Assembly (NCBI RefSeq): GCF_022378355.1
Contig: NZ_JAKMAJ010000009.1
Coordinates: forward strand, 1 to 64,000
Origin: Brenneria bubanii
GTDB lineage: Bacteria; Pseudomonadota; Gammaproteobacteria; Enterobacterales; Enterobacteriaceae
Length of the DNA: 64,000 nt
Reading direction: 5' to 3'
A model generated the notes under the pieces. It did not search any database and was not told where the DNA came from. It saw only the letters and a program-made list of their open reading frames with translations. Numbering within the stretch: position 1 is the first letter of the stretch; every line of letters begins with the position of its first letter. Positions 1 through 64,000 of this stretch are shown here, piece after piece. Position numbers and translations under genes: made by a program.

Positions 1-2
1 TC

Positions 3-305
3 GTAACGAGCCATGGCGATATCTACATGAAAAATCAGAACGATATTCTATCAAAATCTATTGAGGGACACAGCCTAATGAAAGAAATCTCCAACGCGTC
101 GAAAGAACAAAGCCACGGCATTGATCAAATCAACGTTGCCGTTAATCAGATGGAGGATGTCGCCCAACAAAATTCCGCTTTAGTGGAAGAGTCGGCAACG
201 GCCACCCGTTCTCTCGAAGAACAATCCCGGCAGTTAGTCATGGCCATGGCGGCGTTTAAGGTCGACAGTCGGTCCGATGCGCCGTTGGCGATAACCCAAG
301 CCTGA
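3..305 (+). CDS. Methyl-accepting chemotaxis protein, C-terminal fragment (cut by window start)
   Basis: The frame is open to the left edge and ends with TGA at 303-305, so this is the last ~100 residues of a longer protein. The sequence EQSHGIDQ, then a QQNSALVEESA stretch, then SLEEQ and MAAFKV is the usual carboxyl end of the cytoplasmic signalling helix of enterobacterial chemoreceptors, which couple to CheA/CheW and carry methylated Glu/Gln residues. The ATG at 27 is internal and need not be a start. The ~22 residues before EISNASKEQS do not look like the normal SVxRVxDIM segment, so the receptor may be divergent or damaged upstream; the missing part of the gene would decide. Confidence 0.8.
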   Translation, partial: VTSHGDIYMKNQNDILSKSIEGHSLMKEISNASKEQSHGIDQINVAVNQMEDVAQQNSALVEESATATRSLEEQSRQLVMAMAAFKVDSRSDAPLAITQA

Positions 306-321
306 TTGTACTGCTTCCAGA

Positions 322-359
322 CGCCGCGGCCCCTGTTTTAACCCATGGGGTCAGCGGCG
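322..359 (+). terminator. Possible stem-loop after the chemoreceptor gene
   Basis: CGCCGC (322-327) pairs with GCGGCG (354-359), and CCCC (330-333) with GGGG (347-350). There is no T-tract, so its role as an intrinsic terminator is uncertain. Confidence 0.35.
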
Positions 360-522
360 CGAAAAATCCAAAAGCCCTATCTGAGAAGCTGGCGCCTGAG
401 CGGCGGCTGTTCTTAATTCAATGAGGCAACGGCGCCGTTCACCAAACATGCCCCGCTTGCTTAATAAGCATAAAAGCGTTAATACCAGCAATAATCTGAT
501 TTGAAATCAGTATGATAATAAA

Positions 523-849
523 TCATTTTTTATTAATCTTAATTTCATGCAACTCTTTTCTGAGATCAATGATTTCTTCCGCCAATTCACGGCATAGCGC
601 GGCATTCATCAGATGATCCTGCGCATGAACGATGATGAGATCTAGCCTGCTCTTTTCTTTATCATGCGTGCCGATAAATTCCGTCTGGATTGCCTGCGCT
701 TTACGAATGGCGATTGCCGCCATCTGTAACAATTGGCCTACCTGTTCCCATTCGGCTTTACCGGCGGCGCGTAACGCCTCCATTGAACAGGATCGCGCCT
801 CGCCAGACTTGACGATCAGCTCAATCATGCGAATGTCAATATCCATCAT
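523..849 (-). CDS. PTS lactose/cellobiose-family EIIA component
   Basis: This 108-residue protein is full length for the PTS EIIA Lac/Chb family, small helical trimers that pass phosphate from HPr to a sugar-specific EIIB. The hallmark VHAQDHLM is at 74-81. By family precedent His75 is the phosphorylated residue and Asp78, three residues later, the metal-binding Asp. The N-terminal SGEARSCSMEAL is also typical. The start follows a clear GGAGGT ribosome-binding site. No EIIB, EIIC or phospho-beta-glucosidase gene is in the window, so this is an orphan EIIA that could serve a permease elsewhere or have a regulatory role. The family call is firm; the sugar is unknown. Confidence 0.88.
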   Translation of the reverse strand: MMDIDIRMIELIVKSGEARSCSMEALRAAGKAEWEQVGQLLQMAAIAIRKAQAIQTEFIGTHDKEKSRLDLIIVHAQDHLMNAALCRELAEEIIDLRKELHEIKINKK

Positions 850-1165
850 ATTTACCTCCGGTTTATTTATTGGTTTCCTGAAGTAAAAATCGCGGCTATT
901 CCTTCTATGCTATTTACCGGTTCGCTATTTACTATTTTTAAAAAAATTAATCAGATAAATCAAAATAACAGGAAACACGCCCCATAATCAGGCAAGCCAG
1001 ACGTTGATGATGACCGGCCCACTGAAATAATGCGGTAATCATATTGATTAATGTCAGAACAGCGGGATGGGGGTCGAAAAAGCGTCTGATATCAGTATAG
1101 TGCATATCATCAGAGATTAGGGGGGGGAATGCTTGCCCCTCTCCCCCCGCAGCCGGAACACAAAC
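850..1165. other. Intergenic stretch without a recognised gene
   Basis: AT-rich DNA from 890 to 970 lies upstream of the EIIA gene and probably holds its promoter. The part next to 1165 has runs of G and C (about 1121-1149) that could fold as the end of the tail-protein transcript. No coding sequence is supported here. Confidence 0.5.
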
Positions 1166-4162
1166 TTACTGACTGACGCTTGCCGTTGCGTGGTCCGGTA
1201 TGGCGGTGGCGGAGTAAATATCATACCCGGCGCCATGTTGTTTATAGGTCAGGTATAACCCCAGACCGCGGAAGATTTCGCCGGAATAAAAACCGAACGC
1301 CATGCCGTTATCCGAAGCGACGCGAGCCGCCGGCGACCATGCGCCATTGATATTTTTACCCGGCACCGTCGTCACGGTAAAGTTATCCGCCAGCCCCTTC
1401 ACACAAACATCAATATACTGCTCAAGTCCGTCGACATCGCAACCGGCAAGCAGCGCGAAGCATGAGCCGGCCAGCCACAGCCCCGTCATATGCCCGGTAA
1501 AACCGGTATAAAGAGGCGGATTAGGCGCAACCGGGAAATCATCCGGCGTCTGCCCGCCATTTTCTTTACTGAACGTCATCAGCCAGTTAATCCAGCGCGT
1601 CACGTATAGCTCAAGGCGCTCCGGCACGGTTTGCCCTCGAACCTTCAGCTCATACCAGGCGCGAGCCGCTGCATTAAATGCCCTCGGCTGGTATCCCGAC
1701 CAGGGCTTCCCATCCCCCCAGTGATAGGTCGTCCATGTATCAGCGGCGCCATATTTATAGTTATCCCAGCGGTTCCAGATATAGGCCGCGCAACCCGGCC
1801 CGAGCGTGCCCACCTGCTGCTGATACGCCACCTGACTGTCATACAAAAAATCGATCTGATTGCTCAGCCAGGTGGCGTACTTTGTCGCGTCGGAATGTAG
1901 ACAGTACATCAAGGGATACTGATACCCCGGATACGGCATACCATGCCAGGCGCCGATTTGATCGGAGCCTTGCGAATAGATATTTGAAAACGGAATGACG
2001 CCGGGGCAATAGGCCAGCGAGTCAAGGCGATAGTCGATAATGGTGCAGTCGCCGATCGCGGCATGCCAGGCTTCAGAGCACGACAAAGCCATTCGGTAGG
2101 TCATGGTCCAGCCGTTATCCAGCGAAAACAGCGGCGGAACCTCATTAACGACGTAATAGCTGAAATGAGAATTCGTTGTCGACGCATCGAGCAATATGGA
2201 TAGCTGACTGACCGTGGCGTATACCGGTGATGTCGGTTTGGCTTCCGAACTCTTATGATGTGGTTGATAGCTGGATAACGTGGCGGCGGATTTTTCAAAC
2301 ACCGCCGTCGACCATTTACCGTTTGTGGCCGGCAGCATCCACCACCAACGCCATTGATTCTCATCGGTCAGACGCATATTAAAGTCAGCATCCGCACGAT
2401 AAACGATCGATACCGGCGCCGCCGCGCCTGCCTCCGTCAACCAGAACCCGATGATAAAACCCGCATCGTCGTTCGGGAAGGTCGCGTTGATGATCGTGGC
2501 ATCTCGCCCATCATAAACCTCGGCTTCAAAAGCCTCTGTCCATGTACAGCCGCCATAGTCGGTCACGGCTTTGCCATCAGCCACCAGATAGTCTTCTTTG
2601 GTCTCCGGGTTGGTCATCAGCGCCAGCGAGGTGATATGAATATCTTGCACCACGGGCGACATGGAAGATGATTTAGGCAAAGCCAGACCGTACCAGACGG
2701 GGTTGCTGACCGCCTGCTTTGTCGCACTGATATTCAACATGGCCCGACAGCCGAGTAAGGCTCCGGACACGCCGACGCCGCCATAAGTCACCCGCAGCTT
2801 CGAGTCCTGTCCGGCACGAAACCAGACCGACTGCTGCTCAAGAAAGTGCTGTGATGCGGCGGCGGACGCGATGGTGATATACCCCTCCTCGTCCCGCCCA
2901 TACTCAATCACCGCCCCCGACGGCGACGAAAAGTCGTAGCTGACGCCATCGGTAAACGGGGTGTTTGCGCTGGTGCTCTGGCGGAAAAACTTGTCCGACG
3001 CGTCAATATAGGTGTACTCATGGGCGGTAAAGAAAACGCAATCCAGCGCTTTTTTATAACGCGTCTCGCCGGTTATGCGCCACAGCAGATAACAGGCATC
3101 GATGAACCACACCTCCGCATCGGCGGCATTGCCCATCTGACTAACGGCCTTCGGCAATGGCGTATGTACGGGACGATTGTGCCAGGGTTCGTTTCTGGAA
3201 AATAAATAGCCGCCGTGGTTAACCGGAAGTCTTACCGCGTAGTTAAGAAGATATACGCCGTTTAGCGTGCTGTCCTCCAGTTGCACCGTGCCGATATCGT
3301 CATTCGCGATGCCGCCGGCGATGATATCGCCAGACCATTGCTGACCATCCGCGCCTTTGCCGACGCCAATCTTATTGTTCGTCCAGACATTCAGCCAACT
3401 GACGGCATATTCGGTTGCCTGATTCGACGAACTATCCCAGGCAACAGTATAAGGCGCGCCGAGATAACCCTGCCAGTCGATCCATGCCAGTGAATTCCAC
3501 GGCTCATTAACGCTGGTGGTATTGCGATGGGAATCATAAACAGTCTGCCAGTCAATCAAGCCCTCGACATTCTCGGTGATCTGCTGAACGGAGCCATTAA
3601 TGGCATCCCACATCATGTGACCACGATGAGCGAATGTCGCCACATCGAGATATTCGCCCCAAAACGGAGCGCCGTGCGGTATTTTTGTCTGTCCGTTAGT
3701 GAACACCAATGGAACCGATTTAAAGCCTCCCTGAGTAGGGATATCAGGATTGATCGGGTAGTTGGCGAGTACCGGCTCTTTGGAATTAACGATCCAATTA
3801 CAGACAAAGCGCTGCGGTGAATCGGGAATGGTCTGACCGGCATAAAAATAGTTTATATAGGCGTTCCATGCGCGAATAGCCGCGGTTAAAAATTGCGGAT
3901 CCCGCGTCGCGAGATAAAGATGGCAGTAGCCGATAATATGCAGCGACTGGCCTTCCGTCGTACCGTCGCCGTTTGGCTGATACTCAGCCATGGTGTCGGC
4001 GATAAAATGCCGATTATTCGACAATACGCCATCCGGATTCTGAATATAATGTTCTTTGTGCGCGTCTTGCGTCAGCCCGGTATTTCGGCTGATAAAATCC
4101 TGATGCCCATAGAGAATCGACATCACGGTGTTTATCGCGCTTCTTGAGCTAAGTAATGTCAT
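1166..4162 (-). CDS. Large uncharacterised protein coupled to a phage tail-fibre gene
   Basis: I do not recognise this 998-residue protein. Its ATG (4162-4160) overlaps the tail-fibre stop as TAATG, so the two are almost certainly translated together; an 11-residue longer frame starts at 4195 but lacks this logic. It has no signal peptide or membrane segment. The first ~400 and last ~250 residues are rich in Trp, Tyr and amphipathic helices in repeated hairpins (for example AAIRAWNAYINYFYAG, AEVWFIDACYLLWRITGETR and AARAWYELKV), as expected of an alpha/alpha-toroid glycoside hydrolase or lyase. The middle looks beta-rich. A virion-associated polysaccharide-binding or -degrading role is inference from fold impression and context only. 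Real gene: very likely. Function: unknown. Confidence 0.75.
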   Translation of the reverse strand: MTLLSSRSAINTVMSILYGHQDFISRNTGLTQDAHKEHYIQNPDGVLSNNRHFIADTMAEYQPNGDGTTEGQSLHIIGYCHLYLATRDPQFLTAAIRAWNAYINYFYAGQTIPDSPQRFVCNWIVNSKEPVLANYPINPDIPTQGGFKSVPLVFTNGQTKIPHGAPFWGEYLDVATFAHRGHMMWDAINGSVQQITENVEGLIDWQTVYDSHRNTTSVNEPWNSLAWIDWQGYLGAPYTVAWDSSSNQATEYAVSWLNVWTNNKIGVGKGADGQQWSGDIIAGGIANDDIGTVQLEDSTLNGVYLLNYAVRLPVNHGGYLFSRNEPWHNRPVHTPLPKAVSQMGNAADAEVWFIDACYLLWRITGETRYKKALDCVFFTAHEYTYIDASDKFFRQSTSANTPFTDGVSYDFSSPSGAVIEYGRDEEGYITIASAAASQHFLEQQSVWFRAGQDSKLRVTYGGVGVSGALLGCRAMLNISATKQAVSNPVWYGLALPKSSSMSPVVQDIHITSLALMTNPETKEDYLVADGKAVTDYGGCTWTEAFEAEVYDGRDATIINATFPNDDAGFIIGFWLTEAGAAAPVSIVYRADADFNMRLTDENQWRWWWMLPATNGKWSTAVFEKSAATLSSYQPHHKSSEAKPTSPVYATVSQLSILLDASTTNSHFSYYVVNEVPPLFSLDNGWTMTYRMALSCSEAWHAAIGDCTIIDYRLDSLAYCPGVIPFSNIYSQGSDQIGAWHGMPYPGYQYPLMYCLHSDATKYATWLSNQIDFLYDSQVAYQQQVGTLGPGCAAYIWNRWDNYKYGAADTWTTYHWGDGKPWSGYQPRAFNAAARAWYELKVRGQTVPERLELYVTRWINWLMTFSKENGGQTPDDFPVAPNPPLYTGFTGHMTGLWLAGSCFALLAGCDVDGLEQYIDVCVKGLADNFTVTTVPGKNINGAWSPAARVASDNGMAFGFYSGEIFRGLGLYLTYKQHGAGYDIYSATAIPDHATASVSQ

Positions 4163-4938
4163 TAGTAACCCGCCCCTGAGTAGATCCCCAGCCATGTACT
4201 GCCGTTATCGTTAGTCACCAGCGTGACGACATCCTGCTGCCCCTGGGTATAGGATAAAGCCGGGGCAACACCGTTGGGCCATTTGACGTTCTGCGGCCAG
4301 GTAACCTTGTTCGCGCCGCTTCCTTGCACCAAAAACACGATAACCTCCTGCGAGAGGTTCTCCGTTGATGAGGCGCCGCTGATTGACAGTTCGCAAGAGG
4401 CCGAATTAAGCGTCACGATAAAACAGCCATAGGTCGTCACATCAAGCGTCGCCGCGGTGGCGGCGGACATCGCCGTGTGCGGAAATACGCCCGAGGATAC
4501 GGGGGGGCTGCCGTTTTTTTCAGAGATGGCGGCCAAATCGTCAGCCAGCTTTTTCCATGATGGTCCGCTGAAAGTGCTGCCGTCGGCAAGGGTTACGGTA
4601 ATATCTTCGGATTGGCTATAAACCGCCTGCCAGTTAGCCTTATCTCGCGCCGCTATTTTGATCTGGTATTCAATATCATAAGCAAGCTGTGCCGGCACGC
4701 TGAATAATAGCGAGGCGGGTAATACATAAAAGCTTAAACCCGCTGCCGTTGCGCCGGTAAAAGTGCGGATTAACGTTAATGATGTGTCGGACTCTACCGA
4801 CGCGACGGATAACAGGTAAGTTATCCCTCCGGATACGGCTGAAATAATATCCGCGGCTTTTACTTCTTCAGTAAATTTTGTATTGATACCAACAGCCTGA
4901 TCTGAGGCATTCGTTAAAGAAAGTGTTCCTGTAGGCAT
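4162..4938 (-). CDS. Phage tail-fibre protein (prophage or tailocin remnant)
   Basis: The N-terminus (MPTGTLSLTN, then a beta-rich stretch with GIxTKFTEE and SDTSLTLIRTF) and the segment ending VTLADGSTFSGPSWKKLADDL match the virion-attachment region of many phage tail fibres. The C-terminal ~75 residues (VTWPQNVKWPNG, VVTLVTNDNGSTWLG) resemble the beta domain that ends such fibres. The reading frame continues 55 codons upstream, but the start is placed at the ATG at 4938-4936 because AAGGAGG lies five bases before it and the family begins with MPTGT. The product has 258 residues. No other tail, capsid, lysis or integrase gene is nearby, so this is a remnant, a moron or a detached fibre module. 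Confidence 0.8.
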   Translation of the reverse strand: MPTGTLSLTNASDQAVGINTKFTEEVKAADIISAVSGGITYLLSVASVESDTSLTLIRTFTGATAAGLSFYVLPASLLFSVPAQLAYDIEYQIKIAARDKANWQAVYSQSEDITVTLADGSTFSGPSWKKLADDLAAISEKNGSPPVSSGVFPHTAMSAATAATLDVTTYGCFIVTLNSASCELSISGASSTENLSQEVIVFLVQGSGANKVTWPQNVKWPNGVAPALSYTQGQQDVVTLVTNDNGSTWLGIYSGAGY

Positions 4939-5977
4939 AATTGCCTCCTTAGTATTATTTTTTAAATTGAATGTGGATATATCTTCAATGATTCGTTCTC
5001 GGGGTCGCGGCATCATAAAAAAGTCAACGAAAGCCGACATGCCCATGAACTGAAGCATGATGAATATCCGGTTAACGATTTTGATAAATGAATGACCATT
5101 CATTTATTCAGGTGATAATTTCACTATTAAATTAATTACCGTTAATAAATATTATTCTTCACACTCGGTGATAAATAACCGGCGAATCCGAGCGGCGGCA
5201 CAAAACATTGTCGTTTGGCACCATGCAACGCCTTGTCCCTTTACGGGCAAGGCTCATCCACCCCGCGCCTGGCGAGGTCAGCGAGAGTACTCTCCTCAAA
5301 AGCGATGTGAACAGACAACGACGAGACTGGGATTTACGCCGCCAGCGGCGTTTTCAACCGGCGATGAACCGAACGAGCATGGCAACAGGAATAATGGATA
5401 ATCCATTACTCTTATTAGTTACTCGAATAAATTAAAACGCGAAGTTATTTTTACAAAGGAGATAGCTGGATATGAAATAATGATAAAAAGCGGTTCATTA
5501 TTATGTCACTCGATGTTTTCATACCAACGCTACATTTTTATCCTTGCCAGACACCCCAGACAAGCGGCGCGACATGAATATCAATAAGCGCTAAAATACA
5601 ATAAACGACAGCGATGATATCATTTAAGATAATGCTCGCAAAATTGGTCAGGTTCAAGCCCTCTGATTAATAATATTGCTGAAAAATATTTTCCGGCCAA
5701 ATGCACTCAGTAAAGGAACGGCCTATCGACAAAATCGATTTCAATAATAGCGAGGGGACTTCGACTGTGCCGACAGGAGAATGACCAGGCGACGCGAAAA
5801 GGAAAAGGCGCCGCAGAAATAGTGCGGCGCCCTAATTCGATGACAAAGATATTCATGCCCGATCGCGATGCCTGGCTCTACCGCCAGGCGCAACCGAAAA
5901 ACCGCGGCGATGATAAACAGATTTCATCAACCGCGAGTCTCATCGGCATTGCTAACCGATCAATCCTATTGTCGGTT
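4939..5977. other. Long intergenic region between the tail-fibre gene and the membrane protein gene
   Basis: About 1 kb. It holds the tail-fibre promoter region, AT-rich DNA at 5100-5160 and 5410-5700, a GC-rich island at 5170-5400 and a terminator near 5807. Two short open frames around 5168-5435 overlap each other in different frames, have no good ribosome-binding site and resemble nothing I know. The base-composition patchwork fits a decayed mobile-element junction, but no inverted repeats or integrase were found. Confidence 0.4.
5797..5831 (-). terminator. Intrinsic terminator of the 5978-7006 gene
   Basis: A perfect 9-bp stem (GGCGCCGCA at 5807-5815 with TGCGGCGCC at 5823-5831) has a 7-nt loop. 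On the minus strand it is followed by TTTTCCTTTTC, the U-rich tail of a rho-independent terminator about 150 nt after the stop codon. Confidence 0.75.
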
Positions 5978-7006
5978 TCAGGCACGCTTGTTGCAGGTTT
6001 TAACGCCCCACAGTCCAGCTAACGCACTGACAATCGCGCCAATCAGCAGAGCAAAGAACGACCACAGCGCAGCATGCGCCAGTGCGGATGCCGCCATCGC
6101 CGCTTCCTCACGCGCTTTCTGCTTCAGTTCGGTATATTGCTGCTTTGCCTGTTCGATACTGGCTTCAACATCGTTCAATCTCTGATTAACCACCTGAACG
6201 GTTTTATTCTTGGCCTCCATCAGGTTATCAACGGCTTTATTAATCTCTTCCTGCGACATTGAGCTGTTTTCAGACAGCGCCTTGGTCAGGCTGTCGCGAT
6301 CGACATCTTTGGACAGCGCGTCGCCACGTTTTTTCAGCTTATCGGTCAGAGTCTGAATAATCTCGTCGCTGTTTTTCGGGTTAAGCGCAATCGCCTTCAC
6401 CGCCTCGCCAATTTCACCTTTGGCGCCCTCTAACTGCGTATGCATATAATCCGGCTGCAATGATGGAATATTGCTTTTACGCAGGGCCGCCATGACATCG
6501 TTACTCACCGCCTCCGGTTGCAACCGGGTATCCAGATTAAGATTATCGAATGCCTGACCGCCCATATTGGCGAGCCCCTGAACGCCGCCGCCAACGGCAG
6601 CCCCCATACCGGAGATGGCATTACCGGTCAGCGACGCCGCCGACCCCAATACATTGCCGGTCGCTTTCATCGCACCGCCCAGCAAGGCGGTGCCAAGAAC
6701 GGCGGCGACAATCAGGGCCGTCGCCCAGACCAGAAAACCATGAATTAAACCATCCATCGCGGCCAGTCGGCCGGCAATAAAGGCCCCTGCGGCCAGACTG
6801 ATGATGATGGAAATGGCTGACCAAACCAGAACGGTGGTTCCAACGCCGTTGACCGGCTCATCAGACAGCGGATCGACAATCGAAAATCCCAGACTGGTGC
6901 CCAGCGTCGACAGCAATAACGAAACCGCCAATACCGTTATGACGCCGCCAATAATGCTCCCCCATGATATTTTTTTCGCCACGTGCAATTCGTTGATAAC
7001 GCTCAT
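5978..7006 (-). CDS. Membrane protein with N-terminal transmembrane hairpins and a long coiled coil
   Basis: The product has 342 residues. The ATG at 7006 is chosen over an upstream TTG because AAGGAG lies eight bases before it. Hydrophobic segments lie at about 14-38, 58-84 and 88-110, followed by a Gly/Ala-rich stretch (about 115-150) resembling membrane-packing glycine zippers. A charged helical region (about 190-310, rich in K, E, Q and D) has coiled-coil character, and a final membrane segment sits at about 312-336. It resembles conserved enterobacterial inner-membrane proteins of unknown function; no catalytic motif is visible. It is monocistronic with its own terminator. A stress or envelope role is possible but unsupported. 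Confidence 0.8.
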   Translation of the reverse strand: MSVINELHVAKKISWGSIIGGVITVLAVSLLLSTLGTSLGFSIVDPLSDEPVNGVGTTVLVWSAISIIISLAAGAFIAGRLAAMDGLIHGFLVWATALIVAAVLGTALLGGAMKATGNVLGSAASLTGNAISGMGAAVGGGVQGLANMGGQAFDNLNLDTRLQPEAVSNDVMAALRKSNIPSLQPDYMHTQLEGAKGEIGEAVKAIALNPKNSDEIIQTLTDKLKKRGDALSKDVDRDSLTKALSENSSMSQEEINKAVDNLMEAKNKTVQVVNQRLNDVEASIEQAKQQYTELKQKAREEAAMAASALAHAALWSFFALLIGAIVSALAGLWGVKTCNKRA

Positions 7007-7488
7007 ACCCAAAACTCCTTTTATGCGGACTATTTCAAACGTCCGGCATGTTGTGAAATATGTAAAAACATTAAATCATTTAAAGTATAGCCCTAATTAA
7101 AAAAACAAGAGGAGGAATGAAAGAGCTAAAAACCCGTCGCCGAAACGCACAAAAATAGACATATAAATTCATTATCCTTAATATAATCAAAAAGATAATC
7201 ACAGATAACGTATTTAATATAAAATAAATAATCACCCAAATTAATAGCATGTCATACGAATAGTTATATTAATTAATATAACGTTCGGGTAGCGATAGAA
7301 TAAGCCGCGTTCAACACGGCAAAAATGATTGAAATAAACCCATCGCTTTGCTAACGTGCGATTGGCGCGATCGTCGCCTCCTCGTCCGCGGAAAGGGCTG
7401 CGCCCATGATCGATGAAACGGTATGCCTTATTGGCTTTCCCTTTTCTGTCTGACTGGCGGGGCACAGACCTTAGAAAAGGGGCGCATA
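7007..7488. other. Divergent intergenic region, AT-rich
   Basis: About 480 bp separates the divergent genes at 5978-7006 and 7489-8766. Positions 7060-7290 are strongly AT-rich and should hold the promoters. No convincing open frame, RNA gene or operator was identified. Confidence 0.5.
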
Positions 7489-8766
7489 ATGACGTCATCC
7501 CGACCTGCCGTATTTTCCTCGCCATTTCGCATTAATCTTGAACAACAGCGTAAACGCGCGAAAGCGTTGCGCAATGCCATCCGCCAATCCGATCCTGATG
7601 CGATTGCCCGTTTTCAACGTTTCCATCCCGGTCTGACCCCAGAGGAGCTGATTCGTCAGCATGGGCGGCTGAGCGATGCCCAATGGATCCTCGGCCGGGA
7701 ATTGGGGCTGCCGAGCTGGCCGAAGCTAAAGGCGCATATCGCGGCGATGGAACAAGCGAAAAAAACGATCGATAGCCAACCCAATCCGCCGGATCACGCG
7801 CAGACCACTTTGCATATCCGCTGCGGTTCCGATATTCAGCGCGCTCTTCAGCAGGCTGGATTTACCGGCGATTATCTGGCCTATAGCGATCCCTTTTGCC
7901 AGGGGCCGGTGCTTGCCGACGAAGACTGGTTATTAGCTCGCGTAGAGTTTCTTGCCGCGCACTATGCGGGTCGAATGGGCGTCAGTCAGCAACAGCTTCT
8001 GCAACAGCGTGAACGGGAGGAACGCGCGCTGCTCGCCGCGTCCGACCGTTATCAGCGCATCGTGCTGTGGTTTGAGCACGACAGCTACGATCAGCTGATT
8101 CTGGCGCGCTGTCTGGCGCAATTCCATCGCCGCCCGGCGCCATTGCTTGAGATGGTAACGGTCGACCATTATCCCGGCAGCCGTCGTTTTGTCGGATTGG
8201 GGCAACTCCCCAAAGAGGCCTTGCTGCTGCTCTGGCAGTCGCGTCGGCCGGTGACCGCCCGCCAATGCCTGCAAGGCTATCAGCTATGGACGAGCCTGCG
8301 TTCGGATAACCCGGCGGCGCTGCCGTCTTTGGCCGACGGCGCCGCGGACGACCTGCCTTTTCTGCCTCAGGCGCTGCGACGCCACTGTCAGGAATTTCCC
8401 GATATCGCGAATGGTCTCGGCTTGACGGAACAGTTGGCGCTGCGCTGCCTGGCTGAACATCCCTCTACCTATAAGCAGCTTTTTCATCGACTGATGGAAG
8501 ATTATGAGCCGCTTCCCTGGCTCGGCGATATCATGCTGGATGCGATTATCGATGGCCTGAGGCTGGCGCCTAAACCGGCGCTGTTTCTGGATCCGGCGTC
8601 AGCTGTTTTGCATCTGACGCCGCTTGGCCGCGAACTGCTGGCCAATCGTTCGGACTGGATGCAATGCCAACCCGCCGTGCGCTGGCTGGGCGGCGTGCGC
8701 ATCGCCGGCGATCAACCCTGCTGGCGCTGGCATCCGCAACGGCAACAGCTGGTGCTCACCGCCTGA
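7489..8766 (+). CDS. DUF1835 domain protein
   Basis: The product has 425 residues. Residues 1-85 have the pattern seen in front of bacterial ankyrin-like proteins: NLEQQRKRAKALRNA, then DAIARFQRFHP and LSDAQWILGRELGLPSWPKLKAHI over about 60-84. Residues ~107-225 are a DUF1835 domain (TLHIRCGSDIQRALQ; YSDPFCQGPV; VLWFEHDSYDQLIL). The remainder is the helical region normally attached to it. The biochemical function of the family is unknown. The start is the ATG following GAAAAGGGGCGCATA; an upstream frame extension of 22 codons is judged non-coding. It stands alone between a divergent membrane protein and folD. Confidence 0.85.
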   Translation: MTSSRPAVFSSPFRINLEQQRKRAKALRNAIRQSDPDAIARFQRFHPGLTPEELIRQHGRLSDAQWILGRELGLPSWPKLKAHIAAMEQAKKTIDSQPNPPDHAQTTLHIRCGSDIQRALQQAGFTGDYLAYSDPFCQGPVLADEDWLLARVEFLAAHYAGRMGVSQQQLLQQREREERALLAASDRYQRIVLWFEHDSYDQLILARCLAQFHRRPAPLLEMVTVDHYPGSRRFVGLGQLPKEALLLLWQSRRPVTARQCLQGYQLWTSLRSDNPAALPSLADGAADDLPFLPQALRRHCQEFPDIANGLGLTEQLALRCLAEHPSTYKQLFHRLMEDYEPLPWLGDIMLDAIIDGLRLAPKPALFLDPASAVLHLTPLGRELLANRSDWMQCQPAVRWLGGVRIAGDQPCWRWHPQRQQLVLTA

Positions 8767-8947
8767 TCTTTATGCTGGCGGCAAAGAGGCCTGCCCGATG
8801 GCCGGAGCGAAACGACAATACTCAGAATGAAGGGCCGATTTGCCGCCCTTCGAATGATTATATTGACGCAGTGCCTGACAGCGCGGCCAGCTTCTGACAA
8901 AATAGCGCCACTTCCTCCGCATTTAACATTGATGGACCTCATCGAAG

Positions 8948-9814
8948 ATGGCAGCAAAGATTATTGATGGTAAAACGATTGCGCAGCAGGTCAAAGACGA
9001 AGTCGCTGCACAGGTAAAACAGCGTTTAGCGGCTGGCAAACGCGCGCCAGGCCTCGCGGTCATCCTGGTCGGCGAGAACCCCGCCTCGCAGATTTATGTC
9101 GCCAGCAAGCGTAGAGTCTGCGAAGAAGTCGGCTTTGTCTCCCGCTCTTATGACTTACCCGTCACCACGAGCGAAGCTGACTTACTGGAACTGATTGATC
9201 AGCTCAATGCGGATAACACGATTGACGGTATTTTGGTTCAGTTTCCTCTGCCAGACAGTATCGATAATACCAAAGTGATTGAGCGTATCTCGCCCGATAA
9301 AGATGTCGATGGATTCCATCCATACAACGTCGGACGGCTGTGCCAACGCGCGCCTCGTTTACGTGCCTGTACGCCTCGCGGCATTATCACGCTGCTGGAA
9401 CGCTACAATATAGAAACCTATGGTTTGAATGCCGTCGTCGTCGGCGCATCCAACATCGTCGGCCGGCCGATGAGTCTGGAGCTGCTGCTGGCGGGCTGCA
9501 CCACAACGGTAACCCACCGCTTTACCAAAAATCTGCGTCACCATATTGAAAACGCCGACCTGTTGGTGGTGGCGGTAGGCAAACCTGGCTTTATTCCAGG
9601 CGAGTGGATCAAACCAGGCGCCATCGTGCTCGATGTCGGCATCAATCGTCTGGAAAGCGGCAAGGTTGTTGGTGACGTCGAGTTCGACGCCGCGCAGGAA
9701 AGAGCGTCTTATATTAGTCCCGTCCCTGGCGGGGTGGGCCCCATGACGGTAGCGACCTTAATTCAGAATACCTTGCAGGCCTGCGAGGAATATCACGATA
9801 GCGACGCACAATAA
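8948..9814 (+). CDS. folD: Bifunctional methylenetetrahydrofolate dehydrogenase/cyclohydrolase
   Basis: FolD interconverts 5,10-methylene-, 5,10-methenyl- and 10-formyl-tetrahydrofolate with NADP in the cytoplasm, supplying one-carbon units for purine and formyl-Met-tRNA synthesis. At 288 residues it has family length. The active-site region [11 protein letters not shown] puts the catalytic Lys at 54. [14 protein letters not shown] and the dinucleotide-binding [16 protein letters not shown] are intact, and [10 protein letters not shown] is near the end. It is followed after 33 bp by ybcJ, with which it probably shares a transcript, as in other enterobacteria. The nearby purE and purK use the same one-carbon pathway but form a separate operon. 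Confidence 0.97.
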
Positions 9815-9847
9815 CCGCGACGCTCAATGCATAAGAATCAGGATATT

Positions 9848-10060
9848 ATGGAAATTTTTCATCTCGACAAACACCCGCACGTTGAACTGTGTGATTTATT
9901 GAAGCTGCTGGGCTGGAGTGAAAGCGGCGCCGCGGCCAAACTGGCCATCGCCGCCGGAGAAGTCACCGTCGACGGACAAACGGAAACGCGCAAGCGTTGC
10001 AAAATCGTCGCCGGTCAAAAAGTGCGGTTTGACGGTGCAACGGTAGAAGTCAGCGCCTGA
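9848..10060 (+). CDS. ybcJ: S4-like RNA-binding protein YbcJ
   Basis: The 70-residue product has the same length and closely the same sequence as E. coli YbcJ, including HPHVELCDLLKLLGWSESG and the VDGQTETRKRCKIVAGQ loop typical of small S4-type RNA-binding domains. The start is placed at MEIFHL (ATG at 9848) rather than seven codons upstream because this gives family length and an AGGA lies just before it. It is the last gene after folD and ends with a terminator. The S4 fold implies binding to structured RNA, perhaps ribosomal; the exact target is not known. Confidence 0.93.
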   Translation: MEIFHLDKHPHVELCDLLKLLGWSESGAAAKLAIAAGEVTVDGQTETRKRCKIVAGQKVRFDGATVEVSA

Positions 10061-10071
10061 TAAAATCGCAG

Positions 10072-10103
10072 AGCATAACTAACCTGCGTCGTTATGCTTT
10101 TGA
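10072..10103 (+). terminator. Terminator after ybcJ
   Basis: AGCATAAC (10072-10079) pairs with GTTATGCT (10091-10098) and is followed by TTTTGATT. Confidence 0.65.
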
Positions 10104-10114
10104 TTCAGCACTCA

Positions 10115-10146
10115 CTCGCCGCCAGGCGAAAACGCCGAGCGGCGAG
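10115..10146 (-). terminator. Stem-loop downstream of cysS
   Basis: CTCGCCGC (10115-10122) pairs with GCGGCGAG (10139-10146), and an inner GGCG-AAAA-CGCC extends the hairpin. It lies 20 bp beyond the cysS stop. It lacks a U-tract, so termination efficiency is uncertain. Confidence 0.5.
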
Positions 10147-10166
10147 CGCGGCATCGCGCCAGCGCG

Positions 10167-11549
10167 TTATTTACGCCGCCAGGTGGTTCCCTGCGGACCA
10201 TCCTCCAGAATAATGCCCATCGCATTGAGCCTGTCGCGAGCGTCATCCGCCAGCGCCCAGTCTTTTGCCTGACGAGCGTCTTTCCGCTGCTTAATCAGCC
10301 TTTCGATTTCTTTAACGTCATCATCGGCCTGCGCGCCGCTTTGCAGAAACGCTTCCGGATCCTGTTCCAGCAAACCCAGCACTTTCGCCAGATTACGCAG
10401 CGCGGCGGCCAGTTGATTAGCCGCGTGCGGATCTTCCGATTTCAGGCGGTTAACCTCGCGCGCCATATCGAACAGCACCGAATAGGCTTCCGGAGTGTTG
10501 AAATCATCGTCCATGGCTTCACGGAAACGCGCTTCAAACGCTTCCCCGCCCTGAGCCTGCACGTCGCCGTCCGTACCGCGCAGCGCGGTGTACAAGCGCT
10601 CCAACGCGGAGCGCGCCTGCTTCAGGTTTTCTTCGCTGTAATTAAGCTGGCTGCGATAGTGGCCCGACATCAGGAAATAACGCACGGTTTCCGCATCGTA
10701 ATAAGCCAGGACATCGCGCACGGTGAAGAAGTTATTGAGCGACTTGGACATTTTTTCCCGGTCGACCATCACCATGCCGGAGTGCATCCAATAGTTTACG
10801 TAAGGGCCGTCATGCGCGCAGGTGGATTGGGCGATTTCGTTTTCATGGTGCGGGAACATCAGGTCCGAACCCCCGCCATGAATATCAAAATGGTCGCCCA
10901 ACTGCTTGCAGTTCATCGCCGAACATTCAATGTGCCAGCCTGGGCGCCCTTCTCCCCACGGCGAAGACCAGTGCGGCTCACCGGGTTTGGACATTTTCCA
11001 CAGCACGAAGTCCATCGGGTTGCGCTTCACTTCGGTAATCTCTACTCGCGCGCCGGCCTGCAGCTGGTCGAGATCCTGACGGGATAACACGCCGTAACCC
11101 GGCGCGGTGTCAACCGAGAACATGACGTCGCCATTCGATGCGACATAGGCATGGTTGCGCGCGACCAGCTGTTCAACCAGCTCGATGATTTCGGCGATAT
11201 GATGGGTCGCGCGCGGCTCGGCATCCGGGCGCAAGATATTCAAGGCATCAAAATCGGCATGCATTTCGGCGATCATCCGGGTCGTCAGCCGATCGCTGGT
11301 TTCGCCATTCTCCGCCGCACGCTTGATAATTTTATCGTCGATATCGGTAACGTTACGAACATATTTCAGCGAATACCCCAGATAGCGTAAATAACGCGCC
11401 ACCACATCAAACGCCACGAAGGTGCGCCCGTGGCCAATATGACACAGGTCATACACGGTAATGCCACACACATACATCCCGACATGACCAGCGTGGATAG
11501 GTTTGAATTCCTCTTTTTGGCGACTCAGCGTATTAAAAATCTTTAGCAT
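10167..11549 (-). CDS. cysS: Cysteinyl-tRNA synthetase
   Basis: This class I synthetase charges tRNA-Cys. The product has 460 residues, the family norm. MLKIFNTL begins the protein; a 21-codon upstream extension to 11612 is rejected because all close relatives start at MLKIFN. Cys28 (zinc ligand), the HIGH motif at 37-40 and KMSKS (in [13 protein letters not shown]) are present, and the C-terminal anticodon-binding region ends [12 protein letters not shown] as in E. coli. The gene is divergent from ppiB with a DoxX gene between, an insertion relative to the E. coli cysS-ppiB arrangement. Confidence 0.97.
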
Positions 11550-11758
11550 CAGGGCATTCCATGGTATTCGCAGGATGGGTGAATCATTGTTCGCTGTAAG
11601 CGTGAGCAACATCGATTTATTTAGGGCTTTTCAACTCTAACGGCGTATTGAAACCTGAACCCTGCGCTATTGCAAGACTGAGTCGGCGGAATAAACAGAG
11701 AATTGATAAGGAGTAAGTGTAAAAAAAAGCGGATTTGTCGGCTGGCATGCGTGATTCC

Positions 11759-11783
11759 CCAGACCCGTGACATCCGGGTCTGG
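11759..11783 (-). terminator. Stem-loop downstream of the DoxX gene
   Basis: A perfect 9-bp stem (CCAGACCCG at 11759-11767, CGGGTCTGG at 11775-11783) with a 7-nt loop lies 33 bp past the DoxX stop. No T-run follows on the minus strand. Confidence 0.5.
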
Positions 11784-11815
11784 CTCCACGCGACCATGGC
11801 ATGAACGGGAGAGGA

Positions 11816-12235
11816 TCAGCGCAAGCGAGGGTTGGACATCACCGAATATTTACCGCTCCCCAGAAAAGCGATGGCTAAACCGGCAAAGAAGAATACCGCA
11901 GCCGGCTCGGCGATCCAGGCGCCGGTTTTGCTCAATAAGAAGAAGTTCGGCGTCGACAAATATGCGGCGGCGACCATCGTCAAAGAGAATATCAGTGCGG
12001 AGGGACGGGTAAAAACCCCCAGAATCATCAGCACCGGCGTGATGATTTCGCCCACATAGACGCCATATGCGATGAAAGCAGGCAGACCTGCCGAGGTCAG
12101 CATGCCTTCAATCGCGCCGACGCCGCCATGCGCTTTATGCCAGCCATGAAACAGCATTAAAATACTAAAAGACAAACGAAGTAACAGCTTGCCGAAATCC
12201 GGCTTATCGAATAGTCGATTGATACTGTCCAACAT
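11816..12235 (-). CDS. DoxX family membrane protein
   Basis: The 139-residue protein has four hydrophobic segments (about 17-35, 54-74, 78-95 and 107-126) and the DoxX signature: LLLRLSFSILMLFHGWHK near the start and VGEIITPVLMILGVFTRPSA in the second hairpin. DoxX proteins sit in the inner membrane; some relatives take part in quinone-linked thiol oxidation or redox balance, but this member has no defined substrate. Start: ATG at 12235 after AGGTGAACT. It appears monocistronic, wedged between cysS and ppiB. Confidence 0.88.
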   Translation of the reverse strand: MLDSINRLFDKPDFGKLLLRLSFSILMLFHGWHKAHGGVGAIEGMLTSAGLPAFIAYGVYVGEIITPVLMILGVFTRPSALIFSLTMVAAAYLSTPNFFLLSKTGAWIAEPAAVFFFAGLAIAFLGSGKYSVMSNPRLR

Positions 12236-12519
12236 AGTTCACCTATCTGTTTTAGTGATAATTCAGGATAATAAGAATCACTCTCAGATTAATCCCGTCG
12301 GCAACGAAAGAACAAGTTAATTATGAAAAATAGTGAGCGGGTTCAATTATTTCATTGCCTTCAGTCCACGCGTCCCGCCGGCAGGCAAGCCGCCTGAAAA
12401 GTGCCGGACGTACTGACTCGGCCAGCCAGTTATGTTATAAGTGCGCTCTTGATCGTTCACCGTATTCCGTGAGCGTCGTTCCCCAATTACTATATTCCGG
12501 CTATATAGGGTTCATTATT

Positions 12520-13014
12520 ATGATCACGTTTCATACAAACCATGGCGATATCGTCATTAACACTTTTGCAGACAAAGCACCGGTTACCGTAGAAAACTTC
12601 CTGGATTACTGCCGCAGCGGTTTCTACGACAACACGATTTTTCACCGTGTTATCAATGGTTTTATGATCCAGGGTGGCGGCTTTGCTCCGGGTATGGAGC
12701 AAAAAGCGACTAAAGCGGCGATTAAAAATGAAGCCAACAATGGACTGAAAAACACCCGCGGGACGCTGGCGATGGCACGCACCAATGATCCCCATTCCGC
12801 CACGGCGCAGTTCTTCATTAACCTGGTCGATAACGACTTTCTGAACTTCCGTTCAGAACGCGCTGACGGCTGGGGCTACTGTGTCTTCGCTGAAGTCGTC
12901 GAAGGTATGGACGTGGTTGATAAAATCAAGAACGTGGCGACCGGCCGCAGCGGTATGCATCAGGATGTGCCTAAAGAAGACGTCGTCGTCACTTCCGTTA
13001 CCGTTAGCGAGTAA
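12520..13014 (+). CDS. ppiB: Cytoplasmic peptidyl-prolyl cis-trans isomerase B (cyclophilin)
   Basis: The 164-residue product is the same length as E. coli PpiB. It carries the cyclophilin signature from [20 protein letters not shown] and the active-site segment [22 protein letters not shown]. It accelerates proline isomerisation during protein folding. The start is the ATG of [11 protein letters not shown]; an in-frame extension of 55 codons upstream is non-coding. lpxH starts 10 bp after the stop, so the two are very likely co-transcribed, as in E. coli. Confidence 0.96.
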
Positions 13015-13024
13015 TTGCCGCGGT

Positions 13025-13747
13025 ATGGCGACGCTCTTTATTGCCGACCTGCATTTAAGCATTCATGAACCGGCGATTACCGCCGGTTTTCTGCGTTTTT
13101 TACGCCATGACGCCGCACAGGCCGATGCGCTCTATATTTTGGGCGATCTGTTCGACGCCTGGATCGGCGATGACGATCCGCAACCGCTGCATACCACCAT
13201 AGCCAATGCGCTGCTGATGTTGCATCTACAGGGCGTTCCCTGCTATTTCGTGCATGGCAATCGAGATTTTCTCATCGGTAAACGGTTCGCCAAGCGAAGC
13301 GGACTCACGCTGCTTCCCGCGGAGAATGTGCTCGACCTGTACGGTCAACGGATACTGATTCTGCACGGCGACACGCTGTGCACCGACGATCACGCCTATC
13401 AGAAATTTCGCCGTCGGGTGCATAATCCGCTGATACAGCGTCTGTATCTGCTGTTGCCATTAGCCATCCGGCTCAAAATCGCCGCCGGCATGCGATCGGC
13501 CAGCCGACAGGCCAACCAGCATAAGTCGCAGGAGATTATGGATGTCAATTCCGAGCAGGTGATCGACCGTCTGCAGCATTATCAGGTGGACACCCTGATC
13601 CATGGACACACCCACCGCCCGGCGATCCATCAAATCATTCGCGATAATTTTCGCGCGCGTCGCGCCGTGTTGGGAGCCTGGCATCATGAAGGCTCGATGA
13701 TCAAAGTGACGCCTCAGGATATCGAACTGATTTCATTTCCTTTCTAA
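13025..13747 (+). CDS. lpxH: UDP-2,3-diacylglucosamine hydrolase
   Basis: LpxH cleaves UDP-2,3-diacylglucosamine to lipid X and UMP at the inner face of the cytoplasmic membrane, the fourth step of lipid A synthesis. The 240-residue product shows the calcineurin-like metal-binding set: D8xH10 (FIADLHLS), [20 protein letters not shown] and the terminal HGHTH. The start is the ATG at 13025, giving [12 protein letters not shown] as in the family. It follows ppiB closely and is probably the last gene of that transcript; purE starts a new unit 220 bp further on. Confidence 0.97.
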
Positions 13748-13792
13748 CCATTTTACGCCGCCAGTTTGGCCTATGATTGTTTTTTCCAATCG

Positions 13793-13808
13793 ACGCAACC
13801 GTTTTCCT
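13793..13808. promoter_or_regulatory. PurR operator upstream of purEK
   Basis: ACGCAACCGTTTTCCT differs from the enterobacterial PurR consensus (ACGCAAACGTTTTCNT) at one defined position. It lies about 160 bp before purE. Repression by PurR with hypoxanthine or guanine is therefore expected. Confidence 0.85.
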
Positions 13809-13969
13809 TGCCATAAGGTCGTGATATGCTCTACGCCCTCAAAGTCAGAGCCCGCAGGTACTCAACGCGCAGGGTCCGATGGTGGACATCGAGACAGGCG
13901 CCGGGAAATCTCTGACTGACGCGACATTATCGACGTCACCATCATGTAAACCACAGGAGCTTTACAGGC

Positions 13970-14479
13970 ATGTCATCCAACGTTGCCCCGGCTAAAATCG
14001 CCATCGTCATGGGTTCAAAGAGTGACTGGGCCACCATGCAGTTTGCTGCGGAAATCCTTACGACGCTGAATATTCCTTTTCATGTCGATATCGTCTCTGC
14101 TCACCGAACGCCCGATAAGTTATTCAGTTTCGCAGAGCAGGCGGCGGAGAACGGTTTTGACGTGATTATCGCCGGCGCGGGCGGGGCGGCGCATTTACCC
14201 GGCATGCTGGCGGCCAAGACGCTGGTGCCGGTGTTGGGCGTGCCGGTCCAAAGCGCGGCCTTGAGCGGCATTGACAGCCTGTATTCGATTGTACAGATGC
14301 CGCGCGGCATTCCGGTCGGAACCTTGGCCATCGGGAAAGCCGGCGCCGCCAACGCCGCGCTGCTGGCGGCGCAAATCCTGGCGTTGCACGATGAGGCGCT
14401 GGCGGCGCGTCTGGCTGACTGGCGGCAGAGCCAGACCGAGGACGTGTTATCCAACCCCGATCCGCGGGAGGAAGCATGA
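13970..14479 (+). CDS. purE: N5-carboxyaminoimidazole ribonucleotide mutase
   Basis: PurE moves the carboxyl group of N5-CAIR to carbon 4 to give CAIR, acting directly after PurK in purine synthesis. The 169-residue product has [10 protein letters not shown], the SAHRTPDK loop with the conserved His, and [11 protein letters not shown] for the nucleotide phosphate. An AGGAG-like site (CACAGGAGCTTTACAGGC) precedes the ATG. It overlaps purK by ATGA (14476-14479), so the two are translationally coupled, and the operon carries a PurR box upstream. Confidence 0.97.
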
Positions 14480-15546
14480 AGCCGGTTTGCGTTTTAGGTG
14501 ATGGTCAGTTAGGCAGAATGTTGCGTCAGGCCGGCGAACCCCTGGGTATTGCGGTTTACCCCGTTGGATTGAACGCGGAACCGGAATCGGTTCCTTTCCA
14601 GAACAGCGTGATTACCGCTGAAATCGAACGCTGGCCGGAAACCGCGCTTACAAAGGAACTGGCTCAACATACCGCGTTCGTTAACCGCGATATTTTCCCG
14701 CGTCTGGCCGATCGCCTGACGCAAAAACAATTACTGGATTCCCTGAACCTGGCTACCGCCCCCTGGCAGTTGCTGGCCGACGCCGATCAATGGCCGCAGG
14801 TTTTCGCCCGGCTGGGCGAGCTGGCCATCGTTAAGCGTCGCGTCGGCGGTTATGACGGCCGCGGACAATGGCGCCTGCGCGCTGGGGAACAGCATACGCT
14901 GCCGGCCGACTGTTACGGCGAATGTATTGTCGAGCAAGGCATCAACTTTTCCGGCGAGGTATCGCTGGTTGGCGCCCGCAATACCCACGGCGACTGCGTG
15001 TTCTATCCGCTGACGCACAACCTGCATCAGGACGGTATCCTGCGCGCCAGCGTTGCCCTTCCCCACCCGGCACCGCAGCTTCAGCGCCAGGCGGAGCAAA
15101 TGCTGTCGGCCATTATGAATGAATTGGGCTACGTCGGCGTCATGGCGATGGAATGCTTTATCGTCGGCGATCGTTTACTGATAAACGAGCTGGCGCCTCG
15201 CGTACACAATAGCGGTCACTGGACACAGAACGGCGCCTCTATTAGCCAGTTTGAACTGCATCTGCGGGCAATACTAGATCTGCCGATGCCGGTTCCCGCC
15301 GTCGATAGCACGTCGGTGATGGTCAACCTGATCGGAACTGCGGTTAATATTGACTGGCTGTCGCTGCCGCTGGTGCACCTGCACTGGTATGAAAAAGAAG
15401 TGCGTCCCGGACGCAAGGTCGGACATATGAACTTGCGGGCGCAAGATCATACGCAGCTGCAACAGGCGTTACGCTCGCTGGCGGCCATGCTGACGGATGA
15501 ATATCAGCCAGGTCTGGCCTGGGCGCGCGCGAAGCTATCGGCCTGA
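14476..15546 (+). CDS. purK: N5-carboxyaminoimidazole ribonucleotide synthase
   Basis: This ATP-grasp enzyme carboxylates AIR with bicarbonate to N5-CAIR. The 356-residue product has [11 protein letters not shown] at the N-terminus, the ATP-binding [13 protein letters not shown], and the ATP-grasp metal-site region [13 protein letters not shown]. Its start overlaps the purE stop (ATGA), and the product feeds directly to PurE. A strong hairpin follows the stop. Confidence 0.97.
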
Positions 15547-15561
15547 TTCGCCATCTCTTCT

Positions 15562-15595
15562 CTCTTCAGGCATAGGGTGCTCTATGCCTGAAGAG
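15562..15595 (+). terminator. 14-bp perfect hairpin after purK
   Basis: CTCTTCAGGCATAG (15562-15575) is the exact complement of 15582-15595 with a 6-nt loop, 15 bp past the purK stop. There is no long T-tract, so it may act as terminator or as mRNA 3' end protection. Confidence 0.6.
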
Positions 15596-15831
15596 CGTTA
15601 TCAAGCAAACCGCTTTTGAGAGTAAGAAGGAAAAGCGACTTTCAGCATGAGACATGAATTTACGGTTATTATTTAAGCTTGCAACCAGTTAACAACTGAA
15701 CATTATTCAGGCTGCGAAAATAAAATAGCGCATCAAAATATATCCATTAAAATATATTAAAAATAACGCACCAATATTGATATTTTAATTTACTGAAATG
15801 CTCACTAAAATAATTTCATTCAATTGATTTT

Positions 15832-15847
15832 TGTGATCACCTTAATA
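15832..15847. promoter_or_regulatory. Candidate CRP site upstream of sdaC
   Basis: TGTGA-TCACCT-TAATA has a perfect left half and a 3 of 5 right half against TGTGA-N6-TCACA, about 150 bp before sdaC. E. coli sdaCB is known to be CRP-activated, which makes the site plausible. Confidence 0.4.
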
Positions 15848-15899
15848 TTATTTTCTGCGCATACTGATAGAGAACTCGGTCAAAAAACAGCCTCCTACC

Positions 15900-15915
15900 G
15901 ACATATTTATATGTC
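15900..15915. promoter_or_regulatory. Short palindrome upstream of sdaC
   Basis: GACATA-TTTA-TATGTC is a perfect 6-bp inverted repeat 80 bp before the sdaC ATG, where an operator could sit. No regulator is assigned. Confidence 0.3.
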
Positions 15916-15995
15916 CTGTTTATTTTTTATCCCTGTAACGGCAACTTGCCGGTACTGTATTTTTTATACACCGTGTTCACTGAGGAGAAACGAAC

Positions 15996-17279
15996 ATGAG
16001 CACTATTCAAGGTAGCGGCCAGTTAGTAGATCAGGCTTCCGTCTGGCGGAAAAGCGATACCGTCTGGATGCTGGGCCTTTATGGCACAGCCATTGGCGCC
16101 GGTGTATTATTTTTACCGATAAATGCGGGTATTGGCGGCCTGATACCTTTAATTATTATGACCATTATTGCTTTCCCGATGACCTATTATTCCCATCGCG
16201 CCTTGTGTCGTTTCGTTTTATCAGGTAAAAAAGGCGGCGAAGATATAACCGAAGTGGTTGAAGAACATTTCGGTGTGGATGCCGGTAAATTAATCACCCT
16301 ACTTTATTTTTTTGCAATTTATCCCATTCTGCTGGTTTACGGTGTGGCAATAACCAATACGGTAGAGAGTTTTATTATTCATCAAATGCATTTACCGGCG
16401 CCGCCAAGGGCGATATTGTCACTCATATTGATTCTGGGATTAATGTTCATCGTCCGTTTTGGCGAAGCGATGATCGTTAAGGCAATGAGCGTTCTGGTTT
16501 ATCCATTTGTCGCTGTTTTAATGGTGCTGGCTTTGTATTTAGTCCCCCACTGGAATACCTCTGTTTTCGACAATGTCTCTTTAGCCAACAACATAACCGG
16601 TAATGGTTTGCTGGCGACAATGTGGCTGGCGATCCCGGTGATGGTGTTCTCCTTCAACCATTCGCCGATTATCTCCTCGTTCGCCGTCGCCAAGCGCAAA
16701 GAATATGGCGACGAGGCTGAGAAAAAATGCTCTCGCATTCTGTCTTACAGCCATATCATGATGGTGATTACCGTGATGTTTTTCGTGTTCAGCTGCGTCC
16801 TGAGCCTCTCGCCAACCGAGCTGATGGAAGCGAAAACACAAAACATCTCTATTCTGTCTTACCTGGCGAACCACTTTAATAACCCGATGATAGGCTATCT
16901 GGCGCCGATCATTGCCACTATCGCCATTTCAAAATCGTTTCTCGGCCATTACCTGGGCGCCAGCGAAGGCTTCAACGGTATAATCGTGAAGTCGCTGCGC
17001 AGCCAGGGTAAAGCGATCGCCAGCCACAAGCTGAACCGCATTACCGCGCTGTTCATGCTGATCACCAGTTGGATTGTCGCGACGAAGAACCCAAGCATAC
17101 TGGGCATGATTGAAACGCTGGGCGGCCCCATCATCGCCTGCCTGCTGTTTCTAATGCCGATGTATGCCATTCAGAAAGTCCCGGCGATGAAAAAATACGG
17201 CGGCCACATCAGCAATCTGTTCGTTACCGTCATGGGACTGATCGCCATCTCCGCCATCATCTACAGCCTGTTTGGCTAA
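15996..17279 (+). CDS. sdaC: Serine permease (HAAAP family proton symporter)
   Basis: The 427-residue inner-membrane protein has about 11 transmembrane segments and is close to E. coli SdaC throughout: WMLGLYGTAIGAGVLFLPI near the start, GEDITEVVEEHFG, FSFNHSPIISSFAVAKR in the middle, and LGGPIIACLLFLMPMYAIQ near the end. SdaC imports L-serine with protons. In E. coli it is followed by the deaminase gene sdaB; here pstB lies convergently downstream and no serine deaminase is adjacent. TcyP/TdcC-like threonine transport is an alternative within the family, but the sequence favours SdaC. AGGAG lies before the ATG. Confidence 0.92.
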   Translation: MSTIQGSGQLVDQASVWRKSDTVWMLGLYGTAIGAGVLFLPINAGIGGLIPLIIMTIIAFPMTYYSHRALCRFVLSGKKGGEDITEVVEEHFGVDAGKLITLLYFFAIYPILLVYGVAITNTVESFIIHQMHLPAPPRAILSLILILGLMFIVRFGEAMIVKAMSVLVYPFVAVLMVLALYLVPHWNTSVFDNVSLANNITGNGLLATMWLAIPVMVFSFNHSPIISSFAVAKRKEYGDEAEKKCSRILSYSHIMMVITVMFFVFSCVLSLSPTELMEAKTQNISILSYLANHFNNPMIGYLAPIIATIAISKSFLGHYLGASEGFNGIIVKSLRSQGKAIASHKLNRITALFMLITSWIVATKNPSILGMIETLGGPIIACLLFLMPMYAIQKVPAMKKYGGHISNLFVTVMGLIAISAIIYSLFG

Positions 17280-17306
17280 CCCGAACAGCCTCGTTAACCA
17301 TCTGAA

Positions 17307-17357
17307 CGCCATCGATCTCAGGTTGCCGCAGATACATTCTCAACCTGGAAGATGGCG
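17307..17357. terminator. Nested inverted repeat between sdaC and pstB
   Basis: CGCCATC (17307-17313) pairs with GATGGCG (17351-17357), and inside it CAGGTTG (17319-17325) pairs with CAACCTG (17341-17347). It lies between two converging genes and could serve both as a terminator. Confidence 0.5.
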
Positions 17358-17384
17358 GGAAACGCGGCGGCCAAGCGTCATTTG

Positions 17385-18200
17385 TTAACCAAATCGTCCG
17401 GTAATATAATCTTCCGTGCGCCGTTGGGCAGGAGAAGTAAATAAGTCGTCCGTATGGTTATATTCGATTAATTTCCCCTGATGGATAAAAGCCGTGTAAT
17501 CGGAGACGCGCGCCGCCTGCTGCATATTGTGCGTCACCAGCACCAGGGTAAAATGCTGCTTCAACGTGCCGATCAGTTCTTCAATAATCAGCGTTGAAAT
17601 CGGATCCAGCGCCGAGGTCGGTTCATCAAGCAGCAGCACTTCCGGCTTGATGGCGATAGCCCGGGCGATCACCAGGCGCTGCTGTTGACCGCTGGAAAGC
17701 GTCAGGGCGTTATCGCCCAGGCGATCTTTCACTTCATGCCATAACGCCGCCGCACGCAAGGCGTGTTCCACCGCGTCATCCAGCAGACGGCGGTCGCGAA
17801 TCCCCTGCAGCTTCAGACCGTAAATCACATTGTCATAAATCGATTTGGGAAAAGGATTCGGCCGCTGAAAAACCATGCCGACACGACGACGCAGCAATGC
17901 CACATCCAGCAGCGGATCGGTAATCGGCATGCCATATAGCCTGATATCGCCCTCGGTGCGGCAATCATCGACCAGATCGTTCATGCGATTGAAGCACCGC
18001 AACAGCGTCGATTTACCACAGCCGGAGGGGCCGATCAGCGCGGTAACCCGATGTTGAGGGATACGCAGGGAGATATCATTCAGCGCCGGTTTCTCACCGT
18101 AATACAGGTGGAGATGCTCCACGGCCAGCGCGACCTGATCATCGCTAAACCGGGGAACCGTCATAACCGACGATGCCGCCGCCCGCTTGATTACAGCCAT
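17385..18200 (-). CDS. pstB: Phosphate ABC transporter, ATP-binding protein PstB
   Basis: The 271-residue cytoplasmic ATPase of a PstABC transporter has Walker [10 protein letters not shown] at 57-65, Q-loop FQRPNPFP, Walker [15 protein letters not shown] and the PstB-specific [16 protein letters not shown] and [10 protein letters not shown] ending. The ABC signature reads LSSGQQQRL instead of the usual LSGGQ. It follows pstA by 15 bp and is the last gene of pstCAB. pstS and phoU, present in the classic operon, are absent here, so a phosphate-binding protein must come from elsewhere. The paired permeases are the long variant, so this set may be a second Pst system. Confidence 0.93.
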
Positions 18201-18215
18201 AATTTCATCCTACAT

Positions 18216-19925
18216 TCAGAGTGACAGCGTACGGTATTTTTCGCGCAGCACATGGCGGATTCCCATCGCGGCTAGGTTCAACCCGACCACAATCAATACC
18301 AGCAGCAGCGCCGTGATATAGACCAGCGGCCGCACCGCCTCCACATCCGGCGTCTGAAACGCCAGATCGTAAATCTGGAACCCCAGATGCATAAATTTTC
18401 GCTCCAGATGAATATAGGGGAACAGATCGTCGACCGGCAATATCGGCGCCGACTTCACCACGCCCACCAACATCAGCGGCGCCGTCTCCCCCGCCGCGCG
18501 CGCGACGGCAAGGATGAGTCCGGTCATCATCGCCGGCACCGCCATCGGCAGCACCACATGCCATAAGGTTTCGGCTTTCGTGGCGCCCAACGCCAGCGAA
18601 CCGTAACGTACCGACATCGGAATGCGTGATAACCCCTCTTCGGTGGCGACAATCACCACCGGCAGCGTCAGTAACGCCAGCGTCAGCGACGCCCACAGCA
18701 ATCCCGGCGTACCGAAGGTCGGATTGGGCAAGGATTCGGCATAAAACAGCCGATCCAGCGTGCCGCCGATCAGATACACGAAAAAACCCAGCCCAAACAC
18801 GCCATAGACGATGGACGGCACGCCGGCCAGATTGACCACCGCGATTCTGACCCAGCGAGTCAGCCTGCTTTTACCGGCATACTCATGCAGATAGACAGCG
18901 GCGATCACGCCGAGCGGCATGACGATGATCGACATCAGCACCACCATCAACACCGTGCCGAAAATCGCCGGAAACAGGTATCCGGCATTATTACTATCGG
19001 GAGAATAGTGCGCCAGCATATATCTGACCTGCTGCGCCCAGTGCGTGACTTTCTGGCCCAGGCTCATCATATTGGGATACCAGGCCTGTTCAATGTCCCT
19101 GAGCGGCATAAGGCGCAGGACGCCGTTCGCATCGAGCAGTTGCAGCGTATCACGGTTAATATCCTGATTAAGTTCAATTAACTGCTCAGACGCCTCATCA
19201 AAACGGCGTTGCAGTTCGCTCCGTTCAGCGTTGATTCGCGCCTGCGCCCGGCTATCCAGCGTGTTCGCCTCACGCCGTTTTTTCTCTTCCAGGCGCAGCA
19301 TTTCAAACTGTTGGTTGATTTTCGCCATCGCGCCCAGACGGATGTCCCGCGCCATTCCCAACAGCCCCCGAACCTGCGTTACCCGGCGATGCAATGTTGT
19401 CGGCAAATCATCGGCCAACAATGGCTGACCATCTTCCAGCATGCCGGCCAGATAACCATAGACGGTACGGTTGTTCGCCAACCTCAGCACCAGAACATCC
19501 GCCGGCTTATCGAGGCTGATGACGTCGCGGGATAGCAGAGTGCGAAAACTCTGACCATAGATTGCGCGTTGGTTGGTTTTGATCAGATAACGCGTCATTG
19601 ATTTATCAACCGACGCGGGGGACAACAGGCCGGCATCCCTGAGCTGTCGAGCAGACAGCGTTTGCTGGTCGTAAATCTCGCCGATCAGCGCAAGGGGGGC
19701 GCCGTTTCGCCAGGACGTCTCTTGTTGTAAAGGCGAGGATTGCGACGGCAGCGGTTGGACGGCCGATGGCAATAAGGTAAAACGCCACACCGGCTGCGGC
19801 CACAAATAACGCATCCCCTGTCCGGCCAACAAGACGAAAATCGTCGCCATCGCCAGCAAACTGATGCTGATGGAGGAGGCCGTCAGCCATATCCAGGGTC
19901 TGCCGGAACGAAACCAGCGCCTCAC
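18216..19925 (-). CDS. pstA: Phosphate ABC transporter permease PstA, long form
   Basis: At 569 residues it is about twice as long as classic PstA. One membrane segment near 15-38 is followed by a ~280-residue periplasmic region with a strongly helical, charged stretch (about 190-260). The PstA permease core, with five or six membrane segments, starts around residue 300 and carries the EAA-type loop RYGSLALGATKAETLWHVVLP that docks on PstB. The start is GTG, overlapping the pstC stop as GTGA, so synthesis is coupled. This architecture matches the DUF3333-bearing PstA proteins of some gammaproteobacteria. Confidence 0.92.
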   Translation of the reverse strand: MRRWFRSGRPWIWLTASSISISLLAMATIFVLLAGQGMRYLWPQPVWRFTLLPSAVQPLPSQSSPLQQETSWRNGAPLALIGEIYDQQTLSARQLRDAGLLSPASVDKSMTRYLIKTNQRAIYGQSFRTLLSRDVISLDKPADVLVLRLANNRTVYGYLAGMLEDGQPLLADDLPTTLHRRVTQVRGLLGMARDIRLGAMAKINQQFEMLRLEEKKRREANTLDSRAQARINAERSELQRRFDEASEQLIELNQDINRDTLQLLDANGVLRLMPLRDIEQAWYPNMMSLGQKVTHWAQQVRYMLAHYSPDSNNAGYLFPAIFGTVLMVVLMSIIVMPLGVIAAVYLHEYAGKSRLTRWVRIAVVNLAGVPSIVYGVFGLGFFVYLIGGTLDRLFYAESLPNPTFGTPGLLWASLTLALLTLPVVIVATEEGLSRIPMSVRYGSLALGATKAETLWHVVLPMAVPAMMTGLILAVARAAGETAPLMLVGVVKSAPILPVDDLFPYIHLERKFMHLGFQIYDLAFQTPDVEAVRPLVYITALLLVLIVVGLNLAAMGIRHVLREKYRTLSL

Positions 19926-22078
19926 GCGTTTTCTCCTTCATCAAGGTAACGGTGGCGCAAACGCTGGCGAATCGCCTCGGCCAGCGTATTCACCACAAAA
20001 GTGAAAACAAACAGCGCCAGAGCGGTCAGGAACAAGACCCGGTAATGCCCGCTGTTGATGACGGCGTCCGGCATTTCGATAGCGATATTGGCCGCCAGCG
20101 AACGCAGCCCAAGGAGCATTCTGCCATCCATAATGGGCGTATTGCCCGTCGCCATTAACACAATCATGGTTTCCCCCACCGCGCGGCCGAAACTGAGCAT
20201 CAATGCGGCGAAAATTCCGGCGCTGGCGGAAGGCAGCACCACGCGCCATAAGGTTTGCCACGGCGTGGCGCCCAACGCCAGCGACCCCTGGCTCAAGCGG
20301 GAAGGCACGCTGAATAACGCATCCTCCGCCAGCGAAAAGATGAGCGGAATCAGGGCAAATCCTAACGCCACGCCCGCCACCAGCGCATTACGCTGAACAA
20401 AATCATCGCCCAACCATTGATATAACGGCCGGCCTAGTACCCAGACTTCCAGAACCGGCCCCAGCCAGCAGCCGATCATCAGCGTCGCCAGGATGGTCGG
20501 CAGCAGAAATAGCGCATCCCAGCCGGCGGGGAAATATTTGCGCCAGCCGGCCGGCAGACATTCCAACAGCCAACCGCTGGCGAGCACCGCCAGCGCCAAT
20601 AAAAACGGCATGGCCAGAATGGCCGACAGATAGGTGGCAAAGTGCGGCGCCAGCCAGATCGCGGCAATCAGCCCAATCACCACCGTCGGCAGCGCGCCCA
20701 TGATCTCCAGCGTCGGTTTAATCCAGCGCCGCAACGCCGGCGACATAAAACAGGCGGTATAGATAGCGGCCGCTAGCGCCAGCGGCGTCGCGAAAAGCAT
20801 CGCGTAGAGAGCGGCTTTTAACGTTCCCAGCATAAGCGGCGCGATGCTGAATTTGGCCTGATAGCTGTCCTCGGCGGCGGTGGATTGCCAGGTATAGGCG
20901 GGCTCAGGGTAGTTTTCATACCACAGTTTTTGCCACAGCCCGCGCCAACCGATATCCGGGTAGGGATTATCCACTTGATAGGTTTGCCAGCCGTTTGCCG
21001 TTGCCACCAGCATGGCCTGACCATGGCGGGAAAATACCAGCGATTGCGCGTTTTGTTCGACCTGTCGGGTCAGCAGCGCGCCCGACTGCTTGCTGGCGAA
21101 AAGAGACAGTTCGCCCTGCGGCGTCAGCGTCGCGAACACGCGCCGCTGCGCTTCGCTGGCTAACAGCGCCGGCGCGTTCGTCCTCTGCGGAAACTGGCGG
21201 ATTTCTGTCAGCCGCATGCCCTTTTCCGTCGGCACGTCAAACCACTGCGAGATGCGCCCGCCGGCGGTCTGAACCAGCAGTGATCGCCCGCCCAGCAGCG
21301 TCAGGCGTAACGCGCCCTGTTGGGCCAGTTGACGTTTTTCCCGCAGTACCCATTGCGTCTCGGCTTGCCACACGCTGAGCTGCGTGCCGTTAAGGAGAAA
21401 AATTTGCCGACCGTCCGGCGAAATCAGCAACTGGTCGACCGCTTTTTCCGGCAGTTCAATCTGGGCGATCTGCCGTATGTCTTTTTCCCCGATCTCGCTA
21501 ACCACCAGACGGTAATCCTGAGTGACAACCGCCGCTATAAGGCGTTTTTCGGCCACCGCCGCCACGCTCAACTGACGTAACGGCTGGGCGGGCAATCCCA
21601 GCGACAGCGGCTGCCCGCCAAAAGGAAACCGCCACTGCGGGTTGCCGGCCGGCGGCAGCCAGGGCTGTACAATGAGGATCCGTCCATCGGACTGGCTCAG
21701 CGCGTAAATCTGCCGATCGCCGTGACTCTCCGCCAGCATGTCCACGAAGGACGCAAGCTGAACACGCTGCGCCGGTTGGCCGGAAGCGAGTGAAATAAAT
21801 TCGCCGTAACCCTGCCGATCAATACGAAAACCGGTCTGTCCGTTGTCGCTAATGCCCACGGCCAGCGCCGGCGCCCGGGCGCTGATTGGGATCGTTTTAC
21901 GTTCACTGACCGCGGGGGAAAGAAAAATCGGCGTCACCACATACAGCAGATAAAAGAAAATCGATAACAACGCCATCAGCACCAGCAGGCCGCTGCCGGC
22001 CACGACGCGATGCGTCAGGCGATCTATCCATGCCCGTCGGCGGTCCCGGTAAGGTAATCGGTTATCTGTGTTTTCCAT
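19922..22078 (-). CDS. pstC: Phosphate ABC transporter permease PstC, long form
   Basis: The product has about 718 residues, far longer than classic PstC (~320). Membrane segment one (about 27-52) is followed by a ~370-residue periplasmic domain with repeated beta-strand patterns, then a six-segment permease core with the PstB-docking loop SQGSLALGATPWQTLWRVVLP. The ATG at 22078 is used; a TTG seven codons upstream (22099) is an alternative, and neither has a strong ribosome-binding site. First gene of pstCAB, divergent from ppk across ~380 bp. The big extracytoplasmic domain might replace or dock a binding protein; that is inference. Confidence 0.9.
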   Translation of the reverse strand: MENTDNRLPYRDRRRAWIDRLTHRVVAGSGLLVLMALLSIFFYLLYVVTPIFLSPAVSERKTIPISARAPALAVGISDNGQTGFRIDRQGYGEFISLASGQPAQRVQLASFVDMLAESHGDRQIYALSQSDGRILIVQPWLPPAGNPQWRFPFGGQPLSLGLPAQPLRQLSVAAVAEKRLIAAVVTQDYRLVVSEIGEKDIRQIAQIELPEKAVDQLLISPDGRQIFLLNGTQLSVWQAETQWVLREKRQLAQQGALRLTLLGGRSLLVQTAGGRISQWFDVPTEKGMRLTEIRQFPQRTNAPALLASEAQRRVFATLTPQGELSLFASKQSGALLTRQVEQNAQSLVFSRHGQAMLVATANGWQTYQVDNPYPDIGWRGLWQKLWYENYPEPAYTWQSTAAEDSYQAKFSIAPLMLGTLKAALYAMLFATPLALAAAIYTACFMSPALRRWIKPTLEIMGALPTVVIGLIAAIWLAPHFATYLSAILAMPFLLALAVLASGWLLECLPAGWRKYFPAGWDALFLLPTILATLMIGCWLGPVLEVWVLGRPLYQWLGDDFVQRNALVAGVALGFALIPLIFSLAEDALFSVPSRLSQGSLALGATPWQTLWRVVLPSASAGIFAALMLSFGRAVGETMIVLMATGNTPIMDGRMLLGLRSLAANIAIEMPDAVINSGHYRVLFLTALALFVFTFVVNTLAEAIRQRLRHRYLDEGENA

Positions 22079-22457
22079 CGCTCTCGCCGTGATATTCAAC
22101 TCGTCAGAGTTCGCTTAATTATTCATCCCATCGAAAAACGGGGTAGCATATGTTGCCTTTACCCTCATAATATGACAATGGCAAGTCCGTCTGCGTATTA
22201 GATTTTATCGTCATGAACGCGCCATAATGTTGTTATACCCTTCATCTTTCAAGTTGTGGTGGTATCGACTTCCCCAAATTACTCGGCTTATTCTCTGCGC
22301 GATCGCCGTAAGTCGCATTCAGAACCGCAGTCGGCATATTTGTCGCCCTGGTCATTGGGCGACTAAACTTATGGGGATAATCCGCGCGGCTGTCGCTCGA
22401 TCACGCTTTGATGTTTATTGGGTATAGGTATTCGGCATATAGTCTAACGGAGTGAAA
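22079..22457. other. Divergent pstC/ppk regulatory region
   Basis: About 380 bp holding the promoters of both operons. One TTGTCAT half-site like that of Pho boxes occurs (minus strand, about 22170-22180) without a matching second half, so PhoB control is possible but not shown. A repeat-like stretch begins at about 22233. Confidence 0.45.
22233..22262. repeat. Possible remnant of an enterobacterial intergenic repeat
   Basis: TTATACCCTTCATCTTTCAA followed by GTTG resembles the end of a dispersed palindromic repeat common in Serratia, Photorhabdus and soft-rot genera (ATACCCTTCATACTTCAAG type). The other end and ERIC-like core are not recognisable, so it is at most a degenerate half copy. Confidence 0.35.
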
Positions 22458-24530
22458 ATGAGTCAGGATAAACTCTACATTGAGAAAGAGTTAAGTTGGT
22501 TATCCTTTAATGAACGGGTACTTCAGGAAGCGGCGGATAAAAGCAACCCCCTGATTGAGCGCATGCGCTTTCTTGGTATTTACTCCAACAATCTCGATGA
22601 GTTTTATAAAGTTCGTTTTGCCGACCTGAAAAGACGAATTCTAATCAACGAAGAACAAGGGTCAGACGGCAGTTTGCGTCACCTGTTAGGAAAGATTCAG
22701 GCGCGAGTCCTGAAAACGGATCAGTTATTTGACAGCCTTTATAACGAGTTGCTCTTGGAGATGGCGCGTAACCAGATTTTTCTGGTCAACGAACGTCAGG
22801 TTTCACCTAACCAGCAGGATTGGCTCAGAGAGTATTTCAGACAATATTTGCGCCCGCACATCACGCCGATCCTGATTCTGCATGACACCAATCTGGTGCA
22901 GTTCCTGAAAGACGACTACACCTATCTGGCGGTTGAGATTATTCGCGGCGACGAAACAAATTATGCATTGCTGGAAATTCCTTCCGACAAAGTGCCGCGT
23001 TTCGTCAATCTGCCGGCAGAAGCGCCGCGTCGGCGCAAAACCATGATCTTGATCGATAATATTCTGCGCTATTGCCTGAATGACATCTTCAAGGGCTTTT
23101 TCGATTACGATGCGCTGAACGCCTATTCCATGAAAATGACGCGTGACGCCGAGTACGATCTGGTCACCGAGATGGAATCCAGCCTGCTGGAGCTCATGTC
23201 CTCCAGCCTGAAGCAGCGTTTGACGGCCGAGCCGGTCAGGTTCGTTTATCAACGCGATATGCCCGACGCCATGGTCGCCATCTTGCAGGAGAAACTGGGG
23301 ATATCCTCGTTTGACTCGGTGATTCCCGGTGGACGTTACCATAACTTTAAAGACTTCATCTCTTTCCCCAACGTCGGTCGGGCCAATCTGGTCAACAAGC
23401 CGCTGCCGCGACTGCGCCATGACGGCTTCAACCATTTCCGTAACGGCTTTGATACCATTCGCGAACGGGATATCCTGCTTTATTATCCCTACCATACCTT
23501 CGAACACGTGCTGGAGCTGCTGCGGCAGGCCTCGTTTGACCCCAGCGTGCTGGCGATCAAAATCAATATCTACCGGGTGGCGAAGGATTCGCGCATCATC
23601 ACCGCCATGATCCATGCCGCCCACAACGGCAAGAAGGTCACCGTCGTGGTGGAATTGCAGGCGCGTTTCGATGAAGAGGCCAATATCCACTGGGCCAAAC
23701 AGCTGACCGAAGCCGGCGTCCACGTGATTTTCTCGGTTCCCGGGCTGAAAATTCATGCCAAACTGTTTTTGATCTCGCGTCGCGAAGGGGAGCAGATTGT
23801 CCGTTACGCGCACATCGGAACCGGTAACTTCAATGAAAAAACCGCCCGGCTGTATACCGACTACTCCTTGCTCACCGCCGACGAGCGCATTACCAATGAG
23901 GTTCGTCGCGTGTTTAACTTCATCGAAAACCCTTATCGGCCGGTATCCTTCGAGTATCTGCTGGTTTCCCCGCAAAACTCGCGTGACAAACTGTATCGAT
24001 TGATCGATAAAGAAATTGATAATGCGCAAGCGAATATTGAGGCCGGCATTACCCTTAAGGTAAACAATCTGGTGGACAAAGGGCTGGTGGAAAAACTGTA
24101 TCAGGCCTCCGCCGCCGGGGTTAAAATCAATCTGCTGGTGCGCGGTATGTGTTCGCTGATTCCCAATTTGCCGGGCGTCAGCGACAATATTCAGGCTATC
24201 AGTATCGTCGATCGTTATCTGGAGCACGATCGTGTGTATGTGTTTAATAATGGCGGCGATAAAAAAGTTTACCTCTCATCGGCCGACTGGATGACGCGCA
24301 ATATCGATTATCGTATTGAAGTTGCCGTCGAAGTCCTCGATCCTATTTTGAAAAATCGCATTTTAGATATTCTTGATATCCTGTTCAGCGATACGGTCAA
24401 AGCCCGTGTGATCGATAAAGAACTGAGTAATCGCTATGTATCGCGCGGTAACCGCCGTAAAGTGCGCGCACAGAATGCCGTCTATGATTACATCAAGGCG
24501 CTGGAGCAACCCGGAGACAAACCTGAATAA
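22458..24530 (+). CDS. ppk: Polyphosphate kinase 1
   Basis: PPK1 reversibly makes long-chain polyphosphate from ATP at the membrane. The 690-residue product starts at [20 protein letters not shown]; the ATG at 22458 is preferred over a GTG two codons upstream because CGGAG is well placed. The autophosphorylated histidine lies in [12 protein letters not shown] (His433) and the second essential His in [16 protein letters not shown] (His452), both offset by two from E. coli 435 and 454, which fits a two-residue deletion just after PLPRLRH. The N, head, C1 and C2 (two phospholipase D-like) domains are complete. The ppx start overlaps its stop (TAATG). Confidence 0.97.
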
Positions 24531-26065
24531 TGCCTTTAACAAATGAAGATACCAATGTCGTAAAACCCCAGGAGTTTGCCGCAGTCGACCTGGGTTCCAA
24601 TAGTTTTCATATGGTCATCGCGCGCGTGGTTAACGGGGCGCTGCAGGTGCTTAGCCGTTTAAAACAGCGCGTTTATCTGGCCGATGGGCTGGATAATCAG
24701 AACATGCTCAGTGAGGAAGCCATGGAGCGTGGTCTGAGCTGCCTGGCGCTGTTTGCCGAAAGATTGCAGGGATTCTCCGCGCTGAATGTGTCGATTGTCG
24801 GTACGCACGCTTTGCGTCAGGCGGCAAACGCACAAGAATTTCTGCGCCGCGCCGCCGACATAATGCCCTACCCGATCGAAATCATCTCCGGCCATGAAGA
24901 GGCGCGGCTGATTTTCATGGGGGTGGAACACACGCAGCCGGAAAAAGGACGCAAGCTGGTCATCGATATCGGCGGCGGCTCCACCGAGCTGGTCATCGGC
25001 GAAGACTTTGAGCCCATGCTGATCGAAAGCCGCCGGATGGGCTGCGTCAGCTTTGCTCAGCAGTTCTTTCCCAATGGCGAAATCAGCGAGAGCAATTTTA
25101 AACGCGCCCGTCTGGCGGCGGCTCAGAAGCTGGAAACGCTGTCCTGGGAGTACCGGATCTACGGCTGGGAGTATGCGCTGGGCGCGTCCGGCACCATCAA
25201 GGCGACCCATGAGATTTTGCTGGAAATGGGCAAAAAGGATGGTCTGATCACGCCGGGTCGGCTGGAAATGCTGCGTGAACAGATTTTACAGTTCAAATCC
25301 TTCAAGTCGCTGAGCCTGCCGGGTCTGCCGGAAGACCGACAATCCGTGCTGGTTCCGGGAGTGGCCATTCTGTGCGGCATCTTTGACGCACTGTCGATCA
25401 AGGAACTGCGTCTGTCCGACGGCGCCTTGCGCGAAGGGGTGCTCTATGAAATGGAGGGACGCTTTCGCCATCAGGATATTCGTATTCGCACGGCGCAAAG
25501 CCTCGCCAGCCATTACAATATCGATCGCGAACAGGCCGGTCGGGTACTGGAGACCACTGAACGGCTGTACGCCCAGTGGGCGAAACAAAATGCCGGTCTG
25601 GTTCACCCGCAGCTGGAAGCGATTCTGAACTGGGCGTCGATGCTGCATGAGGTGGGATTGGGAATAAATCAGAGCGGCATGCACCGCCACTCCGCCTATA
25701 TTCTGCAAAATACCAATCTGCCCGGCTTCAATCAGGAGCAGCAATTATTGCTTTCCCTGATCGTGCGTCTGCACCGCAAGGCCATCAAGCTGGAAGAGTT
25801 GCCGCGCCTGAATCTGTTCAAAAAGAAACAGTATTTGCCGATGGTTCAGCTATTGCGTCTGGCCACGCTGCTGAATAATCAGAGGCAGGCCACCACGACG
25901 CCGGAAACGCTGCGATTGAATACCGACGATAACCACTGGACGCTGATATTCCCTCACGGCTTTTTCAGCCAGAATACCCTCGTTCAGTTGGATTTAGAGC
26001 GTGAGCAGGAATACTGGCAGGATGTCACGGGCTGGAAACTGAATATCGAAGAAGAATCCGCTTAA
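24530..26065 (+). CDS. ppx: Exopolyphosphatase
   Basis: Ppx removes terminal phosphate from polyphosphate and may also hydrolyse pppGpp. The 511-residue product is of ASKHA/actin-like fold, with [17 protein letters not shown] at the first phosphate-binding loop, [14 protein letters not shown], and the second loop [14 protein letters not shown]. The C-terminal HD-like region ([20 protein letters not shown]) is present. It overlaps ppk by one base and is thus coupled to it. It is followed on the opposite strand by a dihydroorotate dehydrogenase gene that is foreign to this locus in E. coli. Confidence 0.96.
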
Positions 26066-26152
26066 TCTGTGACGGCGGCGGCGCGAACCGCCGTCTGCTC
26101 GCGTCCGCCGCCACAGCAAAATGGACACCGCCGCGTGTCCACGGCTGGCTCC

Positions 26153-27085
26153 TCAGTAAACGCCGTCATACGGCGTAACGTCATCCATCACCGCGCCGGT
26201 CAGATCGGCGATACGCATAATCCCCTGTTGCCGACAATAGGCCTGTAAATCGTCAAGAATGGTAATCATCGCCGTCGGGTGAATAAACGTTGCCGTTCCC
26301 ACCTGAACCGCGCTGGCGCCGGCGTAAAAATATTCAACCACATCGTCGGCATGGCTAATGCCGCCGCAGCCGATAATCGGAATGGATACCTGCTTATGGC
26401 ACTGGTACACCATACGCAGCATAATCGGCTTGAGCGCCGGCCCGGATAGCCCGCCCATAATATTGCCCAGTTTAGGACGGCGGGTCTGAATATCAATACT
26501 CATGCCCAGCAGGGTATTGCCGACCACAATGGCCTCCCCGCCCTCATTTTCGACCGCCTGGGCAACCGCGGCGATATCGGCGGTATTGGGCGTCAGTTTG
26601 GCCCATAGCGGCAGACGCGTGGCGCGACGCAGCGCTCGGATAACGCTGGCGGTCGAGCCAGGTTCAATGGCAAACGCTTTACCATCGGCCTCGATGTTGG
26701 GACAGGAGATATTGGCTTCGATCGCCGTAATGCCCGCAACGTCGCTGAGCCGTTCGGCCAGTTGCGCAAATTCATCCGCCGTATTGGCGGAAATACTGAC
26801 AACCAGCGGCGGCTGATAGCGTTGCCAAAACGGCACGACATGCTGAATAAAATGCTCGACGCCTTTTCCCGGAATGCCAATCGAATTAAGCATCGATGAA
26901 TTCAGCTCGCAAACCCGGGGAACCGGATTGCCGGCGCGCGGATGCCGGGTAAAGGTTTTGGTAACAAAAGCGCCCAGCCGATTGACATCCATCACCTCGG
27001 TCAGCCCTTCAGCAAAGGTGCCGGATGCCGGCATAACCGGATTGGCCAAGCGTAACCCGTTGAGATTGACGGATAGATCGATCAC
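26153..27085 (-). CDS. pyrD: Dihydroorotate dehydrogenase, class 1B catalytic subunit
   Basis: The 310-residue TIM-barrel flavoprotein interconverts dihydroorotate and orotate at FMN. Class 1B features are clear: active-site Cys in EANISCPNIE, VGNTLLGMSIDIQTRRP, GGLSGPALKPIMLRMVYQ and IIGCGGISHADD. Class 1B enzymes work with a PyrK subunit and use NAD, unlike the quinone-linked class 2 PyrD that enterobacteria use for pyrimidine synthesis. The start is GTG, overlapping the upstream pyrK-like stop (GTGA), so the subunits are coupled. As the host should already own a class 2 enzyme, this pair may run in the catabolic, orotate-reducing direction; that is inference. Confidence 0.93.
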   Translation of the reverse strand: MIDLSVNLNGLRLANPVMPASGTFAEGLTEVMDVNRLGAFVTKTFTRHPRAGNPVPRVCELNSSMLNSIGIPGKGVEHFIQHVVPFWQRYQPPLVVSISANTADEFAQLAERLSDVAGITAIEANISCPNIEADGKAFAIEPGSTASVIRALRRATRLPLWAKLTPNTADIAAVAQAVENEGGEAIVVGNTLLGMSIDIQTRRPKLGNIMGGLSGPALKPIMLRMVYQCHKQVSIPIIGCGGISHADDVVEYFYAGASAVQVGTATFIHPTAMITILDDLQAYCRQQGIMRIADLTGAVMDDVTPYDGVY

Positions 27086-27882
27086 AGCACCACCTCGCGT
27101 AAGTTAAACACCGGACCGTCATAACAGACGCGTTTACTTTCCTGCTTTCCGCACGCGCCGACCTTCATTGGCCGCACGCAGCAGTAACACATGCCAAGCC
27201 CGCAGGCCATCTGTTGCTCCAGCGCCACTTCGCCGACGAAATCCAGCGCCGTGGACAGCTTTTGCAGCAATCGAGTCAGGCGCGACGAACCACAGGTATA
27301 GGCGGCGTCAATCGGCAGGCGCTGGTGCAGTGAGCGAATCAGGCGTTCCACATTCTCCACCTCGCTGGAGCTATCGCTGTCCAGCACTTCAATCAACTGC
27401 GCGCCGCTATCGAGAAAGCGTTGCTGCGACATCAGGCTCTGCCGATTTTTGGCGCTGAGCAACGCCGTCACCTGAATATTCATCGCCGCCGCATATTCCG
27501 CCAGCGGGGCAAGCGTCGCCAGCCCCACGCCTCGCCCAACCACCAGAATATGGCGGTAGTCGGGCGCCAGCGTAAACCCTTTTCCCAGCGGACCAAGGTA
27601 GCTCAAGCGATCGTCCGGATTTAAAGTGGCGAGCCCGCGCGTGCCGGCGCCCACCACCTTGTAGAGAAAATCCACCCTTCCTTGCTGTTCGTCAGCGAAC
27701 CAGGTACTCATCGGACGACGAAAAAAAGGTTTGTCGGCATCGGTTTGCGGACAGAGTAAATTAAAAAACTGTCCCGGCTTGACTTGCGATGCAACCGACC
27801 CGACGTGAATCGCCATATGCTTGTATTCACTGTTAACCCACTGGTTACTGATAACCCGGGCGGTTCCATCCATAATCGTCAT
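27082..27882 (-). CDS. pyrK: Dihydroorotate dehydrogenase electron-transfer subunit (PyrK type)
   Basis: The 266-residue iron-sulfur flavoprotein passes electrons between NAD(H) and the FMN of the class 1B subunit. The FAD-binding FFRRPMSTW is at about 60-68, the nucleotide-binding VVGRGVGLATLAPLAEYA at about 118-135, and the C-terminal [2Fe-2S] cysteines in MACGLGMCYCCVRP plus the final KRVCYDGPVF. The start is the ATG at 27882 after GGAG; a seven-codon extension is less likely. First gene of a two-gene operon with pyrD, divergent from the XRE regulator gene. Confidence 0.92.
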   Translation of the reverse strand: MTIMDGTARVISNQWVNSEYKHMAIHVGSVASQVKPGQFFNLLCPQTDADKPFFRRPMSTWFADEQQGRVDFLYKVVGAGTRGLATLNPDDRLSYLGPLGKGFTLAPDYRHILVVGRGVGLATLAPLAEYAAAMNIQVTALLSAKNRQSLMSQQRFLDSGAQLIEVLDSDSSSEVENVERLIRSLHQRLPIDAAYTCGSSRLTRLLQKLSTALDFVGEVALEQQMACGLGMCYCCVRPMKVGACGKQESKRVCYDGPVFNLREVVL

Positions 27883-28292
27883 AACGTCTCCGCTAAATAT
27901 CATTGTTATGCAATAACGCGCTGTCTGTGCTGGTCTGTATAAGGAATAAAAGCGTGAAGTTAAAAAAACATTCCGCTGTTATAAAATAGTCTGGCGATAT
28001 AGCCGCTACCCTAATTGCGCCGCAGTATCAGCACGCGTATTTATTTGGTTTCCCTGGTGAGGCAACCATAATTAAAATAAAAAACTAATCAATTTCACCA
28101 TTACTTCTATTGCGCCAGCGAGGTTATATCTCGCCGCCTGAAGTTCGTACTACAGTTAACCGCTCTGCCGCCGCTAATAGGCTTTTCCCGTCAGCGCTCC
28201 CTGATATGGCCGGCCGCGGCGCACGGCGCGCTACATTGTCAGCATGATCCTTTGGTGTTAAAATCAGGCAAATTTTCGGCATATAGAGCACC
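27883..28292. promoter_or_regulatory. Divergent pyrK / XRE-regulator intergenic region
   Basis: About 410 bp, AT-rich at 27955-27990 and 28070-28110, with space for two promoters. A small dyad GTTAT-GCA-ATAAC at about 27904-27917 lies just upstream of pyrK and GCGAG-GTTATAT-CTCGC near 28118. Either could be an operator for the adjacent regulator. No sigma-54 or NtrC-like sequence was found here. Confidence 0.4.
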
Positions 28293-29180
28293 ATGAAAAA
28301 TACCGCGATCGATTATCTGGCTATCGGACAAAGACTGAGAGCTTATCGTATAGCGGCCTCATTAAATGCTGAGCAAATTGCCTCGGCGCTTGGCATATCC
28401 CGCGCCGCCGTATATCGGCTTGAAAAAGGCGAGATAAAGAAAATTGAAACGCTTGAGCGTCTGGCCGAATGCCTGAATACCACATTCGAAACCCTGCTTG
28501 GCGTCGGGATGGAATACTATTCCCACGCCAGCGGCTTCTTTGAAAGAATGCGTCAGCTTGAAGAGAACTCCACGCGTATCTATTCCCATTTCGACCCTTT
28601 TTCCTATCTGTTAACGTCGGAACACTACGACGACTATCTGAAACAAATGCTGCTGGAAGCGGACAATAATCGTACGGATTCAGATGTTCTGGACGAAAAA
28701 TCACGACAGACGCTTGATATCCTGTTCGAACGAAAATCTCATCTGAATAAACACCTGCCAAAAATTCATAACCTTATCGGCATTCAACACATTGAAAAAT
28801 TCATTCATCTCGGCCTTATCGGCACGCTGAACATCTCCCCCAGCGCCAGAATGGAACGTGTTCTGCTGGCGCGGCAGGAAGTTCAACATTTGCTACAGAT
28901 TCTCGAAGAGAAAAAAAACATTGTTCAGGTGGCGATTACAACCGAGACGATGCCCTCATCCACATTCCAAATTTTTTATAAAGACCGCGAGCCGCTCTCG
29001 GTCGCTTCCAGTCCGTTCCGCCTCGGCGAACTCCCTAATATTCATTCAGGCGTAGCCTGGGTTTCTTCGTCGAAAGAGGCCATTCTTCATCACCAGTCGC
29101 TTTTTGATGGACTCTGGAATAACGCCGCCAAAGGCGAAGACGCCTGTCGGTTATTACAGGAAACGCTGGACCGCTTTTAA
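28293..29180 (+). CDS. XRE-family transcriptional regulator with uncharacterised C-terminal domain
   Basis: The 295-residue product carries a helix-turn-helix at about 11-68 (IGQRLRAYRIAASLNAEQIASALGISRAAVYRLEKG), which is a standard Cro/C1 DNA-binding domain. The ~220-residue remainder is unknown to me: a helical part (about 85-170) followed by a mixed region containing VQVAITTETMPSSTFQIFYKDRE that could be a ligand-binding domain. It is divergent from pyrKD and abuts the amidohydrolase gene tail to tail with no spacer. Position makes it the likely local regulator of the pyrKD and amidohydrolase genes, with a pyrimidine or ureido compound as possible ligand; both are inference. Confidence 0.85.
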   Translation: MKNTAIDYLAIGQRLRAYRIAASLNAEQIASALGISRAAVYRLEKGEIKKIETLERLAECLNTTFETLLGVGMEYYSHASGFFERMRQLEENSTRIYSHFDPFSYLLTSEHYDDYLKQMLLEADNNRTDSDVLDEKSRQTLDILFERKSHLNKHLPKIHNLIGIQHIEKFIHLGLIGTLNISPSARMERVLLARQEVQHLLQILEEKKNIVQVAITTETMPSSTFQIFYKDREPLSVASSPFRLGELPNIHSGVAWVSSSKEAILHHQSLFDGLWNNAAKGEDACRLLQETLDRF

Positions 29181-30425
29181 TCAATCCGCATTGGCTAACT
29201 GCCCTAACGTCTGTTTCAACACCCTGGCCGCGGTGATCATCTCCTGCGGACTGGTGTACTCGTCGGGATGATGGCTGATGCCGTTTTTCGATGGCGCGAA
29301 TATCATGGCCGTAGGGTATTTGCAGGCCATATACATGGCGTCATGCCCGGCGCCGCTCATCATGCGCCGATAGCTGACGCCTTGATCCAGCGCGACGTTT
29401 TCAATCACATCGCAGATGGCGTTATCAAGCGAAACCGGGCTTTCCGCCGCAACCAGCTCAAGTGAAATATCAACGTCGTTTTCTCCCGCGGTCTTGGCGA
29501 CCGAATCTTTCAGACGTTCGGCGACACGCTGAATACTGGCCGGGTCGACGCCGCGAATATCGACATAAAACGTCACCAGTCCGGGGATCACGTTCATGGC
29601 ATTCGGTAAAACATCCAGCTTGCCGACGGTGCCTACCGTGCCATAAATAATTTCTTTACAGGCGGCATGATTAATATCGTTAATCATCATCGCGCTGGCC
29701 ACCAGCGCATCGTGCCGCTGATACATCGGCGTGGCGCCTGAGTGGTCGGCGCAGCCGGTTACCCTGACCCGGTAGCGTGTCGGCGCGGCGATGCCGTACA
29801 CAATGCCGATCGCCTTGCCTTCATTTTCCAGCACCCGGCCCTGTTCGATATGCAACTCCACAAAGGCCGAATAACGCGCGGCCGCCAGTTCGCAGTCCGC
29901 CACCTGACTCGCCGAATAGCCGCACTGCTCCATCGCCTGAAAGACATTCAGTCCGTCGTCGTCGGTATTTTCACGCCATTTTTTTGCGTCGCTACGGCCG
30001 GTCAAGATCTTGCTGCCGATGCAGGAAAAACCAAAACGGCTTGACTCTTCGCCTCTGAAAACAACCAGTTCCAGATCTCTGCGCAGTTCTCCGGGCCGAT
30101 ACTGCAACAGCGAATACAAACCGCCGACCACGCCCAACGTACCGTCGTAGAGACCGCCGGAGGGCACGCTATCGATATGAGAGCCGGTCCCCACTGCCGC
30201 GAGCGAGCGATCCCAACCCGGCAGACGCGCAAAAATATTGCCCACCGCATCGCGACTCACGTTCAGCCCCAATGACGCCATTTTCTCCGCCAGAAAATGA
30301 TGCGCATGTTCATCAGCTTCACCAAAAGCCAGGCGCGTAACGCCGCTTTTTCCCGTCGTCATGGAAAAAGAACTCAGCGCTTCCAGTAAATATCCGATGT
30401 CCTCAGCACCAAAACATGACCCCAT
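29181..30425 (-). CDS. N-carbamoyl-L-amino-acid hydrolase / ureidopropionase (M20 family)
   Basis: The 414-residue Zn- or Mn-dependent amidohydrolase belongs to the allantoate amidohydrolase/HyuC branch of peptidase family M20. Metal ligands are visible in GTGSHIDSVPSGGLYDGTLGV (His and Asp), the RGEESSRF Glu pair, ELHIEQGRVLE and the C-terminal SHHPDEYT His. The lid-domain GCADHSGATPM is typical. These enzymes hydrolyse N-carbamoyl amino acids or ureidoglycine-type substrates to the amino acid, ammonia and CO2. The start is the ATG at 30425 after GGAG. Beside a dihydroorotate dehydrogenase, N-carbamoyl-aspartate is an attractive substrate, but hydantoin- or uracil-derived ureido acids and allantoate remain possible. 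Confidence 0.9.
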   Translation of the reverse strand: MGSCFGAEDIGYLLEALSSFSMTTGKSGVTRLAFGEADEHAHHFLAEKMASLGLNVSRDAVGNIFARLPGWDRSLAAVGTGSHIDSVPSGGLYDGTLGVVGGLYSLLQYRPGELRRDLELVVFRGEESSRFGFSCIGSKILTGRSDAKKWRENTDDDGLNVFQAMEQCGYSASQVADCELAAARYSAFVELHIEQGRVLENEGKAIGIVYGIAAPTRYRVRVTGCADHSGATPMYQRHDALVASAMMINDINHAACKEIIYGTVGTVGKLDVLPNAMNVIPGLVTFYVDIRGVDPASIQRVAERLKDSVAKTAGENDVDISLELVAAESPVSLDNAICDVIENVALDQGVSYRRMMSGAGHDAMYMACKYPTAMIFAPSKNGISHHPDEYTSPQEMITAARVLKQTLGQLANAD

Positions 30426-30921
30426 CACCACACTCCGCGCATTCGCCCAGCCCCTTTCCGGCCTGTTTTACAGGATCGAACCGTCGATCCTGTTCCCCCG
30501 CCACAATGACGTCGGGGGATTTCAGTGTTGCTCGGTTATCCGGGGCGAGTCAATATTTTTGTCTAAAAATTTAGACAAAAAGTCATTATCACTGGCAGCG
30601 CTGAAAATTAACCAACTGTTTAATATCGATTAAACCATTTCCACATTGCATCGTAGACATGATAAAAATCGATGATTTTAGTGATTTGTATCTTTTTTTA
30701 TACAAAAGAGTCACAGAGCGATTGACAAGACCTTGCTTTCGTTTTAGAAAGTGAGGTTTTCCAAATCTATACTCAGCAGATATCAGGCTACAGGCGGATA
30801 TTTCGTTTTCCCGTTTCCGCAACCTTACTCAGGTGGTGAGTCGCGGAGTTTGCGGGAAGCCAAAGCCAAGGTCGCTCATCTGATGAATATAGCCGGATGA
30901 TGCTAATCAAAGGTGGCAGTG
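30426..30921. other. Divergent intergenic region upstream of the amidohydrolase gene
   Basis: About 500 bp between the amidohydrolase and the small gene at 30922. It holds the palindrome at 30556-30581 and AT-rich DNA up to 30720. Open frames in it (30361-30633 plus, 30589-30822 minus) lack recognisable products and overlap the palindrome. Confidence 0.45.
30556..30581. promoter_or_regulatory. 26-bp palindrome, probable operator of the amidohydrolase gene
   Basis: TTTTTGTCTAAA-AA-TTTAGACAAAAA has perfect 12-bp arms with a 2-nt centre, ~130 bp upstream of the amidohydrolase start. The TTGTCTA...TAGACAA core looks like a dimeric repressor site, for example of GntR/FadR type. The cognate regulator is unknown. 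Confidence 0.6.
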
Positions 30922-31257
30922 ATGGATTTTACAAACGTATATCATGCATTTACTGAAAGTCTCGATGGGACTGACAGCTACGTATCCCTGCGGAAAGATT
31001 TAGACGATTTGATCAGCGCCGATCCCGATAACGCGGTGTCTTACTACATCCTGCGCGGTCTGGCGGACAGTTATGTCACGCTCTACGCCGACCAGGCGAT
31101 CACGCCTGATTTCGCATCCAGAGCGAAAAAGGAAATGACCCAGCTTTTGGATATCGTCAAAGATATATTGTCCGGCGATAACGTCTCGGCGGAACAACGT
31201 TACCATGCCGTCAACCAGTTGGTGGTTACCTACTGGTCAGGCAAAAAACACTTCTAA
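30922..31257 (+). CDS. Small uncharacterised protein
   Basis: I do not recognise this 111-residue protein. It is acidic, has no signal peptide, membrane segment or cysteine, and looks wholly helical: a first part with DSYVSLRKDLDDLISADPDNAVSYYILRGLADSYVTLY and a second with SRAKKEMTQLLDIVKDIL and SAEQRYHAVNQLVV. The start is the ATG at 30922 with AAAGGTGG five bases upstream, which supports it as a real gene. It lies between the amidohydrolase and the NtrC/sigma-54 region of the MFS gene. A soluble accessory or tetratricopeptide-like helper is conceivable but unsupported. Confidence 0.65.
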   Translation: MDFTNVYHAFTESLDGTDSYVSLRKDLDDLISADPDNAVSYYILRGLADSYVTLYADQAITPDFASRAKKEMTQLLDIVKDILSGDNVSAEQRYHAVNQLVVTYWSGKKHF

Positions 31258-31403
31258 AACGTCCCGGTCAGGTTCAGCGCCGCGATGCCTGACCCACAGC
31301 GCCTCATCACCCCGGCAACGCATTTTCCGTTACTCTGTCGTATCAAAAATGAAACAAGCGCGTCTTCTGGCATCGACCGCCATTGCCGCTTCGCTTTTTG
31401 AGT

Positions 31404-31481
31404 TTAACCAAATTAGTGCAACAGCGGCCGTAAATGCACCAAATTAATGCAATGCAAAAATAAACGCATCAATTTAGTGCA
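31404..31481. promoter_or_regulatory. Three NtrC-like boxes forming an enhancer
   Basis: Three 17-bp sites resemble TGCACCA-N3-TGGTGCA: TTAACCAAATTAGTGCA (31404-31420), TGCACCAAATTAATGCA (31435-31451) and CGCATCAATTTAGTGCA (31465-31481). They match 11, 12 and 11 of 14 consensus bases. Their centres are 31 and 30 bp apart, three helical turns, so all face one side of the DNA. They lie about 208-269 bp upstream of the start predicted from the sigma-54 promoter at 31655. Confidence 0.75.
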
Positions 31482-31654
31482 CACCATCAGATCAATAACT
31501 CTACTCATACCGATAAAACGCTCACTCGCTGTTGGTTTCAGTATGAAACCATCTCATCAAAAAAATCAATATATCAAAAAATTACAACAACACGCTTTAT
31601 CAATTCAGCATCGAAGCACAGTCTCCTTTCAAAGATAGTCTTAAGGTGAAAATT

Positions 31655-31670
31655 TGGCACCATTATTGCT
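31655..31670 (+). promoter_or_regulatory. Sigma-54 promoter of the MFS transporter gene
   Basis: TGGCACCATTATTGCT fits TGGCAC-N5-TTGCW exactly, with ten bases between the invariant GG and GC. Transcription should start near 31681, giving a ~107-nt leader before the ATG at 31788. The upstream NtrC-like boxes make it a likely nitrogen-limitation promoter. Confidence 0.8.
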
Positions 31671-31787
31671 TGCCCTATTGTATCAAAATTGATACTACCG
31701 CTGTTTACGGAAGCAACGAACATTGCAACATCATTTTACTTTGCCATTTATTTTTACTTTGACATTGCCAACACCAGGAGTGAAACC

Positions 31788-33044
31788 ATGGACCCAACCT
31801 GTCCAGATAAAACATCCTCAGCAGAGCCTGCCGTTGAGGGAAAACAAGTTGTTGATAGTTATAGTTGGAAAGCGTTAGCCGGCTCGGCAATAGGCTATGC
31901 CATGGACGGTTTCGACCTGCTGATTCTTGGCTTCATGCTGACCGCCATTTCAACCGACCTCAACCTGACGTCCGGTCAGGCCGGTTCGCTGGTCACCTGG
32001 ACGCTGATTGGCACGGTGATCGGCGGCCTTATTTTCGGCGCGTTGAGCGATCGATTCGGCCGTATCCGCGTACTGACCTGGACCATCGTGCTTTTCGCCG
32101 TATTTACCGGTCTGTGCGCCTTTGCCCAGGGATACTGGGACTTACTGCTATACCGCACGATCGCCGGTATCGGTTTAGGCGGCGAATTTGGTATTGGCAT
32201 GGCGCTGGCCGCTGAAGCCTGGCCCGCCCGCCACCGTGCTCGCGCCTCTTCTTATGTCGCATTGGGCTGGCAGTCCGGCGTATTGGCCGCTGCGGTGCTG
32301 ACGCCGCTTCTTCTGCCCCATATCGGCTGGCGCGGCATGTTCATTGTCGGCGTGATCCCGGCGTTTGTCGCCTGGTTCATCCGCCATCGTCTGCATGAGC
32401 CAGAGGTATTCGTCCGTAAGGCGGCAAGAAAAAAACCGGCGCTGGAGTCATTCAAACTGCTGGTCAAGGACAAGGCGACCAGCAAAATCAGCGCAGGAAT
32501 TATTATACTGACCTCCGTACAGAACTTCGGCTATTACGGCATCATGATCTGGATGCCGAGCTTTCTGGCCAAAACCCTGGGGTTCAACCTGACCAAATCA
32601 GCCATGTGGACGTCCGTTACCATCATGGGGATGATCGCCGGTATCTGGGTCTTTGGACAATTAGCCGATCGCATCGGACGAAAACCCAGTTTTCTGCTGT
32701 TTCAGAGCGGCGCGCTGATCATGGTTCTGACCTATTCGCAGCTGTCCGATCCCTTCACCATGTTATGGGCCGGCGCGCTGCTGGGAATGTTTGTTAACGG
32801 CATGATGGGAGGATACGGGGCGCTGATGTCCGAAGCCTACCCAACCGAGGCCCGGGCCACCGCGCAAAACGTGTTGTTCAATATTGGCCGCGCCGTCGGC
32901 GGGTTTGGCCCGGTGATTATCGGCGCCGTAACCAGCTTATATTCATTCCAGATCGCCATTGCGCTACTGGCGGCGATTTATGTTCTTGATATTCTGGCGA
33001 CCTTATTCCTGGTGCCGGAACTGAAAGGCAAAAGTCTCGACTGA
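31788..33044 (+). CDS. MFS transporter, carboxylate/metabolite:proton symporter type
   Basis: The 418-residue inner-membrane protein has 12 predicted membrane segments. YAMDGFDLLILGFML in segment one and GALSDRFGRIRVLTW in the 2-3 loop are typical of the aromatic acid/metabolite:H+ symporter branch of MFS; a second such loop is GQLADRIGRKPSFLL, and EAYPTEARATAQN lies near segment ten. The start is the ATG at 31788 after CAGGAG; an in-frame extension to 31689 overlaps the untranslated leader. Relatives import organic acids such as benzoates, shikimate or sialic acid. With the neighbouring genes, orotate or a ureido acid is a reasonable guess for the substrate. Confidence 0.9.
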   Translation: MDPTCPDKTSSAEPAVEGKQVVDSYSWKALAGSAIGYAMDGFDLLILGFMLTAISTDLNLTSGQAGSLVTWTLIGTVIGGLIFGALSDRFGRIRVLTWTIVLFAVFTGLCAFAQGYWDLLLYRTIAGIGLGGEFGIGMALAAEAWPARHRARASSYVALGWQSGVLAAAVLTPLLLPHIGWRGMFIVGVIPAFVAWFIRHRLHEPEVFVRKAARKKPALESFKLLVKDKATSKISAGIIILTSVQNFGYYGIMIWMPSFLAKTLGFNLTKSAMWTSVTIMGMIAGIWVFGQLADRIGRKPSFLLFQSGALIMVLTYSQLSDPFTMLWAGALLGMFVNGMMGGYGALMSEAYPTEARATAQNVLFNIGRAVGGFGPVIIGAVTSLYSFQIAIALLAAIYVLDILATLFLVPELKGKSLD

Positions 33045-33061
33045 TTCGCTCAATGCGGCCA

Positions 33062-33084
33062 GAGGCTGACGCCCTGTCAGCCTC
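33062..33084 (+). terminator. Hairpin after the MFS gene
   Basis: GAGGCTGAC (33062-33070) pairs with GTCAGCCTC (33076-33084), loop of five, 17 bp past the stop. No strong T-run follows. Confidence 0.6.
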
Positions 33085-33175
33085 GGCTTATTGGGTTCTA
33101 ATAACCGCGATTGAGCTTAACTTTGCCGAATATGGACGCTTTCTGTGGCGACAGTCATTTTTTCATTGTCAACGA

Positions 33176-33203
33176 TTGACCTATCCTGATGCTCGTGTAT
33201 AAA
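33176..33203 (+). promoter_or_regulatory. Sigma-70 promoter of yfgG
   Basis: TTGACC and TATAAA separated by 16 bp lie about 45 bp before the yfgG start codon, a near-consensus pair. Confidence 0.6.
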
Positions 33204-33246
33204 TAAACTTCAGCGAATGTTCGCTTTCACTGGAGAATTTACGGTA

Positions 33247-33462
33247 ATGTCCACCCTTATTCATAAACGACGAATGTCAGTGCGATCGCGACGAAGTGGC
33301 ACCCGTCTTGCTCGCGCCGTGTTACTCATCAGTTTCATCATCCTCTTAGGCCGTTTTGCTTACTCCACCATCAGCGCGATTGCTTATCATCAGGACCAAC
33401 AGCAACAGCGTATCGAACAACCCTTCACTACCGTCGATATACTCATCAACAAGAAAGAATAG
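33247..33462 (+). CDS. yfgG: Small membrane protein YfgG (DUF2633 type)
   Basis: The product is a 71-residue basic protein with a single transmembrane segment (about 26-46) in ARAVLLISFIILLGRFAYS, matching the core of E. coli YfgG (RIVLLISF, then GRFIYSS). The ATG at 33247 is chosen over an upstream start at 33217 to fit family length. In E. coli yfgG lies close to ppk-ppx, so its presence here marks the original right-hand neighbour of ppx, now 7 kb away. Its molecular role is unclear. Confidence 0.78.
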   Translation: MSTLIHKRRMSVRSRRSGTRLARAVLLISFIILLGRFAYSTISAIAYHQDQQQQRIEQPFTTVDILINKKE

Positions 33463-33818
33463 CGCGTACGTCAACAACCTTATAAAACCATTATTAGAAT
33501 TCTCGCAATCGTCAGGCAAGTCGCCATGACGCGATATGTCGCGCCCCTTTTCCACTGTCCATTATTCACGCCGCTCAATATTTCCCTTCATTAATCGCCA
33601 AGCGTTTATTCTTAATTCACTGATTTTGCGCTATGTTTAGCTATGCTTATCCCTGTCTCCGCCAGTGACCCAATAACGGATACCGCGACCAATAATAAAT
33701 CAATGCCGATACGTCATTTCTCGCGCCGCAAGACTGAAACATCGCCGGCATAAGGTATGAGCGGACGATCAGGGATAGGACATATCAGAAACGAAACCAG
33801 ACCGAGCATAAAAAAATC
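33463..33818. other. Leader region of mgtE
   Basis: About 355 bp before mgtE. No recognised Mg or Mn riboswitch, open frame or strong hairpin was found by eye, although a long leader before an Mg transporter would fit RNA-level control. Confidence 0.35.
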
Positions 33819-35243
33819 ATGTCGAATGCAAAAAAAGTTTCCGCTTCGCGGCGTCGTATTTCTCTTTTACTTTTAGATAACGGTGAATTGGTTGATGACA
33901 TTCTCCATCGACATGCCGAAGACACCGCCACCGATCACAAAACGTTACTCGAGCAAACCACTGAAATATGCCGGCTAATTACCGGCTTGCATGCCGCTGA
34001 CCTGGCGGATCTGCTGGAGTCGCTGCCTTATGACGAACGCCTGGCGCTCTGGCGGCTAATCCCCATCGACAGACGCGGGCAAGTGCTGATCGAAGTTTCC
34101 GACAGTATCTCGGACGATCTCATCAGCGATATGCGCAATAAAGATATTCTGAAAGCAGTCCGCATATTGGATGTCGATGAACAGGCGCAGCTGGCGCGTA
34201 TTCTCCCCCGCCAACTGCTGGGCCGAATACTGACTTCACTGGAGCCGAAACAGCGCGCGCAGTTACGCGGGGCGATCAATTATGACGAAGAGTGTGTCGG
34301 CCACATCATGGACTTCAAACTCATCACCATACGGCCGGATGTTACCCTGGCGACCGTGCAACGTTATCTGCGCTATCGCAAAGTGATCCCTGATTCCACC
34401 GATAAGCTATTCGTCACCGATCGCAAAAACGCGCTGATTGGCGAGCTCTCCTTGGCCAACATACTGCTGAACGCGCCGGAAACGCCGGTGTCCGCCATCA
34501 TGGATAAACAGCCGACGATGTTCCAGCCGGAAGATCAGGCGGCGGATGCCGCAGGGGCGTTTGAACGTTATAACCTGATTTCCGCCGCCGTCGTGGATAA
34601 CAAAGGCAAGCTGATGGGACGCCTGACGGTAGAAGATATTGTGAATGTGGTTAATAAGGAAAGCGACAGCAATATGCGTCGTTCCGGCGGCCTAACTCCG
34701 TCTGAAGATGTGTATGCTCCGGTACTCAAAGCCGTACGAAATCGCTGGGCCTGGCTGGCCATCAACCTGTGTACGGCGCTGGTGGCATCGCGCGTCATCG
34801 GCCTGTTTGAAAATACGCTGTCTCATCTGGTGGCGCTGGCGACCCTGATGCCGATCGTGGCGGGGCTCGGCGGCAATACCGGCAACCAGACCATCACTAT
34901 GATCGTGCGGGCGCTGGCGCTGCATCAGTTGGAGCATGGACGTAAATCCTACCTGCTGCTAAAAGAGCTGGGCGTAGCCATGGTTAACGGCGTGATATGG
35001 GGCGCGGTGATGGGTCTGATCACCTACGCGCTCTATGGCAGCCTTCTGATGGGCGGCGTGATGATGCTGGCCATTCTGCTCAACCTGCTGCTGGCGGCGT
35101 TAATGGGTGTGTTGATCCCATTAGTTATGGTCAAACTGGGTCGCGATCCGGCCGTTGGTTCCAGCGTGATGATTACCGCCATCACCGATACCGGCGGATT
35201 TTTCATCTTCCTGGGGCTGGCTACGCTGTTTCTGTTGCCCTAA
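33819..35243 (+). CDS. mgtE: Magnesium transporter MgtE
   Basis: The 474-residue channel has the standard layout: N-terminal cytoplasmic superhelix (about 50-155, HAADLADLLESLP and LPRQLLGRILTSLEPKQRAQL), paired CBS domains (about 160-285, VGHIMDFKLITI and VSAIMDKQPTMF), a connecting helix, and five membrane segments from about 310. The Mg-selectivity segment LMPIVAGLGGNTGNQTITMIVRAL and the last-helix ITAITDTGGFFIFLGLA are intact. The cytosolic domains sense Mg and close the pore at high Mg. Hairpins follow the stop, facing galK. Confidence 0.96.
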   Translation: MSNAKKVSASRRRISLLLLDNGELVDDILHRHAEDTATDHKTLLEQTTEICRLITGLHAADLADLLESLPYDERLALWRLIPIDRRGQVLIEVSDSISDDLISDMRNKDILKAVRILDVDEQAQLARILPRQLLGRILTSLEPKQRAQLRGAINYDEECVGHIMDFKLITIRPDVTLATVQRYLRYRKVIPDSTDKLFVTDRKNALIGELSLANILLNAPETPVSAIMDKQPTMFQPEDQAADAAGAFERYNLISAAVVDNKGKLMGRLTVEDIVNVVNKESDSNMRRSGGLTPSEDVYAPVLKAVRNRWAWLAINLCTALVASRVIGLFENTLSHLVALATLMPIVAGLGGNTGNQTITMIVRALALHQLEHGRKSYLLLKELGVAMVNGVIWGAVMGLITYALYGSLLMGGVMMLAILLNLLLAALMGVLIPLVMVKLGRDPAVGSSVMITAITDTGGFFIFLGLATLFLLP

Positions 35244-35265
35244 CGCCCCTTTCTCTGCCTGGTGG

Positions 35266-35286
35266 CGCCCGTCTGATTTACGGGCG
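35266..35286 (+). terminator. Hairpin after mgtE
   Basis: CGCCCGT (35266-35272) pairs with ACGGGCG (35280-35286) with a 7-nt loop, 22 bp beyond the stop. The T-tract is weak. Confidence 0.45.
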
Positions 35287-35392
35287 TCGTCTCCGAATCC
35301 GGGAAGCGACCGCTGACCATTATACGGTTACGGCGCAGCATACTGGTCGCCGGGGCGATATCGCTGCGTGTTAAAGGTATCTGATAGCAAAG

Positions 35393-35429
35393 CAATCAAA
35401 CGGATAACGCCGTTTACCCTGTTTGATTG
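35393..35429. terminator. Hairpins between mgtE and galK
   Basis: CAATCAAAC (35393-35401) pairs with GTTTGATTG (35421-35429), with an alternative inner AAACGG-ATAACG-CCGTTT hairpin. Located 43 bp downstream of the galK stop, it could end galK transcription. Confidence 0.45.
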
Positions 35430-35471
35430 AAATGATTGAAAACCCCTCCACGCAATGGCAGAAGGAAAATA

Positions 35472-36641
35472 TCAGTTCAATGCCAATGGTCCCGCGCCAT
35501 CGGACGGGTGACAAAGATAAATGACCGGCCGCAATGCAGTGCGCGCCGGGTATTCACGCTCAAGCATCCGGCAAACGCCGTCGGTCAGGGCGGAAGGAAC
35601 CAGCGATACCACACAGCCGCCGAAGCCGCCCCCCGTCATTCTGGCGCCGCCGCGCTCGCCCACGTACGTCTGGATCAGATCAACCAATATATCGATTTGC
35701 GGAACCGTAATTTCAAAATCGTCGCGCATAGAGACATGGGACTCGGCCATCAGGGTAAACAGGCGGCTGGCGTCCTGTCGCGCCAGCGCATCGGCGGCGT
35801 CCAGCGTACGGTCGTTTTCCGTGATGACGTGCCGGGCACGGCGCGCGGTCAACGGATCCAGTCCCGATAGCCCGGCTTCAAACCGGGCCAGAGAGAGATC
35901 GCGCAACGCGTTGACGCCGAAATGACGCGCCGCCGACTCACACTGCTGACGACGGGTATTATATTCGCTGTCCACCAGCCCACGACGCACGTTGGAATTC
36001 ACGATCAGAATATCGAAGCCCTGCAGCATACGCACCGCGCGTCCTTCCAGCGATCGGCAGTCGATCAGTAATGCATGGCCAGCCTGCCCTTGCGCCGAAA
36101 TAAACTGATCCATAATGCCGCAGCTACAGCCGACAAAATCGTTTTCCGCCTGCTGGCCAATTAACGCCAGCGTCAACGGGCTGACATCCAGGTGATTAAG
36201 CGTCTTGAACGTCTGTCCAATGGCCACCTCAAGGGATGCGGAAGAACTTAATCCCGCCCCAGACGGCACATTGCCGGAAATCACCAGATCCATGCCGCTA
36301 ATCGGCAAGCCGCTAGCCTGCAGAAATTTTACGGTGCCCCGCACATAGTTTGCCCAGGTGTATTCGGCGTGCGACCGAATATCCTGAGTCAGGTCAAACT
36401 CATCCCGTTGTTCGCCGAAATCAACCGCCGCCACGCGCACGATATTATCCCGCCGGACGGCCGCGCTAATCACCGTCTGATAGTCAATCGCGCAGGGTAA
36501 AACAAAGCCATCATTGTAATCGGTATGCTCGCCAATCAGGTTTACTCGCCCCGGCGCCTGAATTTCCGACTGCGGCGTATAGCCGAACAGACGCTCGAAC
36601 GCTGATTTGGCCGACTGACGCAAAGAGTCGATACGGTTCAT
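35472..36641 (-). CDS. galK: Galactokinase
   Basis: GalK phosphorylates alpha-D-galactose with ATP, the first step of the Leloir pathway. The 389-residue GHMP kinase shows the galactokinase signature [20 protein letters not shown], the ATP loop [18 protein letters not shown] and the C-terminal [17 protein letters not shown]. The start follows GAGG. It lies 9 bp after galT and is co-transcribed with it. The upstream galE and downstream galM of the E. coli operon are missing, so epimerase and mutarotase must be encoded elsewhere. Confidence 0.97.
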
Positions 36642-36650
36642 AAAATGCCC

Positions 36651-37691
36651 TCAATTTTGCTCACGAAAATGAATATCGCTGACAACGCGCAGGCGTTCTG
36701 CCGCCTGTTCCGCCGTCAGATCGCGCTGGGCTTCCGCCAGCATTTCGTAACCGACCATAAACTTACGCACGCTGGCAGAGCGTAATAACGGTGGATAAAA
36801 GTGGGCGTGCAGTTGCCAGTGGGCATGCTCTTCGCCATTAAATGGCGCGCCGTGCCACCCCATGGAGTACGGGAATGAGCACTGAAACAGATTATCGTAA
36901 CGGCTGGTCAATTTTTTCAGCGCAACGGCGAGATCTTCGCGCTGCGGTTCGCTCAACTGCGGCAACCGCTGTGCCACGAACTTCGGCAACAGCAGGGTTT
37001 CAAACGGCCAGGAAGCCCAATAGGGCACCACCGCCAGCCAGAAGTCGGTTTCAACCACCAGCCGGCTGCCGTCAGCCAGCTCACGCTGCATATAGTCAAG
37101 CAACAGAGGCGTGCCGTAGCGTGCGAAATAAGCCTGCTGTTCCCGATCTTCGCGCAGCACTTCATTCGGCAAAAAATCGTTGGCCCAGACCTGTCCGTGC
37201 GGATGCGGATTTGAACACCCCATCATTGCCCCTTTGTTTTCAAACACCTGTACCCAGGGGTAACGTTTCCCCAGTTCTGCGGTCTGTTCACTCCAGGTGT
37301 CGATCACGCTTTTCAGGGCCGACAAAGGCAATTCAGGCAGGCTTTTGCTGTGGTCGGGCGAAAAGCAGATCACGCGGCTAACACCGCGAGCGCTCTGTAG
37401 CTGAAACAGCGGATCGTCACTGGGCGATACCGCCGGGGTATCCTCCATCAAGGCGGAAAAATCATTAGTGAAAACAAAGGTGTCCAGATAACGCGGATTA
37501 ATATCGCCGGTAATGCGCCGGTTTCCCGCACACAGATAACAGTCAGCATCGTGCGGCGGCGGCGTACGGCGATCCGGTTCATCCTGCTGCCCTTGCCACG
37601 GACGTTTAGCCCGATGAGGAGAAACCAATATCCACTCGCCTTTCAACGGGTTGAAGCGGCGATGCGGGTGCTCTGTGGGTTCAAATAACAT
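36651..37691 (-). CDS. galT: Galactose-1-phosphate uridylyltransferase
   Basis: GalT exchanges UMP between UDP-glucose and galactose-1-phosphate. The 346-residue product has [25 protein letters not shown] at the start, the zinc-site cysteines in DCYLCAGN, and the active-site [13 protein letters not shown], where the second His of HPH carries the UMP. The ATG at 37691 is used because AAGGAG precedes it; a GTG three codons upstream is rejected. It is the first gene of a galTK operon divergent from galR. Confidence 0.97.
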
Positions 37692-37838
37692 AAAGACCAC
37701 TCCTTAAAACGCGACAGCCCCTGGCGCCAATGCTCTGTTCAGCGGCGGCAAACGAGGCTCAATACTCACCGCCGTCTTTCGTCTGGAGAGTAGCTGGCAT
37801 CATCATCACAAGAACAGAAAAGGGGCTTCGTACATTTA

Positions 37839-37854
37839 GTGTAACCGTTTACCC
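37839..37854. promoter_or_regulatory. Gal operator between galT and galR
   Basis: GTGTAACCGTTTACCC closely fits the GalR/GalS operator GTGNAANCGNTTNCAC. It lies ~150 bp upstream of both divergent genes and should repress galTK in the absence of galactose. Confidence 0.85.
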
Positions 37855-38000
37855 TAAATTAACCCTCGAGATGATATTTGAGAAGTGGGGAGTTACTCTG
37901 GTCGTGAAGTCGATCACATAAGCGTCTTTTACCTGCCGCAAAGGGCAGAATCCGCAGGTAACATCGGCATATCCAGCAACCTATCGTCCGGGAATCACAC

Positions 38001-39011
38001 ATGGCCACAATAAAGGATGTCGCGCGTCTGTCAGGGGTATCTGTTGCAACGGTTTCACGCGTCATCAACGACTCGCCCAAAGCCAGCGATGCTTCGCGCA
38101 AGGCCGTGCACAAGGCGATGGCTGAGCTGCAGTACCATCCGAACGCCAATGCCAGAGCCCTTGCTCACCAAAGTGCCGAAACCCTGGGTCTGGTGGTGGC
38201 GGACGTTTCCGATCCTTTTTTCGGCACCATGGTGAAATCGGTGGAGCAAATCGCTCAGGCGACGGGTAATTTTTTACTCATCGGCAACGGCTACCACAAT
38301 GCCGAACAGGAGAAAAAAGCGATAGAACAGCTGATTCGTCACCGCTGCGCCGGACTGGTGGTTCACGCCAAAATGATTTCGGACCAGGATCTGGCGGCCC
38401 TGATGGGTCATATTCCCGATATGGTGCTGATCAATCGGACTTTAGCGGGTTATGAAAACCGCTGTGTGGCGCTGGACGATCGTTACGGCGCCTGGCTGGC
38501 TACCCGCCATCTGATTCAGGAAGGACACCAAAAGATTGGTTTTCTTTGCTCCAATCACCAGATTTCCGACTCATTCGATCGTTTTCAGGGCTATATCGAT
38601 GCGCTGAATGAACATGGCCTTGCGCTGGATGAGCGGCTGATAGCCCGCGCCGCCCCTGACGAAGTCGGGGGCGAATCCGCCATGACCGAGTTGCTGAGCC
38701 GCGGCGGAAACATGACCGCCGTGGTGTGTTATAACGATTCCATGGCCGCCGGCGCGCTGTCCGTGCTCAGCGATAACGGTATCAACGTACCGCAGGATAT
38801 GTCCGTCGTGGGCTTCGACGATGTGCTGATAGCGCGCTATCTGCGCCCCCGGCTGACCACGGTGCACTACCCGATCTCGGCAATGGCGACGCAAGCCGCT
38901 GAGCTGGCTATCGCCCTGCATCAGGGGAAGCCGTTAAAGGAAACGACCAATATGTTTAGTCCTACGCTGGTTCGCCGCCACTCCGTCAGTCCGCCGCCCA
39001 GAGGCAAGTAA
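38001..39011 (+). CDS. galR: Galactose operon repressor (LacI family)
   Basis: The 336-residue product has a LacI-type helix-turn-helix at 2-60 (TIKDVARLSGVSVATVSRVIN) and a periplasmic-binding-like sugar domain. Identity is nearer to E. coli GalR than GalS, including LLIGNGYHN, RHRCAGLVVHAKM and the ending FSPTLVRRHSVS. It represses the gal genes until galactose binds. The gene is divergent from galT with a gal operator between. A second gal operator lies just after its stop, so it may be autoregulated in an unusual way. Confidence 0.94.
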   Translation: MATIKDVARLSGVSVATVSRVINDSPKASDASRKAVHKAMAELQYHPNANARALAHQSAETLGLVVADVSDPFFGTMVKSVEQIAQATGNFLLIGNGYHNAEQEKKAIEQLIRHRCAGLVVHAKMISDQDLAALMGHIPDMVLINRTLAGYENRCVALDDRYGAWLATRHLIQEGHQKIGFLCSNHQISDSFDRFQGYIDALNEHGLALDERLIARAAPDEVGGESAMTELLSRGGNMTAVVCYNDSMAAGALSVLSDNGINVPQDMSVVGFDDVLIARYLRPRLTTVHYPISAMATQAAELAIALHQGKPLKETTNMFSPTLVRRHSVSPPPRGK

Positions 39012-39018
39012 CGCCCGA

Positions 39019-39034
39019 TTGTAAACGATTACAC
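39019..39034. promoter_or_regulatory. Second Gal-type operator, downstream of galR
   Basis: Read on the minus strand, GTGTAATCGTTTACAA agrees with GTGNAANCGNTTNCAC except in the last half-site bases. It lies 8 bp after the galR stop, between converging galR and dsdA, about 1.18 kb from the first operator. That spacing could permit DNA looping. Confidence 0.7.
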
Positions 39035-39132
39035 CAATATCGCCTCGCGGCGTGATTCCTGACGATGACGCCCCATCGCCGCCAGGGTTTGCGCCGAGCG
39101 AAACGGGGCGTGCGCCTACGCGAAAAATATGA

Positions 39133-40482
39133 CTATTGCCCCGCCGCCGCCAGATATTTCGCCATTTCATCCGCGGGAACCATCCCGCCGCCGGTGGCCC
39201 AGACCAGATGCGTCGCCTGACGCAGGCTTTCGCCATCGATGTCCATGGCGCGCACGGACGCCGGATTGGCGAAGACCCGCAGCGGCCCCGCCATTCCGGC
39301 CAGTGCGGAAGGCTCCAGCTGAATGTTTTCGCTGCCATCAAGCAAGCCAAGCAGGTGGTACATTTCCCGATCGCTCAGGGTATAGAACCCATCCAGCAGC
39401 CGCTCCATCGCCCGGCCGACAAAACCTGACGCCCGCCCCACCGCCAAACCATCGGCGGCGGTCAGATTATCGATGCCCAGATCCTGCACCGAGATGCCGT
39501 CGTGCAGCCCGGTATGCACGCCCAACAACATACAGGGTGAATGCGTCGGCTCGGCAAAAATGCAGTGCACATGGTCGCCAAACGCCAGCTTCAGCCCAAA
39601 CGCCACGCCGCCGGGGCCGCCCCCTACGCCGCAGGGAAGATAGACAAATAGCGGATGCTGCGCATCAACGGGCTGATGCAAGCGCGCGAACTGACGACGC
39701 AAACGGCTGCCGGCCACCGCGTATCCCAGAAACAGCGTGCGGGAGTTCTCGTCGTCAATGAAAAAACAATGGGGATCCGACGCCGCCTCTTCGCGGCCCC
39801 GAGCCACGGCGACACCGTAATCTTCCGCGTACTCCACCACGTTGACTCCGTTATCACGCAGCTTTTGCTTCTTCCAGGCACGCGCGTCGGCCGACATATG
39901 TACGCTGACGCTGAACCCCAGCCTGGCGCTCATGATGCCGATCGACATTCCCAGATTGCCGGTGGACCCAACGGCAATACGGTATTGGCTAAAAAACTGG
40001 CGGAATTTATCGGAATAAAGCAGGCGGTAATCGTCCTCCAGCCTGAGCATACCGGCCGCCAGCGCCAGCTTTTCCGCGTGCGCCAGCACCTCATAGATCC
40101 CCCCGCGCGCCTTGATGGAGCCGGAAATGGGCAAATGGCTGTCTTTTTTCAGCCACATTTGACCGCTAATCGGTTGCTGGTAACGCTGCGCCATCGCCTG
40201 CTGCATCGCGGGAATCGCCACCACATCCGATTCAATGATGCCCTGCATGTCGGCGGTTTCCGGAAAAGCCAGACACAGGTAAGGAGCAAAGCGTTGCAAA
40301 CGGGCCTCGGCGTCGGCGACATCTTGCGCCGTCAGTCCGACGTAAGGCAGTCCTTGCGCCAGGGAAGTGGCCCTGGGGTTAAACCAGGTAACGTCGTCCA
40401 GATTGATGAGGCGTTGCACCAGAGGATACTGCCTGACCAGCGTTTCAATTTCAGTCTTGTCCATTGTTTTTCTCATCTTCAT
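39133..40482 (-). CDS. dsdA: D-serine dehydratase
   Basis: This PLP enzyme converts D-serine to pyruvate and ammonia, a detoxifying and catabolic step. The 449-residue product is colinear with E. coli Dsd[21 protein letters not shown] holds the PLP lysine (Lys124 here), the phosphate-binding loop is [20 protein letters not shown], and [20 protein letters not shown] follows. Three in-frame ATGs (40482, 40476 and 40464) are possible starts; the first is listed. The regulator gene dsdC and transporter gene dsdX are not adjacent, so D-serine import must rely on other carriers. Confidence 0.95.
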
Positions 40483-40986
40483 CTCACGGCATAAGGGAAC
40501 AGGAAGGCGATGCCCGGCGGAATAAATACGGCGCGATCATGGGCGAAAACCGGAACCGATGTTCAACCGTCTCAGGCTATGTTGCACCATAAATCGGCGC
40601 GATCCGCAACGGCCGTTCAGCCTTTTCGCCACGCGGGATAATGGCGTTTTCCGGCGTTCAGTCCGCTTCAGCCAGGCTGGCTCAGAAGGCGCGAATCGGA
40701 TTATTCACGCCTCGCAGACAACGATTCATAACAACCCGTTATGACGTTTTGCCCCTGATGATTCAATCAGACTCTTATTTTATGCGCTTTTTGCTGTAAA
40801 TATCGCCACTGAACGGTGATATTGAAATAATGAATGGATAAAAAAGCAGTGATTACAAGACACAGCATTTAGTTTGCACAATAATCCAAGATATAATTAT
40901 GCTTTTGCGTTATCCCTCTCATTTTTAGCGAACTCGTTACATAGAATGACCTGGAAAACTTGGCCGGCCTCATATTTGGAGCAAAC
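40483..40986. other. Divergent dsdA / nucleoside-transporter intergenic region
   Basis: About 500 bp. An imperfect dyad, AATATCGCC (40799-40807) with GGTGATATT (40815-40823), has one mismatch in 9-bp arms and a 7-nt centre; it could be an operator. The 40830-40950 stretch is AT-rich and likely holds the transporter promoter. No gene is supported. Confidence 0.45.
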
Positions 40987-42183
40987 ATGTCCCTGTCACA
41001 TATTGCACAATTTTTATTAGCATTGGTTGTTGTCGCTGCACTGTCGTTACTCATTTGCCGCGACCGAAAAAGCATCCGTCTTCGATTCATCATTCAGCTG
41101 TTGGTTGTTGAAATTTTACTCGCTTACTTTTTCCTATACTCGGATGCCGGACTGGGGGTGGTAAAAGGCTTCGCCGCCATGTTCGATAAATTACTGGGTT
41201 TTGCCGGACAGGGAACCGATTTTGTCTTCGGCGATATGGTCAAAAGCGATAAAAATCTTATTTCTTTCTTCTTTAAAGTGCTTTGTCCTATCGTCTTCAT
41301 CTCCGCCCTGATTGGGATTCTGCAATACATCAAAGTTTTACCGATTGTTATTCGTCTGATTGGCACCGTTCTTTCCAAAATCAACGGAATGGGTAAGCTG
41401 GAATCGTTTAACGCCGTCAGCTCGCTGATCCTCGGTCAGTCCGAGAATTTTATCGCCTACAAAGACATTCTGGGCAAAATGTCTGAAAAGCGGATGTACA
41501 CCATGGCGGCAACGGCGATGTCGACGGTTTCCATGTCGATTGTCGGCGCTTACATGTCAATGCTGGACTCCAAATTTGTCGTCGCCGCGTTGATTCTCAA
41601 CATGTTCAGCACCTTTATCGTGCTGTCGCTCATCAACCCGTATAAAGTCGGCGAAGAGCCTGAATTGCAATTAGGCAATATTCATGAAAACCAGAGCTTC
41701 TTCGAAATGCTGGGGGAGTATATTCTGGCCGGCTTTAAAGTCGCGGTTATCGTTGCCGCCATGCTGATTGGCTTCATTGCGCTGATTGCCGCCATCAATG
41801 CTATCTGCAGCACGATTTTCGGCGTCAGCTTCCAGGAAATCCTGGGGTACGTATTCTATCCGTTCGCCTGGATCATGGGCATTCCGGCGAATGAAGCCTT
41901 GCAGGTTGGCAGCATCATGGCGACCAAACTGGTGTCCAATGAATTCGTCGCCATGCTGGAACTGCAAAAAGTAGCGGCTGAACTGTCGCCGCGCAGCGTT
42001 GGGATTCTGTCGGTGTTCCTGGTTTCCTTCGCTAACTTTTCCTCCATCGGCATCATCGCCGGCGCCATTAAAGGTCTGAACGAGCATCAGGGCAACGTGG
42101 TTTCCCGCTTCGGCCTGAAGCTGGTCTACGGATCAACGCTGGTGAGCATTTTGTCTGCATCCATCGCCGGGCTGGTGCTTTAA
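40987..42183 (+). CDS. nupC: Concentrative nucleoside transporter (NupC family)
   Basis: The 398-residue proton-linked nucleoside importer of the CNT family closely follows E. coli Nup[52 protein letters not shown] (substrate site), [37 protein letters not shown] and [19 protein letters not shown]. The start is the ATG at 40987 after TTGGAG; a nine-codon extension is rejected. Uptake of pyrimidine nucleosides is expected, though purine specificity cannot be excluded by eye. The gene stands alone with its own terminator. Confidence 0.9.
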
Positions 42184-42198
42184 CGGTCGTCATATCCG

Positions 42199-42226
42199 CA
42201 TCCCCGTGCAGGCGGGGATGTCTCTT
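42199..42226 (+). terminator. Terminator after nupC
   Basis: CATCCCCG (42199-42206) pairs with CGGGGATG (42213-42220), loop TGCAGG, followed by TCTCTT. Confidence 0.7.
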
Positions 42227-42467
42227 CGAGGCGATGGGTCATTTCCGCGTTTAAACCGGCGAAATGCGTCAGAGATCCTCGCGGCGCGCACTAGCCCGCT
42301 CAATAATGGCCCAGACCTAAATGCCGACGCCTTTGCCGGTAACATGACCTGACCGCCAGTTCCTCCCGCCGCGAATTTAACCAGGCTACTCTCCGGTAAG
42401 AAAAAGATCTTTTTTATGCAATATAAACCCAGCGAAAAAATAAAATCTCTAATTCATCAATTAATGA

Positions 42468-42484
42468 GTAACGATTGTCGTTAC
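42468..42484. promoter_or_regulatory. Operator-like palindrome upstream of idnO
   Basis: GTAACGA-TTG-TCGTTAC has perfect 7-bp arms. It is 300 bp before idnO. Gluconate regulators of the LacI family bind GTTACC-type dyads, which makes such control conceivable. Confidence 0.4.
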
Positions 42485-42784
42485 CTGTTCATTTTCGGCG
42501 TCACGGCGATAGGCGCTGTCCTGAACCAACGGATAGATGAAGCTCACGGAATCTGTAACAGCCGTTAGTAACATAGTTTAAAGTGATTTTCATCACAGTT
42601 TTACCCAGCGTAAAACGGTTTCATACCCCCACATCATTAACCGCGACAGATTCAGTCGTGCTGAATAAATAAACGAGAAACCCTTCTTTTTTATTGGATC
42701 GGACTCGCTGGATAGTATTTGGCGCACACTGAATATCAGCGGATTATGCCGAAAAATTACTCAGATCGCCATCAGGAACGATTT

Positions 42785-43549
42785 ATGAAAGCACTGTTTT
42801 CTCTATCCCAAAAGAAAGTACTTATTACTGGTTCTGCTCAAGGTATTGGCTTTCTGCTGGCTAAAGGGTTATCCGAATTCGGCGCAGAAATTATTATTAA
42901 CGATATTACGGCCGAACGTGCGGAAAAAGCCGTGGCGCAATTACGCGATGCCGGTTATCAAGCCTATGCGGCAGCATTTAATGTGACTGACCATGATGCC
43001 GTGCAGGAATCTATTCAGCATATCGAAGAAAATATCGGCGCTATCGATGTACTCATTAACAATGCCGGAATTCAGCGCCGACACCCTTTCACCGAATTTC
43101 CGGAGAATGAATGGGATGATGTGATTAACGTTAACCAAAAATCAGTATTCCTGGTTTCACAAGCGGTTTCCCGCTATATGATCAAACGCCAGCGCGGCAA
43201 GATTATTAATATCTGCTCCATGCAGAGTGAATTAGGCCGCGACACCATTACGCCTTACGCCGCGTCCAAAGGCGCGGTCAAAATGCTGACCCGCGGCATG
43301 TGCGTGGAGCTGGCCCGCTATAATATTCAGGTCAACGGCATCGCCCCCGGCTACTTCAAGACGGAGATGACCAAAGCGCTGGTTGACGACAAGGCATTCA
43401 CCGACTGGTTGTGCAAGCGAACGCCCGCCGCACGCTGGGGCGATCCGGAAGAGTTAATCGGCGCGGCGGTTTACCTCTCATCCAAAGCATCGAATTTTGT
43501 CAATGGACACCTGCTGTTCGTCGATGGCGGCATGCTGGTCGCAGTATGA
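42785..43549 (+). CDS. idnO: Gluconate 5-dehydrogenase (SDR family)
   Basis: The 254-residue short-chain dehydrogenase matches E. coli IdnO in length and nearly throughout. It has the NAD(P) loop ITGSAQGIGFLLA, NNAGIQRRHPFTEFPE, catalytic Ser in ICSMQSELGRDT with YAASKGAVKML (Tyr and Lys), and the ending NGHLLFVDGGMLVAV. It reduces 5-ketogluconate to gluconate. The ATG at 42785 follows AGGA. The rest of the L-idonate set (idnD, idnK, idnT, idnR) is absent, so it appears to be a lone gene that would serve ketogluconate use together with a kinase encoded elsewhere. Confidence 0.93.
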   Translation: MKALFSLSQKKVLITGSAQGIGFLLAKGLSEFGAEIIINDITAERAEKAVAQLRDAGYQAYAAAFNVTDHDAVQESIQHIEENIGAIDVLINNAGIQRRHPFTEFPENEWDDVINVNQKSVFLVSQAVSRYMIKRQRGKIINICSMQSELGRDTITPYAASKGAVKMLTRGMCVELARYNIQVNGIAPGYFKTEMTKALVDDKAFTDWLCKRTPAARWGDPEELIGAAVYLSSKASNFVNGHLLFVDGGMLVAV

Positions 43550-43911
43550 CGCGCGATGCCCCACGCCATCCCGCCGCCATTAATTGGAATAGGGCATACC
43601 GGAGAATAGGCCGTGCGTGATAAAGCCTCTATTTCTCCGCCAGCAAGCCGCTCGCTCCCGCGTCGAGGCTAAAGATAACGGCATCATTACCCGCGTCGCC
43701 TTGCTATCCACCCGGTCGAAACAAGGCGGCATTTTGCTTCCCGCTCCTCGATATCTCAATCACTAACGTCGCTGCTTGGCCACAAACCCTGACATATATT
43801 CCATATTTCCTTCATTTTTGTCCGGTATATTCCCTTTAAACTTGTATGATAAAAAATTGTTCCATGGACCTGCTCTGCGCCTGAGCAATCTGGAGAGATC
43901 ACCCCATACTT
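43550..43911. other. Region upstream of mdtA
   Basis: About 360 bp that must contain the mdtABCD-baeSR promoter. A stretch at about 43817-43834 (TTTTTGTCCGGTATATTC) is a partial match to the E. coli BaeR box but too degenerate to call. No gene is supported. Confidence 0.4.
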
Positions 43912-45132
43912 ATGAATGCCAAACGCCTCTCACGCCTGTTGATTCTCATTGTTGCCGTTGTTGCCGCGCTGCTGCTTTGGCGTCATGTTACTCACCCTTC
44001 CGCCACCGCCGATCAAAAAAACGATCAGGCCAGTCAACCATCGCGCGCCGGCGGAGTCGGCCGACGCGCATCCATGAACGCGCGGCCCCCCGTGCAGGCC
44101 GCGCGCTCACAAACGGTGTCCGTCCCCTACTATCTTTCGGCACTGGGCACCGTGACCGCCGCCAACACGGTAACCGTTCGCAGCCGGGTTAACGGCGAAC
44201 TGATGGCAGTGCATTTTCAGGAAGGACAGCTGGTCAATGCCGGCGATCTGCTGGCCGAGATTGACCCGCGTCCCTATCAGGTCGAACTGACGCAGGCGCA
44301 GGGGCAGTTAGCCAAAGATCAGGCGACGCTGGCTAACGCTCGGCAGGACTTCGCCCGTTATCAGAAACTGGTGAAAACCAATTTGATCTCTCAGCAAGAG
44401 TTGGACGCGCAACTCTCGCTGGTGCGCCAGTCAGAAGGAACGGTTAAGGCCGATGAAGGGGCGGTGGCCAGCGCCGAGTTGCAGTTGGCTTATAGCAAAA
44501 TCACCGCGCCCATCGGCGGACGGGTGGGATTGAAGCAGGTCGATGTGGGCAATTACATCACCAGCAGCGATACCAACGGCATCCTGGTGATTACCCAGAC
44601 ATACCCTATCGATGTGGTATTTACCGTGCCGGAAGGCGAGATCGCCACCGTGGTGAAAGCGCAAAAGGCCGGACAGCCGCCGCTGGTTGAAGCCTGGGAT
44701 CGCACTAATCAACGCAAACTGACGCAAGGCCGTTTGCTGAGTATGGATAACCAAATCGATACCACTACCGGCACCGTCAAGCTCAAAGGGCGTTTCGAAA
44801 ATAGCGATGACGCGCTATTCCCCAACCAGTTTGTCAATATTCGCATGAAGGTGGATACGCTGCAAAATGCGATTGTGGTTCCCGCCGCCGCGGTACAGAT
44901 GGGGAATGAAGGCCACTTCGTCTGGACAATGAATGACAAAAATGAAGTCGGCAAGCGGTTGGTGACCACCGGCATTCAGTATGGCCAAAACAGGGTGATT
45001 ACGGCCGGACTGGCCGAGGATGTCCAGGTGGTCACCGATGGGATTGACCGCCTGACCGAAGGCGCGAAAGTGGAGGTGGTGCCTTCCGCATCGACAGAGA
45101 AAACGCCGGTTACCCGCGGGGAGAGACCCTGA
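43912..45132 (+). CDS. mdtA: Multidrug efflux membrane-fusion protein MdtA
   Basis: MdtA is the periplasmic adaptor linking the MdtB/MdtC RND pump to the TolC outer-membrane channel. The 406-residue product has an uncleaved or signal-anchor segment at about 8-24, then a lipoyl/hairpin region: [37 protein letters not shown] as the first half-motif and [22 protein letters not shown] as the second, with the coiled-coil hairpin between. Beta-barrel and membrane-proximal parts follow. The stop overlaps the mdtB start (TGATG), so the operon is translated in a coupled way. Confidence 0.95.
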
Positions 45133-48100
45133 TGCAGCAGAACCTACCGGCCAGCGGTGGCGGGCCATCGCGGTTTTTTATTCTGCGACCGGTCGCCACC
45201 TCGCTGTTGATGATCGCAATATTGCTGGCCGGCATTATCGGCTACCGCGCGCTGCCGGTTTCGGCGTTGCCGGAAGTCGACTACCCGACGATCCAGGTCG
45301 TCACGCTCTATCCGGGCGCCAGTCCCGAAGTAGTCACATCGGCCATCAGCGCGCCGCTGGAGCGCCAGTTCGGCCAGATTTCCGGCCTGAAACAGATGTC
45401 GACCCAAAGCTCCGGCGGCGCGTCCGTTATTACGCTGCAATTCCAGCTTGAGCTTTCGCTGGATATTGCCGAACAGGACGTGCAGGCGGCAATCAACGCC
45501 GCCACCAATCTGCTGCCCGGCGATCTCCCTTATCTGCCGACCTACAGCAAGGTTAACCCGGCCGATCCGCCGATTCTCACGCTGGCCGTGACCTCCACCG
45601 CCATGCCCATGACGCAATTGCAGGATATGGTGGATAACCGCGTGGCACAGAAGATCTCGCAGGTTTCCGGCGTCGGGCTGGTTTCTCTGGCGGGCGGACA
45701 GCGCCCTGCCGTGCGGGTAAAGCTGAATGCCCCGGCGCTGGCCGCCTACGGGCTGAACAGCGAAGAAGTCCGCACCGCCATTACCGCCGCCAACGTTAAC
45801 TCCGCCAAGGGCAGTCTGGACGGGCCGACCCGCTCGGTTACCCTGTCGGCCAACGATCAGATGAAGTCGATAGAGGATTACCGTCAGCTAATCGTCGCCT
45901 GGCGCAATCAGGCGGCGGTACGCTTGCGTGATGTCGCCACCATAGAACAGGCGGCGGAGAATACCGATCTGGCGGCCTGGGCGAATCGTCAGCAGGCCAT
46001 CATTATCAACGTTCAGCGTCAGCCGGGCGCCAACGTCATCACCACCACGGACAGCATCCGCAAGATGTTGCCCGGACTGACCGCCAGCCTGCCCAAATCG
46101 GTTGAGGTATCGATGTTGACCGACCGCACCACCAGCATTCGCGCTTCGGTCAAAGACGTGCAGTTCGAGTTGCTGCTGGCGATTGCCCTGGTGGTCATGG
46201 TGATTTACCTGTTTTTGCGTAACGCGGTGGCGACGCTGATTCCCAGCATTGCCGTTCCGCTGTCGTTGATCGGTACCTTTTCCGCCATGTATTTTCTTGG
46301 CTTCTCGATTAATAACCTGACGCTGATGGCGCTGACCATCGCCACCGGATTTGTCGTCGATGATGCGATCGTGGTGATTGAAAACATCTCGCGCTATATC
46401 GAAAAGGGGGAAAAGCCGCTTGATGCCGCGTTAAAAGGCGCCGGAGAAATCGGTTTCACCATTATTTCGCTGACCTTCTCGCTGGTCGCCGTGCTGATCC
46501 CGCTGCTTTTCATGGGCGATATCATCGGCCGACTGTTCCGTGAATTCGCCATCACCCTGGCCGTCTCTATTTTGATCTCCGCCGTTATCTCGCTGACGCT
46601 CACGCCGATGATGTGCGCCCGGCTGCTGAGCCATCAGGCCTTGCGTAAGCAAAACCGTTTTACCCGCGCCAGCGAGCGCTTCTTTACCCGACTGATTGCC
46701 ATTTACGGCGCCGGGTTGAGAAAAGTCCTCAACCATCCCTGGTTGACCCTGAGCATAGCGTTGGGAACATTGTTGCTTACCGTCCTGCTTTATCTGTGGA
46801 TCCCCAAGGGGTTTTTCCCGCTGCAGGACAACAGCATTATCCAGGGTACGGTGCAGGCACCGCAGTCGGTATCATTCAGTAACATGGCCGATCGTCAGCA
46901 GCAGGTCGTCTCCCTCATCATGAAGGATCCCGCAGTCCAGAGCGTCTCCTCTTTCGTCGGCGTCGACGGCACCAATTCCGCACTCAACAGCGGCCGTCTG
47001 CAAATCAACCTGAAGCCGATTAGCGAGCGCGATGAGCGTATTCCCGCCGTGATTAGCCGACTGCAACAGGAAACCGCCCGCCTGCCCGGCATTCGGCTTT
47101 ATCTGCAGCCGGTGCAGGACCTCACCATCGATACGCAGATCGGCCGCACGCAGTATCAGTTCACGCTACAGGCGATGTCGCTGGACCAACTCAGCCTGTG
47201 GGTGCCTAAATTGATGTCCGGTTTACAGAAACTGCCGCAGTTGGAAGACGTCAGCAGCGACTGGCAGGATCAGGCGCCCATCGCCTATGTAAACGTCGAT
47301 CGCGACAACGCCAGCCGTCTGGGAATCAGCATGTCGGCGATAGACAACGCGCTGTATAACGCGTTCGGACAGCGTCTAATTTCCACTATCTACACCCAAT
47401 CCAGTCAGTATCGCGTGGTGCTCGAACACGATACCCGCCATAATAACGGGCTGGACGCGCTACGCGATATTCGTTTAATAGGCAGCGACGGCGGAACCAT
47501 TCCGCTCACCAGCATCGCCACCGTTGAAGAGCGGCTGGGTCCCCTGTCCATCAACCGCCTCGATCAGTTCCCCGCCGCCACCATTTCCTTCAATGTGAGC
47601 AGCGGCTATTCGCTGGGCGACGCGGTGGCAGCCATCACCCAGGCAGAGCGGCAAATGGCGCTGCCGACGGATATCAGCACGCGCTTTCAGGGCTCGACGC
47701 TGGCCTTCCAGTCCGCCCTGAGCAGCACGGTGTGGCTGATTGTCGCGGCGGTGGTCGCCATGTATATCGTTCTCGGCGTACTCTATGAAAGTTTTATCCA
47801 CCCCGTGACCATACTTTCCACCTTGCCGACCGCCGGAGTCGGCGCCTTGCTGGCGTTAATCATGGCGGGCAGCGAGCTGGATGTGATTGCCATTATCGGC
47901 ATTATTTTACTGATTGGCATCGTGAAGAAGAACGCCATCATGATGATTGATTTCGCGCTGGCGGCGGAACGCGAACAGGGGATGAGCCCGTATGACGCCA
48001 TCTACCAGGCCTGCCTGCTGCGCTTTCGTCCAATCCTGATGACCACCATGGCCGCGTTGCTTAGCGCCTTGCCGCTGATGCTGAGCAGCGGCGTCGGCGC

Positions 48101-48254
48101 CGAATTGCGTCAACCGTTGGGCATTTGCATGGTCGGAGGGCTGATCATGAGCCAGATATTGACGCTGTTCACTACCCCGGTGATTTACCTGCTGTTCGAC
48201 CGGATGGCGCTGCATTTCCGGCGCGCGCCCCGTCATGAGGAAAGCATCGAGTGA
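45132..48254 (+). CDS. mdtB: RND multidrug efflux transporter MdtB
   Basis: The 1040-residue, 12-segment inner-membrane pump has the RND repeat architecture: segment one after [42 protein letters not shown], two large periplasmic loops, and the proton-relay helix with [17 protein letters not shown] (paired Asp). In E. coli two MdtB and one MdtC form the active heterotrimer exporting bile salts, novobiocin and deoxycholate, and the same is expected here. Its end overlaps mdtC (GTGA at 48251-48254). Confidence 0.96.
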
Positions 48255-51200
48255 GGTTCTTCGCCCTATTCATCCATCGACCGATTGCCACCACGCTGCT
48301 GACGCTGGCGATTGCCATCTGCGGCGTGCTCGGTTTCCGTCTGCTGCCGGTATCGCCGCTGCCGCAGGTGGACTTTCCGGTGATTTCGATCAGCGCCTCG
48401 CTGTCCGGCGCGTCGCCGGAAACCATGGCGTCCTCGGTTGCGACGCCGCTGGAGCGAGCGCTTGGCCGTATCGCGGGCGTCACGGAAATGACCTCCATGA
48501 GTTCGCTGGGCAGCACCCGCATTATTCTGGTGTTTAATCTCGACCGGGATATCAACGGCGCGGCGCGCGATGTGCAGTCCGCCATCAGCGCGGCGCAAAG
48601 CATGCTGCCGTCGGGCATGGCCAGCCGCCCGACCTACCGCAAAGTGAACCCTTCCGATGCCCCGATCATGATTCTGACGCTGACATCGGATACCTACGAT
48701 CAGGGGCAACTGTATGATTTCGCCTCGACCCGACTGGCGCAGAAAATATCCCAGATGGAAGGGGTGGGCGATGTTTCCGTCGGCGGCAGCTCGCTGCCGG
48801 CGGTACGCGTGGCGCTCAATCCGCAGGCGCTGTTTAATCAGGGCGTTTCGCTGGATGACGTCCGTCAGGCGATCGCGCAGGCCAATATCCGCCAACCGGT
48901 GGGCAATATTGAAAATGACCCGCAGCGCTGGCAGATAAAAACCAACGATGAGCTGAAGACGGCCGCCGCCTACCGACCGCTGATTATTCACTATAACAAC
49001 GGGGCGGCCGTGCGCTTGAGCGATGTCGCCACGGTGAAGGACGCGGTACAGGATGCGCGCAACGCCGGGATGACCAATGCCAAACCGGCGGTTCTGATCA
49101 TCATCCGGCGCGCGCCGGACGCCAATATCATCACCACCGTGGATGCCATCCGCGCGGCGTTGCCCGAACTGCACGCCAGCCTGCCCGCCGAGATCCAGCT
49201 TCATGTCGCCCAGGATCGTTCGCCGACGATCCGCGCTTCGCTGCAGGAAGTCGAGCACTCGCTGGTGATTGCCGTCGCGCTGGTCATTCTGGTGGTATTC
49301 CTGTTTCTGCGTTCAGGACGCGCGACCTTGATCCCGGCGGTGGCGGTGCCGGTTTCGCTGATCGGCACCTTTGCCGCCATGTATCTGTGCGGCTTTAGCC
49401 TGAATAACCTGTCGCTGATGGCGCTGACCATCGCCACCGGTTTTGTCGTCGATGACGCCATCGTGGTGTTGGAGAATATTGCCCGCCATCTCGAAGCCGG
49501 CATGAAACCCTTGCAGGCATCGTTGCAGGGGGTGCGGGAAGTGGGTTTCACCGTGCTGTCGATGAGTCTTTCTCTGGTGGCGGTGTTTATTCCTCTGCTG
49601 CTGATGGAAGGACTGCCGGGCAGATTATTCCGCGAGTTTGCCGTCACGCTATCGGTGGCGATTGGCATTTCACTGCTGATTTCGCTAACCCTGACGCCCA
49701 TGATGTGCGCCCGACTGCTACGCGCCACGCCGCAACGCAGCCTGCGGCGCAAACGCGGTTTTGGTCGCGTGCTGGTCGCATTGCAGCAATCCTACGGACG
49801 TTCCCTTAACTGGGTGCTAGACCACGCCCGCTGGCTGCTGGTGGTGTTGCTGGCGACCATCGCCCTCAATATCTGGCTGTATATCAGCATTCCCAAAACT
49901 TTTTTCCCCGAGCAGGATACCGGCAGGCTGATGGGATTTATTCAGGCTGACCAAAGCATCTCCTTTCAGGCGATGAAGCAGAAACTGCAAAACTTTATGA
50001 CCATCGTGGGCAGCGATCCGGCGGTGGATAACGTTACCGGCTTTACCGGCGGCTCGCGCACCAATAGCGGCTCAATGTTTGTGTCGCTTAAGCCGCTGTC
50101 CGAGCGTCAGGTCAGCGCCCAGCAGGTGATTAGCCGTTTACGCGCCAAACTGTCGAAAGAACCCGGCGCCAATCTGTTCTTGATGGCGGTGCAGGACATA
50201 CGCATCGGCGGGCGGGAGTCCAATGCCGGTTATCAGTACACGCTGTTGTCGGACGACCTCGGCGAGCTGCGCACCTGGGAGCCCAAAATTCGCGCGGCGC
50301 TGAGCAAACTGCCCGAACTGGCCGATATAAACTCCGATCAGCAGGATAAGGGCGCGGAGATGGCGCTGACTTACGATCGCGATGCGCTGGCCGCGCTTGG
50401 TCTCAGCGTGTCCACCGTCAATGCTCTGCTGAACAATGCCTTTGGCCAGCGCCAGATATCCACGATTTACCAGCCGTTAAACCAGTACAAGGTGGTGATG
50501 GAAGTGGATTCAGCCTATACGCAGGACGTCAGCGCGCTGCAAAAAATGTTCGTTATCAACAGCGCAGGAAAACCGATCCCGCTCTCTTACTTCGCCAGTT
50601 GGCGGCCGATCAACGCGCCGTTGTCGGTCAACCATCAGGGACTGTCCGCCGCCTCAACCCTCTCCTTTAATCTGCCGGAGGGGGCGACGCTTTCCGATGC
50701 CACCAACGCGATTGAAAGAACCATGACCTCGCTGGGAGTGCCGCCCTCGGTGCGCGGCCAGTTTTCAGGCACGGCGCAGGCTTTCCAGCAGTCGCAGTCG
50801 TCGCAGCTGATGCTGATTATGGCCGCGATTATTACGGTTTATATCGTGCTGGGGGTATTATATGAAAGCTATATCCATCCATTAACCATCCTCTCCACCC
50901 TGCCCTCCGCCGGGGTGGGCGCCTTGCTGGCGCTGGAGTGGTTTGGCGCGCCGTTTAGCCTGATCGCCCTGATTGGCATTATGCTATTGATCGGTATTGT
51001 TAAAAAGAATGCCATTATGATGGTGGACTTCGCCCTGTCGGCGCAGCGTGCCGGCGGACTCAGCGCCAGAGACGCCATATTCCAGGCCAGTCTGCTGCGC
51101 TTTCGCCCGATAATGATGACGACCCTGGCCGCGTTGTTCGGCGCCCTGCCGCTGGCGCTCAGCAGCGGCGACGGCGCGGAACTGCGTCAGCCGCTGGGGA

Positions 51201-51334
51201 TCACCATCGTCGGCGGGCTGGCGATGAGCCAATTACTGACGCTCTACACCACGCCGGTGGTCTACCTGTTTTTCGACAAGCTGCGCAACATGCGGCGGCG
51301 CCCGGCGTCGGAAGCGCGCGCGTCGCTACCCTGA
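48251..51334 (+). CDS. mdtC: RND multidrug efflux transporter MdtC
   Basis: The 1027-residue partner of MdtB begins with GTG inside the mdtB stop (GTGA). [44 protein letters not shown] and the proton-relay [17 protein letters not shown] are typical. MdtC is thought to be the drug-translocating subunit of the MdtB2C trimer, with MdtB supplying proton flow. It is separated from mdtD by 160 bp, so mdtD may have additional control. Confidence 0.96.
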
Positions 51335-51494
51335 CGAATGCTTCATCGTCATCCGTCATGAAGAAAACATGTCACACCGAGGAAAGTTTCGTGCGCGAAA
51401 GTCGCCATATTGTTCCGTCAGCCCTTCAGGCGCCGAACGCTGTATTTAGCGGTTTTTTACTAAAAAACCACGCCAATCAGGAGCGCGCTGAATA

Positions 51495-52898
51495 ATGCAG
51501 ACTCAGCCCGCTTCCGTCCGCTGGCAACTGTGGATCGTCGCCTTTGGCTTCTTTATGCAAACGCTGGACACCACCATTGTAAATACGGCCTTGCCCTCAA
51601 TGGCCGCCAGCCTGAACGAAAACCCGCTGCATATGCACTCCGTGATAGTGTCTTATGTATTGACGGTCGCCATTATGCTGCCCGCCAGCGGATGGCTGGC
51701 GGATCGTCTCGGCGTCAAAAACATCTTTTTTTCCGCGATCCTGCTGTTCACGCTGGGCTCGCTGCTGTGCGCCCGTTCGCAAACGCTGAATGAGCTACTG
51801 CTGGCCCGTGTGGTGCAGGGCATCGGCGGCGCCATGATGGTGCCGGTCGGCCGCCTGACGGTGATGAAAATCGTGCCGCGCGATCAATATATGGCCGCCA
51901 TGACGTTCGTCACGCTGCCGGGACAAATTGGCCCGTTGATGGGGCCGGCGCTTGGCGGTTTTCTGGTCGAATACGCCAGCTGGCACTGGATTTTCCTTAT
52001 CAATTTACCGGTGGGCATTGCCGGCGCGGTAGCCACCTGGCTGCTGATGCCCAATTACACCATGCAGACCCAAGGTTTCGATATTCGCGGCTTTTTGTGG
52101 CTCGCCGTCGCCATGGCCACCCTGACGCTGGCGCTGGACGGGCACAATAATCTCGGGATTTCGCCCATGGCGATTGTTGCGCTAATCGCCGTCGGGCTGA
52201 TTTCCCTGCTGAGCTATTGGCTGTATGCCCGCCAAAACCCGCGAGCGCTGTTCAACCTGAAGCTGTTTAAGACCCCAACCTTCTCCATCGGCCTGAACGG
52301 CGGTTTTCTGGCGCGCATCGGCAGCGGCATGCTGCCTTTTATGACGCCGCTATTCTTGCAGCTAGGGATGGGATTCTCGCCGTTCCATGCCGGACTGATG
52401 ATGATTCCCATGGTGCTGGGCAATATGGGGATCAAGCGGGTCGTGGTGCGCATCGTCAACCGCTTCGGCTACCGCCGGGTGCTGATTGCCTCAACCCTGC
52501 TGCTGGCGCTGGTTGTCCTGCTCTTCGCGCTGGTGGCGATGATGAATTGGGTCTGGCTGATACCCGTGGTGCTGTTTTTTCTCGGTTCAGTGAACGCCAT
52601 GCGATTCTCCGCCATGAATACCCTGACGCTGAAAGATCTTCCCGATACCCTCGCCAGCGGCGGCAATAGTTTGCTGTCGATGAGCATGCAACTGTCCATG
52701 AGCCTGGGCGTCAGCATCGCCGGGATATTGCTGGGCATATTTTCCCGCCATCACCTGATGACGGAACCTGCGGAAACCCACAGCGTGTTTATTTATATCT
52801 ATCTCAGTATGGCGATTATTATCGCCTTGCCGGCGTTGATTTTTAACCGCGTCCCGCCGGATACCGTTAAACAGTCGACGCTTCCCCGTCGGTCATGA
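51495..52898 (+). CDS. mdtD: MFS transporter MdtD (DHA2 family)
   Basis: The 467-residue protein has about 14 membrane segments and the DHA2 pattern: [19 protein letters not shown] in segment one, [14 protein letters not shown] in the 2-3 loop, and a motif-C segment with [32 protein letters not shown]. In E. coli MdtD is encoded in the mdtABCD-baeSR operon but has no firm drug phenotype and has been linked to citrate and iron export. It ends 7 bp before the baeS start. Confidence 0.93.
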
Positions 52899-52905
52899 GG
52901 TGACT

Positions 52906-54291
52906 ATGAGATTCGGCATCACCGCTAAACTGTTCTTTGCGATTTTCGCCACCTGCATGCTGGTGCTGGTCACCATGCACTGGGGCGTTCGCGTCAGCTT
53001 TGAGCGCGGATTCATCGACTACATTAAACGCGGCAACGAACAACGGGTAGTGCAACTGCGCGACACGCTGGCGGAGCAATACCAGCAGCACGGCGACTGG
53101 TCATTCCTGCACAACAATGAACGTATGATCTCCAAGATATTGCATTCAATGGAGCAGAATAGCGAAGATGGCGCCAACAATGCCCTGCAAGGCTGGCGCG
53201 TTCGTCTTTGGGTGCTGGACGCCGATAATAACATCCTGTTCGGCCCCCCGCAGTCGCTGCCGAAAGAAGGCATACGGCAAGCCATTCGTGTTAAAGACCA
53301 GACGGTTGGCTGGGTCGTGGCGCCGCCTGCCGAGCGTCTGACGCGTAACGCCGATATCAACTTTGATCGGCAGCAACAGCGAACCAGTTGGCTTATCGTG
53401 GCGCTGTCCACCCTGCTGGCGATCCTTGCCACCTGGCTGACCTCGCGTGGTCTGCTGGCGCCGGTTAAACGGCTGGTCAACGGTATACACCATTTGGCGG
53501 CGGGCGATTTCAGCACGCGCGTTACCGCCACCACCAATGATGAGTTGGGTCGGCTGGCGCAGGACTTTAACCAGCTCGCCGGCGCATTGGAAAAAAACGA
53601 ACAGTCCCGCCGCGCATTTATGGCGGACATTTCCCATGAGCTGCGCACGCCGCTGGCGGTGCTGCGCGGCGAGCTGGAAGCGCTGCAGGACGGCGTCCGC
53701 CAGCCTAACGCCGGTTCGCTGCAGTCGTTGCAATCGGAAGTGACAACCTTAACCAAGCTGGTGGACGACCTTCATCAGCTGTCGTTGTCCGACCGGGGAA
53801 CGCTAACCTATCGCAAGAACGCGGTGGATGTCGTACAGCTGTTGCATATCGCCATCGCCGCCTTCAATGAACGCTACCGCAAAAAACAGATCGCGCTGAG
53901 TGCGGATTTTCCGGCTCAGGCCAGCACCTTCGGCGATCCGGATCGTCTGATCCAGCTGTTCAACAATCTGTTGGAAAACAGCCTACGTTACACCGACGAG
54001 CACGGGAAGCTGGAAATACGCGCCGCGCCCCGCCAGAAACGCCTGGTGATAACCTGGCAAGACAGCGCTCCCGGCGTGACGGATGAGCAGCTTACATTGA
54101 TATTTGAGCGTTTTTATCGGGCGGAAAGCTCGCGTAATCGCGCCAGCGGCGGCTCGGGACTGGGGCTGGCCATTTGCATCAATATCGTTGAGGCGCATGG
54201 CGGACGGCTGTATGCTGATCACTCCCCCTTGGGGGGTCTGCTGATTACCATCGAGCTTCCCTTACATTCGCCGGATAGAAGCCCACCATGA
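52906..54291 (+). CDS. baeS: Envelope-stress sensor histidine kinase BaeS
   Basis: The 461-residue inner-membrane kinase has a membrane segment at 6-28, a periplasmic sensor of about 130 residues, a second segment at about 162-182, a HAMP region ([32 protein letters not shown]), the dimerisation box [13 protein letters not shown] with His244 as the phosphorylated residue, and the ATPase N and G boxes ([25 protein letters not shown]). Start: ATG at 52906 with GAGGTG before it. It overlaps baeR by ATGA. It senses envelope damage, indole and flavonoid-type compounds in E. coli. Confidence 0.95.
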
Positions 54292-55028
54292 CTGAACCTG
54301 AAATGATGATAACCGACCCTGCTTTGGCTAATGCATTACCGGTGCTGATCGTTGAAGATGAACCTAAACTCGGACAATTGTTGATCGATTATCTCCAGGC
54401 CGCCGGTTATCAAACCCACTGGATCAGCAACGGCAACGATGTGATCGACTGGGTCAAGGAAAATACGCCGGCGTTGATTCTGCTGGATTTGATGCTGCCG
54501 GGCCTCGACGGGTTGACGCTGTGCCGCAACATTCGCCAGTTTTCCAACGTCCCCATCATTATGGTCACCGCCCGCAGCGAAGAAATCGATCGCCTGCTGG
54601 GGCTGGAGATCGGCGCGGACGATTATATCTGCAAACCCTTCAGCCCACGGGAAGTCGTGGTGCGGGTAAGAACGCTGCTGCGCCGCTGCGGCTGGTTGTC
54701 GGAGGCCCAAAAGCCGACGGATAAATCCGCCTTGTTGATTGATAAAAGCAGCTTTCAGGCCAGCTATCTGGGGCAAAATCTCGACCTGACGCCGGCCGAA
54801 CTGCGGCTGCTTAAAACACTGTCCACGCAACCGGGCAAAGTGTTTTCGCGCGAAGAGCTGCTGGACAAACTGTATGACGACTATCGCGTCGTCACCGATC
54901 GCACCATCGATAGCCATATCAAGAACCTGCGCCGGAAACTGGAACAGCTGGACGGAGAAACCTCTTTTATCCGTACGGTTTACGGTATGGGGTATCGCTG
55001 GGAGGCCGAGCCCTGCGAGCTGGTGTAG
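54288..55028 (+). CDS. baeR: Response regulator BaeR
   Basis: The 246-residue OmpR-family regulator receives phosphate from BaeS. The receiver domain holds the acidic pair in [13 protein letters not shown], Asp67 in [13 protein letters not shown] as the acceptor, the conserved Thr in IMVTAR and Lys in CKPFSPRE. The winged-helix C-terminal half has [12 protein letters not shown] and [15 protein letters not shown] and ends with the [11 protein letters not shown] common in this group. It activates mdtABCD in E. coli. A hairpin follows. Confidence 0.96.
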
Positions 55029-55049
55029 CCTGGCCGGCGGCGTAAAAAT

Positions 55050-55080
55050 GCCTATCGCCGCTGCCCTCAGGGCGATAGGC
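55050..55080 (+). terminator. Hairpin at the end of the mdt-bae operon
   Basis: GCCTATCGCC (55050-55059) pairs with GGCGATAGGC (55071-55080), an 11-nt loop, 21 bp after baeR. There is no T-run. Confidence 0.55.
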
Positions 55081-55328
55081 TGACTATCGGCAAGTTCATC
55101 GCCTTCGTCCTGAGGGCAAAATTCAATATGCATAAGGGCGATTCCCCCCTTGCCGGCATGCTGTTCTTCCCTTTCGCGCCCTTGGCTGGCTAACGTTAGA
55201 GAAAGCGTGATGCCCCACGACTCCACGTCAAAAAATCTGTCCGACTTAGTGAAATATTTATCATTTTTTCTTTATTTCAAGCTGCTAGGCTTACAAACCA
55301 GCAATCGTTATTGATAGAGAGAGGCGCA

Positions 55329-56291
55329 ATGTCAGGTTTAGTGGATGGCCAGTGGGTTAACGGCGATGTCGCCGCTGAAGAAATCAAGAATGGAGCGTTC
55401 CACCGACAGGAAACCAGGTTCCGTCAGACCGAGATTATCGCCGAACCCGGCCGTTATCAGCTGTTTGTCTCCTACCTGTGCCCCTGGGCTTCCCGCACCC
55501 TGATCTTTCGCAAGCTGAAAGGGTTGGAAAACATTATCCGCCTTTCCATCGCCGAGCCCCGTATCGGCGACGGCGGCTGGACGTTCAGCACGCCACAGGA
55601 CGCGGGCGAGCAGGTTGGTCCAATCCATTTTCTGCATCAGCTGTATAGCGCCAGCGATAAACACTACACCGGCAAGGTGTCGGTGCCGGTATTATGGGAC
55701 CGGCGGGAAGGGCGTATTGTTAACAATGAATCGGCGGATATTATCCGTATCCTTAACGATAGCTTTGATGCGCTGAGCGGCAATACGCTCGATTTTTATC
55801 CGCCCGCGCTACGCGGCCATATCGACCGCTGGAACCAAATCATTTACGACGGCATCAACAACGGCGTCTACAAAACCGGCTTTGCCAAAACGCAGGCGAG
55901 CTATGACCTGGCCGTCACCACCCTGTTTTCCACGCTGGATAAGGTAGAGGCGCATCTGGCGACGCGGCGCTATATCGCCGGCGACAGGCTAACGGAGGCC
56001 GACTGGCGCCTGTTCGTTACGCTGGTGCGGTTTGACGTCGCCTACCATGGCGTCTTCAAGTGCAATATCCGCCGCATCGAAGATTACCCCAGCCTGTCGA
56101 ACTACCTGCGCGAGCTGTATCAATGGCCGGGAGTGAAAGAGACCGTCAATATCGCGCACATCAAGGCCGGCTACTACGGCATCAGGTGGCTGAATCCGAC
56201 CGGCATCGTGCCCTTGGGTCCGCTGGCGGACTTCGAACGTCCGCACGATCGGCACCGGCTTGAGGCGGCGCCGGTGGCGGTCAAACGCTGA
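55329..56291 (+). CDS. yqjG: Glutathionyl-hydroquinone reductase (Xi-class GST, YqjG-like)
   Basis: The 320-residue cytoplasmic protein resembles E. coli YqjG. The catalytic Cys is Cys51 in SYLCPWASRTLIFRKLKGLE, followed by VPVLWDRREGRIVNNESADIIRILN of the thioredoxin fold and a C-terminal helical domain with INNGVYKTGFA, RYIAGDRLTEADWRLFVTLVRFD and HIKAGYYG. Xi-class enzymes use glutathione to reduce glutathionyl-hydroquinones. The ATG at 55329 after GAGG is preferred to one six codons earlier. It is monocistronic. Confidence 0.88.
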   Translation: MSGLVDGQWVNGDVAAEEIKNGAFHRQETRFRQTEIIAEPGRYQLFVSYLCPWASRTLIFRKLKGLENIIRLSIAEPRIGDGGWTFSTPQDAGEQVGPIHFLHQLYSASDKHYTGKVSVPVLWDRREGRIVNNESADIIRILNDSFDALSGNTLDFYPPALRGHIDRWNQIIYDGINNGVYKTGFAKTQASYDLAVTTLFSTLDKVEAHLATRRYIAGDRLTEADWRLFVTLVRFDVAYHGVFKCNIRRIEDYPSLSNYLRELYQWPGVKETVNIAHIKAGYYGIRWLNPTGIVPLGPLADFERPHDRHRLEAAPVAVKR

Positions 56292-56440
56292 TCGGTCCGC
56301 GCGATCACGCATAGCCAGCGCTAATAGGCCTACTTTTTGTAGGTCGTCTGCTGCTTTTTTCATGGATAAGCGCTAGAATCCCCGCCTTTACTGCTCCCAG
56401 CGGGGAGCGGCCTGACTTGTGATCAGAATCGAGAGACATC

Positions 56441-57805
56441 ATGTTTAAACCGGAACTCCTTTCTCCGGCCGGAACGCTGAAAAATATGCGTTACGCCTTT
56501 GCCTATGGCGCGGATGCGATTTATGCCGGCCAGCCTCGTTACAGCCTGCGGGTGCGTAATAACGAATTCAACCATCAGACGCTGGCGCAGGCCATCAATG
56601 AAGCCCACGAACTGGGTAAAAGATTCTATGTGGTGGTGAATATCGCACCGCATAACGCCAAGCTGAAAACCTTCCTGCGCGATCTGCAACCGGTGGTTGA
56701 AATGGGGCCGGATGCGCTGATCATGTCCGATCCCGGACTGATTATGCTGGTTCGGGAAAACTTCCCGCAGATGCCGATCCACCTCTCCGTGCAGGCGAAT
56801 GCGGTTAACTGGGCGACGGTGAAATTCTGGCAACAGATGGGGTTGAGCCGCGTCATTCTTTCCCGCGAGCTGTCGCTGGAAGAGATTGCCGAAATCCGCA
56901 GTAAAGTGCCGGAGATGGAACTGGAAATTTTCGTACACGGCGCGCTCTGCATGGCCTACTCCGGCCGCTGCCTGCTGTCCGGCTACATCAATAAGCGCGA
57001 TCCGAATCAGGGCACCTGCACCAACGCCTGCCGCTGGGAATACAAGGTGCAGGAAGGGAAAGAGGACGAGGTCGGCAATATCGTTCATCAGCATGAACCT
57101 ATCGCGGTAAAAAATGTTGAGCCGGCGCTGGGCATCGGCGCGCCGACCGATAAAGTCTTTATGCTGGAAGAGAACCAACGCCCCGGCGAATACATGAGCG
57201 CGTTTGAAGACGAACACGGCACCTACATCATGAACTCGCGCGATCTGCGCGCCATTCAGCATGTGGAACGACTGACGCAGATGCAGGTCCACTCGCTGAA
57301 AATCGAAGGCCGCACCAAGTCATTCTACTATTGCGCCCGCACCGCACAGGTCTACCGTCGCGCCATTGACGACGCCGCGGCCGGCAAACCCTTTGATCCA
57401 ACCCTGTTGGAAACGCTGGAAGGACTGGCTCACCGCGGTTATACCGAAGGTTTCCTGCGTCGTCACGTGCATGAGGATTACCAGAACTACGATTATGGCT
57501 ATTCGGTCTCCGACCGACAGCAGTTTGTCGGCGAATTCACCGGCGCTCGGCGCGATGGTCTGGCGGAAGTCGCGGTGAAAAACAAGTTCTCCTGCGGCGA
57601 TAGCGTGGAAATGATGACGCCCAAAGGCAATGTTCAATTTACCATTGAGGCGATTCAAAACGCCAAAGGGCACGCGACCGATGTCGCGCCGGGCAATGGA
57701 CATACCGTCTATCTGCCGGTGCCGGAGGAAATTGATCTGGAATATGCACTGCTATTGCGTAATCTGCCGGGCGCCACCACGACCCGCAATCCAAACGCGC
57801 AATGA
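56441..57805 (+). CDS. trhP: tRNA uridine hydroxylation protein TrhP (YegQ, U32 family)
   Basis: The 454-residue cytoplasmic protein of the peptidase U32 family is collinear with E. coli YegQ. The N-terminal ELLSPAGTLKNMRYAFAYGADAIYAG and the cysteine-rich segment FVHGALCMAYSGRCLLSGYI followed by GTCTNACRW are likely Fe-S ligands, and the C-terminal U32 beta domain is complete. With prephenate-derived cofactors TrhP makes 5-hydroxyuridine at tRNA position 34. The small RNA gene cyaR follows 140 bp downstream, the same order as in E. coli. Confidence 0.94.
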   Translation: MFKPELLSPAGTLKNMRYAFAYGADAIYAGQPRYSLRVRNNEFNHQTLAQAINEAHELGKRFYVVVNIAPHNAKLKTFLRDLQPVVEMGPDALIMSDPGLIMLVRENFPQMPIHLSVQANAVNWATVKFWQQMGLSRVILSRELSLEEIAEIRSKVPEMELEIFVHGALCMAYSGRCLLSGYINKRDPNQGTCTNACRWEYKVQEGKEDEVGNIVHQHEPIAVKNVEPALGIGAPTDKVFMLEENQRPGEYMSAFEDEHGTYIMNSRDLRAIQHVERLTQMQVHSLKIEGRTKSFYYCARTAQVYRRAIDDAAAGKPFDPTLLETLEGLAHRGYTEGFLRRHVHEDYQNYDYGYSVSDRQQFVGEFTGARRDGLAEVAVKNKFSCGDSVEMMTPKGNVQFTIEAIQNAKGHATDVAPGNGHTVYLPVPEEIDLEYALLLRNLPGATTTRNPNAQ

Positions 57806-57896
57806 TCCCGACGGCGTATCCGCGTCCGGTTGCGGGCCGAAGCCGGCAACCGGAAAAACAGGATATAAACACAAAGATCGGGTGTTTAGGCAAATA

Positions 57897-57939
57897 TTAG
57901 AATCAGATCACATCAATGACTGCGCCTAGCAGTTAGTAT
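57897..57939 (+). promoter_or_regulatory. CRP-dependent promoter of cyaR
   Basis: TTAGA-ATCAGA-TCACA (57897-57912) is a CRP-like site with a perfect right half. Its centre is exactly 41.5 bp before the predicted RNA start at 57946, the class II position. A -10 box TAGTAT sits at 57934-57939. Confidence 0.7.
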
Positions 57940-57945
57940 TGTGGC

Positions 57946-58042
57946 GCTGAGAAAATATAGAACAAAAAATAAGCGTAGTGATACTACTAGGAACCACCTC
58001 CTTGGCCAGCTCAATCTCCCTTGAGCTGGCTTTTCTTTTTTT
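57946..58042 (+). ncRNA. cyaR: CyaR small RNA
   Basis: This Hfq-binding sRNA lies between trhP (yegQ) and yegS as in E. coli. It starts GCTGAGAAAAT like E. coli CyaR (GCUGAAAAAC), carries the conserved AGGAACCACCTCCTT, whose CACCUCC segment pairs with ribosome-binding sites of targets such as ompX, nadE and luxS, and ends with a hairpin (GCCAGCTCAA-TCTCCC-TTGAGCTGGC) and a T-rich tail. The 5' portion (57955-57985) differs from E. coli and is longer by some bases. A CRP site upstream fits cAMP-dependent control. Confidence 0.88.
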
Positions 58043-58302
58043 ATCGTTGCCTCAACCGCCCCGCCATCCCGTAATGACTCGCCGTTGCTGAACATTTTGT
58101 ATAGCCTGTGATTTCAAGAACCGACGTTACTGACTAATTGTTTTTACTGACTAATTATATTTACTGGCTATGATTAGAAGACGATTGCCTACAGCACTTG
58201 ACGGATTGCCGATAAAATCGGTTATTGATTGTAAGGTTCGCCTGTCATAGTGGGTTTACCATTATCTTTATCTAATCTGAAACACCGAATTGGGAGACAT
58301 TC

Positions 58303-59202
58303 ATGGGCCAACCCCCAGCCACTCTGCTCATTCTTAATGGGAAAAATACCGGTAATGATCAGCTCCGTGATGCCATTGGCGAGTCGCGTAAGGATGGCCA
58401 TACGCTGCATGTCAGGGTTACCTGGGAATTCGGCGACGCGCGTCGTTATGTGGAAGAAGCCGTCCGGCTGAAAGTCGATAATGTCATCGCCGCCGGGGGC
58501 GACGGCACCATCAATGAAGTCGCCGGCGCGCTGGCGGAGCAATCCGAGGCGGTACGGCCCTGCATGGGGATCATCCCGCTGGGAACGGCGAACGACTTCG
58601 CCACCAGTTGTCAGATTCCCGTTGATATGAATAACGCGCTGGCGTTGGCGCTCAAGGGCCGGGCGACAGCCATTGATTTAGCCAAGGTGAATAACGAACA
58701 GTATTTCATCAATATGGCGACGGGTGGATTCGCCACCCGCATCACCACGGAAACCCCGGCTAAAATGAAAGCGGCGCTGGGGGGCGCATCCTATGTGCTC
58801 AACGCGCTATTGCGCATGGATATGCTGCAATCCGAACGTTGCGAAATTCGTGGCCCGGATTTTAACTGGTCGGGCGATACCTGGGTTGTTGCGATAGGCA
58901 ACGGACGCCAGGCCGGCGGCGGTCAGCAGCTGTGTCCGGAGGCGCTGGTGAATGACGGGCAGTTGGAGCTGAGTATCCTGTCGGCGCAGGAGTTGCTGCC
59001 CAACATGCTACAAGCGTGGTTTACCGGTACTGAAAACCCCAACATGATTTCGACCACTCTGCCCTGGTTAGAAATTACCGCGCCGAATGACATGACCTTT
59101 AATCTGGATGGCGAACCCTTTAAAGCCAAACGGTTTCTGATTGAAGTGCTTCCGGCGGCCATTCATTGCCGCCTGCCGCCGCAGTGTCCGTTACTGGGAT
59201 GA
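58303..59202 (+). CDS. yegS: Lipid kinase YegS
   Basis: The 299-residue diacylglycerol-kinase-fold enzyme has ATP-binding [15 protein letters not shown] at about 65-79, [14 protein letters not shown], and the lid-domain [13 protein letters not shown]. YegS phosphorylates phosphatidylglycerol or related lipids in vitro; its physiological substrate is uncertain. TTGGGAGACATTC precedes the ATG. It lies after cyaR, as in E. coli. Confidence 0.93.
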
Positions 59203-59205
59203 TTG

Positions 59206-59223
59206 GGCCGGCATCAGCCGGCC
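59206..59223. terminator. Hairpin between yegS and psiE
   Basis: GGCCGGC-ATCA-GCCGGCC is a perfect 7-bp stem with a tetraloop between converging genes, directly after the yegS stop. It has little T-tract on either side. Confidence 0.55.
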
Positions 59224-59286
59224 TCTGGCTTCATATACGGCGTTTCCCTTTGCCCCGACGAAGCGCCGGGGCAGTCGGCACAGAGA

Positions 59287-59694
59287 TTATTCCCGCTTCA
59301 GACGATTACTGTTCGCCAGATACAGCGTAATCACCAGCAGCAAAATAGCGGCGGCATAAATCAGCGTATCGAACGGATTTTTGTGATCGACGATAATCAG
59401 CCGGATCATCGCGGTAATGCCGATATAGATGAAGTAGCGCAACGGAAAATGATATCCCGACTGAAAATACTTCACGATCAAGGCGATAAACTCAAAATAT
59501 AGAAAATAGATCACAATACTTTCAATCAGCTGGTAGGACGAATCTTTCTCATTGGCAATCAGCAACACCTGCGCCAGATGGTAGGTTTCTTTACCCAGAA
59601 AAATAACCAGAATGATAGCCAATATCAGCAATCCAATATTGAGTATCGTCTGGAGTCCTTTTGAAACCATCATGCTACGTGTTGAACCCGCCAT
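59287..59694 (-). CDS. psiE: Phosphate-starvation-inducible membrane protein PsiE
   Basis: The 135-residue protein has four membrane segments and the characteristic VVFLGKE-like ([16 protein letters not shown]), [43 protein letters not shown] stretch, ending NSNRLKRE as in E. coli PsiE. In E. coli its gene responds to phosphate starvation and CRP; its function is unknown. The ATG at 59694 follows GGGAG; a GTG two codons upstream is less likely. The gene is convergent with yegS. Confidence 0.93.
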
Positions 59695-60135
59695 ACTCAC
59701 TCCCTCATATCCGATAGACGGCCAGTCAAGCCAGCCGCCATTGTTTCATCCTCACAGGTTAGCACCCTTATCCCTCATCAGGGAGACAAGCTGCTTATTT
59801 GTAAGCAAAATTACTGAGTAAAAATCCATCGCCGCCAGGTCGGCGCCGCTGTCAATCCGCGGTTTTCCGCATGCAGCGCGATAATGGGACTAGCGCGGCA
59901 AATTTCCCACGCAAAATGGCAATTACCGGCGATCGCAACTATTGTTTCTTCTGATCGTCAGGATTTCATTCATCCTGCTTTAACGGCACTTTAATCATCG
60001 CTTTTCATTACGCCGTAACCCTTTTTCACCTGTCATTTTGGGGCCGAAGCAAAGCTTGCCACTCTCCCTCCCCCCAAAATAACAAGCGCAATCACCTGAG
60101 ACGGCGATAAAGGAAAGCCAAACCAGGAGTTCATC
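59695..60135. other. Divergent psiE / fbaB intergenic region
   Basis: About 440 bp with promoters for both genes. I see no clear Pho box, Cra site or hairpin, and no supported gene. Confidence 0.4.
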
Positions 60136-61185
60136 ATGACTGATATTGCACAGCTATTAGGTAAGGAAGCGGAAGATCTGCTGCAACACCGCTGCGCCAC
60201 TATCCCTGCGGAAAACCTCTACCTGCCGGGCGCCGACTTTGTCGACCGGGTGATGATCGATAACAATCGCCCCAACAGCGTATTACGTTCGATGCAAACC
60301 CTGTTCAACCACGGCCGACTGGCCGGTACCGGCTATCTGTCGATCCTGCCGGTCGATCAGGGGGTTGAACACTCCGCCGGCGCATCCTTCGCCGCCAACC
60401 CGCTATATTTCGATCCCAAGAACATCGTTGAGCTGGCGATAGAGGCGGGCTGCAACTGCGTCGCCTCCACCTATGGCGTGCTGGCTTCGGTTTCACGCCG
60501 CTACGCGCACAAAATCCCTTTCCTGGTGAAGCTTAATCATAATGAAACCCTGAGCTATCCGACCCAGTACGACCAGACGCTTTATGCCAGCGTCGAGCAG
60601 GCGTTCAATCTGGGCGCCGTCGCCGTGGGCGCCACCATTTATTTCGGCTCAGAACAATCACGCCGCCAGATCGAAGAGATCTCAAGCGCGTTCGAACGCG
60701 CGCACGAGCTGGGCATGGTCACCGTACTCTGGGCCTATCTGCGTAATCCGGCCTTTAAAAAAGACGGGGTTGATTATCACGCCAGCGCCGATCTTACCGG
60801 ACAGGCCAACCATATTGCCGCCACCATCGGCGCCGATATCGTGAAGCAGAAAATGGCGGAAAATAACGGCGGCTATCGCGCCGTCAAGTTCGGCTATACC
60901 GACGACCGCGTCTACGACAGGCTGACGACCGCTCACCCGATCGATCTGGTGCGTTATCAACTGGCCAACTGCTACATGGGGCGCGCCGGACTGATCAATT
61001 CCGGCGGCGCCGCCGGCGATAACGATCTCCAGGAATCGGTGCGCACCGCGGTGATCAATAAGCGCGCGGGCGGCATGGGGCTGATCCTTGGCCGCAAGGC
61101 GTTTAAAAAATCAATGCCGGAAGGGGTGGCGCTGATCAACGCCGTGCAGGATACCTATCTTGATAAGCAAGTTACGATCGCATAA
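60136..61185 (+). CDS. fbaB: Fructose-bisphosphate aldolase class I
   Basis: This Schiff-base aldolase of the DhnA family cleaves fructose-1,6-bisphosphate to triose phosphates and is generally linked to gluconeogenic growth. The 349-residue product is nearly the length of E. coli FbaB and follows it closely: [41 protein letters not shown], the catalytic-lysine region [17 protein letters not shown] and [23 protein letters not shown] precedes the ATG. A 14-bp hairpin follows. Confidence 0.96.
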
Positions 61186-61198
61186 TTCATCGGAAAGA

Positions 61199-61230
61199 GT
61201 CCGATTGGCGACAGGCGTCGCCAATCGGAC
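61199..61230 (+). terminator. Strong hairpin after fbaB
   Basis: GTCCGATTGGCGAC (61199-61212) pairs perfectly with 61217-61230, with a tetraloop AGGC. No T-run follows, but the stem is very stable. Confidence 0.6.
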
Positions 61231-61247
61231 CATCACCTAACGGGCTG

Positions 61248-61270
61248 GGCGCAGGCTAACGCCCTGCGCC
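61248..61270 (-). terminator. Hairpin after thiD
   Basis: GGCGCAGG (61248-61255) pairs with CCTGCGCC (61263-61270) with a 7-nt loop, 21 bp past the thiD stop. Confidence 0.5.
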
Positions 61271-61290
61271 TTCGTCGCTTCCGTCGCGCA

Positions 61291-62097
61291 TCACCACCAG
61301 GCATGAAAATGATGCACCGGCCCAATCCCCCGTCCCACGTCCAGCGAATCGGCCTGTTCAAGCGCCTTTTGCAGATAATGTTTCGCCGCCGCGACCGTCG
61401 CCGTCCAGTCAGCATGACGCGGACGCAGCGCCGCCAGCGCCGCAGACAGGGTGCAGCCGGTACCGTGGGTATGCCGGGTATTGACGCGGGGGGCGGCGAA
61501 ACGCAGCGGTTCGGCCCGTTGGCTAAACAACCAGTCGGGGCTTTCTTCCTCGCTTAAGTGTCCGCCTTTCATCAACACCGCCTGACATCCCAGCGCCAGC
61601 AACGCCTGCCCCTGATCGCGCATCTCCCGTTCGTTGCTCGCCGGCGAACACCCCAGCAATGCGGCGGCTTCCGGTAAGTTAGGGGTAACCAGCGAAACCT
61701 GGGGCAGCAATAAATGGCGAATCGACGCCACGGCATCATTTGATAGCAATGGATCGCCGCTTTTCGCCAACATGACGGTATCCAGCACCACGTAAGGGAT
61801 GGCGTAGTGGCGCAAACGTTCGGCCACCACCGCCACAATATCAGCCTGCGCCAGCATGCCGATTTTAGCGCTGTCGATACGGACGTCGCTCAGCACGGAA
61901 TCAAGCTGGGCCGCCACAAAGTCCGGCGCAATCTGATAGACCGACTGAACGCCGCGGGTATTTTGCGCCACCAGCGCGGTAATCACCGAAGTGCCGTAGG
62001 CCTCCAGCGCGGAAAACGTTTTCAAGTCGGCCTGGATCCCCGCCCCGCCGCTGGGGTCGGTGCCGGCGATGGTTAAAACGTTGAGACGTCGTTTCAT
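61291..62097 (-). CDS. thiD: Hydroxymethylpyrimidine/phosphomethylpyrimidine kinase
   Basis: ThiD phosphorylates HMP and HMP-P to HMP-pyrophosphate for thiamine synthesis. The 268-residue ribokinase-like enzyme begins [30 protein letters not shown], has [20 protein letters not shown] in the middle and the anion-hole region [18 protein letters not shown]. Its start overlaps the thiM stop (ATGA), so it is translated with thiM under the same TPP riboswitch. Confidence 0.96.
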
Positions 62098-62888
62098 GCC
62101 AACGCCTCCGCCCGCAGGCCATAAAGTCCGTCAAGGAAGGCCGCAATAAAACTGCCCGGCCCCGACGACCGGCCGGCGGCCTGTTTCCCCGCCAGCGACA
62201 TGACATAACAAGCCGCCGCCACGTGCTGCGAACGATCGCCCGCCAGCGCGCAGAATCCGGCGACCACCGCGGACAGGGCGCAGCCGGTTCCCACCACGCG
62301 GGTCATGATTTTATCCCCGCCGCTTACCGCCCACGTCAGATCGCCGTCGGTGATATAGTCCACCTCGCCCGTCACCGCGACAACCGTCGAAAGACGGCCG
62401 GCCAGCTCGCAGGCGGCAGGCAACGCGGCCAATGAATCGTTGGCGCTATCCACGCCGCGCCCCTGCGCATTCAGTCCCGACAGCGCCATGATCTCCGAGG
62501 CGTTTCCCCGGATAGCCGCCGGCTTTAACGGCAGCAGTTCACGGCAAAATTCGGTACGCAAGCTCAGCCCGCCGACCGCTACCGGGTCAAGCACCCAGGG
62601 CGTGCCGGATTGATTGGCGCGATTAACCGCCGCCAGCATGGCGTCGGCGCGATGCTGTTCCAGAGTGCCGACATTGATCAACAGCGCGTCGGCCTGGGCG
62701 CTGAACTGCGCGGCCTCGGCCGGATCCACCACCATCGCCGGCGATGCATTGAGCGCCAGCAACACGTTGGCGGTGAAGGATTGCACCACATCGTTGGTCA
62801 GGCAGTGAACTAAAGGAGACAACGCATGAAATTGCGCGAGCGACGCCGCCGCGTGGGCAGCCGGTAAATCGACAGGTCGAGTATTCAT
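62094..62888 (-). CDS. thiM: Hydroxyethylthiazole kinase
   Basis: ThiM salvages hydroxyethylthiazole by phosphorylation. The 264-residue product has [63 protein letters not shown] and the catalytic-cysteine loop [13 protein letters not shown]. The ATG at 62888 (GGGGAAATA before it) fits the family; a 16-codon upstream extension would run into the riboswitch and is rejected. Confidence 0.96.
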
Positions 62889-62938
62889 TATTTCCCCAAC
62901 CGGCGTGCAAGAAGGCGGTAACCGATTGGTTGGCATAC

Positions 62939-63023
62939 CGAGACTTCCCTACGCTGGCATTATCCAGTTCAGGTCAGCGGGTCTTTCTCAGCCCTTGGTT
63001 ACAACACCAGGGCACCCCGAGTC
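62939..63023 (-). promoter_or_regulatory. TPP riboswitch (THI element) upstream of thiMD
   Basis: On the minus strand the leader contains CGGGGTGCCC, GGGCTGAGAAAGACCC, GACCTGAACTGGATAATGCC and AGCGTAGGGAAG in the proper order, the full TPP aptamer. Its end is ~50 nt before the thiM start, so thiamine pyrophosphate should block translation or transcription of thiMD. Confidence 0.95.
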
Positions 63024-63425
63024 ATTTAAATCAAATAGTTGCGATTAATGCACCGCACTTATTCCTGATCAGGATAATGCCAACCGGAAGTCTTGTAAAC
63101 GGCCTTGCGGCGCATATTGGCGCAGGGATCCGCCAGGCGCAACGGAAGAGGCATGGATGTCGATGAGCTAAACGAAAGTCACTACGCAACGCACACCGTT
63201 GCGCTCATTGCAAAGCTGGATCTAACCCTTTGGCAACAAACGACACATCAACCACAGGCCAATTCTCAATGGGAGACGAAGACGGTTTCGCCGTTCCGTT
63301 GTCTCGGCAAAATTATCTTATACGCTGTAGCAGTCGCTCACCATCAATTTAACCAATTGATATTTATGATAAATTAAAATAAAATTCTCGCGTATGGACA
63401 ATTACACGTCCAGGGAATTAGCACA
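63024..63425. other. Region between the thiMD riboswitch and a small membrane-protein gene
   Basis: About 400 bp containing the thiMD promoter on the minus side and AT-rich DNA before 63426. Short frames (62930-63166, 63105-63377) overlap the riboswitch or each other and have no recognisable product. Confidence 0.4.
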
Positions 63426-63779
63426 ATGGAGAAAAATTTTGCTAAAAGGTATCAATATCAGGTTGCGCTTCTGGCTATGCCGGCAGGTTTGTGGGTGGTT
63501 GGCATGAGCTTAACCAGTAGAACAAAATGCTTTATCCGACGGGGGAGCATAATAGCGATCTTGTTTATCTACATCGGAGTGATATTCGTCAACGTGCTAG
63601 GTTATGGAATAACGAGAAAATATACGGACATACTTAACGGTAAGACCATTACCATTGAAGCCTGTAATGCTGTAGTGGCTGAATTCGACGAGTATTACGA
63701 CTCGCTGCTAGTGATTTCTCTTCCTGGGTACCTCATTTCCACCCTACTGATCCTCATCATCTTCAAAAAAGTGAGATAA
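63426..63779 (+). CDS. Small membrane protein of unknown function
   Basis: I do not recognise this 117-residue protein. It has three likely membrane segments (about 12-30, 40-62 and 93-113). The stretch between the last two (TRKYTDILNGKTITIEACNAVVAEFDEYYDS) is mostly acidic. The first segment is flanked by basic residues. The ATG is preceded by TTAGCACA, without a good ribosome-binding site, and the region is AT-richer than the surrounding DNA, which may indicate acquisition. A terminator follows, supporting a real transcription unit. Confidence 0.65.
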   Translation: MEKNFAKRYQYQVALLAMPAGLWVVGMSLTSRTKCFIRRGSIIAILFIYIGVIFVNVLGYGITRKYTDILNGKTITIEACNAVVAEFDEYYDSLLVISLPGYLISTLLILIIFKKVR

Positions 63780-63782
63780 TGC

Positions 63783-63816
63783 CAAAGGCTGGCCAGTCCC
63801 GGCCTTTGCCGTTTTT
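63783..63816 (+). terminator. Terminator after the 63426-63779 gene
   Basis: CAAAGGC (63783-63789) pairs with GCCTTTG (63802-63808), followed by CCGTTTTTCC. Confidence 0.7.
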
Positions 63817-63860
63817 CCGGTAATAACCGTGACATAATCTATAACAACAACGCTATTTAT

Positions 63861-63895
63861 CGGCGTTCTGTCGTCCTGCCGCAGACAGAACGCCG
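63861..63895 (-). terminator. Hairpin after the minus-strand gene at the window end
   Basis: CGGCGTTCTGTC (63861-63872) pairs with GACAGAACGCCG (63884-63895), 11-nt loop. It lies 30 bp beyond the stop at 63926 and has no T-tract. Confidence 0.5.
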
Positions 63896-63925
63896 CCCGC
63901 CCGGCGACGTATAAAGGCGAACTTC

Positions 63926-64000
63926 TCAGACGCGTTGATTTCCTCCCGGCCGCAGCGTCGCCAGCAACAGTTGAAAACAGGATTCAATCAGCGGCGGCAA
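63926..64000 (-). CDS. C-terminal end of an unidentified protein, cut by window end
   Basis: The minus strand is open from the right edge to TGA at 63928-63926, giving LPPLIESCFQLLLATL then RPGGNQRV. The amphipathic ending followed by a hairpin suggests a true gene end, perhaps a TetR-type regulator, but 24 residues are too few to say. Confidence 0.4.
   Translation of the reverse strand: MPPLIESCFQLLLATLRPGGNQRV

Follow-up and report, generated by a model that had tools for sequence, protein, structure and literature searches.

Clostridium (Zymobacterium) oroticum ferments orotate by an NAD-linked reduction to dihydroorotate, which is converted to N-carbamoyl-aspartate and then to aspartate, ammonia and CO2. 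Class 1B dihydroorotate dehydrogenases, which pair a catalytic PyrD with an electron-transfer subunit PyrK, are represented by the Lactococcus lactis enzyme (PDB 1ep1). On the uptake side, DctA is given as an orotate transporter of E. coli (PMC3781023), orotic acid figures among listed TRAP ligands (PMC5812351), and the TRAP binding protein Desal_2161 (PDB 4NN3) is reported with bound orotic acid (PMC11668362).

Here we analyse a 64,000-nucleotide stretch of Brenneria bubanii DNA (contig NZ_JAKMAJ010000009.1, hereafter the window), in which a preliminary description had proposed an enterobacterial island of five genes (pyrD, pyrK, an XRE regulator, an amidohydrolase and an MFS transporter) for orotate catabolism under nitrogen control. 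All five were located at 26153–33044, together with a small gene at 30913–31257 (+) that had been overlooked, which corrects the count to six (Table 1). On the gene content and its recurrence in relatives, the island very likely allows the cell to draw nitrogen, and probably carbon too, from external orotate.

Results

Table 1 Genes and candidate regulatory sites of the island, in window coordinates.
Feature	Position	Strand	Basis
pyrD, catalytic subunit of class 1B dihydroorotate dehydrogenase (proposed to reduce orotate)	26153..27085	-	NCBIfam, PDB, active site
pyrK, electron-transfer subunit, FAD/NAD and 2Fe-2S domains	27082..27903	-	PDB 5ksw_B, cluster cysteines
XRE-family regulator, proposed island repressor	28293..29180	+	Pfam HTH_3/HTH_31
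M20/hydantoinase-carbamoylase amidohydrolase, proposed N-carbamoyl-L-aspartate amidohydrolase (ureidosuccinase)	29181..30431	-	TIGR01879, Arg126
Operator TGTCTAAAAATTTAGACA, amidohydrolase/small-gene gap	30560..30577		0 mismatches to TGTMTMA-N4-TKAKACA
Second operator, amidohydrolase/small-gene gap	30687..30704		1 mismatch
Small helical protein, constant module partner	30913..31257	+	Homologues, AlphaFold2 model
NtrC-like site 1	31436..31450		1 mismatch to GCACYN5RGTGC
NtrC-like site 2	31466..31480		1 mismatch, exactly 30 bp on from site 1
Sigma-54 promoter of mfs, TGGCACCATTATTGCT	31655..31670	+	0 mismatches to TGGCAC-N5-TTGCW
Third operator, expected start point of sigma-54 promoter	31679..31696		1 mismatch
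MFS transporter (418 aa), proposed orotate/H+ symporter	31788..33044	+	Nearest NCBIfam family

PyrD scored above the NCBIfam cut-offs of PRK07259 (366 bits, cut-off 269) and TIGR01037 (304, cut-off 270), with L. lactis DHODB as its best PDB match (1ep1, E = 7e-76). Cys128, which we take to be the active-site base of class 1B PyrD, was present in 83/83 PyrD sequences, and the other active-site positions checked were retained in 82–83 of 83 relatives. The pyrK gene overlaps pyrD, and its product matched PDB 5ksw_B (E = 2e-24) and, above cut-off, Pfam DHODB_Fe-S_bind; against the full-length NCBIfam PRK00054 models it fell below cut-off (best 120 of 314 bits). Four 2Fe-2S cysteines were found in all 81 PyrK sequences compared (79 loci plus two plasmids, two short rows having been dropped; the PyrD tree was likewise built from 79 of 81 rows). 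Clear PyrK matches were seen in three genomes of the family out of 198, with another six being weak (E = 1e-7 to 3e-5), and in one of 369 class genomes, namely the window's own, while positions 26153–29180 had no match among 5,426 E. coli genomes.

To describe the neighbourhood, we compared 81 loci, comprising the window and the best 80 of 222 PyrK relatives; these were chosen by PyrK alone (65 of the 81 stretches were full length), and the counts therefore describe near relatives. An amidohydrolase was encoded in 77 loci, pyrE (orotate phosphoribosyltransferase) in 61, xre in 54 and a pyrC (dihydroorotase) of the dimeric pyrC equivalog family in 35, and aspartate ammonia-lyase lay within the operon in eight. 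The genes co-occur in relatives, a check named in the preliminary description: the core is found in 80 loci, and two genomes of another genus (L013 and L014) carry the same six genes in identical order and orientation at a different chromosomal site. The module also occurs outside the enterobacteria, so that its supposed restriction to them does not hold.

Separate biosynthetic genes are present elsewhere in the genome: a class 2 quinone-type pyrD (G000:C7, above cut-off for TIGR01036 and PRK05286, adjoining pepN) and a housekeeping pyrC (G000:C14), both to be checked for according to the same description, and a pyrE. Ordinary pyrimidines are served by another cluster of this genome, PreA/PreT/dihydropyrimidinase/carbamoylase (L116), on the strength of which a reading of the island as a duplicate of the uracil pathway was rejected.

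The biosynthetic genes bear on the alternative that the island adds a spare, NAD-linked route to pyrimidine synthesis, for example under anaerobic conditions, with PyrKD oxidising dihydroorotate to orotate. The pyrC and pyrE genes of many loci are synthesis genes, in L021 and L025 the module is reduced to pyrK and pyrD, and two Orbaceae genomes have class 1B pyrD as their only strong one, where it is probably biosynthetic because there is no second PyrD. Against this, the window's own genome has a quinone-type pyrD, pyrC and pyrE and the window version of the module lacks both pyrC and pyrE, a further strong PyrD was present in 12 of the 14 host genomes examined (in one the match is interrupted by a stop codon), and an amidohydrolase, an importer and an aspartate ammonia-lyase would make no sense in synthesis. 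We therefore regard a spare synthesis branch as improbable.

The amidohydrolase scored above the cut-offs of the hydantoinase/carbamoylase model TIGR01879 (373, cut-off 204) and of PRK09290.1-5 (434, cut-off 399), did not pass the AllC equivalog TIGR03176 (297 bits, cut-off 598), and had ureidoglycolate hydrolase as its nearest solved relative by sequence. Arg126 was present in 72 of 73 operon amidohydrolases (of 77 copies, four were left out for length or score) versus one of five own paralogues, and aligned ureidoglycolate and allantoate enzymes carry Thr or Ala at this position. Since the amidohydrolases of enteric and alpha/beta loci are only ~30% identical and separate in a quick tree, it is the context and Arg126 that suggest a shared substrate.

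The listed ORF of the MFS transporter begins at TTG 31689, its likely start being ATG 31788, and its nearest NCBIfam family is that of aromatic acid/H+ symport (356, below the cut-off of 418). Homologues at 60–85% identity were found in 39 other loci, reaching 84–85% in L017 (the G022 contig) and L018. With MFS in 40 of 81 loci, TRAP in 22–23 and both together in only one, the two look like alternative importers, and it is this exchange between loci that suggests orotate as the candidate MFS substrate; a reading of TRAP or MFS as chance neighbours was rejected on the same pattern. The TRAP binding protein of L029 had 4nn3 as its best PDB match (E = 5e-133, 59–65% identity).

These observations also bear on whether the island might degrade some other ring or ureido compound, such as a carbamoyl amino acid or a hydantoin or uracil substituted at position 5, in which case the substrate of PyrKD would be a compound resembling orotate. 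Both the amidohydrolase family, with its ureidoglycolate hydrolase relative, and the MFS family are broad, and PyrKD-like pairs are found in other settings, for instance on a Paroceanicella plasmid, where a ring-hydroxylating dioxygenase accompanies them. However, the retained PyrD active site, the dimeric-type dihydroorotase in the operon of many relatives, the closeness of the TRAP binding protein to 4nn3 and the separate dihydropyrimidine cluster of the genome all argue for orotate, and there is in our view little chance that another compound is the substrate.

The exact sigma-54 consensus match before mfs bears out the preliminary placing of this gene behind such a promoter, and a site of the same spacing is kept in three relatives; it lies 120–133 nt before mfs in the window, L017, L018 and L019. 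The motif alone is weak, because the window contains five matches at ≤1 mismatch versus a mean of 2.9 in shuffles, and another 0-mismatch site lies at 33297 inside yfgG; among the 81 loci, sigma-54 sites were found only before mfs, in four. On Klebsiella plasmid L121, mfs is preceded at a distance of 124 nt by a similar site, and no NtrC-like pair was found there. In the window, NtrC-like sites occur at chance frequency (6 vs 7.8), and the pair before mfs recurs with the same spacing in L017 and L018.

Palindromic operators at 30560, 30687 and 31679 are additional to the preliminary description. That at 30560 forms a 20-bp palindrome which is kept in L013 and L014 and had no counterpart in 100 window shuffles; that at 31679 is kept in alignment with the same two loci. 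Across 1.42 Mb the operator pattern gave 37 matches, 32 of them upstream of operon genes (22 loci), versus 0–4 matches, none upstream of operon genes, for each of 12 permuted half-site controls. The spacing was set after a first scan with a pattern from the window's two palindromes, and 18 of the 22 operator loci are not among the four enteric ones from which the pattern came. Before pyrKD in the window there was no operator and no sigma-54 site with fewer than four mismatches. Nitrogen control, as first proposed, retains its sigma-54 site and is incomplete as an account, since the conserved XRE operator would also regulate the island.

The promoter is relevant to a further reading, in which orotate is scavenged for UMP only and the amidohydrolase has some other substrate. 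In its favour, pyrimidines are made from orotate and pyrE is present in 61 of 81 loci; scavenging would, however, require only an importer and the housekeeping PyrE, and a reductase, ring opener and carbamoylase would waste the orotate. As the sigma-54 promoter and NtrC-like sites point to nitrogen, and aspartate ammonia-lyase accompanies eight loci, we consider scavenging for UMP very improbable indeed, and orotate catabolism remains the preferred reading.

The small protein, listed with 114 aa and 111 aa long if translation starts at the second ATG, had no match in Pfam or NCBIfam, and its AlphaFold2 model reached a mean pLDDT of 93.4. Homologues were detected in 51 of 81 loci at E ≤ 0.01 within loci, four Jiella/Rhodobacterales rows being weak (30–35 bits). 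An HPt domain (CheA P1) reading was set aside, there being no clear fold match over the helical-bundle background.

A version of the module with a dihydroorotase is present on 53 Klebsiella plasmids, where the set comprises a porin-like protein, MFS (80% identical), pyrK, pyrD, amidohydrolase, pyrC, xre and the small gene, and is adjoined by lacYZ in at least 49 records. Ruminant milk is rich in orotate.

Discussion

Separate biosynthetic genes, co-occurrence, and the dihydroorotase, TRAP importer and aspartate ammonia-lyase of relatives together support the orotate catabolism first read from this island. In the proposed pathway, the MFS symporter would bring orotate in, and PyrK-PyrD would reduce it with NADH to dihydroorotate, running the biosynthetic reaction in reverse. 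Dihydroorotase, here presumably the housekeeping PyrC and in many relatives a dedicated operon copy, would open the ring to N-carbamoyl-L-aspartate, which the amidohydrolase would cleave to aspartate, CO2 and ammonia. The XRE protein is predicted to repress via the TGTMTMA-N4-TKAKACA operators until released, presumably by orotate or a product, and the small protein may be an accessory factor. Given an operator at the expected start point of the symporter's sigma-54 promoter, transport would require both that nitrogen is limiting (NtrC) and that the repressor has been released.

Beyond the window, we offer tentatively, as a possibility rather than an expectation, that this is a mobile regulon for orotate use in Alpha-, Beta- and Gammaproteobacteria, equipped with a dedicated repressor and operator and including a novel small-protein family as a working part. 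In plasmid-borne form, next to a second lac operon, it may have reached Klebsiella of clinical and dairy origin because lactose and orotate occur together in ruminant milk. The plasmid version thereby supplies an ecological hypothesis, milk, for the metabolic load of plasmids known mainly for resistance.

The chemistry is old, being that of clostridial orotate fermentation, and our reading would assign genes to it. It would also show a common nitrogen route of Proteobacteria that is hidden by annotation as the synthesis genes pyrD, pyrK, pyrC and pyrE, and open the pathway to experiment in common laboratory hosts. Two predictions follow, a family of orotate symporters and a regulator acting at a defined operator, and the small protein family is brought to notice. 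The open-licence PubMed Central papers searched contained no description of an orotate-breakdown cluster, of this operon or regulon, of the small protein or of the plasmid-borne version. Novelty is not secure, because a 2015 solute-binding-protein study may already propose an orotate pathway on the basis of gene neighbourhoods.

Among known systems, the L. lactis PyrDB-PyrK shares both subunits, the active-site positions and the Fe-S cysteines with the window enzyme, which in contrast stands second beside a quinone-type PyrD and is set among catabolic genes. ErtE, the N-carbamyl-L-glutamate amidohydrolase of the ergothioneine pathway, belongs to the same M20 carbamoylase family, and its model NF058540 was second best for the window amidohydrolase (379 bits); the score is nevertheless below the cut-off of 520, and the pathway differs. 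The reductive uracil pathway (PreTA, dihydropyrimidinase, beta-ureidopropionase) follows the same logic of ring reduction, opening and carbamoyl removal, whereas its PreA is of another family and its ring opener is dihydropyrimidinase, not PyrC. The TRAP binding protein that alpha-type loci encode shares 59–65% identity with Desal_2161; the window has an MFS symporter in its place. Closest in its proposed steps is the orotate fermentation of C. oroticum; unlike that system, the present one belongs to aerobic or facultative Proteobacteria, is known from genes rather than enzyme fractions, and combines a sigma-54 promoter (in enterics) and an XRE operator with an MFS or TRAP importer, an M20-type amidohydrolase and a small protein.

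Gene content and genomic context of the island

All genes that the preliminary description had named in the ppx–yfgG interval, as a possible orotate or dihydropyrimidine nitrogen-scavenging island, were found in place and belonged to the families proposed (window ORFs; NCBIfam and Pfam); its count of five did not stand, as the block comprises six genes with an added small gene (see table). The nearest PDB match of PyrD was the Lactococcus DHODB 1ep1 (E 7e-76), and those of PyrK were class 1B electron-transfer subunits. The PyrD active-site positions checked, including Cys128, were kept in 82–83 of 83 relatives (the 81 loci described below plus two plasmids), as were the four cysteines of PyrK in 81 of 81 sequences compared.

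Coordinates of the island genes, candidate regulatory sites and related loci.
Feature	Sequence	Position	Strand	Description
pyrD	window		-	
pyrK	window		-	
xre	window		+	
amidohydrolase	window	29181-30431	-	
small gene	window	30913-31257	+	
mfs	window	31788 (start ATG)	+	418 aa
palindrome sites	window	30560, 30687		between amidohydrolase and small gene
palindrome site	window	31679		at expected transcription start of sigma-54 promoter
candidate XRE operator				TGTCTAAAAATTTAGACA
carbamoylase paralogue (L099)	own genome, contig C6	74804-75991		
Klebsiella form	Klebsiella plasmid L121	7320-14557		porin-like, MFS, pyrK, pyrD, amidohydrolase, pyrC, xre, small gene
P. putida form	p716811-VIM (L117)	5331-15085		conjugative plasmid; xre, MFS, pyrK, pyrD, hydrolase, dihydroorotase, small gene, malic enzyme-like gene
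chemoreceptor gene	p716811-VIM (L117)	15187-16857		adjoins module
PyrK-PyrD pair	Paroceanicella profunda plasmid (L118)	6052-12060		with ring-hydroxylating dioxygenase, cupins, asparaginase-like gene

Elsewhere in the host genome (4.89 Mb, 533 contigs), the expected class 2 enzyme was present as a quinone-type pyrD adjoining pepN on contig C7 (TIGR01036, 472 bits), together with pyrC on C14 and pyrE on C5. Contig C5 also carries a separate reductive pyrimidine cluster of PreT–PreA, dihydropyrimidinase and carbamoylase, which an aminotransferase gene adjoins.

The island has been added to this genome. G114, a genome from the host's genus whose ppx is 92% identical, has a ppx–yfgG gap of ~560 bp without the island, and PyrK was not found there in a search of family genomes. 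In G022 and G167, which belong to a different genus, these six genes keep the order and orientation of the window but sit elsewhere, with a cytochrome b561-like gene on one side and the folD region on the other (names by reading of ORFs). PyrK is rare in the family (3/198 genomes, with six further weak matches), and none was detected among 369 genomes of the class besides the window's own.

Distribution and operon composition in relatives

Searching 84,980 species genomes with a PyrK alignment returned 222 relatives; the 80 best were retained and came from Serratia, Symbiopectobacterium, Orbaceae, Pigmentiphaga, Massilia, many Alphaproteobacteria and one Chloroflexota bin. Across the resulting 81 loci (window included), chosen by PyrK, the co-conservation anticipated for the island genes was borne out: the amidohydrolase occurred in 77, pyrE in 61, xre in 54, the small gene in 51, MFS in 40, pyrC in 35, and the TRAP large subunit and binding protein in 23 and 22, respectively. 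MFS and TRAP transporters were found together in a single locus (L046). In 68 loci the gene immediately after pyrD is that of the amidohydrolase, and enteric loci have a rearranged gene order, as in the window. NCBIfam names of sampled operon proteins were as expected (pyrC_dimer, orotate phosphoribosyltransferase, hydantoinase/carbamoylase), and eight loci contained an aspartate ammonia-lyase cluster gene inside the operon, one of them named by NCBIfam.

In the PyrD tree (79 rows), the window grouped with L017 and L018 (support 99/94), joined next by L016 with weak support (92/46); Orbaceae formed the sister group (100/99), followed by adjacent Massilia and Pigmentiphaga (99/94). No second strong PyrD was found in the two Orbaceae genomes searched (L020, L021), and L021 and L025 keep, of the module genes, only pyrK and pyrD; the class 1B enzyme can therefore serve synthesis, and in L020 and L021 a catabolic PyrD may have been taken over for this role. 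The presence of pyrE in many operons likewise allows for mixed use of orotate. Also counting against orotate catabolism, PyrK–PyrD relatives lie beside unrelated catabolic genes.

The small gene, found with two profiles that match each other (hhalign E 7e-10), was present in 52 copies. Its product in the window had no Pfam or NCBIfam match, and none of five relatives scored above cut-off in Pfam. Structure prediction gave a helical bundle with high confidence (mean pLDDT 93.4) and no clear match among known folds. Neither Pfam nor NCBIfam has a model for this small helical family, which is a constant partner of the module.

Candidate regulatory sites

The window, L017, L018 and L019 share a conserved sigma-54 site 120–133 nt before mfs, and among 13 pattern matches in the 81 loci only these four lie ≤350 nt before an assigned gene. 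The window, L017 and L018 each also have a pair of NtrC-like sites spaced by 30 bp, with site numbers at chance level; ntrC is present in the host genome, and no such pair was seen in Klebsiella L121.

The palindrome TGTMTMA-N4-TKAKACA (≤1 mismatch) gave 37 matches in 1.42 Mb, 32 of which lay before operon genes at 22 loci; twelve permuted half-site controls gave 0–4 matches and 0 in such positions. Repression by the XRE protein at this putative operator would be the simplest reading. The region before pyrKD in the window had neither operator nor sigma-54 site (best candidates 4 mismatches); on the P. putida plasmid, three operators (≤1 mismatch) precede xre and pyrK.

Amidohydrolase

The closest PDB match of the amidohydrolase was ureidoglycolate hydrolase (E 1.7e-76), and the protein failed the allantoate deiminase equivalog model (297 bits vs cut-off 598). 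Enteric and alpha/beta copies are ~30% identical. Of 73 operon copies compared, 72 have Arg126, close to the conserved Glu128–Glu129, as do both plasmid copies examined and one of five own-genome paralogues; at this position the ureidoglycolate and deacylase enzymes in the alignment carry Thr and the allantoate enzyme Ala (by reading of the alignment). Arg126 may, we infer, be the residue that holds the side-chain carboxylate of the aspartate. The further carbamoylase paralogue L099 has this Arg and clusters closer to the alpha-type operon enzymes than the other own-genome paralogues do.

Plasmid-borne forms

A PyrK relative was found in 75 of the 72,556 plasmid records searched; Klebsiella accounted for 53. 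The L121 form, a complete operon of the orotate type, was covered to at least 80% in 53 records, all Klebsiella and nearly all at ≥99% identity. Its MFS is 80% identical to that of the window, and its porin gene is Opr-like (34 bits, below the cut-off of 100). At least 49 records, among the 5000 best, hold ≥80% of the pyrC-to-lacZ stretch; lacYZ was present in five of six Klebsiella records viewed. Nine of the 53 had milk or mastitis milk as source line. On the P. putida plasmid, the malic enzyme-like and chemoreceptor genes would fit carbon-skeleton use and sensing. The Paroceanicella profunda setting would represent another use of the PyrK–PyrD pair.

Comparison with known orotate breakdown

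Gene content, the separate pyrD, pyrC and pyrE, and co-occurrence in relatives support and extend the orotate-catabolism reading first proposed for the island. Judged from sequence comparisons, they argue for a widespread, mobile orotate-catabolic module with its own regulon. The chemistry of orotate breakdown is known in outline; as far as our literature searches went, the genetic module for it is a new form.
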